Source: Oidiodendron maius Zn (Eukaryota; Ascomycota; Leotiomycetes; Myxotrichaceae). Taken from it: 64,000 bases of DNA. The position numbers and the translations under genes are program-made. Of the stretch, positions 1-64,000 are shown piece after piece; position 1 is the first letter of the stretch; each line of letters starts with the position of its first letter. The notes below the pieces were generated by a model. The model was given only the letters and a program-made list of their open reading frames with translations, had not been told where the DNA came from and ran no database searches. The DNA lies in contig KN832880.1 in NCBI GenBank assembly GCA_000827325.1, forward strand, positions 1,158,803 through 1,222,802, read 5' to 3'.

Positions 1-718
1 CAGAAGTCGTCATCTATGGGCAGGGTAAAGAGGTTGATGCAGGGCTTCCCGACCTCATAGATACTAAAGATCCGTATGGCACTAACGAGGCCTACTCCAC
101 CGTCTTTCCTCGGTCGATTGAGAGCTGTAGCCATGTCGTGAAGAGCTTCCGTATAGTACCGGAGACTATTCTCCCGCAGCCACTGCTGGTCTTGTCCTAC
201 ATTCACAGTCGCGAGACACATGGCCGCGGCCGCTTTTCGAGAAACATCCTCCTGCGACAGCAAGCGCCCCATGGATTCAACCACCCCCCAAGTTGAATGA
301 TGCGCTAGTTGAGGATCTAGTTGCTTCCCACCTGGGAGATAGGCTTCCCAGAACCGACCAAGTATGTCCTCAATGTAGGCGGAGCGCATTAGCGGCCATG
401 GAAGGGCGATATCAGGCACGGGATCGCCATCCAACTTGCGTGGCGGGAGAGGGGCATGGGGCGGGCGTCCATCTTGCATGGTAAAGTTACGGAATGCATA
501 TGGGCGGCGATACCCCTGGCATGGAATGCATGCTTTACGGCATTGTCCACAAAATGGCCTCTGCCGATCACACTGGGTGATCTTGATTAGTTCTATCTCG
601 GGTGGAAGTAGGAATACTTGGCTGCAGAGAAATACTTCAGCGGACACCGAACACATACCCCTTTCTTCCGTGTCAAGCAAGTCACGCAAGCGGTAGATCG
701 GCCCACGTTACGGACCAT
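1..718 (-). CDS. Zn2Cys6 transcription factor, N-terminal part (runs off left edge)
   Basis: Nuclear DNA-binding regulator of the fungal Zn2Cys6 class. The ATG is at 718. Exon 1 is 659-718, an 86-bp intron spans 573-658 (GTATGTG donor, CACCCAG acceptor), and exon 2 runs open from 572 past the window start. The spliced N-terminus gives six cysteines spaced C-x2-C-x6-C-x6-C-x2-C-x6-C within residues 11-38, the exact spacing of a binuclear zinc cluster. The intron falls inside the zinc cluster, just before the third cysteine. About 210 residues are visible; the part after the zinc finger looks like the helical middle region of these regulators (for example a WGVVESMGRLL stretch). Target genes cannot be told, as the rest lies outside the window. 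The family call is secure; the start is supported by the motif sitting ten residues in. Confidence 0.85.
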
Positions 719-1757
719 GACGGTGGTGGAAAGATAAACTCGCAGGAAGGATCTCGCTGGTAATATCAGGTCTGCGGATGCCCAAAATGGCGATGCAGAG
801 TTCCCTTGTGCGCGTTTTGGTTATAGGGAGTGGACTCCAGGTGCATCGAATTACTGGCTAGTAGGCAATTAACATATTGACCAATAGTTCTGTTTAGGGT
901 TATGAGGAAGGATTACCTATCTTGCATACCGAGGGTAGAATAATAGTGTCGTGAAACGGGCCAGGAAAACGAACCTCGCTTATACACAGAATATTTCTCT
1001 GATAGTTTTGGGCAGTGGATTGCGCCGCCTGCAGATACGACGAGGTTGGAGCAATTTCAAGCGTTCTTTATACATATTCAAATATACGGAGTGTGACGGG
1101 CCGATTTCAGCGCCAAGATAGCACTACACTATATAAAGCAAATCTTTGCGCCAACGGCATCCTAGCGCCAATTGCAGTCAACCTCACTTGCCAAGCGTGG
1201 ATTAGGTGGAGATACCCCTGGGTAAGCTGACCGAAACTTTAAGTTCAACAGAGTTAAGCTGGAACATATTGCCTTATCCACAGGCATAGGAGATTGATCT
1301 AATACATGACTTGGCATGTTGACCGGAGTAGGTTGGTAGGCGGAGCTGACAAGGAACACATCCTTCGGCGCAATAAATGGCTCAAATTGACGTAGCGTTT
1401 CATAACACTGCATCATCTTCCTACAATTTAGTTACAGCTTTCGATGGATGTAGGTGAATTAGCCTTGCCAGCATATATTTGCGCTGCGTAAATGGCCGAT
1501 TTCCCTTCTATCTGGCTGCCAAACACGTAAAATTCCTCTGTCAGAAAGGTCTAGGTACCAAATTCGACGCTATAGAGGTATAAATAGCAATTGTGTTCAG
1601 AGCTTCTCGTGGCAGTGATGGGCTGTACCTCAGAACCCATTTCGATATAAATTACCCCGTGATGCCCACATTTGAGAATATATCTCACTACACACATTGA
1701 CCAGCCATCACAGCACGCTTCTTTCTCCTCTCCGTGAGATTTTGCATTCGTTTTATC
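719..1757. other. Intergenic region, no gene seen
   Basis: About 1 kb separates two genes transcribed away from each other, so it should hold both promoters. Short open frames here have no recognisable family or plausible splice partners. The only clear signal is the TATA-like box listed separately near 1646. Confidence 0.5.
1646..1652 (+). promoter_or_regulatory. TATA-like box upstream of the SnoaL-like gene
   Basis: TATAAAT lies 106 bases before the ATG at 1758, followed by a C/T-rich stretch up to the start codon, a usual layout for filamentous fungal core promoters. Position and context are the only support. Confidence 0.35.
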
Positions 1758-2361
1758 ATGGCCCTCTCTATCTTTCTCATAACTGCCTTAGTCTACCTCA
1801 GTGGACTGTCAGCCGCCTCTTCGTGTTGTGGCATAGCCCCCGATCAAGAATATCATAAGACGATGATCGACCTGTATCTCCAAGCATGGAATGGGGACTA
1901 CTCTCAAGTCAACCACACTTTCGATCCGTCTATCCACATATACCTGGATCGCGTTCTCACAGCTAACGGAAGTGTGTCGTTCTCTGTCCAGTCACGGGAA
2001 GAAGTTCCCGGATTCATGGAGCAGGCCCGCCAGGGATGGGACAAGTACAGTTTTGAACCGGTGAGGTGGACGGATGGCGATGGGTATAATTTGGCCGTGC
2101 GCTGGAAGTTCAATGGCGTGATGGGAGCGCATTTCCCTAAAAACACGTAAGATAGCTATTACTAATAATTCTCCAACTGTGCTTGTTATTCTAATGTATA
2201 AATTTCCCGATAGGACACTTAAAGAAGGCGCTTATGTCACTTACAATGGCACCGACTTTCTACAATTGGACCCGTGCAGCAGGTTGATTAAACAAGTTGA
2301 TATGGCACAAGACTACATCACTCTTTATCACAACCTTGGCCTTACCGAAATCAAGATATAA
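1758..2361 (+). CDS. Secreted SnoaL-like protein
   Basis: Two exons, 1758-2146 and 2214-2361, joined across a 67-bp intron (GTAAGA donor, CTAAT branch point, GATAG acceptor), give 178 residues. The ATG at 1758 was chosen because it opens a clean signal peptide (MALSIFLITALVYLSGLSA, then ASSCC), so the protein is probably exported. The mature part has a SnoaL/NTF2-like pattern: a first helix with YHKTMIDLYLQAWNG, a middle strand with conserved aromatic residues, and a closing stretch ending near the C-terminus. Such folds are small cone-shaped barrels that bind or isomerise small molecules, but many fungal secreted members have no known substrate. No catalytic residue can be assigned. An effector-like role is possible but unsupported. 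Confidence 0.7.
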
Positions 2362-2613
2362 TATTAGACTGTCGAGATAAGGGGCTTGTGTGGTTGTTGG
2401 CGGTAACTGGGGCGATCAATATGTTTATCATCTTGTGTCACATGCTTGCTGTATAGTAGAGACTGTAAATTAAAATTTAGATAGGGTATTATTGCACTTT
2501 AAACTAGATATATGCTTTAGCCGATCATGGTCGGGCCTCAACACAATATCAGAAATCAAGGTGAATTTCTTGCCGTATTTCCTATGAAAGATAGGAAGTA
2601 AAGAAAAAGATAC

Positions 2614-3063
2614 TCAGTACCGGCAAGCGCCATACTCAGAAAGCAGTTTGAGAGCATCCGACCTATTTTTGATCGAAGCCGCAAAATGGGCCGCGTTTCA
2701 ACTCGACCTCGGAATATTTCCCGGTATCAAGCAGCCGCATCACGCCAAGCTGACCCCTGCCAGCCGCCAGAGAAAGCGGAGTGCTATCCTTCGATCCATA
2801 AATCTTGGATGTAGCGATAACGTGAAAGCTGGATTAGCCCCATGGTCGAGCAAGAGCTTCACGCATGCGTCGTGGCCATTTCGCGACGCCTCCGCCAAAG
2901 CGGTCATTCCTTGCAAGATGCTGGAGGTGTCGACGACCTGCTCCTTGTCAAGCCTTTTCTTAAGGCGATCTTTATTTCCGGCTTCGGCTGCGTTGATGGA
3001 CTTTCGTCCATCTGGATTTCCCACTCGCGCGAAGATGGATAAAAGGCGATTCCCACTCAGCAA
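2614..3063 (-). pseudogene. Decayed ankyrin-repeat gene
   Basis: On the minus strand three successive ankyrin-repeat pieces are readable, but in three different frames. The first (about 3040-2800) has GMTALAEASRNGHDACVKLL, the second (about 2797-2690) has STPLSLAAGRGQLGVMRLL, and the third (about 2690-2614) has AAHFAASIKNRSDALKLL. The joins near 2797 and 2690 show no usable splice sites, so each is a frameshift. The piece just upstream (3130-3190), flanked by plausible splice sites, may be a further exon. Intact relatives are cytoplasmic proteins with many repeats, often fused to NACHT or similar domains. This copy is probably a remnant of such a gene; its start is not recognisable. Confidence 0.6.
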
Positions 3064-4130
3064 TATGTTATTTTTATCTCATCAGATTAGATAGCCTTAG
3101 TAAAAAGTCAGAATCAGGATTAGGGCGTACTTACAAGACAATGACAGTGACTTCAGAATCAAGTTGAGTTGTGGCAGAGTCAGCAACCTGTAAAAAGAAA
3201 GATGCGATGTCGCTCGTCATCAGTTAGAGAATCCAGGCCGGGCCGTCTAAAATAGACTAGTAACTTTCCTCGGATTATGATCATCGTTACTGTGGCCGCC
3301 AACCGTGCCAAGACCATGGTTTGGGTACTCGGTGTTCGCCAAGGTATTACAGCGACCCTCGAGACCGGTCTAGATCGCGTGTCTGGCAACGGATCAACTT
3401 ACAGCATGGTTCAAGATAAAAACAACCCGTATGCCTTGCATCGCGTACCTAAAATTCCACCGTCTGCTTGCTATACGTCCTGTTAGTCGGAAGCAGGAAA
3501 CTTCTCATTGTCAAATAAATCTTGCGTATCACAGGTACGTTCGAGGCCGAACCTAACGCATTCTTGTCCGACTCTACCTACAACCACCACTACCATCTGC
3601 TTGTTTGTGTCAAAGGGTTCCAAGAGCCTGGGTCCGAAATCGTTCCTACTGCAATATTCTGTCTACTGTTGATGGTGCTAATTAAACATGACCCTCCTAC
3701 TTGGCAGACCAGTCCGCGCCGCTGTTTTATATGAGACCCTATGCAAAATGAGCTGTTTGTCACTAAAGTGGTGTAATTATTGAAAGCCATTAAAAATTTA
3801 TTCGGCGTCGGCGACATGTGGCTTCCTGCTGCGTGCTGCGGCTTCCTGACCTTGAGGTCCATGATTATCCAAGAATTTTCCCAGATAACAAGCCTGCTTT
3901 CTCAGGTGTCCATGTAGCTGATGAGGCAATTCTGCTATAAGAAGAGGGAGATGATGGAAGGGTGAATAAGTGGCTTTAATTATCTATAAATCCTTCCCTC
4001 TTGTAAGTTATATTTCTGTTTTTTTAATCCAACAAAGTCCAAGAATAGAGAGAATAACTCCTTCTCTCTCGGCACTCGATCTCTGTCCGTTATATTCTCA
4101 AGAATTATTTCGTGTTCATCTCAATCGATC
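3064..4130. other. Intergenic region, no firm gene
   Basis: Short open frames at 3277-3486 and 3522-3734 (+) have no recognisable domain. The last 200 bases form the promoter of the secreted repeat protein, with a TATA-like box near 3985 and a C/T-rich leader. Confidence 0.45.
3985..3991 (+). promoter_or_regulatory. TATA-like box of the secreted repeat protein
   Basis: TATAAAT is followed at once by a C/T-rich tract and lies 140 bases before the ATG at 4131. This is the expected arrangement for a strongly expressed fungal gene with a short leader. Confidence 0.45.
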
Positions 4131-4523
4131 ATGACTTTCACACGACATCTACTTTACGCAATTGCAGCTCTTTCAGCCGTCCCTGGTATAATGGGCACCC
4201 CTATCGCGGGTGATACCTTTGAACTTTCCAACGCTCAGCAATGGGACAATGTGGTTTCGACCGCCCCGTCCTGGAATTCTGGCGAGGCCTCTGTATCGGA
4301 TTCCCTCTGGTCGTCAACAAAGTGTACGGCTACGGCAACGGCTAGCTATTGGGAGACAGTTACGGATACGGCGACGGTGACGGGCTGGGAGACTGTTACC
4401 GACACAGTAACTGCAACTGAATGGGATACCATTACTGCTTGGAGTACCACTACCGACTGGGATACAGTTACCAGCACAGAAACCGCTACAGTGACAAGTT
4501 GCTTGGGTGGTTGGAGAAATTGA
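4131..4523 (+). CDS. Small secreted protein with four 12-residue Trp/Thr repeats
   Basis: Single exon, 130 residues. Residues 1-23 form a signal peptide (MTFTRHLLYAIAALSAVPGI, then MGT). The C-terminal half holds four tandem units of exactly 12 residues starting at Trp74, Trp86, Trp98 and Trp110, with consensus W-[E/D]-T-[V/I]-T followed by seven mostly Thr/Ala/Val residues. The only two cysteines, Cys65 and Cys124, bracket the array and could form a disulfide closing it. The Thr-rich repeat suggests beta structure and heavy O-mannosylation, as in cell-wall or adhesin-type fungal proteins. I do not recognise a named family. It stands alone between two gene-poor stretches, which is also common for candidate effectors; neither role is shown by the sequence. 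Confidence 0.75.
   Translation: MTFTRHLLYAIAALSAVPGIMGTPIAGDTFELSNAQQWDNVVSTAPSWNSGEASVSDSLWSSTKCTATATASYWETVTDTATVTGWETVTDTVTATEWDTITAWSTTTDWDTVTSTETATVTSCLGGWRN
4350..4493 (+). repeat. 36-bp tandem repeat, four copies, in coding sequence
   Basis: Four contiguous 36-base units encode the 12-residue Trp/Thr repeat of the secreted protein. Codons differ between copies while the Trp-acid-Thr core is kept, so the array is old enough to have been held by selection on the protein. Confidence 0.7.
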
Positions 4524-6963
4524 TCCACTTGCTCCCCTGATACGGTCCTATTTTCTGCGTCTTGGGTTGGTACTTTAGAGATGTGCTCAGCGTCCAGTCC
4601 TGTAGCCCTAGAGTAGTGAGAAATAAAGCCGGATAGTGGGGTGTTATTAATCTATGCATGTATTTAGTTAATTCACTTTTCCTAATTCTTGTTGTCTATA
4701 GAGACCAGTGGCCTGCTTGATAGTACTATGATCTAGGATACATCGCAGCCTAGGATGGTTACTCACGAAGGCCGAAGTGCGGAAATTGTTGGATGTACGC
4801 TTTAGCCCATTTCAAATGGGGTGGTTAGAATCCCGATCAAGGTCTTGCTCTTTAAATAGCAATCTGGTGCTTCCTTGTTATGGACAGCCATGTAGCTGAT
4901 GATACATGCTGTTATTTGAATCTAGCATCAGCTAGTCCCTTTTTTTTAGGCTGCGCAATGAATACCCAAGTTCGCAATAAATCACCTAATGAAGATAAGT
5001 GTAATTTTATTGCTGCACTGCGATTTACTGTAAAGATTACGACAAAATCAAAGGCTCCCCGTAAAAGAGGATAACGTAGGGAACGTATTTTTATTTTATT
5101 TTTAGAAGGGGAACCCAAAAAACGGACCGCGTCCACAGCCTACCTGTTCCCACCTGTTTTGATGTCTTCAGAAACGAGAACGGGACTAGATAGCTTGATG
5201 AAAGAGTTACTGGACTCTTTCAATCTAGAGAAGCCGAAAATTAGCAGTTCATAAAAGGAGTTACGGCTTGCAGAACCAAAAGAGCAGCTCCACCCCAACC
5301 TAAAAGTCTAGTATCAATGATGATAGCAATCTAAACAACAGTAGCAGCTGTGGTGATACTGTACTAGCATTGATGATAATGGGTGTCCTAGCAATGATAA
5401 GGCGAGGCTGAGCTGTCTGAGCGCGAGGAGGAATATTACATGGGATATGATACTCAAAGAAGCCGTTGAGTCTTTGCAGGGAAGAAGGAAAACTTTGAAA
5501 GTGGATCTTCTAGAACCTCCCAACTAGAACTTCACCTACAATTCCCTTGCGTAGAATATGATCTAGCACTAAAGTTAATAGGAGGGATCCAAAACTATGT
5601 AGGAATAGTTTAAGATATTTTATTTATCCACATCATTTAGTATCTACACAGTGAAGACCTGTCTCTATCATCCCCTAGTTTCGAATACTTTTCCGAATGC
5701 AGCACATCTACTTATCGTGAGCCTTGCTTTCCTTTCCCTCCTTTTTCAATATTCAGACACTTTGTCAGGTCGGTCTTCTCGATATATGTTGCGCTCACCT
5801 TTTCCTCTCGCACTCGAATTGATGCAAAGTCCCGCTCCAAGCTCCTGGAGTTCTTCCCTCACCGTCTCCGACTCTACATCCTTGGCTGAGAGCTCTCTGC
5901 AAACATTGTTTCCTGCCACTTCTTTAGAAGATATTGTGACAGTGGCAACCCTGGTTTTGAAAGTACGTCAGAAATCTACGGACCAGAAAATCTAGCTTTC
6001 CAATCAGTCTGACCTCCTCGTCACGTATTTCTTCTACATCTGTCAGATCCATGACTCCAGTCATTTTTTTGTCGTCACTACTGTATGAATTAGAAAAGAA
6101 TAAATGCGAAGTCACGTGTTCACAACGACTATGAGTTAATTCAAGAGCAGAAAAGTAAGGAAGCGTATCACATCCTCTGTTAGCTGCTCTCCATCCAGGT
6201 CATCAAGAAGGTATGTCAATCTGGTCAGTCGTTTAACTGCTGCTCTCTAATGCTGCGGGTCCTCGTAACACTATTGAGTCGACGTACGACCTGCAACTGA
6301 TTTCAAAGCTAAGGAAATGGGTTGGCATCTACTAGATGCATAGGCGCAAATGCAGGGATCGGAGATGTTGCGGTGCATCTTGGGTCATTACTCGAATTAC
6401 TGTGCAAATTGCACAGAAAGACAGGCTACCAAACCGTGATGACGAAGTTCGTAATCTCTGTCCTGTCAATCATGTGGTGGGCATAGTCACACAGCGTCTG
6501 CAGATCAACAATCGCTGGGCTGTGCTGAAGGCTCAAGGCTGTGGGTGAAAATGTGGCGAGACACGGCTTCAAGTGGGCTGTGTATGAGTCAGTATTCGAC
6601 ATGCCCGTGGAGTGAAAGCCAGGAGGCTGAGCGGGTGCAAGATAGCCAGAATCCCCGTGATACAGATGAAGGCTGTGCAAGAAAAATCACGCAGTGAAAG
6701 TGAACTTCATTGCAGAAAATTTGTTGGTGTAATTACTCTCCCGACTTTAGTCGACGGGCTACGTTAATTATTAACACTATTGTACTTGGAAAGCGTAGTG
6801 AATTCAATACTATTAATCTAAGCTGTCTGACTATCGATTCGATATAACCTTGAAACAAAATGCTGCCTCCGAATGCGAAAGTCTCAGTTGATTGCTCGAG
6901 AACCTGTATTCAAAACATCACGCGATAGGAAATGCTCATTCCTTGGACAGTTCATGAACTTCG
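4524..6963. other. Gene-poor AT-rich stretch
   Basis: About 2.4 kb without a supportable gene. Open frames at 4880-5136, 5314-5523, 5651-5995 and 6336-6680 lack starts, splice partners and recognisable motifs. Nothing with clear transposon ends was found. Confidence 0.45.
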
Positions 6964-7861
6964 TTATTCCTTATGGGATTTACCGCGACGAGATCCGCTA
7001 GGCCCGGAATTTGTAGGCAGCGTAGGCGGTACTTTTTCGTGGAATGTTTCCTCGAAAGTCTTTCGTAATTTCACGTCTTTTTTGTGGTTCTTCCTTTCGC
7101 TGGAGTATATCCTGCAGAGATGTAAATGTCGGTTCTCCGCATTAAACTCCTGCTCGGCGCTTCGCAGTTCTGCCTTGAGGGCCTCGTATTTCTCCAAAAC
7201 CTCGGGATCATTGGATTCTTTCAGGAGTACTTCCTTCTCGATTGGTGTCAACTTCGTTTTTGCATCGTTCATTTTATCACGGAGACTTTCAAGGGTTTCA
7301 GCTATAAGATTATTAGTTCGGTCGTGGATGAAAGACTGCAGAAAAGAAGCGTACCATCTTTCTCATCATCCCATAGACTAGCCTCAGTCATCAGATTTGG
7401 CACATCCATGATCCTATTTTGGTAGATAGATCGAGAGCCAATGACAATGTCATACATCGGATGCTCTGAGATCAGAAACCGCATCCCACGGAATACCCGA
7501 GTGCCGTTACTACGGTACCACGTGAGGTTGATTGCGCCTTGCGGGACGAGCCTGTGGCCAGTAATTCCAGTCCCTCCAGCCTTTTCCACCTTTGTCAGCT
7601 GTAGAAAGCTGGACTCGGGGTATCCTAAAACGTCGGTGACAAATGTCTTGGATACCAGGTTTCCTTGAAGGTTTCCGGTGTCGAATGTACATTTGGCTTC
7701 CTTGGGTATGAGATGCCTTGACTCGTCTCTTTGAGTTGAAAGAACGTAGATAGGTAGAATCCATGGAGAGGGTTGATGAGCCTGTAACTTGGGTCAATAA
7801 ATGCCAAATAGGCCTTAGTGGTCATTTTACCCACCTCTTCGACCTCGGTATCTGTTGACAT
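6964..7861 (-). CDS. Protein with retropepsin-like domain and C-terminal coiled coil
   Basis: Three exons, 7835-7861, 7355-7781 and 6964-7301, with two 53-bp introns (7782-7834 and 7302-7354), give 263 residues. The middle exon reads as a single-lobe aspartic-protease-like domain. A FDTGN motif with flanking QGNLVSK lies near residue 50, a central LVPQGAINLTWYR strand follows, and then YDIVIGSRSIYQN, the place of the second conserved hydrophobic-G motif of retropepsins. The last 100 residues are rich in Glu and Lys with heptad spacing (EKYEALKAELRSAEQEF), so a coiled coil, and end in a basic tail. Similar stand-alone genes are common in ascomycetes and have host-style introns. No other element part is nearby, so I treat it as a host gene. 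The 5' end is uncertain: a coding-like frame continues upstream to about 8212 without an ATG, so an additional first exon is possible. Confidence 0.7.
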
Positions 7862-10470
7862 AGCGGGAGTAGTCAAAATTACCCTACTTCTCCTGCGAAT
7901 GCAGAATACGCCTAAAAGATGATCAAACCAAGAGAACTCCTTCGCTTTGGTAGTCGCGCAGTACGGAGAATCTAGTTCGACGTCCAACTCTGCATCACAT
8001 TCGACAAGTGTAATTCGAGATCTGCTAGATCGTGCGGAGTTCTTGACAGAAGACGGTCGATGCGAGGGGGAGGAATAGTGTATGGGCTTTCTCGAAATGG
8101 ATTCGTGTGTGTCGCAATCCGAGACTGCGAGAGCTCTCCGAGTCAGCAAAAATGCAGGAAGCCTTGCGGGAAGTAGAAATGTCAGGGAAACCGACCGTCT
8201 ATTTCGTGTATTTCAGCCATGTTCCTGTGCGTCATTCAAGTCAAGTCTTCTGCGAATTTCTATCGTCTACTTGCCGTTAGACGTCTAATTTACGACGATG
8301 AAGTTGAGAGCATGGCTGTTGGTTACGGTGCGAGGAGTAAATATATCCAATGACGAGCCGGGACTAACGTTGTGTCTTGCTGCTGTGCTGGGTCGCCTTC
8401 TGGAAAGCCTCGCTCGAACCGTCTTACAAACTATATGCGAAAGAGCGGCAGGAGAAGCCACATGAGTCGTCCAGTCACAACGTTTCAAGCAGGATAGTCA
8501 GGGGATAGGTTCACCGTCTTTCGAGGATGGAGAGCCCGAGGTAGCACAAATGATAACAAATGTTGAGAACGCTGGGCTTAGACCCCGACAACGCTACCCT
8601 TTTCGGTATTTCCGGCCTGTCTATGGCTGAATACGGATATCCGTGGTTGCTTTTTCGCAGGCAGTCGTGTCTGCCTCGCGACTGAAGTGTGAGATGCTCT
8701 CCTCTGTCAGTTAATCCGAAGGAACCCGAGTAGTGGTGGCTCAGCACGGATTCGGTGAGATCTTGACAAGAGTGATGGTGTGAGGCTCTAGGACGAGCGG
8801 GGACTCGCTCTTCAGTATCGTCGCATCAGAGAAGGGGTGAGGACCAGGGAAGGGCGGGCATTGACCAGCGTGACACATCATGTTGCCTGCCACGCGCCGG
8901 CTCCGGGCTCCTCTAATATAAAGCGACGACGTTCCGTCCTACTTCCCCAAAGTGTCGCCACATGTCATCGCAGAGTTTTCCTGTGGTCCCCTGGACCAAC
9001 CGCTGACCGCCATGATCCGTGCTTTTAAACCCGCGAAATCCGAACGCTGACAACCCATCTGTTAAGTTGTCAACTTTCGCGACCCAGCCGCGCGCATGAA
9101 AGGTGAGGGAGTCTCTTCTTTTTTTGCGTGGGTGTAACCTTTGGCATTGTGAAACGAGAATCATATTTATACGCAAGTTCCAAGCGGAAAATGAAAGGCG
9201 CGAGATTATATATCACTCCTGCCAGCCTTCTGGCACTCGGTGTCAGCCAGGAATCAGCATTCCGTCTGCCTCACTGCACAAATCAAGGCATCCATCCTAT
9301 GAGGCTCAGGTTTTGATAGATGCGTCTCGGCTGAGCTCTCGTCGCACCCAATTCAAAAAACACTGCAGATAATTGCATAATGGGTATGATCGGGGCGTCG
9401 GGCCAGCGCACGCATGCCTTTGGTTATGGCCAGTCCAACTTTGATCTCTTACGGTGCTATATTTTGGTTTAGCAGGCTTGATGTTGTTAACTTTTCCTCT
9501 GTTTGATACCACATTCACTGGAACTACTCTATCTCAACCAAACATCTCCTTATCTCTGACCAAGAGAGCAAAGCCGAAAATATTGGTTGTTTTCCACCCA
9601 CTCTTTCGCTCCTTGAATCATGCTTCGACGGCAGAGGATTTGATCAAGGGGCATCATTTGACAAATCATATACAAGCCCACCCACATCCAGCCGACAGCA
9701 ATTCGGAGGTGCAGTATCGAGCTGCATAGTCTATTCGTCAGTGACGAGGATCACCGAGTGGGATTTCATTCCGTGTCAACAGGCATTGTGCTCGCCATCA
9801 ATGATAGCATAGACAAGGCTCGTGTGTTAGTTCTGTTCCTAGGAGTTCGGTACTGATGATTTCGAGTCACACATTCCTGTATAAGATGCTCTTACCGCTT
9901 TGTCATGGATGAGAGGCTATACGGAACTAGCATCAGGAGACTGAATTCTTCCTCGTCGGCAAGAGGCTATGCTGGACTTCGCCAACTTAGTAACACCAGT
10001 TGTTAAGATGGCTGCCGCCTCGGTGCCCTTGAGCGAATAGAACAGACCGGCTGCATGCGAGATGCAGTCAAAATTTCTTTCTTGCATGGTAGAACAGGCT
10101 GTATGGTGTGGTACTCCCTTCTCGTTCGCCCCAAACGAAGCAGCCCCATGACATCGAGACCAATAGGCTGCCTTAGAACTCGAGGAAGCCGATATCAATG
10201 TACCTCGCCCTCTTGGGCTCTCTTGGGCACACTATCTTGGCTGTTGGAAACCATTTCCCCAAGAGTGGATTCGACGGCCCGAGGACAACACATCATGGCG
10301 TGAGAGAAGCTTCGCAGCTACGATAATCTTCGCCTCGCCCAGCAAGTATTCTTCAAAGGACGTGTCAGTTAGCACTTTATACAAAGCGTTCCTTGTATTC
10401 TCTTTCTTGTTACACTATTAGCTCACCGTTTGCTACGGCGGGCAGTAACTACGGGCCAACGAATCAGAGA
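7862..10470. other. Intergenic stretch, no firm gene
   Basis: The first 350 bases may be an upstream exon of the retropepsin-like gene. Open frames at 8913-9372, 9454-9729 and 9917-10198 have no recognised family; the minus-strand frame at 9917-10198 looks coding-like in composition but has no start or splice partner that I can defend. Confidence 0.4.
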
Positions 10471-11814
10471 ATGAGCGTCCATATCTATACAGATATGGAC
10501 CCAAGCGAGCCTCCGCAACACACTTCAGGATCGGATGTGATTTCTCTTACCACTACTGCTATGTCTACTCCACTGGGAAGCCCCGGCTTGACGAATCGTA
10601 ACTCAAATCGAGGCATATCCGGTGACGATGTAACCAGCCCTGTTCCAGGATGGCCTGCATTTGCTAGAAAAATCGCCAAAACGCCTGCTTTTGAGGCATT
10701 TCCATCCTTCACTGATCTTAATGTAAAATACTTACTCTACTATCAAGCAAAACTCGTTTTACTAAGGAAGAAACTGCACGAAGCCGAGTATAACGACTAT
10801 GTTAGAGGCGATAGCCGACAAAGCCACTTTGCAGAAGACTTAGAGTACTTGATGGTATGTAATGAAGGGCAGGAACAGAGGGAACTGATTGAAGAGATTG
10901 GAACTGTACTATACAAATACAGTAAGCTACTTCAAGTATTGCGCCATAAAGGACGACTACTGACTTGAACATTTCCCAGATAAAGCTCTTACACAATTCT
11001 CAAAAGTGGCAGAATTCCCAACCGCTGATAGCCTTAATATCGAGTGTCTAAGAAAATGTGCGAAGAAGATGTGTGGTGATGGCTCCGCTTTACAAGGGCC
11101 TGGATCCCAGATCTATGGAACAACTGGATCGGGTGAGGAAGATAAAAAATCAGTCTGGCAGCTTCTCCTGAACCTATTTGTAGGTGCTCACAACGAGAAG
11201 CGTAACCAAGTCGATAAAGAATTCCAAGAACACCTGATAGTTCCTCGCCAAGGAAATAAACCAGACGGACTAACTTTATGGGTTGTACATAGCTTCATCC
11301 CGCTGTTCCATCATGTGTGGAAGGCATGTGATGAACCTTCATGGCAAAAGCTCTGGAATAAATTGCAGAAGCAATTACCTTCATGTGAACTTCCAAGGTT
11401 CCACCGACATGCCAAGAAGAGAGACTCAAATGCATCAGACACTAGTACCGTATCTGGAAGCTCAAACTTTTCGGATGTCGGGGACAAAAATCTCACTACT
11501 TACTCCAAAAATTGGATTTTCCGCGTTACATCTATATTAACAACTATTGTAGCATGTCTCCTTCCTGTCATTGCTATTATCGTTCTCTCAAAGGTACAAG
11601 CGATGGGAATGATACTTGGCCTTATTGCTCTGTTCAACACCATCTTCGCCTTCGGGCTTGTCCTCATCTCGACTAGAAGTTCACGGGTCGAGATATTTAC
11701 TGCTACCGCAGCGTAAGTCTATCTCCTTGGCCATGATAAGCTTCTGTTAATAATGAGTCCAGATTCTCGGCAGTGATGGTGGTATTTGTCCAGAACAAGA
11801 TCTCTCAGAACTAA
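10471..11814 (+). CDS. DUF6594 membrane protein
   Basis: Three exons, 10471-10921, 10980-11712 and 11763-11814, with introns of 58 and 50 bp (GTAAGC and GTAAGT donors), give 411 residues. After a low-complexity Ser/Thr-rich N-terminus, the family core begins with GWPAFARKIAKTPAFEAF and FTDLNVKYLLYYQAKLVLLR. A helical region follows, and three membrane helices close the protein at about 335-355, 360-381 and 395-407. This N-terminal helical domain plus C-terminal membrane bundle is the standard layout of fungal DUF6594 proteins, whose function is unknown. The third helix is only recovered by splicing to the last 52-base exon, which supports the model. A second, shorter member lies at 19689-20762. 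Confidence 0.85.
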
Positions 11815-14207
11815 ACATAAATGCCGGAGTATTTGTTTGGACTGTAACGGGGCGTTTGGAAGGGAGTTTTTCCAGCGACACCGCAAGGAATACGAATTGG
11901 ATGACCAATGGCCGTTTCTGGAGTATTAGAAGAGGGTAATGATTGTTATTGCTAGCAAGGTACACGCTACGATTTGATGACTGAGAGAGATTTTATAACA
12001 ACTCTACGTAGTTCGCTTTCTAAATGATTGACACGAGACAGAGATTCTGATGTTGTAAATACCAATATATGTTTAGCTATTAACCAACGGGCCAGTCAAC
12101 TTATTGGATCCCATAGATCTTCCCTTGTGAACCCCGAAGCATACCTTTTATCTTCTTTTCAGAGCTAAGTCCGTTGACAATCTTCATAAATAAGTAGAGC
12201 AATAACTACTCTTTAGAATACACCAGAGTTATCTTCGCTTCTTTTGAGAAGTAAGATTCTGATTCCAAGAGCGGAGAAAGCAGAGCAAGACTGATCAATG
12301 ATTAAATATTGCAGATTCTTGGGATACACTGCTGTTTTAGACAACCTGAATGCCATCTCTTTTCACATGTAAGGCCATATTGCTTGTTGGCCGTCAACAA
12401 TGGAAGCCTTCCAAGAGTACTGCATAAACAGAAACGTATCTATCTTACCGTTTAGATACCGATATGTACGGTGGTATTAGTGTAAAGCATTCCTCTGACC
12501 AGTATAGTAGACGTCACATACATGATTTATTTATCACAGGACTGACTTGTCACCGCTAAAATAACCGCCCAAATCTATCATAAAAACGAATTTATGTGTA
12601 TGATAACCTCACGAGCCTCATCTATACAGGAGAGGTGTTGATTTTCTTCCGTTTCTAGTCCGATTCTGCTCGATCCGTGCATGTCTGCTCACGGTATTTC
12701 ACAGTGTCGGGAACGCGAAAGACACAGTACAACGATATACGTGCTTGCATATAGACACGATTGTTTACAATTGCGACTGCAGTGCATATCTGCTGAATTG
12801 AAAATGAGAAGAGAGAGTATTTGAATAACATGTTTGCAATGCTTGCTGTTTGTAGCTACGTTACAGTTGCAGATGACAACCACGCGATTTTCCCTTCTGA
12901 AGAAAAAGGTTTGGTAGCGAATAGATGAGATACATTTCTTAGAAGAAGTGCTGTATGGGCGCTGCCACAACGCTGAGAATCACATTGAGATCTACAACAC
13001 TGTGTGAGCATGTTCGTCTCTTCAGAATGCGTAAAAGTAGAGATAGAGGGATATGATATGCTCAGACTGACTTCTGGAAGTGTCGCTATTCTATTCGTAC
13101 TGCTCTACTCTTTTGAATCACTGCTCCGCGTCAATATGGAGCATGTTAATAAGAAGTTGGGGGAGTCAGCCCTTTTGATGAGGACGGTTCCGAGTAAAGT
13201 TCGAGTCTGCGAAAGGCAAAGGCACTTTCTGGGCATATGCTCAATTGAATGAACATGCCTCAAATTCTGAAGTTAGAAAGATATTGTCGATTTTAGGGAC
13301 GATGCCCATGTATTAGTATATACAAAGTACTCGTCCTTAAAAATTGTGCACACAGCCAATCAGACCGCATATCGCATATGTGAGCGACGCAGGTCATCGC
13401 CATATCGAGTTCAATGCCGGGATCAGAGCAATCCCTCTCACCCTAGAAGCGTAGATTCGTAGTAAGTTTCGGTGCGGATCGCGATTTTCTTTCGTCTCTA
13501 TATCGCTCTAACCCTAAGACCTACCTATCCGCTCCTTGCTACTGGCACGTCTGAGCCTCGTGGTCTCTGCGGTGGACAGGCTGAAACTTCCTGATAGGGG
13601 CGGGACGTCTAGAATCACCTTGAAATTTAAAAATACGATCGTCGCAAATAATTTAAGTCGGTGAACCAACATGGTACTGTCTCTCCGGTTTGTTTCGGAA
13701 GGCAAGTCATTTGTTTCGTCGGATGGAGTTTGGCTGGATCAGCCTCTCCATTCCCACACTGCTAGCTAACTAGACAACTAGACACACATCATAAACCACC
13801 ATTGTCTCCGCTCGGGATATCTCCATTACACAAAGCAAATGCGCCGACCGTGACATTCCTCTATTAACCTTGGCTTGATATATCGACTCAATTTTTCTGT
13901 TACCGAATGGCAATGCTATTACTCAGACGGCACCGAGGTTACCCCCCCTCTCTAACTGGTTGGAATATAGTGCAACTGTAGGCGTGTAGTTTCAGAGAAT
14001 GATGTGTGCACTACGAATGGATGGTGTCTGGGTTCTTCTGGATACGTGTATAGAGGGGGGGTACAGACCAATCGTGGACGTCGAGTGTGTGTCAGCAGCA
14101 GTGCAAACAAAGAATATTTTTCCAAATCATCTCCCTCCATCCATACCGCCACCCCTTCCGCTCAACTCACAATAAGAATCAAAGTATCTAACAATATTAA
14201 AATAAAT
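11815..14207. other. Gene-poor stretch
   Basis: About 2.4 kb of AT-rich sequence. Open frames at 12689-12970, 13004-13252 and 13514-13705 have no recognisable features. The last 200 bases look like the old promoter of the decayed gene that follows. Confidence 0.45.
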
Positions 14208-14750
14208 ATGGATAATCCCTCAACTGTGCAAAATCTCTGCCCTTATTCCGCGGGCATATTCACGAATCCATTCTGCTGTGGCGGGAGCGGGGAGCATTCA
14301 TGCTGCAGTAATAATTTCACATCAAGTGCCTCGTTGGGTCCACAGGCGTGGCGTTTATGCCTGCGGCGGAGGCTGAGATAGATTTGGGGGTATCGACTAC
14401 TAGGACCGCGCCATATCGACTGTTACTACGACGGGCACTGCTGCTTTGTTTGCTAGTGCTACGAACAGCTCTAGATTTTCTTCGGGTGTCGCGATAGGAG
14501 GCGTTGTTGGTGCCGCGATAGGACTGCTCTAGTGAGAGTATGGTTCGGACGCGGGATTACTGATAGGAATTTTGGTGTGGAGGAAAGCGCGTACATATCA
14601 TTTCCTACCTAATCGACCTCCCCTATGTTTATACTCTGCTCCTCTACTGTACCACATTTTACCGCCTCGAAGGGAAACAGGTGCTAATAAGGAAGCGGGC
14701 GAAGCAAATTAACCAGACCGGGGTAACGTATGGACCGGCCCGAGTCGCTG
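14208..14750 (+). pseudogene. Decayed single-pass membrane protein gene
   Basis: From the ATG at 14208 a Cys-rich N-terminus is readable, with NLCPYSAGIFTNPFCCGG and then SCCSNNF. A Thr/Ser stretch (STVTTTGTAALFASATNSS), a glycine-rich membrane helix (GVAIGGVVGAAIGLL) and a tail with GANKEAGEAN and PDRGNVWTGPSR follow. This order (Cys-rich outside, Ser/Thr stalk, one helix, acidic tail) is a common fungal wall-sensor-like design. The pieces lie in different frames, with shifts near 14340 and 14435. Stops fall just after the helix and twice in the tail. The tail stops read TAA and TGA where CAA and CGA would be expected, as C-to-T change would give. It is a pseudogene of a host membrane protein. 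Confidence 0.6.
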
Positions 14751-15318
14751 ACCACGACTTCTACAGTAGCGCACAGCAGTTGTGCGGCACAGACATCGGG
14801 CGCATTGTCACGGCTGCCATCATTGTTGCACATAGACACAGTCCTAGTGTGCAAAGATGGGGGAATCAATGCTACAAAAGGATAATCACAGGTCATGGAA
14901 CTGCCACGAAGTTACGACCTAGCAGCATCATAATTTATTGGGAGTCTGTTTGATTCTTCCGTTCCCTGAACGCGTTTCACACAATTATTCCTCGTGCAGA
15001 TCTAGCTTGCGAAAACCTGCTGAAATAGACACACATCTCGAAGATCGACTGTTGCAGCGTATCCGACCCCATTGTGGAGTGAGAGAATAGGATCCATATG
15101 TGGACGGCGGTCTTCATTCGACCTTCTTGATCCACCGCTTCCTTCATCTCCGTGCCAATCTCATCCCTGTCCATCACAAGGAGGCGCGATGGGTGTGGAT
15201 GAGTAGAGCTGGCCTAAGACCTTCCGCCACCGCTACTGCCACCCCCCACGGCCCTCTGTGCTGTGTGTCAGTGTCCAGAACCTCACGCTCGTACTTTGGA
15301 TCTCAACAAACGTACTTG
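14751..15318. other. Intergenic, nothing seen
   Basis: No open frame here shows a start, a domain or splice structure worth calling. Confidence 0.45.
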
Positions 15319-15564
15319 TTAGCCCCCTCCAGAACCTTTTGCCTTCTTCTTCTCTTTGCTCTTTTTCTGCCCCTTACTCTTCCCGGTTTGCCCTCCTGAA
15401 GTCGTCGCATTCTCCTCGTGTCCACCTGACTTGGGGTCGCCAAATTTGCCCTCGTCCGAACTGGGCGACTGGTCGTAATCTCCCGCAGGATCGATATGGC
15501 CTCCATCTTTCTTCTTCTTCTTCTTCTTGTCCCTATCTCCTGTAAATGCAACTGAGCCTGACAT
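15319..15564 (-). CDS. Possible small lysine-rich protein
   Basis: An 81-residue frame opens at the ATG at 15564 (MSGSVAFTGDRD), runs through seven consecutive lysines, then a Gly/Asp/Ser-rich middle and a second basic block (KGQKKSKEKKKAKG). Composition is strongly polar and disordered, and the two basic blocks could act as nuclear targeting signals. No family is recognised. The first lysine run is encoded by a simple TTC/TCT-type repeat on the plus strand, so the frame may be an accident of simple sequence. Transcription evidence would decide it. Confidence 0.25.
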   Translation of the reverse strand: MSGSVAFTGDRDKKKKKKKDGGHIDPAGDYDQSPSSDEGKFGDPKSGGHEENATTSGGQTGKSKGQKKSKEKKKAKGSGGG

Positions 15565-17477
15565 AGTTTGGAGCAACTCTATGACTGCTCTGCCTCGGTG
15601 CCGTGGGATCGGGGAAAATGTCGAAGGATCGCTTTGCCTGAGCTTCGGAGGAGGATATCAGTGCTTTCGACACAAGAATAGTTGGAAGGACGATATGACG
15701 TGTTGTTACATGACTTGCTGAGCACTGTGCATCGAAGGGATCCGATTTTGTCGGGATGCTTCTGCATCGCACCCAAAAGGGGCAAATCGAAGAGCTGGGT
15801 TTCTATTCGCTGCTGAAGCAGACCATCCAGCAGTTTTGACGCGGCTGCATGTCGTCGCGCTACTGGCAGCCCCCCAAATGCAACGACATTCCTTCATGAC
15901 AAGGGGATGAAAGGCACTGTCGCTTTAAATTACCACAGAGAAACTGCTGAGTAGCTATTGGAGAGCTCTTGCGCAATTGGTGCAGGCTCATTCTATCCAA
16001 TTCTCTGATTTTAAAACAGAAGATGGCGACAAGTGTCGCTTTTCCGCACTTCGTTTTCTATGATTGTGTACGACATTCAATACCCAGATTGTCCGCAAAC
16101 AATAAAAATAAAAAATAAAAATGAGAGAGGGAGGAGAGAACAAGCTCGGAATCTTGCGCTGAAAAATTGGCTCCTTCACTTGTGCTGCCGGCGGGAATGT
16201 CTGCACCACAGAACCAAAGTCTCGCGCAAGTGCCTTGCTGGGTCGACAGCGCAAATAATCGACCAAAAATTCGCAAGATAGAATTTTTATCCTTCATCGA
16301 ACTCATGAGACTGCCAAAAAGAATTCTCTCTAGGAGATGCGAGAAACAACATCGTCTTCCGATCCCGGCGCGTCATCTGAGACGCGTGATTCATATTCAC
16401 GAAACACCTCAATAACCCAGGAATGATTAGGTGTTAGCGGAATTAATGTTTCAAAAACAACCCAAGTCACGAATAAAGAGTATTTGCAAGAAGTCGCTCG
16501 ATTTTAAGATCATTTCCCCGTGAATCTTGGGCTTCCTTCGGAGCTGCTCTTGAGCGGGAGTGAAATCGAAAGCAAGTGCTGAGATCATTTAAGCCTACAG
16601 CCATGGCGGTTAGCAGTTTGGATTAGTCACCTAAACCAAGATATCTCGAAGATACAGCAGCTACAGATCTGGATTAACTGGGATAGGCCACCTCCATGAT
16701 CCCTAATTCTCCTCCCAGGAAACCAACAGATCCATACGCGCATCTCACTAACATCTTCCGGAAGGTATACCAATTTCAGGGTTGGGACTTGTGTTGCATC
16801 GGCCCAAAAGCGGGAAATGATGCGAAAATATCGGCAGAGTGGGTAGTATGAGGTCGTGCTTGGTCTACGCGTCATCCAGAATCTTAGCATGAGATCCATT
16901 CGGGAAGGGCTGTGTGCCAGTGTCCTATCCATCGCAGCACCGACGGATGTTTTCTGACCATTTGAAGAAGATTTTAGATAATGACCGGTTGCAAAAGCCC
17001 TCGACGTCTCAAGATGCGGTCGAAGTCGGCTTTTGCCCTTAGCTTGGTCCCAAACGATTCCCGCGGCGAAGGACGCGGCATATCCTATTTGTCAAGTGGG
17101 TGCATTCCCCCTCTTTCACAGCCCGCTTCTCCCTCACTCCTCTCCTGGCCTCCATCTCCTGGCCCCCCCCTTTTCTCTCCTGGGCTTCCTCTCTCCTATC
17201 ACCCTCGTTATTCGCTCCAGTTCTTGTCACAGACTTGACGCTGGCGCTTCCTGAACATTCTCCCCAAGTCACACATGACCATGCCGCTGGTGGTCTTTGG
17301 CTCGATGGAGGGTTTAAGGGGCTCCGTCCGCCTCCCACGAGCAGCTTTCGCATTCCCACGTATCTTGCCGATTTGAAATTCATCTAGCAATACCGTCGAT
17401 TTCATCAAACCGGAGTTCCAACGGCCTTTGAGGCTAGCATCGATATTATTCAGAGAAGCACGTAGACGCCTTCTGCC
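15565..17477. other. Intergenic stretch, no firm gene
   Basis: About 1.9 kb. Several overlapping open frames (15706-16306, 16627-16932, 17039-17387) have no recognisable motifs; those at 17100-17260 arise from a C/T-rich tract. The last part should hold the promoter of the beta-lactamase-like gene. Confidence 0.4.
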
Positions 17478-19184
17478 ATGCCCATATCTTCCGACCTCCT
17501 CGTCCCCCTCGGTCCTTACATCCGACAAATCCTACAATATGCAAACGTCTCTCAGGTTACTGTTCATGCTGAACAAGCAGGGGGGACACTACAAAGGGGT
17601 ATATATTCCAATAATGGAGAAGGAAGTGGTGGTGATATAGCTGATGATGATTCTACCATCTATGCTATCGGATCGCAAACCAAATTACTTATCGCCCTGC
17701 TTTTCATTATTATCGTCGACATACCCCTTTCCGCTTGTCAAGGAGAAACATATGAAGGGTATAGAATCCTTAAACGAGAGTTTCCCAACCCTTGGGATAT
17801 CGAGTTTACAGTCCTATTCAATAGATTTCGCGACGCCCACAACCAAATAGAAGACCTTCCGGGAAAGCCGACACTTTGGCATGTCCTCATCCACTTCAAC
17901 GCACTTCCACCTATGACACACGACATCTTAGGTCCGGATGGGACATCATTCACGTCAAAAGAAACCTTCCTTAGAGCCGCTTTGCGGCGAGCCAACGCTG
18001 GAGATACACAGGAAAATGAGAGCATCTACAGCAACGGAAATTACATACTGGTTGGTTGTCTCATCGAAGCTATTGCTAGGCAGCCTCTCGAAAGTGTCAT
18101 TGAAGAACTTTTATTTGGACCTCTTCGCATGACGCGTACCTCCTTAGGCTACCCTGGTACTTCAGTTACTGGCATTGCACCTCCCTATACCATGTCAGTG
18201 GATGGCCATCGTGTACCAGCTAAGACAATGCGTTATGGCGTGGGAGACACTGTCAACGCTGCTTTCGGTGCCTACAGCTGTTGCAGAGACTTGGCAATTC
18301 TCTTCCGGGGGCTCTTGACCTGCATCAACGACGAGAACTATAAGTCTATCTTCAGCAGAAGCATCGTCCGCTCTTATCTCATGCGTCGGGTGACACTAGA
18401 CGACAAGACTAAGGATGCATTAACTATCTTTGGCATTCGAACAACTCTTGATTCGTCGCTAGTGGGCAGTATGTCCCTCAACCGCCTCGTCACGAAGGAT
18501 GTATGCTCGACATATCGCTTAGGAATGAGAAAAAACGGAAAGCAGGTGCCGGCGTACTATCTTGCCGGCCACATTGAAGGATACTCTTCATGCTACTATT
18601 TCATTCCCAAGTATTCGGCTTTTGTCATAGTGCTAACGAATACCACAGGCATATGTGATGCCGCAGACCACATTTCCCGGCTCCTTCTGCAGGAGATCTT
18701 TGACTTAGAGCTCCCTCGGAGGGGCATAACACACAACAAAAGGGTGGACATTCCGGATATGTCCTCGCATTCTGCAATCAAGGGCCGCAAACTCTTGAAT
18801 GAATTTGCAGACGAGGATAGTCAACAAGACGTGAAAGACCCGGTTTCAATTCAATTAGATGGCACATACGTCAACGAGGATAGCGAACTGTCAATCGTCA
18901 TCCGGCCAGGCAGCCTCTTGGTAAGCATGGTTGGTACGGCACCAAATTCCACCAACGGGCTCGTTCAAACGCAGGATATGGGGTTCATTCGCACTGGAAA
19001 CTATACCATCCGGCTTCGGCCATTGTCTAATGTGGGATTTACTCTTGATCGACTTGACTATAACAGCTGGAGAGAACTAAACCTTGATCTTGTAGTAGAC
19101 AAGGACAGTCAGAAGGTCATTCGCCTTGAAAGGAAAATACGTTGGAAGAAATCCGTAGATAAGTTTACACGCCAAGGGGATTGA
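17478..19184 (+). CDS. Serine beta-lactamase-like protein
   Basis: Single exon, 568 residues, without a signal peptide. It belongs to the serine beta-lactamase/penicillin-binding-protein fold. The nucleophile motif S-x-x-K is seen as IGSQTK near residue 66, the second motif Y-x-N as IYSNGNY near residue 185, and the third, usually K/H-x-G, as GHIEGY near residue 361. Fungal members with the HxG form act as esterases, amidases or transpeptidase-like enzymes rather than drug-resistance enzymes, and some belong to metabolite clusters. After residue 420 a C-terminal domain of about 140 residues resembles the beta-rich lipocalin-like extension of this superfamily. All three motifs are present, so the protein may be active; its substrate is unknown. 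No other enzyme gene adjoins it. Confidence 0.85.
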   Translation: MPISSDLLVPLGPYIRQILQYANVSQVTVHAEQAGGTLQRGIYSNNGEGSGGDIADDDSTIYAIGSQTKLLIALLFIIIVDIPLSACQGETYEGYRILKREFPNPWDIEFTVLFNRFRDAHNQIEDLPGKPTLWHVLIHFNALPPMTHDILGPDGTSFTSKETFLRAALRRANAGDTQENESIYSNGNYILVGCLIEAIARQPLESVIEELLFGPLRMTRTSLGYPGTSVTGIAPPYTMSVDGHRVPAKTMRYGVGDTVNAAFGAYSCCRDLAILFRGLLTCINDENYKSIFSRSIVRSYLMRRVTLDDKTKDALTIFGIRTTLDSSLVGSMSLNRLVTKDVCSTYRLGMRKNGKQVPAYYLAGHIEGYSSCYYFIPKYSAFVIVLTNTTGICDAADHISRLLLQEIFDLELPRRGITHNKRVDIPDMSSHSAIKGRKLLNEFADEDSQQDVKDPVSIQLDGTYVNEDSELSIVIRPGSLLVSMVGTAPNSTNGLVQTQDMGFIRTGNYTIRLRPLSNVGFTLDRLDYNSWRELNLDLVVDKDSQKVIRLERKIRWKKSVDKFTRQGD

Positions 19185-19688
19185 ACGCCTGCTTTGTTTG
19201 ATTCTGGTCGAAGTCCCTATTTACTTGTATTATGAGAAACATTTAGTTGTATTTTCAATTCTATTTCAAAGGTTCGCAATCTCTCCAATATCCAATAGAC
19301 TAGGGTTAATTTCTCGCTACGCCCACAAAAGAAGGAGCCCATTGTATTGCTACTTTTCTTTAGTGATAGCTGTTTAGCTAGAGAATAAGGTATATACTAA
19401 TTTACTAAGGGGGATTCCTAGACCCTCCCCTTTTTTATTATTTATCATCTAAAGGGGCAAGCCCCCCTAACCCCCTTTCTTTACTATATCTCCTATAATG
19501 TTCTATGTCATAGAGATCTCGTAAGCTCGGTCCCCAATAGTGCTCGGAGTCACGTGCAAGAGTTCGGTATTTCGGTCACGTGAACGTTTTTTTCATATGG
19601 TGGTAGAACTTGGGATGTGGGGTTTCAGTATATCTTGTAAGATTGTCTCTGTCCAAAAATATAGGACCTGATTATAGTATTATTCAAT
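19185..19688. other. Convergent intergenic region with G/C-run repeat
   Basis: It lies between the ends of two convergent genes, so only terminators are expected. It contains an AT-rich stretch and the G/C-run structure listed at 19407-19478. Confidence 0.5.
19407..19478. repeat. Nested inverted G-run/C-run structure
   Basis: Two adjacent blocks each begin with a purine run and end with a pyrimidine run (AAGGGGG..CCCCTTTT, then AAAGGGG..CCCCCTTT). The block can fold on itself in two ways. It could be a transposon end or a transcription end between convergent genes; no partner copy was seen elsewhere in the window. Confidence 0.35.
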
Positions 19689-20762
19689 CTAAGATGAATC
19701 CACCCGCAAGCCAAGAAAGAAAATAAGGAATGCGCCGTATCTAAGACTATGTTAGGACGCTTAAATAATTCATTAATATAAGACAGAGAGTAACTCACCC
19801 AGCTAGGACCGCCAGAGCAGAATTGTTTGAACTAGTTCCTATAGCCAAGAGAACCGCACAAAAGAGCAAGAATCCAACCACTACTGATAGTTTGACAGCT
19901 CTATTATCTACCAGTGAAAGCACGATAACAGGACAAAGAAGAAGGAGGCAGAAGCTAACGTTCATGAAGATTCGATCTGCGTGCCGGACTTTTTGATCTG
20001 AGTAGATCATTATGTCCTTGAGTTCTGGCACTTCCCGTCCTGCTTCTTCTTTAGGTCTTTTAAATTCCTAACTTCATTGTCAAATCATATCAAGCGAATG
20101 GATAGAACAGTGGTAAAAGAATTATACTCCCGCTGCTAGGCCATGGGAATGTTTTGGTTAGAGACATACAGTGCCAAAGCGTTTAGCAAGGAATGGGTGA
20201 TGGCCAATTAATCTGTGAAACCAAGATTTTGCTTCTATCGGCGTCGCCACTAGTGTATTAAGACGAAACTTAGAGTCCGCCTCAAAGTCATTAGATAGAA
20301 TGGGGAATGCCGTTGCAAGGTCTCTTTTGAAAGAAGTTAAGAATTCTTCTTCTGGTTTGCGCGACCCTTCAATCCGATCTTGGGCAGCGAGGGCATTATC
20401 TAGAGAATATTAGCCGACTTACTCCTCGCGGGTAACATATCCGTACCGTACTCCTTTAGGGTACTCTCTATGTCCTGTATAAGCTTGTCCAGTATTCCAT
20501 CTTTGTCCTTCAATGCAGTTTCATCAGACGCCATGATATCCTTACTGGTCGGCACCATTTCTTCTAACTTCTCAGTCATCTCTGATAAACGACGCTGGAG
20601 ACGAAGGATATAGAAGACACGGAGCTTATCGAAACGATGAAATACACGAAGATCCGAGTCAAGGCCCAAAACTTTTGCTATATTTAATAGCTCCCGCGCT
20701 TCACGAAGTTTTACCCTCGGATGCTTGTCCCAGGATATCACGTCGCCAGTTTCGTCGTACAT
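19689..20762 (-). CDS. DUF6594 membrane protein, shorter paralogue
   Basis: Four exons, 20447-20762, 20170-20399, 19799-20067 and 19689-19740, with introns of 47, 102 and 58 bp, give 288 residues in one frame. The start of the family core is visible near residue 35 as LRVFHRFDKLRVFYILRLQR. A helical segment follows with EYDNALAAQDR, the equivalent of the conserved KYN-A-L-Q region. Three C-terminal membrane helices come last: IFMNVSFCLLLLCPVIVL, VKLSVVVGFLLFCAVLLAIG and YGAFLIFFLGL. The last helix needs the 52-base final exon, exactly as in the paralogue at 10471-11814, so the gene structure is conserved between them. Function of the family is unknown. It lacks the long Ser/Thr-rich N-terminus of the other copy. 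Confidence 0.85.
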
Positions 20763-21618
20763 GTTTAAGTATAGTTGCTCTATTGCTGTTATTTGGATAT
20801 AATGTTGACTCTAACATTCTTTTATAAACCAACAGCTCCCTTATCAAACGGTCTGTTCATTTACGCACTTAGTCTCAGTCCTAGTGGTTTCAGTGTTGAT
20901 TCCAGTAAGCGCCGACAGTCAGCGGCTATACAGCGTCGAGCTGGCTGGATGTAATAATCATTCTGATTGGCTGTCTCCCTCTTACAGGAGTTTGGGGCTG
21001 CGAAAAGTGCGGCGCGTAAATATTGAACTTGCCTTTAAAGGGAAATACTAACAGTCGCCATTGTCTGTAAACTGGAGAAAGCAAGTTTCGTAAGTGCAAT
21101 AATTCGGAGAGCTCTTGCTTCGGTGCCAATCGCTTCTGTACAACATTCCCTCCGGCTTCCTCATCGCCTAAACGCCAATGCATGTTTGGCTCCTTGCAAT
21201 CATATTCCTTGTCATCTTATAGGACTAATTTATTAATATGCAGAGAATAGTATATTTTAGTAGGAAGGAGTAGTATCTAAGGATATACAATATTTCTTGC
21301 AATTGCAAGCCGATTTATCTTAATATAGCAGCTCTATTAGTTGGCTAAGTAATAACTAGCGATTCTGCCGAGTTCTAGCATTGTCGGGAATCTAAATAGA
21401 AGGTGCTACACGATCACAAATAAGATAGGCTTATAAAGTAGATAGATAGCGAGATGTGCAGCAGGTGAGAATTTTTTAGCAATGTCGATAAACGAACCTC
21501 GATTCCTGATTCTTAAGACTTTTTTCTTCTGCACACTTCCTTAGATTTGTACCGAGCTTTTAAATCTAATTACATCCGCTTATATCTACTGCTCTATGGA
21601 GATAGCTCCCGTTTCTTT
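20763..21618. other. Intergenic, no gene seen
   Basis: Promoter side of the DUF6594 gene and the end of the ABC transporter. A minus-strand open frame at 20926-21183 has no recognisable feature. The region 21200-21540 is very AT-rich. Confidence 0.45.
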
Positions 21619-24600
21619 CTACTTCGCCCCAGCCTTCACCAACTCTCCAAACCTAGTCCCCTCCTCTCTAGCCAACACCATCGGATTTCCAACCTCCACA
21701 ATCTCTCCCGTGTCCATGACGATAACCTTATCAAAGTCCATAATCATGCCCAGCCGGTGGCTAACCGCCACAACCGTGTAGTCCCTAAATTCAGCCCTGA
21801 TAATCTCTTGCATAACGCGCTCCGTCTCGTGGTCGACATTCGAACTCACCTCATCCAACAACAGAATACCGCCCTCTGAGCCTCCGCCACCTATCCCCAG
21901 ATTACGCGACCGGATGCGCCGTCTCAGCAGTGCGCGACCAAACGACATGAGCTGGCGTTGTCCCGCACTGAGAGTTCCCGTGCTCATGCCTGCGTCCAGA
22001 CCACCCCGCTCCTGAACGAACTGCCACAGGTTCACGGCCGCAAGGACAACTTGACACTCTTCAGGAGTTGAGATGTCGAGCGGGTCCAGGTTGGTCTGGA
22101 AGGTGGACCCGTCGGGCAAGAATACGGCTTCCTGGGGAATTGCAATTATTCGCTGACGCAGCGTGGGCCGGTCTATGCGGTGGAGCGGTATATTATCGAT
22201 TACTACATTTTCTGCGGTCTCCGCAAGGGGATCGAGGAGCTTGAGGAGTAGGGCTACCAGGCTCGACTTGCCGCTGCCGGTACGACCGCAGATGGCGACC
22301 TTCTCGCCTGAGTTGATCGTCAGGTGAATGTCACGGAGGGCTAAGTTGGGTGTGCTATCGATCTGGTCCTCTGCACTACTCGGGGCGTTAACTATGCTTA
22401 GCTTTATAATAATCGTGAAGATGTTTCTCTTACTCATAACTCGCAGATACACCCTTTAACTCTGTCACACCGCTCTGCGGCCACTGTTCAGGAGGTACAA
22501 TATCCTCTTCATCTCTGCCTTCCGGCTTCACGTTTTCGTTGAACGTCTTGAGTCTGGCTATTGCTCCGATGGATGTTTCCAACCTGGTATAGAATATGAC
22601 AATACCTGAAAGATTATTTCCGAAATTCATGAGTGTGACCAAAGAAGCGCCAATGAAACCAGAATTGGAGTTAAGCCGAACAGCAAGGGTCGTCAGAACA
22701 GCTGCCATCAGCATGACTACGAGGTCAAGAACGAGGTTCAGCCATTGTTGAATCATGACGAGGAGATATGCCGGTCGTTGGCTGGAATTAATCAGGCGAG
22801 CGTTCTTTTCGATATCGTCGGGAATAAAGCCTGCGTATCTCCAGTGTTAGCAGTCATCCCTGGATTATACAAATGAGCAGCGCGATATCTTAACTCGAGA
22901 TATCATTTGGTGCCTTATTAGACGTGCTTCAGTGTCGGTCGTGATTTCACATGTTACTCACCGAAGGCTCTCAGAGTTGTAATGCCCTTAAGAGTGTCAA
23001 GAAAATGCGTGCTAAGCGAGTACAGGTCAATATAGAGCACAGCAATTGCCCAATGTGTGATAGCAGGTGGAGATGGACATACTACAAGGGACTTTTAGCC
23101 TCGAGGTCTAGCAACCTTAGCTGCCTGGAAGTCCGCAGGTAGAACCTTTGCACGATATACAGCAGGGCGCCGAGGAAAGGGTAGCTTATGGCTATGTACG
23201 GAGATGAAGCAACTATAACAGCCGCTCCTCCCATTGCTTGAAAAACCTAGGAGTTGTTGTTAGACAGGAGTCTTTTTCCCTGAGAGTTCTCCAAAAACCT
23301 AGTGATAATATCACTGCAGGCTTCTAATCGGTGTCCAATTGCAATAAACTTACACTAAACATAGTATTCAATAGTCCATTTGGCAGCTCTGTGTCGATAA
23401 GATTCAAATCTTGCGAAAATAGATTGGTGATAACTCCGGTATCCGTCGCGGTAAAGAAGCGTAGCGGTGCTCGAATCAGTGTACGAAGGGCTTCCTGGTG
23501 GAGATTGGCACCCGCCCTTTTTACAGAGACGATGAAGATCGTGATAATAAGGAGAAACAGCGATATCACGCCGCAGATTTGAAGCAAAGCATATATCCCG
23601 GCGTAGTAGGCGTAAGAGTGAGCTGGATATTCTGAGTCAACATTGTCAGACCAGTATCTGAGCCCTGTAATAAGTAGTGTTAGTTAATCATACATTATGG
23701 TAGGTTTCTCAATTTCAGGACAGCTCCATTTATGTCCATTCAAAAGCCAAACCAGTCGTGGCTCTGCTGCCCGAAGACAAAGCAAACTCACAAATTGTTG
23801 GAAAGTTCGTGAAGAAACCCCAAAGAGCAGCGAAGAACAAACTAAATGCTGCCACAAGGAGTCCCATGCTCTTGAAGTAATGCTTGTATACCGTTTTATC
23901 GCCCACTTGCCGCGATTCAGCAGTATCCGGCGTAAGGGATGATGTGTTGGTCGTCATCGTGTGGAGCAGTTGTGTCTCTGATTCCCTCATGCTCTTCTTT
24001 GATGTCGTTTTCTCGTGCGAAGGATCGCTGTCAGAAGAGGCCCCTACTCCTAGACGCTGAACATATCCTTGACGGGTCATGAGTTTCTCAAAGCTACCTT
24101 GCTCGATGACGGTGCCGTCTCCGAGTGTTATTATGTAGTCTGCCGCAGGTAGATGTCTGATGCTATGGGTGCACAACAGGACCGTAGAGCGTCGTCGTCT
24201 GAGTAGTCCACCTGGCCCGAAGACTTGCCGAAAGACCTGCTCCTCAGTATCCGCATCTAACCCACTAAAGATATCATCTAGCACTAGCAGATCGGATTGC
24301 AAATACAGAGCCCGCGCGAGAGAAACGCGTTGTTTCTGGCCCCCGGATAATGTGATCCCATCAGATCCGACATTCGTTCTGTCGCCTTGTGGAAGTGTGT
24401 CAAAGTCGAAGCCAAGAGCCGTAGCCTCAATGACTTCGGCATATCTTTCATAATCGAACGGAGAGAATCCTACAATGTTGTCTCTGATCGACCCATTCGA
24501 GAGAAATACTGTTTGGTCGCAGAACCCAATGCGGGGGAACCTAGTGCTCAAAATTACACTGCCTTCGCTAAAAGGAATTTCTCCAAGTAGTGCCTTGCAG

Positions 24601-26620
24601 AGTGTGGACTTCCCTGACCCAACTGGTCCTACGACAATAGTGAGTGAGGACTTAGATACTCGAGTATTTACGTTCCGCAAGGCGAATTTGTCTGCTTCCC
24701 AGCCAAACTTTCCGTTCTTGATGACAACAGGATGCGCCAGGTCCTGTTGTGACAACGAAGCTACAGTATCTGCTCGGGCCTTCTCTGAATTTAATCTCAG
24801 ATCACCAAGAACTTCGCGAAAATCATGCCGAGTCTCGCATACTAGGAAGGCCTGGATTCGGCCTAAACAGGCTAGCCCAGAGAGGAGCTGGGGGATAGTT
24901 TGGAAGATCAACGACAACGGGTTGGTCAAAAGCAAAAGGTAAGAAAGACTCGTGAACATCCTCGAGGCATCTAGTGTCCGTTGAGCGAATGCGAAGGTTA
25001 GTGGCGGGCTGATCAACATCGGAATATAACCAAAGAGGGCCGCAATGATGGATATCTTGCGGAATCGGGATGCCGCAGCCAGCTCTTCTACACGGAGCTT
25101 CTGCACGAAGTCACTGACAGCACCAGAGAGTCCAGATAACTTCAGATTCTTCATGCTGGAGATGACCGTGGCGGTAAGACCGACACGCTTCTGGACTCTT
25201 GCCATCCAGGCTCTCTGTGAGTCACCAGTGAACCTCATAAGGATCACCAATCCAAGAAAACAGATTATAACCACTCCTATCGGTGCGATGAAGACTACGC
25301 CAAGTTGGTTGTACAACATCCAACTGGCCAGAACAGCCTGGATAATGCTCGCCCAAATATCGTGCAGAGACCTGAAGCCCACATCGATTCGCTCTATGTC
25401 TGTGCTCATTAAAGTCAGCGCAGCACTGTCATCGCCGGTTCCGAAACGAGCTTTTGTGGCTTTGATGAAGGTCTCGGTAACTAGTATTGATCTTGCCATA
25501 GTGCGCATTCGGTGGTGGAAGTACCTATATTTATGTATGAGCAGCAGATCTTGCTGGTAATTCTTTGGTGGGTTCACAATACCAGCAGATGGCCGTGGAG
25601 ATGGCAATTCCCGAGTAAATCAGTATGCTCGCACCGATTAAGCCGTATCCGACATTCGCATCTACTTCAGGCTTGGATAGCTGATCCAACAGCTTTGCAA
25701 TAAAGAAAGGTTGGCAAAATGTGAAACCAAGAAGTGCCAGGCGTGGAGGAATAGGAAGTAGGAGAGGAACTTTCAGTGTGCGTATTAGCACCTTCACAAG
25801 ACCAAATTTGTCGTCCTTGAGTTTCGAGTAATCCATATGCCTGGAGAACTCTTCGTGGAGCAATTTGCCGTCTAAAGAGCTATCGAGGGGGTAAAGGTCC
25901 TTCATTGTCAAAACGTTGCTGTATCCCTGTAGGAAGATCTTGTTGAGCCAGAAAAAGACTCCAATGGAAAAGATCCCGCTAGTCTCTTCGGGGCTGTGCT
26001 CCTTCTCATCCCAATTTACCCATCTGGACTTTCGTTGGGCTTCTAATAGCAATATCCCAACTTTCAGAACTATAGCAGCACTAAAAATGCTACTGTAGGT
26101 GAGCTCGGGCTTGTCACCCGATGACAGAAATAGCGTTCTTGTCTGGGCCGCGTCCAAGAGAAGAGTCAAAAACAAGTAACTATTCAGCAGCACAGACGGC
26201 CTTGGGCTTCTGCTGTGATCAACCACACTTAGCGTTATCATAAATAGGGCTGACACAAGCTTGAGGACCGCGGCAGCTACAAACATGCTGGTTACATGGA
26301 AGGACCCAACCGCAACCAAGATGAGGAGTGAAAGTTCAAGCCCGACATAGGTTGTGATCGCACCCTATGGCAGTTTAATCAGCAGGTTAGGATTGTACAT
26401 CCGTATAATTGGAGGAAGAGTATACCAATTTAATAAGTTGGAAAACCGGAGCATTCACCACGGTCGGCTTCCTTGCCTGAGAAAGCGTCCGCCATAATGA
26501 TGTTACGATGAACAAAATAGATGGAATGATGGAGAAGAATAGCTGCTCAAACTGTATATTGAAGTCAAATTCCTCTTGGTTCAGCTGGAGCAAATTCCCC
26601 TCTCCGGCAGAGAAAGGCAT
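21619..26620 (-). CDS. ABC transporter, ABCC (MRP) type, full length
   Basis: An ATP-driven exporter of the ABCC class in the plasma or vacuolar membrane. Eight exons (26426-26620, 25583-26364, 23792-25524, 23354-23664, 23083-23246, 22962-23011, 22434-22830, 21619-22378) give 1463 residues and close in frame. The order is an N-terminal membrane domain (from EFDFNIQFEQLFF), TMD1, NBD1, TMD2 and NBD2. NBD1 has Walker A GPVGSGKST (about 625), signature LSGGQKQR (about 718) and Walker B LLVLDD, where Asp replaces the catalytic Glu, as is usual for ABCC NBD1. TMD2 ends with FYLRTSRQLRLLDLEAKSPL. NBD2 has Walker A GRTGSGKSS, signature LSAGQRQ and Walker B ILLLDE with the catalytic Glu. The acceptor of the last intron (22379-22433) was chosen to keep frame. 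Such pumps move drugs, toxins or conjugates. It stands about 20 kb from the polyketide genes, so a link is speculative. Confidence 0.93.
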
Positions 26621-27258
26621 CTTGGATACGTAAACACGTTGGCTGCTTTCGATTTGAGCTGGTTTCGCTGTTGTAGCAAGTAGCGCCAGCACCCTGCCCT
26701 TCCGAGAGCCGACTGTATCCCTGGGACTAAATGGAAACAGGACCAGTCTGCGAATGGAAGCAGAGCACGTGAAGGGCTGGATGAGGTGACCAGGTCACCT
26801 ACAAGCTTGATGGGGGCAAACAAGACGCCGTTGCGGCGAGGATTGAGCAGAGAGGAAAGTTTGATCAGCTCATTTACTCAGGAGGAACTTTAATCACCCA
26901 CCCACTCTTAAAAGATGAAAGTAGGTGTGCTCTTGTTATCTTCTATTACTGTAACTTAACTAAATTTCGAACTGTAATTAAGCGCAGGCAGCAATTCTCA
27001 GCGGCAGCTCTCGTCGCCTATATAGGAAGGTCTCCTTTAGGTGGGGCATGATGACGACGTACTGCCTCTAATCGTCGGATCGTTTCGATTGGATCCAACA
27101 TGCATTCGCTCCCAAGCAGGTGTGCGTGATGAGCAAAATGCGTCGTGTAGTATAAATTATCGATGGACGATGTGTTGTATCTCTTGCCTTACATTTATGA
27201 AACAAAAGTGGAAACTGAGGTAGTTAGGTAAAGAAAGTCGACATTTCTAAAATAAAAC
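26621..27258. other. Intergenic, no gene seen
   Basis: It holds the promoter of the ABC transporter and the end of the next minus-strand gene. A coding-like frame continues upstream of the ABC start to about 26692 without an ATG, so a further small first exon cannot be excluded. Confidence 0.45.
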
Positions 27259-28425
27259 TCATGCTCTACACTGGGATCCTGCTAGCAATTTTTCTGCAAG
27301 TGCCTTCGAAGCCATATGTCCTGCGTCCTTTTTGTTACCGCATTCTAGCCCAACTACCTCCACTCCTCTGAAAGTGGCCGTGCAATAATACATGGTCTTA
27401 AAGCCCAATTGCCTTTCGTTGTACACATACGACGGCCTGAACCCCGTGAGATTGCCATACTCATAGAAAACCGATTTATATCTTGGTAATTCTCTTACTT
27501 CGTCAAGGTTTCGAAGTAGCCTTTCAAACTTTTCATCAACTTCAGTAGGTGGGGTCTCAGACACAAGTCGCTGAGAGGTGCTTCTGGTAGGGTGGTTTGC
27601 ATCGGATGTAGATCCTTCCTCTGTCGTTGTATCTTGAGATGTACTACCTAGTATTGCTACCTCTTGGGTTGCATGATCAGGGTGTGGCTGTAGCGGCTGG
27701 ACCAAGTACTTTTGATTTCGATTTGGCCAAGGGTCGATGTTGCGTCCCAACTTGGAGAAAATGTCGGAGAAATCACTTTTTCCCTGGAGGCATATTTGAC
27801 CCAGTAGGCTCTCCAGGAGACGGGGATAATTAGAACCTTCCAATTCAGTTCCTCGTCCAACGTCCAGTTCCTTGAAGCACTGTTCAAATGGAAAATCTTT
27901 CTTCATCTCTTGGCATAATTTCTATTACAGGCCACGTAAATTAGAGGTAAAGTCGTACCACAAAGTATGAATCAGTAGTATAGAAGCAGTACATACCTCA
28001 ATCTCATCTTCCGAGGCATGTGCAGAAATTGATCGTGAAGCCACGATAGAAATAGTAATTTCGAGGAGCTTAGCACCCAACCAGCGATCTTGACATTACT
28101 TAGCCTATTTTAAGCCAAATTTGATTTATTTTTACTTCATACCTTTAGGTGAAGGCGAGCCTTCGCAGATGACTTTTGCTGTGCTTTCTTCTGGCAACAT
28201 TGTATTTGCCGGTAGCTCAAATACTTTGTTTAACGGATTCTTCGGATCGTTTGTTGGTAACTCTAATATCTCATCTACAGGAACAGCAGATGAAGTTTTG
28301 AATTCTGAGCTCAGTGATGTATCAGCTGCTTGCTGTATTGCTGATGATTTAGATCTTATATTGGAGGAAGTGATCTTAAGGCAAGATTCTTTGAGCCTTT
28401 TAAAAGTTAGAGGGAAAGAGCCCAT
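27259..28425 (-). CDS. Putative dsRNA-binding, possibly RNase III-like protein
   Basis: Three exons, 28143-28425, 27997-28088 and 27259-27921, with introns of 54 and 75 bp, give 345 residues. The C-terminal 70 residues fit a dsRNA-binding fold: an N-terminal helix region (YKSVFYEYGNLTGFRPSY), three strands with YYCTATFRGVEVVGLECG, then the hallmark basic loop and last helix GNKKDAGHMASKALAEKLL. The middle exon reads DRWLGAKLLEITISIVASRS, which resembles the RNase III signature region (R-L-E-x-L-G-D-x-x-L) but lacks the acidic catalytic residues at the expected places. Even if it is an RNase III fold, it would not be a normal nuclease. The N-terminus and the Gln/Thr-rich linker look disordered. 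Roles in RNA handling or mitochondrial ribosome assembly are possible; I cannot choose. Confidence 0.65.
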
Positions 28426-29391
28426 ATAGACAGAGGGATTGGGCGGCCATGAATAAAGACTTGATCTAATGGATTTCTCTGGAGGTAAATGTTCTGGCGA
28501 GGAGAGGGTTATAACAGATGAGAGAATCTTCTAGCAGTCTTCTCAGAAGAGAGTGGCAGTGTGCAGATGCAATGTAATGAGGCTCGGGTATGCTGTCAAT
28601 GCGTGAGGCTGCCAGTATGGTGTGCGCGCTGACCAACCGTAGATGGGGAAATTGAGGCTGGGTGGTGGAAGGGGCTAGAACAGTACGCTTCCTTAGGCTG
28701 CAGCTGAGAGGCTATTGGGTACTTTGAGTTGAACGACCAGCGAAGACGACACCATCTTCAGGAGAAGCACAGGAGGCTTTTGGCAAGCCTGGTCGGTGTG
28801 CCTTTCTGGTCGCTGAGCAAGGCTCGGTTTGCGATCGTGGCACCAGTGGGAGGTATGGGCCGTCTTGAAAAGCTGCAATATATGTAAGATAATACAAAGA
28901 CTAAGAGACTCAGCCTCGAAGACAAGCATGGCTAAATCTAAATGGAAATGTGATGACCGGGATACCAATTTGCAGGGCGATTTAATTTTGTTCAGGTAGC
29001 CAGCGGCACCCGGGTTAGACGCACAAGAACGTGTCGGCGCGTATTATTGTAAAATCAATAATTTTCAGCCAACCCATTAGGATGTGCATATACATTGTAA
29101 GAACTTGCTCATTCGCTGTTGTAGTTCGGTGTCCTGCTTAATGCTTGGTTGGTTAATGGTGGTTGCGTTAGAAGAGCCTATCTCAAGGACTCCTAATAGA
29201 TGGTCTTGAATGGTATGCCTAAGGATGATTGGCCCAACCCCTCTATTTATCCGCATCTCCAACAAGAAGCGTTAAGATGAATAGTCGGTCTTGTGCAACT
29301 TCAGCAGGAGAGAGAACTCAAATTATAGTTATGAAGCCGTATTCCGGGTCGTGTTACCATCATTACAATCATTGGCCAAGCTAGTTCGGTA
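28426..29391. other. Intergenic, no gene seen
   Basis: Promoter side of the dsRNA-binding-like gene and downstream flank of the decayed GH71 gene. Minus-strand open frames at 28693-28968 and 29077-29265 have no recognisable domain. Confidence 0.45.
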
Positions 29392-30460
29392 TCAAATCGC
29401 AACTTTCTCTTCATTGACGCTCGTTCGACCGTTTTTATAGGTGTCAATCAAGAACGGGAGGAATTGACACCAACCATCGTGAGGCATGTTCTTAGTGAAA
29501 TTGAATGGTGCATCCCCGACTGTAAATAGCCCGTACTGACTGGGGTCGAGGGGACCAATATAACGAGACTCTCCAAAGTCGTTCCAGGATATAATTTCAA
29601 CAATCTCTGGCTGGATGTATAGGACTTGTTGCCAGCGTTGATACCATAAGTCATCCCCACGCCATAACTAGTTCTTGGAATATCCCGGGAGATTTGTATA
29701 AAACCAAGGCGAGAGGGCATCATGCACGGTTTCCCAGAAAGGAATTGATTGTATGAAGTGTCAACGAAGGTTGTCATATTTAAGTCACCCCACGGTCATG
29801 CGGCCCAGCCTATGGAACGCGGTTAGTATGTTGTGAATCGATCCCACAAAGATGCTAGAGTGTTACTGAATAGCCCATCGGCAACACCATTCCCAAGAGC
29901 AATCGCAGGACCTGCACCCACAGAAGACCAATCCGGAACAAAATAACAGCCCGTCTGGGCTGTAATGTTAATCCAATTGGAGGCACTCCCTAGTCCTTCA
30001 AATGTGGAGACAAATGGAGCTCCCTCGTAGTGAAAATAGGCGGAGGAGGTTTTGTATTGATTAATTAGGCTTGTGACATCTTCTTTCACCCAGGAGGCAT
30101 TACCAGCATAGCAGAAAGAAAGAAAAGCTTGAAGGAGTCCTGAGCCTAGGCAGCACTAAACGCAAGGGCTAGTGATGGATCATTCGAAGGCCAACCATTA
30201 GCCATATTAAGTGCAAATCCATCAATGTGAGCAGCAGCAGCGAGCTGAATACTGTGCGTCCAGTCGTTAATGGTCCAAGAAGGGACGTTTCCGACCTACA
30301 TTAGTATTTAGAAACCGTGACTAACCAGCCCGAGAGGACCTGGTGGACCTGGTGGGCGCTCCTTATAGGTACGTACCATAAAGTGAGCAAAAGCCGCAGC
30401 AGCTTATACTCGGTACGAGCCAAGGAGGGCTGCGAAAAGGGACAGCCATTGCAACTTCAT
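29392..30460 (-). pseudogene. Decayed GH71 alpha-1,3-glucanase (mutanase) gene
   Basis: Family GH71 enzymes cut alpha-1,3-glucan in fungal walls. The remnant starts at the ATG at 30460 with a signal-peptide-like MKLQWLSLFAALLGSYR and keeps AFAHFMV, then a probable intron. Next come SWTINDWTHSIQLAA, IDGFALNMANGWPSNDP, GCYFVPDWSSVG, GVADGLF and YNQFLSGKPCMM. After these are EIVEIISWNDFGESRYIGPL and MPHDGWCQFLPFLIDTYKNG, all in family order. Reading is broken by in-frame stops after the signal peptide, within the first domain block (TAG before AQDSF) and where LWRGDD should follow a Trp. Frame changes lie near 29800 and 29710. The stops are TAA, TAG and TAG at sites where CAA, CAG and TGG are expected, as C:G to T:A change would produce. 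It cannot make a full enzyme. Confidence 0.85.
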
Positions 30461-31680
30461 TACGAGAGACTGGTTGGAAGCAATATCAGATTAGAAATTT
30501 TTGCGACAAGTTGAGAAGTGCCAGCAGATCAACATGAGGATTTCCTTCTTAATAAGAAAAGGCGACAAGGCGCTGAATATCATTGCGTCTAAACCGCGCA
30601 ACGTAGCAGTACTTAATCATAACCTCGGCTTATCGGCCTTTCTAGACTGTACGTGATGGATTCTGCAGTAGTATATCTATGTAGATTCGTCGAAGGTGAA
30701 TAAATGTATAGCTACCGGGCGTGGTATGTAATGTGTTTTTACATGTTTGATGTCTTATATCACCTTATCTGGCAAGTCTGATAGGCATGCTCGTATTTCC
30801 CCCGATATTTCAGCCGTTACCACTGAACCTAAGAATAGATACACGGAATAGGTTCTCCAGTGAGACGTATTGTTCTGGCCGGCTAGGCATATTCGTTTGC
30901 GGCCCGAGACACAAAAACGCCTTACCATCACACTATAAGTTTCAACGGCAGCTACTAGCGTGCTGAAGTAGAGCTTGCCGTGCTTTACATACCCTGGAAA
31001 ATAACAGCGACGTCTACGGTTCCTATATTCAGACTCTACAGTCATATGGTGCGCATAAATTGTAAGAACATCCGCCTTTACTCGTCGTAGATGTGACGAA
31101 CCCCATCATCTCCGGCTTCCGATATTGTCAAGTCTGTGCCTGCTAGGAATATAACCCCCCACAGCCCTCGACCCTTTAGTCCTGTATCTGATATCCCTCG
31201 TCCATACAAGAGTGTTCTGCCTGATTGCGCCCTAACTCCGCTGTGCCGTAACAGTACACTCAGTGTCACGGTAAGAGAAGTACGCAACTGGACGGGACTA
31301 CTCACTCTTAATTAACGAAGGAGAAAGGAGATCACAATACGAAAGGAAGAAAATGCCAAGCAGCTAGTCAGCAAGAATATATTACATGAGCATAGCCCTC
31401 TAAGCTAATCCATGTGATGCACCAGAGCCGTCATGGTTAGCGAAAATCGCGCAAAAACAGCCTAAAATCAACGGAGTTGAGGTACGTTTAAACTATAACA
31501 ATAAGAATCAAAATAATATAGATCAATAGAAGGTTAAACAATCATCTAAAATATACGTATCTGGATTTTAAGCAAATTATTTGACAGGTATAAAACAATA
31601 AGTGCTTTTTCGCGAGTTCTTCCCCCTCGTTCTATTATTAGAAAAATCAAAGAATGTTCTATTTTAAAATTAATGTTGGC
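30461..31680. other. Intergenic, no gene seen
   Basis: No open frame here has a recognisable domain. Sequence turns strongly AT-rich after about 31450, leading into the inverted-repeat element. Confidence 0.45.
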
Positions 31681-31743
31681 TCGTTCCAGCTGACATCGCG
31701 TTCGCACAACTTGGGCGTCCATTAAGCGTCTTTATTGCTGTGA

Positions 31744-31784
31744 CTTGCTGATCACTTTCCATTTTTGATATTTAAGGTGCGAAC
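31744..31784 (+). repeat. Left inverted-repeat arm
   Basis: About 40 bases containing GCTGATCACTT and TTTTTGATATTTAAG, repeated in reverse complement at 32115-32154. Confidence 0.6.
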
Positions 31785-32114
31785 ATGCCACTCACTAAAT
31801 TTATAGTGTGAAGTCACTAATTCTACAGTGTAAATTCTACAGCGTACTCTCACTAAGTCTCTCCTAACTCGCCATTTAATGCTTTTACTTCTTAAATATA
31901 TCAGTATATAATATGTACTTGCTATTTAAGCGTCTAAATAATCTTATAATAGATAACGCTGTATTCAATAAAAGAGAACGAATAATGGGCAACTTTGGTT
32001 ATATTTATACTCATAAATTCTAAGCCACTGCGTATACAGTATAAAACTAGTGGGGGTGTGCACTATAAATTAGGGAGTATACACTGTAAATCTATATACG
32101 GAGGATGCCTTATA

Positions 32115-32154
32115 TTCGCCGCTTAAATATCAAAAATAGTAAGTGATCAGCGAG
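32115..32154 (-). repeat. Right inverted-repeat arm
   Basis: Reverse complement of the arm at 31744-31784, with about six differences. Confidence 0.6.
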
Positions 32155-32547
32155 GTTCCAGGACCTATAAGCTTTTCCTAACAGGGGGCTTAGGAGTGCT
32201 CGCTCCGATGGCGTCCAACGTCGCTTTCGTTCCTGGAACGAAATGTGACGTAAGCCCAACGCGAGCTGACGATTAATTGCCTTAGAACCTCATACCTTCT
32301 GAAGAAACTAAAAATATTCCTATAGAAAAGAAAAAGATTTCATACAAAAATAGAGAATTCTATTTAGAGATTTAAAATAAAGTATAGTTATTTGGTCATT
32401 TAAGTACCAACATGTCGAGCTGTGGTGTACTGTAAGTGGCGGGAACTTTTACGTACACTCTTGGCAACGTTTCGTCGATCAGCGGAACTGCGGCATATGG
32501 GCGCATTCAGCCCAGGCAACCACTAGCTCCTATTTCCGTTCGTAAAT

Positions 32548-32571
32548 CCATCTACCTGGACCGGTAGATGG
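32548..32571. promoter_or_regulatory. Palindromic operator-like site before the Zn2Cys6 gene
   Basis: CCATCTACC, a 6-base spacer, then GGTAGATGG: a perfect 9-base inverted repeat. It sits seven bases before a TATA-like TATAAA at 32579 and 77 bases before the ATG of the regulator. Dimeric regulators bind such sites, so autoregulation is a fair guess. The half site is not the usual CGG triplet of Zn2Cys6 proteins, although CCGG occurs at the centre-right. Confidence 0.4.
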
Positions 32572-32578
32572 TGTAGCT

Positions 32579-32584
32579 TATAAA
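32579..32584 (+). promoter_or_regulatory. TATA-like box of the Zn2Cys6 gene
   Basis: TATAAA lies 66 bases before the ATG at 32645, directly after the palindrome. Confidence 0.4.
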
Positions 32585-32644
32585 CATGCATGTATCCATT
32601 CCTCTCTTGCAAGTACATGGATCCTCAGCACCTATCCGATTACC

Positions 32645-34374
32645 ATGAACCGGCGAGATCCCACCAAGAGGGCTCTAGCTCCACCTAAAAAGAGAACTTC
32701 TGGCATCAAGGTGAAAACTGGCTGTCAGACCTGCAAGTAAGCAGCCATACGGCACCATGCTGTCTGTTACCTAACCCTGAATTTTGTAGAATTCGTCGTG
32801 TGAAGTGTGACGAGGCTAAACCGGCTTGTCGAAGATGCACTAGTACCGGACGGAAGTGCGACGGTTACGTCGAAGATATCCTTGGCTCCAATTCTCAGGC
32901 CGGCCAGGGTCTTATTCTGTGGAGACTCTCGGCAGCTGTTCCTGGAACCGCCGAAGAAAAACGCTGCTTTAGTTACTATCTGCACAATTCGGCGCCAGAA
33001 TTGTCCGGATACTACGATTCATCACTTTGGGAGAAGCTATTACTCCAGGCCGCAATAGCGGAACCTGCGCTAAGGCACGCCCTGATTGGGATCAGCTCCC
33101 TCCATGAGGCTTTCGCGAATAAGCAGCCAGATAACTCGCTAGATAATGAAAGGGAGAGGTTTGCAGTGGGTCAGTATACTAAGGCCATTGGCTGTCTGAT
33201 ACAGTCGCTGGCTACAGGTGACCAGAAACCGTTAACAGCGTTAATGGCATGTATTCTCTTTGTCTGTTTTGAAAGCCTCCGGGGTCAGTTTACATCGGCG
33301 ATAGTAAGGTTTGAATTACCCGTCCTGAGTGCGGTGCTAACCTTTTGCCAGGTACATTTGCGCAGCGGGCTCAAAATCCTGCGTGATTTTAGGACACAAT
33401 CCGCAGACGATGAATATATTACAGCCAAGAGCTTAGAACCTGCTTTTACAAGACTATGCATCCAGGCAATCTTATACATCGACCAAGCGCCGGTATCAGA
33501 TCGACAAGCGCTCGCTAGCGAAATGACTTACATTGTTGAGCGTGATACCATAGGAGCCTTCACAACGTTGGAAGAAGCGCGCGACTCTCTTAACCAAACT
33601 GTCAAAGGCCTCTTCCGAGTGTTGTATACGTTTGAACCAGACAAGCCTTACAGCGCCTACGCAGAGACATTCCCATCGCACGCCAAATACCGCGAACAAC
33701 TCTCCGACTGGACTAGATCGTTCGAGAGGTTCATGCACACTAACAGTGCGAGATTAAGCAACAAGGGAATCCGCGGGGCTGCAATGTTGAAGGTGCAACA
33801 TATTACCTCCTCCATCATGGCTAACGCCAACCTCCCAGATGCGGATGATCCGCGTCCAGTATCCCAAATTGTGTCTGAAGGAGAAAGATACGTTCCATAT
33901 AATAAGGACTTCGAGAATATAATCGAGCTCTCGAGGTCCCTAATCGCAGCGTTGGAAGAAGACTCCAGGAATGGGAAATCCCCTCTGAACTTCACGGCAG
34001 ATCTGGGTATTATAGCACCGTTATACTATTGCTGTGTTAGATGCCACGATCGCAAACTCCGACTTACGGCAATAGAATTGCTCGGTCGCTGTCCGCGGAA
34101 GGAGGGTATGTGGGAGAGCGCCGCTTTAGTACACCTTATCCGAGGGTACTGGGAAAGAGAAACTTTGCACGAGGCTCTACAGGCTAATGATGGTGGGGAA
34201 CCAGTTCCTTTGAGTGAGTTACTGGACTTGATCCTGCAGGACGGGATGAAGTGGGAGTTCAAGTGGAAAGAAGCGGCATCAAGGACTCAACGTGTTGTCC
34301 CTCTTTACGAATCCGCTGAGTTCGCTGGAGACTGGACCAGAGAATCACTTCAAGATAAGGAGACGAATAACTAG
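32645..34374 (+). CDS. Zn2Cys6 transcription factor, complete
   Basis: Nuclear regulator. Exons 32645-32736, 32790-33303 and 33352-34374 give 542 residues. The first intron (53 bp) splits the zinc cluster. Spliced, residues 27-53 read C-x2-C-x6-C-x5-C-x2-C-x6-C with KIRRVKCDEAKPACRRC at its centre, preceded by a very basic tail (KRALAPPKKRTSG) likely to be a nuclear signal. The second intron (48 bp, GTAAGG..GCTAAC..CAG) keeps frame when unspliced. It was removed because it restores the usual LRGQFTSAI-VHLRSGLKIL of this family; with it retained, 16 extra residues would appear. The rest is the long helical middle region common to C6 regulators. It lies 9.7 kb from the nearest polyketide-cluster gene, with transporter and arrestin genes between, so it is not clearly the cluster regulator. 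Confidence 0.9.
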
Positions 34375-34993
34375 TAAATTAAATACACTCCAATCTCACG
34401 CAATATCATCTTGGGCTTGTGTTACGACTCCACTAGGAAGATCGGATTGTCTAATCTCCTAATTATAGCCAGTTTATGACAATATTTTACTGCTTTGAAA
34501 GAATTTCTCTTTATAGATATCAATATTAAACTGTAAAGAAAGTTATTAGCTAAAGTTTATATCCCTGACTAAGTAGACTCTCATCATCATGATCTATTCT
34601 GATGTCGTTACCTTCGGCCTACCCGAACTTGTAAACTTCACCCTCCTGTAGCAAGCTATCTTATGATAGCATGAGTAGTAGCTCGGAATTCGGGTTACTG
34701 GACCAGTGTCAAGTGAAATCAATTCCTAGGCTTCTGGCTTCCAAATCACCTGCGTGCAAGCTGCCACATAAGTCGGGATAATTTACGCTCAAAAATAAAT
34801 TCAAATTCCATGCTTTTTGTGCCATGAGCCTCCTGTAACCAACCGAAAAGCAATGCGGCCGAATCAAAACATACAAGAGCAGTGCGAACAGAATCAAAAT
34901 ACACGAAAGCTGTCAGTTTTCTTCACATCACCAAACCCCTCATTCTCCTCCTCTTTCTTCCCCCACCGGCACAATCATACTGGCACATTTCAT
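34375..34993. other. Convergent intergenic region
   Basis: It lies between the ends of a plus-strand and a minus-strand gene. No gene-like frame was seen; AT-rich sequence follows the regulator's stop. Confidence 0.5.
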
Positions 34994-35380
34994 TTATGCT
35001 TTGAGAGCGACAAGCGCCGCCGCCCCTACTTCAGGTGCGGCTTCTGCAGCCACGTCTGCTACCTCAGGCGCGGCTTTCACTGCTCCTTTTAAAACATTCT
35101 TCCCAACATTGATCGCACCTTTGACCACCTTTTGTCCCAGTGGACTCTGTTCAGCCTGATACAACGTCTTGCCAACCTGCTCTCCGTCGTGGATGAGCTG
35201 ACTGCCCTTAGTTGAATGGGCCCATTGATCAACCTTTTCAGCGTCATGAACGGTGGTCTTGGCGACGGATTTTGCGTCGTCAAACGCAGTATTTAGCCAA
35301 CCCCTGCGGCTTACTGGAGCCGCTCCTACCAGGACATTGAGTCCCAATAAAGCAACAACAAGGAGATCGAGATTTTGCAT
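34994..35380 (-). CDS. Small secreted protein, 128 residues
   Basis: Single exon. The ATG at 35380 opens a signal peptide (MQNLDLLVVALLGLNVLVGA) and the mature part begins APVSRRGW, where the dibasic RR could be a Kex2 processing site. The body is made of short amphipathic helical stretches spaced by Gly, with repeated Val-Ala-Glu patterns near the end (EVADVAAEAAPEVGAAALV). There are no cysteines, so it is not a disulfide-stabilised effector. No family is recognised. Related small secreted alanine/valine-rich proteins occur in many ascomycetes, but that is memory, not evidence. Confidence 0.65.
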   Translation of the reverse strand: MQNLDLLVVALLGLNVLVGAAPVSRRGWLNTAFDDAKSVAKTTVHDAEKVDQWAHSTKGSQLIHDGEQVGKTLYQAEQSPLGQKVVKGAINVGKNVLKGAVKAAPEVADVAAEAAPEVGAAALVALKA

Positions 35381-37369
35381 CTTGTCGAAGCAGATGCAAA
35401 GATTTGACACGATGATATGGATAAGGAGATTTTTGTAAAAGATGATGAAAAGCGAACAGATATTCGATACCGCGAGTCTGATGTGATACTACTTATCTGA
35501 GCCAGAAAAAAAAATTTAAGGTGGGAAAGTCTCGGTCATAAATAGTTCGGAAGGGAGGATTTTCTAGACACAGATCGTTCTATTTGACTATTCCGACAGG
35601 CGACATCCAACATCTTGGTTGCGTGGCTTCATGGCCTAATGGTTTCGTGGCTTCGTGGGATCTATGTAGATTCATTTAACTTCATTAAATTTGTGCATAG
35701 TAATCAGAAGCTTAGGTACTTCTGCAAATATCTATATGTGCTCCTTCGGACGTACTATTATAAGCCTCATTCCTACAAAGTTCAAAGTTCCCAAGTTAGA
35801 ATATTTTCAATGTACAAGTACTTTGGAATGTAAATAGATTTTCATACAAACTTGAGTTATGTTAAGACAGAAGAAAGAGGAGCATGGTCAACGAACGAAA
35901 TTGTGATTTTGTCCCTATGGTTACTTTGTGCCAAAGCAATCTTACAGGAACCACGGCACGTAACAAAGAGAACGGCACCAAAGGTAACAAGGTAGTAATA
36001 CAAACTATTACAAGGTGGATTATCAAAGGCTGGGTACGTCATAGATTAACACTGACTGGAGAAAATAGTTGCCAAAGCTGTCAGGTTGGAAGTTGTATTT
36101 GAGTGCGAACTTAGGCGAGAGTAAGATGTATCGGCACTTACAGTTAAAGGCGAAGTTAAATGTGTTTGCCCAGTTAGAATTGTGGTGTGTGTCCCAAGAA
36201 CGCGCACAAAAGCCCGGGAGGGGGGGGGGCAGTTTCTAAGGATCGAATCAAATCCTTTGAATTAGTTGACCGAGCTCGCCTGCGCCCAAGCCTCCTAATT
36301 CCCTCTAATCCTTCCTTGATCCTTCCCTGATCCTTCCCACCCTGTAGGACCCTCTAAGACAAGGCTACTACTACCTAAAAATGTGCTATTAAGCTATCGG
36401 GAACTACCATGAGGTCCATATAAGTAGCCTAATACAAACCCCTCTCACCATTCGGGTCCGAGTTAACCCCATCCTCAGTGACGAGCCGTCCCGCTACATA
36501 CCCTGGAACATGGTAGTGTCAGAGCTTCTGAATAATAGAAATAACCGCATCAACGGTCGGCTCGGTTTGGATTCTCATGCGAGCCAAACAGAGAGTTTTT
36601 AGATCAAGGCTCTGATGGTGGACTGACACACCGAGCGAGGCGGCGAAGCACGGACCCTGTAGATAGCGGTCCGTGCTTCGCCTCTTCCTTCGCCTCACCC
36701 GCGAGAGAGACGGGGTTTGCATTATGTTGAATTTGGTGTAGCGAGATAGCAGGGAGCGACGAGTAGGGAAGATTGTTCATACTCATAAGTATCCGAGCAG
36801 CTCTGGTTGCATAGTTAGGCTCGGGTCCGGGGAAGGAATTGTGGTTTGCATTGCCTTAAACGTAGTTTTGTGGTTGGAAAATAGCTTCCATTTTGAAGTT
36901 GGCTGTACTATAGGCGTGGTGTGCACGACTATGATATCTCTAAGGCGGATGCAAACACAAATGAACTTGCTCTGGAAGACTGTCTTCGGGAGACAGCGCG
37001 CGCGGTACGGATATGATCATCACGTGAACGAACAAATCTGGACTCTTCGATTCCTGCAGATATGGCAGCGTCGATTGACGCCTGAATCCACTTTTGCTTA
37101 TGGCACGGGAATTTAAAGTTAGTATGCGGGATTTAATACAACGCGGTGTAATAGGCTCACATCTTGCCACTAGCCCTTAGGTGACTTGTGACTAATCCAG
37201 TGTAATCCTCCTGCATGGGGCCCTCTTGCATGGACCGATAACAACGGGAGAATGCCACAGGTCTTACTCAACGCTGCTACCGCTCATAATCGCACATACA
37301 CCTATTCCGCATCTGCTACTTGTTTGGGACGCCATTACAACCCCGTTCGCCGTCACTCCCATTCAGGCC
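35381..37369. other. Intergenic stretch with simple repeats and a hairpin
   Basis: About 2 kb. It contains a G-run at about 36220, CCTTCC-type repeats at 36300-36345, and the hairpin at 36643-36681. Open frames are short and unrecognised. The last part should hold the potassium transporter promoter. Confidence 0.45.
36643..36681. repeat. Perfect 14-bp inverted repeat (hairpin)
   Basis: GCGAAGCACGGACC at 36643-36656 is followed after 11 bases by its exact reverse complement at 36668-36681, and a few further flanking bases also pair. It is GC-rich in an otherwise mixed region. It could be a transposon remnant or a structured transcript end. Confidence 0.55.
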
Positions 37370-40005
37370 ATGGCAACGGTTAGAATCGCCGATACCCCTC
37401 ACCCAAGGGATGAGCTGCCGCGACCGGCGCCAGCAGATGCCGTCAGCTCGGGAATTAGCGACAGATTGGGGAGGACGGAAACCCGTGATGATATCTACAA
37501 CATTCGCTCTCGCTCCGTGGCCCCTTCCATTGACCAGAGCAGGAGCTTGTCAAAAGAAATAGGGAACGAGGACGATGACCCGGGTTTGCGCAAGCCGGGC
37601 GACTTCAAGCAGAAACAGGTACCAACCAACGCTGTAGCTAATTTGTGCAGTCGAAGCTCAACCATGGCAGGTCTTCAAGGGCAAAATGCTTATGTGGCTT
37701 ACCTATCAATCGATCGGGGTCATTTATGGCGACATTGGAACCAGCCCTCTCTACGTCTACTCGTCCACATTCAGCTCGCCACCGTCGCGCGAGGATCTCA
37801 TCGGGGCGGTCTCGATAATTATCTGGACCCTGTTCCTTATGGTGACAGTGAAATACGTCTTCGTCATCCTTTGTGCTGATAACGATGGCGAAGGGGGGAC
37901 ATTTAGCACGTACTCTCTGCTCAGCCGCTATGTGTGACTGCCCCCTTGGTGCGGACATACCAGCAGCTAACGGGTACGATCTCAGATGAACATTACCCAT
38001 CGTGATCCTCGCGAAGCGTCTCTAGTTCAAATGAAGCGGCATTTATCCGGCGATCTCGAGCGCGCCGGTCAGCAAGTGCGTCATGGATTCGAGACCAGCA
38101 AATTTGCGCGAGGCCTGCTTAAGGTTATGGGAGTATTGGCGGTGACCATGGTTATATCGGACGGACTTCTCACCCCTGCTCAATCAGTCCTTGGAGCCGT
38201 CCAAGGCATTGAGGTCGTGAAGCCTGACATTTCGAAAGGTACTGTGATTGGGGTTACTGACGCTATTCTGGTCTTGCTATTCGTTATCCAGCCACTTGGA
38301 ATCACCAAAATTACCTTTGCCTTTGCGCCGATAGTTATCATCTGGTTAGGCTTCAATGCAATTTTTGGGATCTATAATCTAGTCAACTATGATGCCGGCG
38401 TATTCAAGGCTTTCAACCCGGGATACGGCTTTGAATTCCTGATCCGCAACGGAGAACATGGCTGGAGGATGCTCGGAGGCATTCTACTAGCCTTCACTGG
38501 AGTTGAGGCTCTCTTCGCCGATCTTGGAGCTTTCAGTAGAAGGGCCGTTCAGCTGAGCTGGTTGTGCTACACGTTTCCGTGCCTGCTTTTAGCGTATATC
38601 GGGCAGGCGGCGTATATCAGCGTTCATCCAGAGGCATACTCGAACCCCTTTTTCAATTCGGCGCCGCCGGGAACCATATATCCGGCCCTCATTATCGCAA
38701 TTCTAGCTGCTATCGTCGCCTCACAGGCTATTATCACTGCAACCTTTCAGGTGAGAATCCCGCCGGAACTATGAGATCGACTCTGACCTTCCGTAGCTAC
38801 TTGCGCAAGTGATGAAGCTCTCGTATTTCCCACAAATCAAAGTGATTCACACTTCGAAAATTTTTCACGGCCAGCTCTATATCCCAGTCGCGAACTGGCT
38901 CCTCATGATTGGAACGATTCTAGTGGCATCAATTTATAATAACGTATGTTGTCGGTCCCGTCAAGCTGACCGCGTTGGATGCTGATTTTCCTTGCAGACT
39001 ACATCTCTTGGAAATGCATATGGAGTATGCGTTATGTTTGTCACCTTCTTCGACACTTGCATGGTATCATTGGCAGCAATGTTTGTATGGCGCATCAACC
39101 CCCTTATAGTGTTCCTGCCATGGCTCACAATTGCCTGTCTGGACGGGACATATCTGTCTTCTGCACTCACCAAGGTCCCCTCTGGTGCCTGGTTCACCAT
39201 CACACTCGCCTCGGTTCTCGCCTCCATTCTTCTCTTGTGGCGATATGGCAAGGAGCAGCAATGGTTCGCCGAAGCCGAGGATCGTTTCCCCACTACTCAT
39301 TTCGTTAAGACAGCTCCGGATGGCCAGATGCGTCTTGCAGAACGATATGATGGCTCTCGACTGAGCACTACAAGGGGTTTCGGAATCTTCTTCGACAAGG
39401 CCGGCGAGACTACTCCGATTGTCTTCAGTCAGTTCGTTCTAAAGCTCACAGCGATGCCAGAAGTTAGCGTCTTCTTCCACCTGCGGCCCCTTGAGATCCC
39501 CTCGGTAGCGGCAGAGAATCGACATAGTGTTTCGCGGCTTGCAATCCCCAATTGCTACCGTCTTGTGGTTCGCTACGGATACAATGACGAAATCATAACC
39601 CCTGATCTTGCCTCCGTTGTCGTCGCGCAGATCAGCCGATACTTAGTTGAAAATCAGCAAGTCAATATTCAAAGCGAAACTTCAAGCAACCCACTTCCGA
39701 CCGTTGGGGACGAGAATCAGATTTTCCCTGTGGAACCACCCAAAATAACAGACTCCGGGGAAAATAATACGAACGGGAAATGGCGATACGACACTGAGTT
39801 GGCTAAGCTTGAGGAGGCATACGCACATAAAGTGCTCTATGTTATAGGCAAAGAGCAGATGAAGATCAAAGAGGGTACAAATTTCGCTAAGAGGGTATTG
39901 CTGAGTGTGTTTTTGTGGATTAGAGATAACACGAGGAACAAGATAGCCAATCTGAAGGTTCCAACCGACAAGGTGATTGAGGTTGGATTTTTGAAGGAGA
40001 TTTAA
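37370..40005 (+). CDS. HAK/KUP-type high-affinity potassium transporter
   Basis: Plasma-membrane K+ uptake protein of the HAK/KUP/KT family. Five exons, 37370-37618, 37671-37931, 37986-38750, 38797-38943 and 38998-40005, with introns of 46-54 bp, give 809 residues, the normal length for fungal members. After a soluble N-terminus ending DFKQKQ, the first membrane helix carries the family signature GVIYGDIGTSPLYVY. Later come SDGLLTPAQSVLGAVQG, FTGVEALFADLGAFS (helix 5-6 region) and GNAYGVCVMFVT. About a dozen helices are followed by a soluble C-terminal domain with RLVVRYGYND and a closing KVIEVGFLKEI. The signature is split by no intron and no key residue is missing. It is a housekeeping or starvation-induced gene by family and probably marks the outside of the metabolite cluster. 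Confidence 0.95.
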
Positions 40006-40604
40006 CTTCAGCGGGCGTCCTGAATGAATATTTTATGAACGAATTTTATGGAGCTATATTTATGGAGTTATATTTATGGATAACTATTGCCGCCTCTCAT
40101 CTTTCCTATGTTTTGCCTGAAGAGTCCTTATCTCTAGACGAAGATAGCAGAACGCTTTGGTGGCCAAGAGTCATAGGTATTCTTATCAATTACAAGTCAT
40201 TAAGGATTAAAGTTTCTTAAATTCCTATGCAGAAGAGATCCGGAATACTACATGCGCAATGCGTATGCCTGATAAATACATAAACCTTAGGGAAGTCTTA
40301 TTCCTTCTGCTACGTATTTCATAAAAGTCCAACCCTTCTGGTTCGACATGTTGCATAGTAACAGATGTAGGATAATAGTGGTGACCAAATACACTAAGAA
40401 CATAGCATACAGTACTTGTCGGATAGTCGTGAGCTATTTTAAATTACACCGTACCCTACATTTATGCCCAAGTATTAATTTACTTATTACTCCACCATTA
40501 ATAAGGCTGTTAACAAGAGGACTACATCAATCAAATTGTCTGAATCTCTGCTATCCTCTATATGGTCAACTTCCGAACCCTTATTTGGAGCTTATGAGTT
40601 CAAT
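40006..40604. other. Convergent intergenic region
   Basis: It lies between two converging genes. It has a short direct repeat of TTTATGGA-containing units at 40040-40080 and is otherwise AT-rich. No gene was seen. Confidence 0.5.
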
Positions 40605-41924
40605 TCAAGTCCGCTGATATTCAGGAGGCTCCCCATTAGACAAGTCCGAATATGGCGGTAGTAACTCGTTATTATCCAAAGCTCGTCCTTCATGAAGATG
40701 TACTACGAAAATCTGATTGGTACACCCATAACCAGGCATCTGCCAAGGATCCAAGTTTACCCTTTTGCCCGTCTTATTGTCATATATCTCTTCTACTAAC
40801 GCAAATTCGACAACAAGTATGTGTGAAACCGATATTGCTATCTTCGACAAGTATACAGTGGGACTTCGGAGGCGTTCTGAAGTGTCTGTGGAATCTGAAG
40901 TCGTCTTTTGTCCCGCGAACAGAGGTCCTCGGCACTGTGATACGTCACAACTTGCTTGTGCCTTGTGGGGAAGCGTGATTTCGAAATCACACTGGATCTG
41001 TGACCCGTTGTCTTGAGCCCATCTATTACCGCACCTCCCTCCCGCTAGGCGACGCACATGACGCTTCATCTCCTTGCACTCTAGAGTATCTGAGTACTCG
41101 AGCCCTGGATTTGAGATAGAAACGACTCTGATTATTTCGTCAACCCGCCAGCTGCATTTGCGAATAGCTAACCGTGATGAGGTTTTCCTGCCTTGTACCG
41201 TCAATCCTTGGAAGAGTAATCTAACCAGAAATGGCCGTGTGGGGTTGACCACTGCAGGCACCGTCAATTTAGAGTGGAGTCTGGTATCAGGATAGCGGCG
41301 TAAGAATCTCTTCTCACTAGTGGGACTCGAGCAAGGAATAACTCTCTGCACAGGAATCCAGGTAGTTTTCCGCAGTGTTTTGCATCCGTCTACCACAGCG
41401 GTAGCAGTGACAGCGTAAGAGATGCTGCCAATTGCGGTGTTTGTAACGGCTGGAACATATCCTGGAATTTGTAGGATAAAGTCAAAGCTAGCCCGCTGCT
41501 CAGAATTCTGATCGAGAGAGAGGATACACGTCGGGGTAGGGGCATGCCAGTGAACCAACTCTTCCATTTCCTCTCTGCCGTTCCTCGGGATGACGTCGTT
41601 GGAGGCAACTGTGGCCCCGTAACCTTTGTGTAAACCGTTCATGATTCCGCTAACTGATTTGATCCTTGTGACTTGGACTATTGAGAGGCGAATCTGGGTA
41701 AAAGCCATCCTCGAACATTCTGCGGCGAGGCATAGCTTCAACTGGCCCGAGATGGGGACGCTGGGAGCATCGTTTGGGAAGCCCACGAGAATCGGCGGAG
41801 AGCTTGCGATTTGTATTTCGATAGGTGTGGGAGTAAATACATTCTCCAACTGCCCAATGGGGATCAGATTGTCAGAGTCGTTATGCAAGTCCTGGGAGTG
41901 CATGCGGCGGAATATATTTGACAT
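40605..41924 (-). CDS. Arrestin-like (alpha-arrestin) trafficking adaptor
   Basis: Single exon, 439 residues. It is an alpha-arrestin-type protein; such adaptors bind plasma-membrane transporters and recruit the Rsp5/Nedd4 ubiquitin ligase so the cargo is internalised. An N-terminal arrestin lobe is seen with IQIASSPPILVGFPND and ISGQLKLCL, then ASFDFILQIPGYVPAV and a C-terminal lobe starting LHSKLTVPAVV and ending SHILVVEFALVEE. The last residues carry two PY-type motifs, LPPYS and PPEY, the binding sites for WW domains of the ligase. The start at 41924 (MSNIF) was preferred as the first in-frame ATG; a second ATG lies seven codons on. It faces the potassium transporter across a short convergent gap, a suggestive but unproven pairing. 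Confidence 0.8.
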   Translation of the reverse strand: MSNIFRRMHSQDLHNDSDNLIPIGQLENVFTPTPIEIQIASSPPILVGFPNDAPSVPISGQLKLCLAAECSRMAFTQIRLSIVQVTRIKSVSGIMNGLHKGYGATVASNDVIPRNGREEMEELVHWHAPTPTCILSLDQNSEQRASFDFILQIPGYVPAVTNTAIGSISYAVTATAVVDGCKTLRKTTWIPVQRVIPCSSPTSEKRFLRRYPDTRLHSKLTVPAVVNPTRPFLVRLLFQGLTVQGRKTSSRLAIRKCSWRVDEIIRVVSISNPGLEYSDTLECKEMKRHVRRLAGGRCGNRWAQDNGSQIQCDFEITLPHKAQASCDVSQCRGPLFAGQKTTSDSTDTSERLRSPTVYLSKIAISVSHILVVEFALVEEIYDNKTGKRVNLDPWQMPGYGCTNQIFVVHLHEGRALDNNELLPPYSDLSNGEPPEYQRT

Positions 41925-44030
41925 GAGTACAAGTGGCAATGAAGACACAGTCGGTTTCTACCTTTTTGAATGCAGGATGAATAGCAATGGACACGTAAAT
42001 TTGATGCCTGAATCATTGAAATGCTCTTTATCATGATGATGCAAATATAAAAAATATGAAATAGGGGTCTCACGAGAGTTTATAGGGGAAGTGGGGGTTG
42101 GTAAATAAATCGCGCACAAGTCTGCTGATATAACGGCTCCGCACATAGTTACCGATACCTTAGTATGTAATAAAATGACAGGATCTAGAATTTCAACCCC
42201 GGCTTGGGTGCCTGGGTGCCTAAATAACGCTTCCTTAACAGTGAGTTGACCGGCGTAGCCATACTATATGAGAGGCTGATGACTCGGTATGGTGCATTCG
42301 CACCCACAATGAGGAATGACGCCGACTACTTTTGCGATGACATGCGGGGGCTTGCAATCAGATTAGAACATGCCAAATTACCTCAGTAATTACAATTTGT
42401 ATAGGTTTCAAATAATCTCCCTTCGTAAAATCTGCATTACTATATAAGACTAAATGAAATGGATTTTTGAACTAATCCCAGTTCTTTCCAAGACGAGCGC
42501 TGCCGAGCATACCATTCAAGATTTTCCATTGTCCCTCTTGAGGTCGGATCGTTACGAAAATAGCGGATATAGACTACGTCTCATTTAAGGAATTACGAAC
42601 TCAAGATACCTCAAAGCTAGTAGGTATCTATATTCTCTGACGACCAGGCCCTAACAGAACGCCTTAAAGTCAGACAGGAGTAGGTAGCATACATATGAGA
42701 TAGCTAATCGTCTGCAATTCTCTGATCGAGGGCCGGACACCGTCCGGTGGGGCGTATTTGCATTGTAACCTGAGCAAAGCCTTAACGACAGAGCCATGTT
42801 TTCCATCTGGAAGAACTTCGAAGCGAATTTTCCGATGAGGGTATTTTAAATTTCAGTTATTTGAAAATTTGTAGAGGATTGACCCTGGGTCATTTGTGCC
42901 ATGTGTACTCGAATATAATGGCTCGAAATATCAGTTCGAAGGTCATTTGGAGCCGCCTTGCGTATGTGTGTATATTATGCTACTTGATGGAAGCAGGAAA
43001 CGTGTCGCTAGACTGAAAACGAATATTACAACGGTTCTTCACGATGCTTGTGCTGCGGGAATCTTACCATTCTGTGAAACTTTACGTCCGCTAGGAAATC
43101 CTCTCTGACAGGGGTGACTTGGCGTTTTGCGGCATTTTGGCCTGCACCAAACAGGATCAACATCATACCACGCTAAGAAAATGGGTTGGTCAGGTCAAGA
43201 GAAGCATCAAGTGAGGGGTACTAGTAGTTGGACAAGGTATTGGGTGGTGATCATTCTAGCCAGGGTTTACGCTGTTTTGAGACTGTTGACACAGGCCGAG
43301 CATCTGGTTATGTAAGAGACATGTGTGGAAGATCTTCCCGTACAGCCTTCCGCGCACTAATTTAGAGGCAAGGATGCCCTAACGATGCCCTAACGATGCC
43401 CTAGCGAGACACGAAGTACGACTGGATGTAGACAGTTAATGCTTTAGCCACACCTTGTATATCGGCCAATTTCCCCAGTCTCCTTGCTTTTACCAACCAA
43501 GAGTAACTGTATCTCGTCCACCCGTCCCGTATTCCAAAGCCAATTCTCAAGTTCCTCTCTACATTCCCCGAGGAGCCTCCCGGCTATCGTCATAGCATTT
43601 AATCCTCTCAGCATACAAGTAGGAGTTTACTGGTTTCCAGCGAAGTGCTTGAACTCGATTGTTGTCAAACATCTTACGAGCGACGTACACTCTCTCTGCG
43701 AAGACAAGGTTCCAGAAAATTATAGTATATGGTAACTATAAACGCCTGTGGTGCCGAATCAAAAAGAAGGAAACTAAGCGTTCCACATTGCAGGGAGGTA
43801 GAGATACCTTGGAATTGCAGCAATAGAACAGATGAACCCAGAGTAGTGAAGACTTGCCTCTATCTCTAAAAAAGGATTTAGGGGTGCATAGATATAAAAT
43901 GTCTTACGGTTGAAAATGCCGAATAATTGTAAAATAAAATAAACTCGTTAATTATTATCAATACAAAGAGCATTTACAACAAGACATATTTGAAGAACCT
44001 AGGAGCAGTGTGAAGTTTCGGGATTTGTGG
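41925..44030. other. Intergenic stretch, no firm gene
   Basis: About 2.1 kb between the arrestin-like gene and the first gene of the metabolite cluster, probably the cluster border. Open frames at 42896-43108, 43127-43315 and 43484-43735 have no recognisable features. A short tandem repeat lies at 43373-43405. Confidence 0.45.
43373..43405 (+). repeat. 11-bp tandem repeat, three copies
   Basis: GATGCCCTAAC is repeated three times in a row, the third copy ending AGC. It has no coding context. Confidence 0.8.
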
Positions 44031-45343
44031 CTAGATTACCTTCGCCTCTATCATACTCCTGACGGTATCAGTGACACTAGTTTCTAGATCAATATACTTC
44101 CAGCTTTGTTCCCTGGTTCCCTTGGAGAGAATATCCAGACTTAGTCGCATATCCCACCCAGTTGGATGCACCCCTGGGGGGAGGACCTGTGAAGGGTTTC
44201 CTTCGGGAACCTTGGCTCGCAGGGTAGGAAAATTCTTCCTGATGATATTCACGACCAATTGCGGTGAGATTAAGCCTGAGATTAAGAGAATCCGCTGGCC
44301 ACTAGCACTAGGATTTGTTAAAGCATCAACATGACTTCGGGCCACGTCGCGGACATCCACCTGAGATAATAATTAGATCGAGATTTCACCATAGATTGAA
44401 AGTAACAATAAAGCTTACAAAGTGGTAGAACGGAAACGCTACCCCTTCAATCTGCTGATGGGTTCCGTCAATAAAGCTCGCAATTGCAAAATGATTTGTC
44501 TCATTGATAGACTTGGGGCCGGAAATTGGGTGTATCATTGGTCCAATAATGATATCCGGATTAATAACGGTAAGATCAAACCCAGGTGACTCTGTTTTCA
44601 TAAATTCCCAAGCCGCAGATTCTGCGCGTGTCTTAGAGACGTTGTATCCAAGAACCGTGTCTTTTCGCGCAATAGCTTCCTCAGCAGTGACCTATACCTA
44701 GTAAGTGAGTGAACTTTAATACTCCGAAGGTAGCGGCCATACCGGATTCCAATCTTTCTCAGTATAGGGCCGGCCTTCCCGAGTGATATCCTCAAAGGAG
44801 TTCAAAACGGATACTGCGCTTCCCAATAAGACGAAACGTTTCAGGGTCAACCCACCATAGTGATGGGCGCTTTTGAGAATCTCCGTGGTCCTGCAGAGAA
44901 TGTCAATTCTCTCGTAAGTTATGGGGACATCGCGAAGATTATAATAGCTTACCCTCTCACGGCCGGCTCGATCATTTCCTTTTGAATATCCTTAACTCCA
45001 AAATTCAACGGGGACGCCGTGTGAATTATATGGGTGAAGGGGGCATTCGCATTAATGAACAATTCATCAAACGGTTTCGCAGCGGTGAAATCTGCGACAA
45101 TTACGAATTGTACTTTACCCTCCCATGAGGGATGGGTTTTTATGATGTCGGCTGCTTTTTCTTTTGAGCGCACAGTCGCAGTAACGGCGTATCCCCGCTG
45201 GAGACAGCACTCCCATCAGATATTTGACCCACCAAAAAGGAGAGGCTTTAACTTACATCAAGCAAGATTGACAGTATATGCGAGGCTACAAAGCCGTTCG
45301 CTCCTGTTAATAGGATGTGGAAGCTTCTATCTTGGTTCGCCAT
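44031..45343 (-). CDS. NAD(P)-dependent reductase, extended SDR (dihydroflavonol-reductase-like)
   Basis: A soluble oxidoreductase likely to reduce a carbonyl on a small molecule. Five exons, 45257-45343, 44953-45197, 44743-44890, 44419-44691 and 44031-44360, with introns of 51-62 bp, give 360 residues. The Rossmann motif is at residues 13-19 (TGANGFVASH), followed by GYAVTATVRSKEKA, which sets the cofactor-binding arginine. HTASPLNF lies near residue 88, and the catalytic pair is Tyr176-x3-Lys180 in LGYNVSKTRAE. The C-terminal DVRDVARSHVDAL is typical of the dihydroflavonol/aldehyde reductase (GRE2-like) group. It is the nearest gene upstream of the HR-PKS start region, in the same direction as the PKS and 0.8 kb past its 3' end. 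It could reduce a ketone or aldehyde of the polyketide chain, though the family also works in general metabolism. Confidence 0.88.
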
Positions 45344-46127
45344 AGTCTAAAGTACAGTTTTCTTATTTGGAACTGAGCACGATAGAGCGATAATATCTTC
45401 AAGGTTGACGCTGATGGCAACTTCCTGTTCGTTTTCTCGCTGTGTATATATCATTAACGTCATTGTTGACATGACGAGACTCAAAACGTAACTAGTCCAA
45501 AAGGTGACCCACTTTCCATTCTTGGCGACGGAAAATAGGTTGCGTATGTGCGAATAACCTTCATGAATAAGCCTGTGCTGGCCACTCCTGTGTAGGGAAA
45601 CCTACTTTGCTGCGTAGCCAACGCATCTCTCAATACACTAACGTCATTTGTTGGGCATTACTCACCCGACCGCATGTAAATAAGGAGCCGGGGTCTGGGA
45701 TATGAGCCTGAGCCCCTCCTTACTTTTATTACTTTCACGATATTTGAACTGTCTAGAGACCTCGCATAATCCGTCTTGTTCATCTAACGATATCCAATAG
45801 TCCAAAACACATCTTTGTAGGCCGATATCTCGAGGCATAACCGGCGGTTCACTAGCATGTCATGGGAATTATAGTAAGTTGGTGTGTGATATGCGCTGGG
45901 TCGTATGAGCGTAGGGGTGGGGGACAGTCTCAAACCAGAGCGTGGGTACACATTGAACTATGGTTATTGACAAAGCCGACCGCTGTAGCGAGACTGCAAT
46001 TCTGTGGCTCATATGCCCTAGTTTCACCTGGAATAGACCTAGAGGTTATTAAAAATGCACTAAAATAGGGGTTATTATATAATTTTCATGGTCTTACTAT
46101 GCTAACTAATTTTCACACTGGTGCGAA
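45344..46127. other. Reductase promoter and HR-PKS 3' flank
   Basis: About 0.8 kb between two minus-strand genes. No gene-like frame was seen. Confidence 0.5.
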
Positions 46128-49100
46128 TCATTCCTCAGCTTTAATATTGTACTTGTCAACTAACTTCCCTTGTACTACAGTGCCTAAAGCCTGTAGGTTG
46201 TCACACCTCGTAATCTCTAGCGTTGCCAATTCGACCCCAATCCACCGCCTTATCCAACTCCTGAGCTCGAGGCTTACTAGCGAGTCGAGGCCAATTGCAG
46301 CCAGCGGTGCTTGAACGTCTACTTCGGCATCTCCTCTCATAATGAATTCTAGGAGCGCCCTACCCATCTCCGTGGCTAAGTAGATAGCTGTTTCAGCAGA
46401 TTGAAGAAGAACTATATTGGAGCGAACCTCACGGACGAAGCGAGCCAGCTCGTTGCTGGATGACCCTGAGCCCGAGACGGAGGACGACTCGAGCTCGTGC
46501 GCCTCAACATTGCGGTAAGCCAGCATGCGCCGGTCCTTGCGCCAGGGGATGCGGCAAGTGCTTGATGTCACCGAGGCGGTCGATCGCATACCCATGGCTA
46601 GCAGAGCTTTCTGTACCAAGCCTCGTGCGAAGTCTCCGTCGCCCAACTTGCGGTCTTGGGAGGGCTTTGATCGAGCCGGCTTCAACATCAACTCAATGCA
46701 GTCCAACAATTCCGCCTCAGTGTTAAACGACTGTCCCATCGCTCGCGCCACATCGGATGCTCCGGCGTTCTCGGCCACAAAGCCCGCATCTTTGATGAAG
46801 CCGACGTTCAGTGCGCTGGCCGCCAGTCCGAGCTGATGGCGGTATGTGGCGAAGGATTCCACAAATGTGTTTCCTGCGTGGTAGTTGGCCTGTCCATGCC
46901 ATCCACCCGTGGCTGCGGTAGAGCTGAACAAGAAAAAGAATTCCAGTGGCATGTTGGATTGCTCGCTCAGAAGCGCATTATGGAGATTCCAGGTTCCTTG
47001 GATTTTGGACTGGGAGGCGGCGAGCCAGTCTTCCCATTTCATGTCCAAGAAGTTGCTGTCCCTTAATATCAGGGATGCTTGCAGAACGCCACCGATTGGT
47101 TTGCCTGCAGTCTTTATTGCTTGAACGACATCGTCGTACTTGGCAACATTTCCAGACACCAGCTTAGCCGTGCATCCTAGCGTGGCGAGCTCGTTCACGA
47201 ATTGGTCGTGGGCTGGTGAAGAGCCGGCAGATCGAGATAGGAACACTATCTCTGTTGCTCCTTTTTCCACAAGCCAGGTGGCAACTGCTCGACCCAGGCC
47301 ACCTAGACCTCCGATGAAGAGGTATGCTCGATCATCACCGAGCTGAAGTGCTTCGTAGACAGGCTCCTCGGCGAGTTCGTGAAGATCTGGCATTGAAACT
47401 ACCAGTTTGCCAATATGCTGGCCCCCTTGCATTCCTCGGAAAGGTTCAGAGATCTGGGAAGCCGAGTACTTGGTGGGCGCCACGACGGGTTTGATATTGC
47501 CCTGCTTCCAGAAATCGACCGCACGCTGTAGAATAGCCCCGGCTACCAGCGGCCGGTGAACCCAGAGGTGCAGCAGTTCGAGGCCGGTGTATGTCCGATT
47601 CGACTCGAACTGCTCCATGGCTAGCTTGCCTTGTCCTATGAAGTCCCTACGACCGATGTCGACAAATGTCCCAAACTCGGCAACGCACTTCCATGATGCA
47701 TGGAGCAGCTCGCCCGAGAGGGAATTGAGCACCACATCCACCCCGCGGTTGTTGGTCGCTGCCATTATAGCAGGCAAGAAAGATGCATCGCGTGAATTGA
47801 AAATATGATCTCTTGGAATGTTGAATTGCGTCATCAGGAAGTCAATTTTCTCTTGATTGCTGACCGTACAGTAAATCTAGTTTGACCTGTCAGATTATTC
47901 ATTCTATAATCAGGGCTGGAAAGCTTAAAGTCGAAAGCAGACGCTGTAGTTTGCAAGCAAGCACTTACTTCGGCTCCTTGTATCATTGCAAGCTGTATAG
48001 CTGCTATGCCCACCCCTCCAGCAGCTGAGTGAATCAGGACAGTCTGAAATTCTCTAATGTCAGTAATAGGTCAATACAGGGAACAGATGGTCTAGTAATT
48101 ACGCACCATGCCACTGGTGAGCCTCCCTCGGTCGATCATACCGTGAATGACGGTGCCATAGGTAACAGGAATGCTGGCCGCTTCTTCGGGACTCATCCCA
48201 TCTGGGATCTCAAAGCATAAGGTTTGGGAGACGACGTGACTGGTTGTGAATGCTCCACAAGTAAGAGCCCCAACGCGGTCCCCAACTTTGAACTTGTCGA
48301 CGCCACGCCCAACCTCTGAGACGACGCCTGCACATTCCAACCCGAGCCCGTCGTCAATGGCTTCTGCGTCGGTGATAATTCCCTGCGCAACGAGAACATC
48401 CTGGAGAAACCCAGATAGTCAGCAACACGCAATATCATAATTGCGAATTCGGGTAATAGGCAACAGAAAAAAACTACTAACCCGGAAATTCATAGCAACA
48501 GCCCTCACTTCAATTCTGACCTCGTCGTCCTTGAGCGCCTTGGCTGTAAGAGGCTTCCAGTAGAGGGAACTCAAAACTCCAGATTTATGCTGTTCCAGCT
48601 TTTTCACCGTCATGCCTGCCGGCAGTGTGTTCCTATGCTCTTGGATCACCTTGACATAAGAATATCGGCTGATGAAAGTTCTTCCATCCACATGGGCCCA
48701 TTCGTGCTCTGGATCAACATCTGGCTCGGAAATACGCTTTTGGAACTGTGCAAACACACTGGGCACGACTTTACTCGCGGCCCCCAAGTCATCGAGCTCG
48801 AGGATTGCAAATTCCAGCTCCAAATCATTACGCAGAACGCGCGAGAGGCCGAGGACCGGCGCATATTCGGGCTTCGTATGACCGATTTGGCAAGATCCCG
48901 TAAGCCAGAAGATGCCGCATGCGCCATCTCTGGCCGCATTAACGAAACGTTGAAAGTTAGAGAACTTGTCCTGATCCAAACTCGAAAAGAAGGGCGCAGA
49001 AAGATCAAGGGCAGAAATCACATCTTGGCCTGGAGGCAGCTTTGCGGCCGGGTCTTCCAGGACAACTTCGTCAAGATGATAGCCGGCTGCTTCAAGTGCC

Positions 49101-52100
49101 GACCGAATAGACCTCACTTCCTGGTCCGCGTGTCGCAGAACTGTCACTCGCTCTGGAGGCTTTGTGGCCGAGGCTGGCTGGCTGATAATGTTGTTGTTCA
49201 TATAGCCGTCATACATCGAGCTCACGCCCTCAAATCCAGCTTTCGCAAGCTCGTCCGTCCAACGCTCGAGAGCTACGTACGGTGCTTGAGTGCGGCCGTC
49301 AGCTTGTCCATACCACCAGCCCGCTAAAACGCCAAAAGTCCCTACCCACATCGTCTGAGGAGAGAGTTCCTGTAAGAGAAGTCGCCCTTCAGGATGTATC
49401 AGCTTCCTCACGTTCGAGAGTGTCTGATGCAGATTCTCTGTGGCATGTAGAACATTGTACGCAATAATGAGATCAAAGCTCTCGGCTGCGAAACCCTGCT
49501 CCAAGGGGTCTTTGGAGATATCGAGCACTGCAAACTCAAGCCCGGAGTACTCCTTAAATCGCTCTTTAGCATCGCTAAAGAAGCCGGCTGATATATCTGT
49601 GTACGTGTAGGACAGATACTTCTTGTCGCCATGTGCAGACTTCAAGATCGGGAGAATAGTAGCCGTCGTGCCACCTGTGCCCGCTCCAATTTCAAGGACT
49701 CGGAGGTTCGGTCTCTTGTGTGAAACCAGGGACAGGAAGCCCGAGAGGTCTGCGTCTTCCAACAGAAAGTCATACACCTTTTGCAGGGCGCCGCCCGCAA
49801 GAAGGATCTCGAGTTCGCTCACAGTCCCATCGAAGATGCCCTCACAGTTATAAGTTACACGATGGAGTGCAGTTGCTGGAGCATATGCTGGGGTTCCCTC
49901 CAACTGACTGTAGATGCTTTCGATCAAGTTGTTTCTTTCTTCGGTCTTCAGAGCGAGGAGATCGACCGCATCAGGAACGCCAAACCAAGTGGAGCGCCCG
50001 GAAGAGACATCATCAATATGGCTATTAATCCACTTGTGAAAATGCTTCAAATGCTCACGGGTTGGTGGTGGTGTACTTCGCAAACGGTTTTGGGCTTCTG
50101 CGAAGCAAAGCAGGCTGAGCCTATCCAAAAGTTGGTATTCCCGTACTTGCGTCTTAATCCCGGTTGGCCGGATGAAGGAAGCTGCATCAACGAGATCGAT
50201 GTCATCCATCCATTCCAGCTCAGCAGCTCCGTGTGGGTTCTTGCCATCATCAGCCTCGTCGACAAGGCAAGACATTTGCCAGCCTTTGGACCTCACGACA
50301 ACTTGACCGCCATCTTCAAGTGAAAGAGCAACGACGTCGCCAAGGAATCCATTCGGTCTCTGCTCTGTAACCTCCGCTAAGACCTTCAACTCCTCTGTCA
50401 CTACTCGTGGAGGACGCAGATAGAACTCATCGATATATGTGATAACAGCGGGCTTGGCGAAATTCCTCGTTAGCCCGCGCGCGACGGCTGGAAATAGGCT
50501 CTGAGGCACCCCATCCAATGCCCCTGGAAAGATAGGGTAATATTTCTCTTCCCCTGGGCGTAGGCCAACCTTGATTGATGCTGCCAGCTTATCATTTAAT
50601 GGGTCCGCAGTTATGTCCTTGAGCGGAGTGAACCGAGGGCCATATTCCAAGCCTAGCGAGCGGAATTTGCGGTACCATGACTTAGATGAACACGCCCTGG
50701 TATAGCTTCTCGTGGCGGCCTCCTTTGCGCTCAGGTCTTGTAGCTCGAACTCATCACCTCCGCCACGAACTTGGCCAAAGGCGTGCTTGATCCAGCTCTC
50801 GTTCTTATAACTTGAGATGCTGAAGTCGTACCATTCTGAGTCGAGAGCATTGGTTAAGTTAACTCGGCTTAGCTGTGTGATAACCTCAGTCTCATCCTCG
50901 CCGTTTAAGACCAAGGCTACCTTCATGTGGATCTTCTGACAAGTGAAGTCGGCCTTGCCTGTGAGTTGTCGAATAGCCTCGCCGGCCATGTACAGGTACG
51001 AGACGCCTGGGAGGACGACGTCACCCTGAATCTCGTGCTCTTTGATCCAAGGCACGTCCTCGAGGCGCAGAACGTTTCGCCATCCAGGATTAAAGACCGT
51101 GCTCTCTAGAATTCTACTCCCGAGAAGTTCGTGATGGGGAAATTCGCGCAGGCGATATTCCTTTGCTAGCCTAGACTCGTGCCAAAGTGGTTCTTCGTAG
51201 TGCCATGGATATAGAGGGAGGTCCGTTAAGAAAGTGCCTCTACCGACGGCTTGCTCTAAATTAACTGGATAGTTCTGTAGCTGGAGCTGGCCGACAGCCC
51301 GAAGAACCTCTTCATATGCGTCCTTACCACGAGTGAGGACGCTGACGTACTCGTCGCTGGAGTTCTCTGCTTTGAGAATTTGGCGGATGGGTCCGGCTAG
51401 AGTAGAGTGTGGACCAATCTCCAGAAAAATCTTCTTGGACGTGGAGAAGTTGATGGCCATGCTCATGGCGGTGGAGAATTTCACAGGAGAAACTAGATTT
51501 TGAACCCAGTACGAAGGACCAAGCTCAGCTCCTTGGTTGATGACTTGATTTGTCACGCTCGAAATAAATGGTACTGATGGATCACGAGGGTTGAGATGAC
51601 AGCTCATGAGGTCGAGATATTGATTCGCGAGTGACTCCATGTGGTCTGACCAAGTATTACGATAGTCAGCAAAGGCATGAAGAGTTTTAAGGAGAGGGAT
51701 AGAACATGGTCAGGTAAACTCACGAGAGTGGTAGGCTCTGTCTACCTGCAAAGCTCTGGCAAGGACGTCTGGGTTCTCCGACTTGATTTTCTGTATGATT
51801 GCCTCAAGGGTGGATTTATCGCCAGTTAGGGTGACACTGTTAGGGCTATTCTCGCAACCCACGAGAACGCCGGGTAGAAGATATGGTAGGACTTGCTCCG
51901 TCCCTAAGCCTATAGCTGCCATGCCGCCAATAGACGGGTCAACGTCAAGTAAAACCTTGCCACGGTAGTAGGCGATGATGATCGCCTCTTTCAGAGTAAT
52001 TGCACCAGAGGCATAAGCTGCTGCGATCTCACCAGATGAGTGACCAGTCGCGGCCTCCGGCGTAATGTTGTAGGTTTTAAGTAGGTCGACGAGTGCTACT

Positions 52101-54033
52101 TGGAGCGCCGTACAACATGGCTGTGAAAGCTCTGCATCCAAAATGCGTGATGTTTTCTTTGGTGCAAGCAGTTGGTCTGTTTCCTATGTCAGTCATAACC
52201 GGGTGCAACTGCCCAAAAAGTGGCTAATATACCTTTCAATTTCCATTTTGGACCATCACCCAGCGATTGTAATACCATGTCCATCTCTTCAATGGTCTCT
52301 CTAAATGATTGGATACTTTTTATCAGAGCTTTGCCCATCTGTGCCCACTGCGCTCCCTGCCCGCTGAAGACAAAAGTCAACTTGCCAGAATCATATGATC
52401 CGTGGCGAGTCGAGAAAAAAGGAGTCCAGTCATCTATGCCGTTAGCCACGCAGAATGCACGGTGGCTGAGCGTCTCCCTCTTCATTGCGAGAGTATATGC
52501 CATATCCAACAAAGAATTTCTGTTGCCCATATAGTAGGCCTGATGACCAGTAATCATTTTTTCTAATGCTTCAGGATGTTTAGCAGAGAATAGGAGGAGC
52601 TTTGGAGTAAAGGATCTAGTGTCATCTGTCAAAGAATCCATATCTCTTTCCCCTACAACCCCAACATAGTCGGCCGATGCGAGGAGAGCATGCGAGTTGG
52701 ATCCGCCGATTCCGAATGAGCTGACGCCTACAACCCGATCTTTCCCTTCTGGCCATCGTGTGGGCTCGACCGCGACTTTTAATTGACACGCATCCCATGG
52801 AATCTTAGGGTTGGGTTTTGCAAAGTTGAGGTTTGGGGGGATAATACCAGTCTCAAGAGCGAGAACCATCTTTATCAGCCCGGCAAGACCAGCAGCGCCT
52901 TCGACGTGGCCGATATTAGTCTTGACCGAGCCGATATAGATTCCACCGCAGTCGCCAAAGACATTAGCAACTGACTCTGCCTCGAGAGGATCACCGACAG
53001 CGGTTCCTGTTCCGTGACATTCAACCATGGCTGTCTTTGAAAAGTCTTTAATGTTAGCAAGTTCATGAGTCCTCCGAATTAGCTCAGCTTGCTCTACAGG
53101 ATTTGGAGCGGTGAGGGTCGATGATTTCCCATCCGCGCCGATGGCTGTTGAAAGGACGACAGAGCGGATTGTATCCCCATCTCGGACTGCGTCGCTGAGC
53201 TTCTTGACGTATATGGCCAACACAGCCTCACCTCGTGCAAAGCCGTCGGCATCCGCACTGAATGTCTTGCTGAGTCCCGAGTTGGAAAGAACGCCGTGCT
53301 CATTAAATGCGACCGTCAAGCTCGGTGAGTAGATTATGCTAGTTCCAGCGACCACTGCCGCTTCGCAGTCGCCATTGTACAGAGCTTGACAGGCTTGGTG
53401 GAGCCCAGTAAGTGACGAGCTGCATGCCGTGCGAATTGTAACACTTGGTCCAGTAAGATTGAATTCATAGTTAATTCTATTGGCCAATACAAAGTCGAAG
53501 GCGTTGGTCAAATCGTAGGGATGACGAGTTTGTGTATCGCGGGAGTCGAGTTCCTGTCTGTCCCCACCGAAACTACATGCCCAAACCCCGATTTTGCGTC
53601 CCCTGAGGTCGGAGGGCTTTTGGCCGGCGTTTTGGAATGTCTCATAAACAACTTCAAGAGCCAAGCGTTGCTGCGGGTCCATGATCTCGATCTCCTTCTT
53701 AGTCATAGACCAAAATGATGTATCCATGTTGCGGAGATCGAGATTATTGAGGAAATAACCGTATCTGCTAGGAACATGCCCATCCTTGTCTGGATGGTAC
53801 CAACTGTCAACATTGTAACGATCCTTCGGGACTGAGCAACGCCCATGGCGCTTGTTGATCAGCATGTCCCAGAAGCTCTGGGCATCTGTCACTCCTCCAG
53901 GCAGGCGAAGACCCATGCCACAGATAGCAATAGGTTCTACGTGAGGCTTTACCCCATTGACCTTGGAAATGCCATTGGTTTTGATTACATTAACTCTATG
54001 AGTCGAATGTGCTCTATTCTGATCAGAGGTCAT
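46128..54033 (-). CDS. Highly reducing polyketide synthase (KS-AT-DH-MT-ER-KR-ACP)
   Basis: Iterative type I enzyme that builds a reduced carbon chain from malonyl-CoA. Six exons (52233-54033, 51724-52176, 48482-51645, 48107-48400, 47969-48043, 46128-47876) give 2511 residues and close in frame. KS has its active Cys at about 204 (TACSSSL), with [11 protein letters not shown] and [12 protein letters not shown] has [10 protein letters not shown], Ser at about 647, and YHSHHM after splicing, the fungal malonyl form. DH has [10 protein letters not shown] at about 955 and its Asp near 1129 (LDGVPQ). C-MT has LEIGAGTGG at about 1402, an intact SAM motif. ER has HSAAGGVG near 1912. KR has GGLGGLG near 2120 and NYHAGN. 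ACP Ser is near 2461 (GLDSL). Nothing follows the ACP: no thioesterase, reductase or carnitine-transferase domain, so release needs a partner. The type III PKS nearby is the obvious candidate. Confidence 0.96.
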
Positions 54034-54786
54034 TGTAAAGGTATCTTAACCGGGAAGAGAAAACAGAATAAAAGTCATTTGAGGGCACATGTAGTTTCCA
54101 AGAGAGACTGTGGGTTGAAGGAGCAAGTTAGTTGTGGTAGGAGAGAACCACCTGGCTACTGCACTCTTGTGCTTATGCAAGTCTTATTTATATGCGATTT
54201 CAGCTCTGAAAATAGCTCTATCACGGAGCAGCTGAGCCTGCAACGACTTCAATGCTGGCCAAGTTCTGTATGAAAAATACGAACCTGGCTCCTGGATGCA
54301 TGTGTTGGTCTATGAGGCAGGCAAATAGCTCAAAGCCTACCTGGGATGATATGCACGTCCTAGGCTTTAGTGTGAGTATAAAATTTTGTTGGTATTTATA
54401 ATTTGCAATCCCCGTACAGGGACTGAAGATAGGCCACGGTCTTTATTCTCACGCTACTACCTATAAGGTAATAGGTAACCCTCATACTAGAAGACTATAT
54501 TAACCTTGCCAAGAATGCCTGTCAGCAGACTTGCCTATAATTGGCCGTCCGGATAAATATAGCTCCTGAAAAAGCAAATCCGTTTTGCCAGATGCCACGT
54601 AATGAGTTAAATCAGGGATACTGCCCATGTAACCAAAACAGACAGCTAGTGGGAAGCCGATATGCTAGATTATGCGTAGATCTTCTCGCAATCCCATTAC
54701 TTTCTTACTACTTCTAACATAAGGGCTGTAATTCCAAACCACACTGATTCTGCACTGTCCTCACTTTTATGATGATGCTTCTCAAT
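54034..54786. other. HR-PKS promoter region
   Basis: About 750 bases between the HR-PKS start and the end of the small membrane protein gene. It holds the TATA-like box listed at 54185 and no gene. Confidence 0.5.
54185..54192 (-). promoter_or_regulatory. TATA-like box of the HR-PKS gene
   Basis: On the minus strand this reads TATAAATA, 152 bases before the ATG at 54033. Position fits a fungal core promoter. Confidence 0.4.
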
Positions 54787-55206
54787 TTACAGCAGTCCAT
54801 ACAAGCCAGCGGAAAGTAAACTTAGAAAGATAATGCAATGGCCCCTAAAATTCCCTTTCGGACCACCCCCGACATCATACTCCGACTTGTAACCGCTTCC
54901 TGCAAGTTTCCGCCTCTCCATCCTGTCCCAAGCCCTATGCATGGGGAAAATGTGATACACCAGTAAAGACCAAGTAAGCGCAGTGCCTACTTCATCGAAG
55001 TTCCTTACACCGTTCAAGAACAGGTACATGGAGCACACGGTGTTGAGAGAGAGAAGCGTCCCAGCGTAGCTTTGGCATATCAGAACAGCCTCCCGGCTTG
55101 GAGTTGGCTCGTGAAGCTGGATGTGAGGCTGCCTGAGGAAGGACATAATCGCCCAGAACTCGATGATAAAGTGCATAATGATCGGGATGTTGGCAATATG
55201 CAGCAT
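54787..55206 (-). CDS. Unrecognised four-helix membrane protein in the polyketide cluster
   Basis: Single exon, 139 residues, start ATG at 55206. Hydrophobic segments lie at about 3-22 (HIANIPIIMHFIIEFWAIMS), 38-60, 72-92 and 121-139, so three or four membrane helices with little else. Charged loops carry HEPTPSREA after the first helix and a basic DRMERRKLAGSG before the last, followed by a Gly-rich YDVGGGPKGN. No signal sequence cleavage is expected. I do not recognise the family by name. It shares direction with the HR-PKS and lies between it and the flavin monooxygenase, so it is probably part of the cluster. Membrane enzymes of similar size (cyclases, isomerases) occur in other fungal clusters, and such a role is as likely as transport. 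No catalytic residue can be assigned. Confidence 0.6.
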   Translation of the reverse strand: MLHIANIPIIMHFIIEFWAIMSFLRQPHIQLHEPTPSREAVLICQSYAGTLLSLNTVCSMYLFLNGVRNFDEVGTALTWSLLVYHIFPMHRAWDRMERRKLAGSGYKSEYDVGGGPKGNFRGHCIIFLSLLSAGLYGLL

Positions 55207-55840
55207 CTTGCCGGTCGATGGCGGCTCAAGCGGAGAGTATCAGTGTGAAAGAAAGGGTGGGTGATAAAAAGTTCGCAAGTATGTGGTCTGACAACACTTA
55301 AGCTGTGCTTTGAATAGCGGGCTGGGTGTGATTGATCTCTGCAATATAAGTGGAACGTAGCCAGCAATGGGGAGTTCGGCACTATTATGGGCATTCGTCT
55401 CGCTGCAGCAAAAATCCATGTTGGAAAGAAGATCTGCTAGTTATTAATGCATGCGCTATAGCCAATATTGGGGCGTTGCATGCTGTGTCTCGGGGTTCGT
55501 TATACCCCCCGCGGACCCCAACTCATAGACAGACACTCCACAGCTTGCCAAGGATGTATGCGCTGACCTAATTAGCTTGTGAAAGGTAATTTATAAATTC
55601 ACCTGGGTGGTCTTTCGAGCTCGGAACCTGAACTGTGAGTATTACGTGAAAATTTAGGAATACGGCATCCATCTGGACCTGATAAATAGTCTGAACAGAG
55701 TATCCGTCCAGTATTGTGTCAACTATATATTATCTACGCCATAATTAACCTAGGCATTCATCCTTCCAACAAGCGGCCTATAATCTCTACAATCGACTCG
55801 CTTAGCATGATAGTATAGCACATGTCAAATCGACAACACG
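55207..55840. promoter_or_regulatory. Divergent promoter of membrane protein and FAD monooxygenase
   Basis: 634 bases separate two genes read outward, suggesting shared control. A TATATATTA tract lies about 110 bases before the monooxygenase ATG. Several CGG/CCG triplets are present near 55210-55235, possible Zn2Cys6 half sites, but none forms a clean palindrome. Confidence 0.4.
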
Positions 55841-57419
55841 ATGCGAGACGATCAAAGCCTATCTATCAAGGGTCTCCATGCCATAATTATTGGTGCTGGT
55901 TTTGGCGGGCTATCATCCGCTATCGAGCTGGCGCGACTAGGAGCCACTGTCCAAGTATTCGAATCATCTACGGATTTGAGTAAACAAGGTGAGATCTCAA
56001 AAACTCCAACAAAGATGCGCAAGAAAGTATCATTTATTCATGTATCAATATCAGGTGATGTTATCCGATTCGAAGCCAATGCATCCAGGGTAATGCAACC
56101 ATGGGGCAATGTGCTAGACGAGGCTGTAAGAGCAGCGTCGCCATTGGATAACTTGACGATCCTAGACAAAGGAGGGAGAGTGTTTTTGGAACAGCCGTTG
56201 GAAACAGTATTCGAAGGGTATCCCAACGTCTATGTTAATCGAGGCCACGTCCAGCGGTTAATGCTCGATTATGCTGTCTCTCTAGGTATTGAAGTGAACC
56301 TGGGAGCGCGGGTTACTCGAGTTTTCGAGACTGACGTCTCGGCGGGGGTGCAGATCGACGACAAGTTGCATGAAGCCGATTGCGTGATTGCCGGGGATGG
56401 CGTCCGGAGTACGGCTAGAGCCTTGGTCACCGGATTGACCGATCGCCCTAAGAAGAGCGGCTACGCCATATACCGAACATGGTTTCCGCTAGAGGTACTC
56501 CGAGGGGATAGTGTAGTGGAAGGTATTGCAAAAAGTAAGCGGCCGATATGCAAGATTTGGATTGCTCCAGAGGCCCACGCTATCCTTACTACAAATGTCA
56601 ATATGCAGGCTGGAACTTGCTTCCTGACGCACAAGGCGGGTCACTTATCATTTCGTACACGAATCAACCTGCAATTGGACACTTCTAACTCGAATCCATC
56701 TGCAGGACTTATCAGACATGCACGAGGATTGGAATCAGCGCGGCAACATTCAAGACATGCTAGCCGATGTTGAAGGGTGGGATCCTGAACTTCTCCATAT
56801 CATCCAACATATTCCACCCGATAGTCTCATCGATTTTAAGATGCTCTGGCGAGATCCCGTCAAAAAGTGGGTATCGGAAAAGGGACGTATCTGCCTGGTT
56901 GGCGACGCCGCCCACCCGCATCTTCCTACCGCCGGCACAGGGGCGGCGCAAGCCTTCGAGGATGCCGCCACAATCGGAACCTTGATGCAGAAATCTATGG
57001 AAAAATCGGGTAATGCCCCGGATATTCCCGTTGTATTTGGGGCTTACGAGAGACTAAGGTAAGAGATCCAGCCGCATGATTAGACCCTATCAGTGATTGG
57101 TAGTAGATATGAACGTACGAGTTTGACACAACGCATGGGTTGGGAAACTCGACATATATGGCACCAGACAGACTGGGATGCTGTTGCGAAGGATCCCAAC
57201 TATCTAAAAATGCCGCAGCCTGCATGGTTGCTGGGACATGATGCGAGAAACTATGCAAAGGAAAACTTCGAGGCAGTCATCCATCATTTGCAGGAGGGAA
57301 CGCCATTTACGTCAAAGAACGTGCCGGAAGGCCACGTACATGAAGAATGGACAGTCGAAATGTTACTCGCAAATGAAGGACAGGTCGTGGATGAGAACTT
57401 CTACAAGGTGAGAGATTGA
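55841..57419 (+). CDS. FAD-dependent monooxygenase, salicylate-hydroxylase-like
   Basis: Group A flavoprotein hydroxylase using NAD(P)H and O2 on an aromatic ring. Exons 55841-55988, 56055-56654, 56716-57058 and 57107-57419 give 467 residues. It has the dinucleotide motif IIGAGFGG near residue 16, the DG motif CVIAGDGVRS, and the FAD-ribityl motif GDAAHPHLPTAGTGAAQAFED. The C-terminal LTQRMGWETRHIWHQTDWD is typical of the salicylate hydroxylase/FAD-binding-3 group in fungal clusters. The second intron has two possible donors, 56640 and 56655, both keeping frame; 56655 was taken for its better GTA start and the CTAAC branch at 56686. Enzymes of this kind hydroxylate phenols, and salicylate-type members do so with loss of the ring carboxylate, which would suit an alkylresorcylic acid from the type III PKS. 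The substrate is inference. Confidence 0.9.
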
Positions 57420-58508
57420 TAACTAGGTTGAAAGAGCGGAGAGGCGTATCCTACAACTAAACTATTCCATCCTCGGTTGCGAATTATCTTAACTGACAAG
57501 ATATTTTCTGTCCAAACAACACCATTCCCTAGACGTGATAATCACGGTGAAAACGACCGACTTTGCTGCTGAACCTGCAGCTTACGTACAGTACAGTAGT
57601 CTTACTTTTGGCAATGAGTGATAATGCCGATAACACGCAGGGGTCGACAAAGTAGTGGAACGTTATGATGGCCAAGTGCCTAGGTTCTTGAATAACAGCA
57701 CTCTTTCGGAAACGTGCCGTACCTTGGCTACAGCTAAAGGATTTGTGGTAGGGGGATGGCCATTGCACGAGCTTTTTTGAAACTGTGCCCCAATATCCGA
57801 ATACGACGACAGTCGGCACAACTAGGATTGGGCACTCTTTTGAAAAAAACTGCAGGCGGACAGCATCATTACCCCGGCCATATGCACAAGAGTATAACAA
57901 AAGTAACTCAGTGGCATGGTAAAACGGGTAAACAATGTGTCGACACGACACCCTGTGTCACATACCAAGAAAGGACTAAGAAATATATAAGCTTCGGACT
58001 TGTGTTCTGCATCAAGTAGCCCGGCCGTCGTGCCGCGCCCGCGCCGCACGGATAATGTTCATGGTTGCAGGATGTCAGACGTGCAGCAGAGCGCTTGGTT
58101 GCGAAGTTGCGGGGTTATTAGTGCAACGCAAGTTTATCATGGATATTATCACTAGAAGGAAGTGTGACACCTATACGCTAAAGATATCAAGTGTATCAAA
58201 GAGCTGTGTGCATATCTGCCGAAACTAAAAGGCACTGCCACAGCTGGGTTGACTGATATGCTTCTGCCCTTATACCTGATTGGATCGTACTACCTGACTA
58301 CATAATAATTTATGACAATTCTATTGGTTATGTGCTGTTATCATTTAAACAACGATGGTTGGTCATCAGATGCGTGGACGATAAAATATCCAATTTCTAT
58401 CAAAGTTGTGGCCGAATTTGATGTCACGTTTTTTTACGTTGATTCTGATCGTCCTTACCGTATCTAAAAAGGAGATCATCTATACGGTGTAGTAACCCTG
58501 TCGTGATA
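57420..58508. other. Convergent intergenic region
   Basis: About 1.1 kb between the ends of the monooxygenase and type III PKS genes. Overlapping open frames at 57529-58049 occur on both strands and have no domain. A short GC-rich patch is at 58017-58050. Confidence 0.45.
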
Positions 58509-59756
58509 TCAGTTATCGCGGCATCGTCTAAGGATAGCCATCTCAGTTGCCAAACCAGGTCCAAACGCTACAGCAACAACGTCATCTTTTCCCTGTCCCA
58601 TTTTCCTCAATATATCCAACACACATAGTACTGTTGGGCTTCCGCTATTTCCTCTCGTCTTGTAGATCTGTCGAGTGGCCCTCATCTGCTCTTCCGTCAG
58701 ATCCAGCTCTTCCTTGACGCTGTCAATGATAGCTATTCCACCGGGATGTAATGCAAAGTCAAGGTCACGTATGCTGAGGTCATGTTGGCCAGTCTTCTCC
58801 CGGTACCGACCGAAGCACCGATCAAAGAGAGGCGGGACCGATTTCTTCGTAAGATCAGGGACCTGTTTACTAATGATGCTCGTGTAGCCTGTGGGTCTGA
58901 TCACGGCACCCATATTGTGCACAGTTCCTGGAGTGACGGTACGTTCCCAGTCGATCAACTGGAACTTGGCCTGGTCCTCGTCATCCAGTCCATACTTATT
59001 GCACAAGATAAAGGCGGCTGCCCCATCACTGAAGAGAGACCCAGCAATGTCCATATTCTCCTCGTCGGTGGACGCTTCTGCCTCAGCATAAAAGTGCCTT
59101 GAGTACGGGGTGTTCAGTTCGCAAGAGAAACACAAGATTCGCGCAGGCTTCTTAAGGAGCTCGGCAGCCAATGCGACTTCTGCCGCCACACGCATGACAC
59201 TCATGCTCCCCGCACAACCCACACCCTGTAGTAAGATCTGCTCGACATCGTAACTGAGGCCGAGCTGACGGGCCACATGAAAGTCGTAACCTGGAAAAGT
59301 CTGGACGCCGCCATTGACGGAGACAGTGTGCGTGATGTCTTCGGCAGCATCGCCACCCCATTCACGCAAAGCCTTCCGACACGCTTGAGCGGCCACATCA
59401 ACGCCGTGTTTGCGGAAAAAGCTATCTAGGTCAGCGATACTTGGAATCTCTTGCTGGCAGCAGAATCCGGTTTCCAAGTTCAACGTGGATGCACGAGTAT
59501 CAATGCCGCTGTTGTGAACAAGCCTAAGCAGCTTATTCAGACTAGCATGCGTTTTGTTAGCGGATTCATTAATTATTAGACTCACTTACACTGGTTTCTC
59601 AGTATCATGGAACCTCTTAGCTAGATTGCTAAATTTTTCAGGGGTATGCAAGTAGGGAGGATACTGAGAACCTAATCCAGTGATCCAAAGCTCTGGGCAT
59701 AGTGAGGGCAATGTTGCCGTCTTGGTTCCACCGTTTATTGCGCCGATTGATCCCAT
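58509..59756 (-). CDS. Type III polyketide synthase
   Basis: Homodimeric chalcone-synthase-fold enzyme that extends an acyl starter with malonyl-CoA and cyclises it, without an ACP of its own. Two exons, 59590-59756 and 58509-59541, with a 48-bp intron (59542-59589), give 399 residues, the family length. The catalytic triad is complete: Cys165 in QGVGCAGS, His321 in FALHPGG and Asn354 in TRGNSGSPT. The C-terminal loop [10 protein letters not shown] matches the conserved GFGPG element with Ala for the first Gly. Known fungal members make alkylresorcinols, resorcylic acids and pyrones from long acyl starters. Lying about 4.5 kb from a highly reducing PKS that lacks a release domain, it most likely takes that chain as starter. 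It is divergent from the O-methyltransferase gene across 1.6 kb. Confidence 0.95.
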
Positions 59757-61384
59757 TGCAGCGTATTCATTTAGATTCTAGACTGAGACGGCCGGTTATG
59801 AAACTTGAGTAACCAAGGAACCCCTATCATTTTACAGTCGTCTAGTAGTTTAAAAGATAAGAAGTTAACCCCCACCCATCAGATAAGGTAAAATCGCCGT
59901 ATGGCATGCATTTACTTCATGCACTACCTAGGTGGCTAAATACAACTATGTGGTAAGATTACTCTGATAAGCCTCCTTAGAAAACCATAGGGCAGAAGAA
60001 AAATATGTGCAGTTATTGTACGAAATACGATGAATGCCTTGCAGGCAATTAGTGCTCACCGAGTTGCCCTGCGTTAGTTAGAGGAGCTTCTGCACATGAC
60101 ATGTTGCGCAGCTGAGGTAGAAAGCGGAAATAATGCGGCGAATTTCATTCCCTGCACGGTTAGATAAGGTATCATTCTCCGTGTTACGGGGAGGAACTTC
60201 TGCATATGCAGTGTCAGGCATGGTTGGTAGAAAGCAGAGAAAATGCCGAGGGCTACAGTCCCTGTACGCGAAAATGGGTCTCCCCAAAATGGTAATTTTT
60301 ATATTGTAGCGATTATTAAATAATGTCGAATAAAGTATTGGGACTAGCAAGTAGCAAATATAACTAAAGGTCTCTGCGTATCAGCATGCCTGCATGGATA
60401 TGTGCTCTCCCTGTCTGGTTACCACCTTCCAACCACCGCCGGAAGTATTGTTCCCTGGATTAGTTGTTACGTACTGGATACCTAGAAGTATGAAGAGATG
60501 CTGGGGGAGTGGCCGAGCACCTCTCCATAGGTTTGATACATACTGTATCTCCATCTATATACGTTATATGGTTGCAGCGTTGCGGAGTCATTAGTAATTA
60601 TAACTGGATGGCGTGAGTGAGAAAGGGACGAGAGGTTGGTCTCAAATTGAACTAGTCATACGCTCTCGCATTAATCATTCTTAGTATAGTTGTAGATATG
60701 ATAACGGATAATATAGATAACTACTCTTTCAGTCGAAGGAAGTGCGAAATTAGTCACAAGCTTGATGTCTACTAATTTTAGTGTCTTGGGTCGGCAAAGG
60801 GAGGAGTGAGCCAAGTTTACCTTTCAAGTTGCTTCGCTATTCTACATCTTCGTAAGTGGTAGCACAGTGGGCAAATCTAGAAGTACCTGGTATTTAGTGT
60901 GGTTTGTTAGAAGGTATAAGTAAAATTACTCGATAAGAGAGAATGGTATTATACTAGTCGTTAGTTGAACCAGCCATGACCAGGGTAAATCCACCATACT
61001 CCATATAGTAGAAGAGGGTATAACTAAAAAAAACCTTCGACCTTTTAGCCACTGTACCCTGTGACAATAGCCGCATTCGTAGGCACAAGAGCATTCTTCG
61101 CCTCTTACTTTAAAGGGTATATCTATTCCTCGATTACCTAGTTAGCGTAGCCTCTAATAATGTGCAATCAACCAGATCCCGGCTGGGTTGAAGCACGCTC
61201 ACTTTACAACTTGGCTGAAGTACACCTTCAAGCTTTTTCTCCTCGTCTTTATCTTTAGATATTCTCCTGCCAAAACCCTCCAAAACATACTCCTACATCA
61301 AACTGAACTTCGTCTCCGCCATCTGTAGAACTTGAGCATTAGCTGTTTGTCTTTTAATTGCTTATTTCGGCTTTCCTTGTCAAA
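59757..61384. other. Divergent region between type III PKS and O-methyltransferase
   Basis: 1.6 kb holding both promoters. A CGGCCG palindrome at 59789-59794, 33 bases before the PKS start codon, could be a Zn2Cys6 site. An imperfect duplication of about 110 bases lies at 60081-60271. No gene was seen. Confidence 0.5.
60081..60271 (+). repeat. Imperfect direct duplication, period 110 bp
   Basis: The stretch beginning GAGGAGCTTCTGCACATG at 60081 recurs as GAGGAACTTCTGCATATG at 60191, and both copies go on through GGTAGAAAGC and a TCCCTGnACG. The copies differ at roughly a quarter of positions, many of them C/T or G/A. Confidence 0.6.
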
Positions 61385-62798
61385 ATGGACGCGCTTATTG
61401 CTCAAGTAAAAGCTCTTGCTAACACAGCCGATGAGGCCGACCACAAAAAGCTACTTGAAACTCTTCGTGGCCTCTTATACTCTCTTGAAACACCCCAGGA
61501 CTCGGCTAATAGAATTATGTACCTTGTACAAACTTATCCTAACTTCTTTGCCTTATTGCTTTGCACTAACATCTCAGCAGTATATGCAGGTTGCAGTAGT
61601 TCGTATTGGTTGCGACCTTCAGCTATTCAATATGCTTGTCGAGAATCCAAATCCAATGACTATTGACAGTCTGTCGCAAAAGACTGGTGCAGCGCCAACA
61701 CTTTTGGGTAAGTATTTATATTAAAAATCGACCTGTACTATGAACAAAGCTAACAACAGTAATGTACAGGCCGTATCTTGCGTTACCTGGCTTCAATTGG
61801 TTGCATCAAGGAGACAGATCAGGACACCTTTACTAAGAACAATGTTACTGAGGCACTCGCAATTCCTGGATTCCAAGGTGGCATATATCACAAGTAAGTA
61901 TACAATTTTTATTATAATATGGTATTAATTTTAACAAATTGCAGCTTTGACACTCTGGGCCCTCCTATCCAAGCCCTCCCTGACTTCTTGAAAGAACACA
62001 AATATCAAGATATTTCAAATGTCCTTGACGGTCCACTCCAAAAGGCCTGGAATACAGACTTGCCATCTTTTATGTGGATTCAAACCAAGCCAGAGAATTT
62101 TGCTAATTTCAATCAATATATGGCTGTCCAACGCCTCGGCATGCCTACTTGGCTTGATGTCTATCCATGGCAAGCAAAAGCAAAGGGTCTAAAGCTCGAT
62201 CAGACCCTTTTTGTTGATCTCGGCGGCGGAATTGGACATCAGAGTCTTGCTTTAAGAGAGAAGTTGCCCGAATTGCCTAACAAGATCATTTTGCAAGATA
62301 TACCTGTAACTTTGCGTCATGCTATCAAGCACCCGGGCATCGAGGTTATTGCACATGACTTCTTTCAGCCACAAGTTATAACAGGTGAGATCATTTCTTG
62401 TACTACAATCCTCTTGCCTAAATTCACAGAGAAACAAACAGAACAGAGTACAGCAATACTAATATATACTGCTTTCCTTAGGAGCAAGAATATATTACAT
62501 GCGCAACATTATGCACGACTACCCTGATGACAAAGCTATAATTATATTAAAGAATACAGCCGCAGCACTTGGTCCAGACTCTGTTATCTTGATAGATGAC
62601 ATGATTATTCCTAACACTGGTGCCCACTGGGAAGCAACTCAGCTTGACATGACTATGTTAACTGGAGCAAGTGCAGCAGAGAGGACGAGGGACCAATGGT
62701 TTGCTCTTGCGGAAAAAGCAGAACTGAAGATCAATAAGATCTACCAATACACGGCTAGTCTACACGATAGTATTATAGAGTGCGTAGCTTTAAGATAA
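61385..62798 (+). CDS. SAM-dependent O-methyltransferase
   Basis: Transfers a methyl group to a phenol oxygen. Five exons, 61385-61525, 61581-61707, 61770-61893, 61945-62384 and 62482-62798, with introns of 51-97 bp, give 382 residues. An N-terminal winged-helix dimerisation region (AVVRIGCDLQLFNML, then TLLGRILRYLASIGCI after splicing) is followed by the SAM-binding motif VDLGGGIGHQ at 221-230. KIILQDIP and the catalytic His289 in YMRNIMHDYPDDKA come next, the layout of fungal class II O-methyltransferases of aromatic polyketides. The C-terminal LTGASAAERTRDQW is also typical. It is divergent from the type III PKS, so it probably methylates the ring made by that enzyme or after hydroxylation by the flavoprotein. 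Confidence 0.93.
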
Positions 62799-63915
62799 AG
62801 GTCACAAGATATATATTTTTCTAGTGATGTGGAAAGCCGGGCAAACCATAAATTAAAGCTGCCTGCTGGGAGCCATTGATCTTAACCTTGCATGAGCTGC
62901 CTTAGCAGTTGGAAGGAAAACGACGACTGCCTTTGGATTTTGTTATGATCTGTTGCTATTTCTCAATTTTCTTGTTTTTCTAGGCGTTTTAGAAAAAAAA
63001 TTGTAAATCGATCGATCATTGTCTTGGCGACGTAACATCATCAAAGGGCTACAATCGCTCGCTGCTTGAGCGATAAGATAAATCTAATACCAAATGCACG
63101 GATAAGATCTCAGAAAATCGTCGAGTACGGTTCAATACCAATCATTTCAAATCTTACAGCGTGGGGTTTTCCTGAGCACGCAGAGTTGGGCTTTACGAAC
63201 CAGCTTCTCAGGCCATGATGTTAATGTATGACTAATGTTATGGGTATCCAATTACAAGTACTCTCGGAACATGGGTAAGAAGTACATGGATTGGGGTAAA
63301 TACGCCGCGCGCGGCCTAAATAACTTGCAGGACTCACCGCGCGGCGACCTCTCCTGCAGGACATCGCGCGCGCGGCCTCTTCTGCAAGACTCACCCCGCG
63401 CGGCCTTTCCTGCAGGACGGATCCAGACCCCGCCTGTTGGCCTGGATGCTCATTTGCGCGCGGCTTGTGAATTAGACTAAAGCAGTCTCAAGCAACTGAG
63501 ATACAGCACTATCCCGCCCTCCCATGCCTAAATATGAGTACTCCACTTTCGGCGGCTTAGACAGCCTAACTAGGAAAATTGAGCAAAGCAGATTTCCGGG
63601 ACAATGATAGGATGCTTGGAGCATAACATTCCTCTTTCTAGTTAGAGTAATCTGAGCTGAAAAGCGGAAGTGTACGTTTAAGCATGGGTGGGATCGTACC
63701 TTGGTGAACTCGGATCTGAGTTTGTGAAACAAGAATGCAATTACCGATTCCCGGAACTGGTCGGGCCAAAGAGTTATGAATAAATGTAGACACTGTGTAG
63801 TATAAAATAAATGACATCTTGGCTCTACGAAAACTCAATCTTCACATTCCATATCTGAGCTTCTTTAGAACCCAAAACATAAAGATCCATCCTTACTATC
63901 AACGATAAAATCACA
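62799..63915. other. Intergenic region with GC-rich repeat
   Basis: About 1.1 kb between two plus-strand genes. It contains the GC-rich tandem repeat at 63326-63416; the rest shows no gene. The last 100 bases are the promoter and leader of the dehydrogenase gene. Confidence 0.5.
63326..63416 (+). repeat. GC-rich tandem repeat of about 28 bp, three copies plus part
   Basis: Units start with TGCAGGAC or TGCAAGAC at 63326, 63355, 63383 and 63411, each followed by a (C)GCGCGCGGCC-type block and a CCTCTTC-type end. A fourth unit breaks off after TGCAGGAC. It is far richer in CpG than the surrounding AT-rich DNA. Confidence 0.75.
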
Positions 63916-64000
63916 ATGGCAGCCAGCTCTGTTGTACTTATTCTTGGATCTGGACCTAGGGTCGGTGCCTCCGTCGCTAAGAAATTCGCCAGCAATGGCT
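63916..64000 (+). CDS. Short-chain dehydrogenase/reductase, N-terminal part (runs off right edge)
   Basis: From the ATG at 63916, 28 residues are visible: MAASSVVLILGSGPRVGASV followed by AKKFASNG. The glycine-rich G-x-G-x-x-x-G loop right after a hydrophobic first strand is the cofactor-binding start of a classical short-chain dehydrogenase. It follows the O-methyltransferase in the same direction and may be another cluster member. Catalytic residues lie outside the window. Confidence 0.7.
   Translation, partial: MAASSVVLILGSGPRVGASVAKKFASNG

What the first reader, a model, noticed from the sequence alone, without database searches (positions are those of the whole stretch)
46128..62798. 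Highly reducing PKS paired with a type III PKS in one cluster
The window shows a complete HR-PKS and a complete type III PKS within 4.5 kb, plus flavoprotein hydroxylase, O-methyltransferase, reductase and a small membrane protein. Most fungal type III PKS genes stand apart from type I PKS genes. A known precedent, recalled as the soppiline alkylresorcinol pathway of Penicillium soppi (HR-PKS PspA with type III PKS PspB), suggests the HR-PKS makes the starter for the type III enzyme. Tailoring by a salicylate-hydroxylase-like enzyme, an O-methyltransferase and a four-helix protein is a set I do not recognise, so the product may be new.
Basis: partly seen in the sequence, partly recalled or inferred. 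Interest (0 to 1): 0.88.

Follow-up and report, generated by a model that had tools for sequence, protein, structure and literature searches.

The report
Paired polyketide synthases in a fungus
A root-associated fungus carries close together two different kinds of polyketide-making enzyme that very probably work in sequence, a pairing already described in other fungi, here with a different and still untested set of finishing genes.

Summary
The genes are real. In Oidiodendron maius Zn the region holds a complete highly reducing PKS (2511 aa, no release domain seen) and a complete type III PKS (399 aa, triad intact), 4.5 kb apart. Near them lie a group A flavin monooxygenase, a helical-bundle membrane-type protein of no known family, an OMT-fold protein and, outside the given coordinates, a reductase. 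The pairing is not new: PMC6985275 (2020) described two fungal type III PKS clades ancestrally linked to a reducing PKS, with P. soppii PspA/PspB as the worked example. This pair belongs to that lineage: its type III PKS groups with PspB, ten other genomes appear to carry both genes on one contig, and the two enzymes co-diverge (r = 0.97, 13 pairs, 0 of 5000 shuffles). Starter hand-over from HR-PKS to type III PKS is therefore the likely mechanism, inferred and not shown. What differs from the soppiline cluster is the tailoring set; membership is least sure for the OMT-fold protein (nearest solved relative LepI) and the reductase. New member of a known kind.

The parts
46128..54033 (-). HR-PKS, KS-AT-DH-cMT-ER-KR-ACP, 2511 aa; exons 54033-52233, 52176-51724, 51645-48482, 48400-48107, 48043-47969, 47876-46128
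   Evidence: model; Pfam; relatives to 61%; motifs
58509..59756 (-). type III PKS, 399 aa; exons 59756-59590, 59541-58509; triad Cys165, His321, Asn354
   Evidence: identical to OIDMADRAFT_43477
54787..55206 (-). small membrane-type protein, 139 aa, predicted helical bundle, no Pfam family
55841..57419 (+). group A flavin monooxygenase, about 464 aa; preferred exons 55841-55988, 56055-56635, 56706-57058, 57107-57419; the second junction is unsettled
61385..62798 (+). OMT-fold protein, 382 aa, nearest solved relative LepI; His289 at the usual place of the OMT base; cluster membership uncertain
44031..45343 (-). extended-SDR type reductase, 360 aa, five exons; 785 bp beyond the HR-PKS stop; membership uncertain
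56636..56705 (+). preferred 70-nt GC-AG intron of the monooxygenase gene; GT-AG alternatives 56640-56715 and 56655-56715

Best explanation
A biosynthetic gene cluster of the PspA/PspB kind. The HR-PKS builds a reduced, possibly alpha-methylated acyl chain and, having no release domain, leaves it on its carrier protein. The type III PKS takes this chain as starter, adds malonyl units and closes a ring (alkylresorcinol, resorcylic acid or pyrone), thereby also releasing the chain. The flavin monooxygenase then hydroxylates the ring, if need be with loss of a carboxyl group; the OMT-fold protein would methylate a phenol. The net set (type III PKS, hydroxylase, methyltransferase) would work like bacterial srsABC, with an HR-PKS product in place of a fatty acyl starter. 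Shown here: gene models, domains, catalytic residues, co-occurrence in hit tables and co-divergence of the two PKSs. Inferred: starter transfer, ring type, order and substrates of tailoring, role of the small protein and of the reductase.
For: Both PKSs complete. The type III PKS is the only PF00195 match in the genome and falls in one well supported group (100/99) with PspB and 9 of the 10 paired rows of the tree. Ten genomes show relatives of both enzymes with the same longest-contig length, four of them with consecutive locus tags. Distances of the two enzymes agree: r = 0.971 over 13 pairs, 0 of 5000 permutations; 0.966 over the 11 without two pairs matched only by species or genus, and 0.887 over 8 thinned pairs, 0 of 5000 each. 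Both enzymes of Colletotrichum jinshuiense are nearest to Podospora (82% and 80%) and not to the other Colletotrichum pairs, so the pair behaves as a unit against the species tree (the Podospora pair is one of the two matched by genus only). PMC6985275 reports the same kind of agreement for clades 7 and 8 and, citing Kaneko et al. 2019, that PspA feeds PspB.
Against: The two PKS genes are not consecutive here; two genes lie between them and they share a strand, while PMC6985275 describes next-door genes often in opposite directions. No P450 heme motif was found in the window or the next 20 kb (no positive control), though P450s are common at such loci. PspA was not among the listed HR-PKS relatives (120 of 7144 listed, 8000 candidates scored). 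One of the ten paired tree rows, Xylographa, falls outside the PspB group. Several close type III PKSs, such as Hyaloscypha finlandica (70%), have no partner among the listed HR-PKS rows. No expression or product data.
Confidence: 0.78

Rival explanations
1. Two independent pathways that happen to be neighbours: the type III PKS makes alkylresorcinols or pyrones from fatty acyl-CoA, the HR-PKS makes its own product.
For: Characterised fungal type III PKSs outside this lineage use fatty acyl starters (PMC6985275, passages); the genome has about 51 KS loci, so a chance neighbour is not absurd (1.3%); two genes lie between.
Against: Both enzymes appear together and co-diverge in other fungi; the type III PKS groups with PspB, whose HR-PKS starter is reported.
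Confidence: 0.12
2. Core of four genes only (HR-PKS, small protein, monooxygenase, type III PKS); the OMT-fold gene and the reductase are neighbours without a part in the pathway. This narrows the best explanation rather than excluding it.
For: The OMT-fold gene starts 1629 bp beyond the type III PKS start and has GC3 0.415 against 0.490-0.614 in the other five genes; the stretch between holds a 152-bp piece with an 80% copy on another contig; neither gene was seen with the pair elsewhere, though this was not searched for separately.
Against: OMT-fold and reductase functions fit such pathways; spacing under 2 kb is normal inside fungal clusters (established knowledge).
Confidence: 0.45
3. The cluster is decaying: the monooxygenase gene has lost a splice donor and no longer makes a working enzyme.
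For: The junction that aligns best with solved relatives is a GC-AG intron.
Against: GC-AG introns are spliced at low frequency in fungi (established knowledge). Two GT-AG junctions also keep the frame and cost only 3 to 10 bits against the three best relatives. The other five gene models are open.
Confidence: 0.05

Closest known systems
Soppiline cluster of Penicillium soppii (pspA, pspB, pspC)
   Same: HR-PKS near a type III PKS; type III PKS 48% identical to PspB (P0050) and in the same well supported group
   Different: soppiline tailoring is a P450 (PMC6985275; the gene name pspC is recalled); here no P450 motif was found but a flavin monooxygenase, a small membrane-type protein and an OMT-fold protein; the type III PKS sits in another branch with Hyaloscypha, Leptodophora and Colletotrichum; closeness of the HR-PKS to PspA not tested
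[quoted passage not shown]
   Same: linkage and co-divergence with a reducing PKS, mosaic spread over fungal classes
   Different: PKS genes not consecutive here; which of the two clades could not be decided, as figures and supplements were not available
srsABC of Streptomyces griseus
   Same: type III PKS with a methyltransferase and a hydroxylase or monooxygenase that modify alkylresorcinols (passages of PMC6669644 and PMC8086630; that SrsC is a flavoprotein is recalled)
   Different: bacterial, acyl-CoA starter, isoprenylcysteine-type methyltransferase; an analogy of function, no homology claimed or tested
LepI, SAM-dependent pericyclase of leporin biosynthesis
   Same: nearest solved relative of the OMT-fold protein (E 2.1e-86); LepI His133, Arg197, Asp296 are kept as His130, Arg194, Asp290
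   Different: LepI Arg295 is His289 here, the position of the catalytic base in ordinary O-methyltransferases (recalled), so methyl transfer is the likelier activity
MAK1-like monooxygenase (7cp6), FAD monooxygenase 6pvf, CtdE (7kpq)
   Same: end-to-end similarity to the flavin monooxygenase (E 3e-72 to 5e-62)
   Different: they belong to other pathways (recalled); decarboxylative vanillate and 4-hydroxybenzoate enzymes come next (147 and 141 bits), salicylate monooxygenases lower (70-101 bits)

Membership tests
Linked HR-PKS / type III PKS pair (PspA/PspB lineage) | complete HR-PKS gene and complete type III PKS gene at one locus | tested here: met
   4476 bp apart
Linked HR-PKS / type III PKS pair (PspA/PspB lineage) | type III PKS groups with PspB and other paired type III PKSs | tested here: met
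   36-row group of 46 rows, support 100/99, holds PspB and 9 of 10 paired rows; Xylographa lies outside
Linked HR-PKS / type III PKS pair (PspA/PspB lineage) | the two enzymes co-diverge | tested here: met
   r 0.971, 0.966, 0.887, each 0 of 5000 permutations
Linked HR-PKS / type III PKS pair (PspA/PspB lineage) | HR-PKS groups with PspA | tested here: inconclusive
   PspA not among the 120 rows listed of 7144, and only 8000 candidates were scored
Linked HR-PKS / type III PKS pair (PspA/PspB lineage) | usual but not defining: the two PKS genes are consecutive, often in opposite directions | tested here: not met
   two genes between them, same strand; consecutive locus tags in 4 other genomes
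Linked HR-PKS / type III PKS pair (PspA/PspB lineage) | usual but not defining: a P450 gene at the locus | tested here: not met
   no heme motif in six frames of the window and 20 kb downstream; no positive control, and an intron inside the motif would hide it
Linked HR-PKS / type III PKS pair (PspA/PspB lineage) | HR-PKS product serves as starter of the type III PKS | not testable with these tools
   needs expression and product analysis
LepI pericyclase (for the OMT-fold protein) | catalytic Arg295 | tested here: not met
   His289 in its place (roles from passages of PMC6533283)
LepI pericyclase (for the OMT-fold protein) | His133, Arg197, Asp296 | tested here: met
   His130, Arg194, Asp290 by alignment
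Salicylate hydroxylase (for the flavin monooxygenase) | closest to salicylate 1-hydroxylases among solved relatives | tested here: not met
   7cp6, 6pvf, 7kpq score 213-247 bits; salicylate monooxygenases 4bk1 and 6bz5 101 and 70 bits

The most novel reading that the evidence does not exclude
The OMT-fold protein is a SAM-dependent ring-closing enzyme of the LepI lineage rather than a methyltransferase, acting on a quinone-methide-like species that the monooxygenase and the reductase make from the HR-PKS/type III PKS phenol, with the small helical-bundle protein as a new enzyme family of this branch of the pairs. That would be a pericyclic step in a pathway of mixed type I and type III PKS origin, of which I know no other case (recalled, not searched).
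Probability: 0.05. Interest if true: 0.65.

Novelty: new member of a known kind. Interest (0 to 1): 0.36.

Why it matters
It adds a cluster from an ericoid mycorrhizal fungus (lifestyle recalled) to a described but thinly characterised class: in PMC6985275 (2020) the soppiline cluster is the only fungal type III PKS cluster characterised as such. Its tailoring set differs from the soppiline one, so it is a reasonable target for finding a new phenolic lipid and for testing how a type III PKS takes over a chain from an HR-PKS without a release domain. The small helical-bundle protein, with 41 invariant columns over eleven sequences and no family, is the least explained part.

Tried and rejected

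Monooxygenase junction: one search printed 21 one-intron and 58 two-intron GT-AG models (the latter filtered to at least one GTA or GTG donor). I first read these as all spoiling the alignment; on checking, that was wrong. Two GT-AG models cost little: 56640-56715 scores 244.0, 207.8, 206.5 bits against 7cp6, 6pvf, 7kpq and 56655-56715 scores 241.3, 205.0, 204.6, against 247.0, 214.6, 213.3 for the GC-AG model. GC-AG is preferred, not proven; against 8gsm the first GT-AG model is even slightly better (141.4 against 140.6). The other models were not scored.

Considered clade 7 against clade 8: not decided. Considered LepI-type activity: kept only as the novel case. Searched print for this cluster or its like. 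One search listed 15 of 22 papers holding both Oidiodendron maius and polyketide synthase; none was opened for this. I saw no description of the cluster in these listings; the main text of PMC6985275 does not name Oidiodendron, but its supplements, not available here, may list the locus. PMC12443245 (passages) ties Stemphylium alkylresorcinols to a lone type III PKS and has no bearing on the pair. The search for Aspergillus thesauricus, source of the best PDB match 9hrb, gave two papers without bearing by title.
Full report
What was checked. The window lies on contig C11 of a 45.9 Mb genome in 58 contigs. Its type III PKS is identical to OIDMADRAFT_43477, so the organism is Oidiodendron maius Zn, an ericoid mycorrhizal fungus (recalled).

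The two synthases. Stop-to-stop frames and splice sites give an HR-PKS of 2511 aa in six exons, 54033 to 46128 on the minus strand, and a type III PKS of 399 aa in two exons, 59756 to 58509, minus strand. Pfam finds KS, AT, DH, methyltransferase, ER, KR and carrier domains in the three large HR-PKS stretches submitted. Active-site motifs are in place: KS Cys/His/His, [10 protein letters not shown] HxxxGxxxxP, methyltransferase [25 protein letters not shown], carrier GLDSL. About fifty residues follow the carrier motif, too few for a release domain. The type III PKS has both chalcone-synthase-type domains and Cys165, His321, Asn354. Its best solved relatives are the Aspergillus thesauricus enzyme 9hrb, then 3euq, 3e1h and 3euo (Neurospora ORAS, name recalled) and CsyB (3wxz, 3wy0, 3wxy). 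It is the only PF00195 match in the genome.

The pairing elsewhere. The protein searches listed 120 of 379 type III PKS matches and 120 of 7144 HR-PKS matches. Among these rows ten genomes show relatives of both enzymes with the same longest-contig length: Colletotrichum sojae, C. truncatum, C. spaethianum, C. jinshuiense, Oculimacula yallundae, Lophiotrema nucula, Rhypophila sp. PSN 637, R. decipiens, Xylographa soralifera and Chaetothyriales sp. CBS 135597. In four (C. jinshuiense, O. yallundae, X. soralifera, CBS 135597) the locus tags are consecutive. This is read from tables, not from DNA. Some close type III PKSs, for example Hyaloscypha finlandica (70%), show no partner in the listed rows; the lists are cut, so this is not evidence of absence. 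The O. maius HR-PKS itself was not listed as a deposited protein; its best match is 61% (Cadophora sp. M221).

Co-divergence. Over 13 pairs (O. maius, the ten above, and two matched only by species or genus, C. tofieldiae and Podospora) the distances of the two enzymes correlate at r = 0.971, with 0 of 5000 permutations as high. Without the two guessed pairs r = 0.966 over 11, and over 8 thinned pairs r = 0.887, again 0 of 5000. Permutation does not remove shared species history, but C. jinshuiense speaks to it: both of its enzymes are nearest to Podospora (82% and 80%) and not to the other Colletotrichum pairs. The O. maius pair is likewise nearer to the other four Colletotrichum pairs (62-63% and 59-61%) than to the leotiomycete Oculimacula (50% and 54%) (its class is recalled). 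The pair thus travels or persists as a unit.

Place in the tree. In a tree of 46 type III PKSs that I chose from the 120 listed (the C. spaethianum row was not among them), O. maius is sister to Hyaloscypha (100/99) inside a group with Leptodophora and Colletotrichum (100/100). A larger group of 36 rows (100/99) holds PspB and nine of the ten rows counted as paired; Xylographa lies outside. The root is drawn at the midpoint only. PspB is in another branch, with Aspergillus hancockii and Penicillium, and is 48% identical to the O. maius enzyme.

What is already in print. Navarro-Munoz and Collemare 2020, PMC6985275 (abstract, sections 13, 14, 15, the first part of 16 and passages read), found 522 type III PKSs in 1,193 fungal genomes. 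[quoted passage not shown] two clades, 7 and 8, show ancestral linkage and the same topology for both PKSs. PspB is in clade 8, and they report from Kaneko et al. 2019 (not seen by me) that PspA supplies the starter to PspB. They note FAD-binding PF01494 domains at type III PKS loci in seven clades.

The tailoring genes. The flavin monooxygenase (55841-57419) aligns end to end with fungal group A monooxygenases: 7cp6 MAK1-like (E 3e-72), 6pvf and 7kpq CtdE, then decarboxylative vanillate and 4-hydroxybenzoate enzymes, with salicylate monooxygenases lower. One junction is unsettled. A 70-nt intron GC...CAG at 56636-56705 gives an alignment without a gap there and the best scores against the three nearest relatives; the GT-AG introns 56640-56715 and 56655-56715 cost 3 to 10 bits.

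The OMT-fold protein (61385-62798) has Methyltransf_2 and Dimerisation domains. Its nearest solved relative is LepI (294 bits), ahead of MpaG' (156 bits). LepI is a SAM-dependent pericyclase whose catalysis rests on His133, Arg197 and Arg295, with Asp296 (PMC6533283, passages). The alignment gives His130, Arg194, His289 and Asp290. The one change is to the histidine that ordinary O-methyltransferases use as base (recalled), so I read it as a methyltransferase of the stock out of which LepI arose. Its GC3 is 0.415, against 0.490 to 0.614 in the other five genes, and it starts 1629 bp from the type III PKS start. Its best long match elsewhere in the genome is 32% identical, and a match split by exons on contig C13 reaches 50% over 103 residues. 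Its membership is open.

The small protein (55206-54787) has ten relatives at 60-88% identity, one in a named genome, Diaporthe helianthi, the rest without an organism name, and no paralogue found in its own genome. The closest relative, P0241, and a type III PKS fragment 88% identical to ours, P0016, both have a longest contig of 5858 bases, which suggests that the two genes are neighbours there too. Of 41 invariant columns, His12, Glu16, His32, Glu39, His85, Asp94 and His123 stand out. The model is a helical bundle (pLDDT 86.5) without an informative match. None of the ten relatives is named Colletotrichum, although that genus has close PKS pairs; small genes are often missed in annotation.

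The reductase (45343-44031) is an open extended-SDR model, 785 bp beyond the HR-PKS stop. At and past the window edge lie a short-chain dehydrogenase, a Zn2Cys6 regulator and a sugar-type transporter. No P450 heme motif was found in the window or in the next 20 kb (without a positive control).

Reading. The best-supported account is an HR-PKS that hands its chain to the type III PKS, followed by ring hydroxylation and perhaps methylation. The nearest functional analogue outside fungi that I found is srsABC of Streptomyces griseus, where a methyltransferase and a hydroxylase modify type III PKS alkylresorcinols (passages of PMC6669644, and PMC8086630). The hand-over rests on co-divergence and on the PspA/PspB precedent; ring type and tailoring order are inference.

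Changes made on checking. I had written that no GT-AG intron restores the monooxygenase alignment; searches show two that nearly do, so the odds of the 'decaying cluster' rival went from 0.12 to 0.05.

Verdict. Observation confirmed; interpretation partly supported; new member of a known kind. The tailoring set, above all the family-less small protein, keeps it of moderate interest.

Noticed in passing
window 56636-56715: Unsettled splice junction in the flavin monooxygenase gene: a GC-AG intron aligns best, two GT-AG introns nearly as well.
   Followed up: partly
window 61385-62798: OMT-fold protein whose nearest solved relative is the pericyclase LepI, with histidine in place of LepI Arg295, and with lower GC3 than the other five genes.
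   Followed up: yes
L002 183-755 (+), 1103-2965 (-), 4941-6615 (-); at and past the window end: Short-chain dehydrogenase, Zn2Cys6 regulator and sugar-type transporter downstream of the OMT-fold gene; could extend the cluster.
   Followed up: partly
window 60523-60674: A 152-bp stretch between type III PKS and OMT-fold gene has an 80% copy on contig C21, position 90615-90766.
   Followed up: no
P0016 and P0241: A type III PKS fragment and a small-protein relative from unnamed sources, both 88% identical, share a longest contig of 5858 bases, hinting at a conserved neighbourhood.
   Followed up: no
P0014, Colletotrichum spaethianum: A type III PKS deposited under the name 'putative polyol transporter 1', probably a wrong or fused annotation.
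   Followed up: no
window 23730-25619 (-), 29823-30155 (-), 32689-34374 (+): ABC transporter, GH71 fragment and a Zn2Cys6 regulator lie upstream of the cluster; no sign that they belong to it.
   Followed up: no
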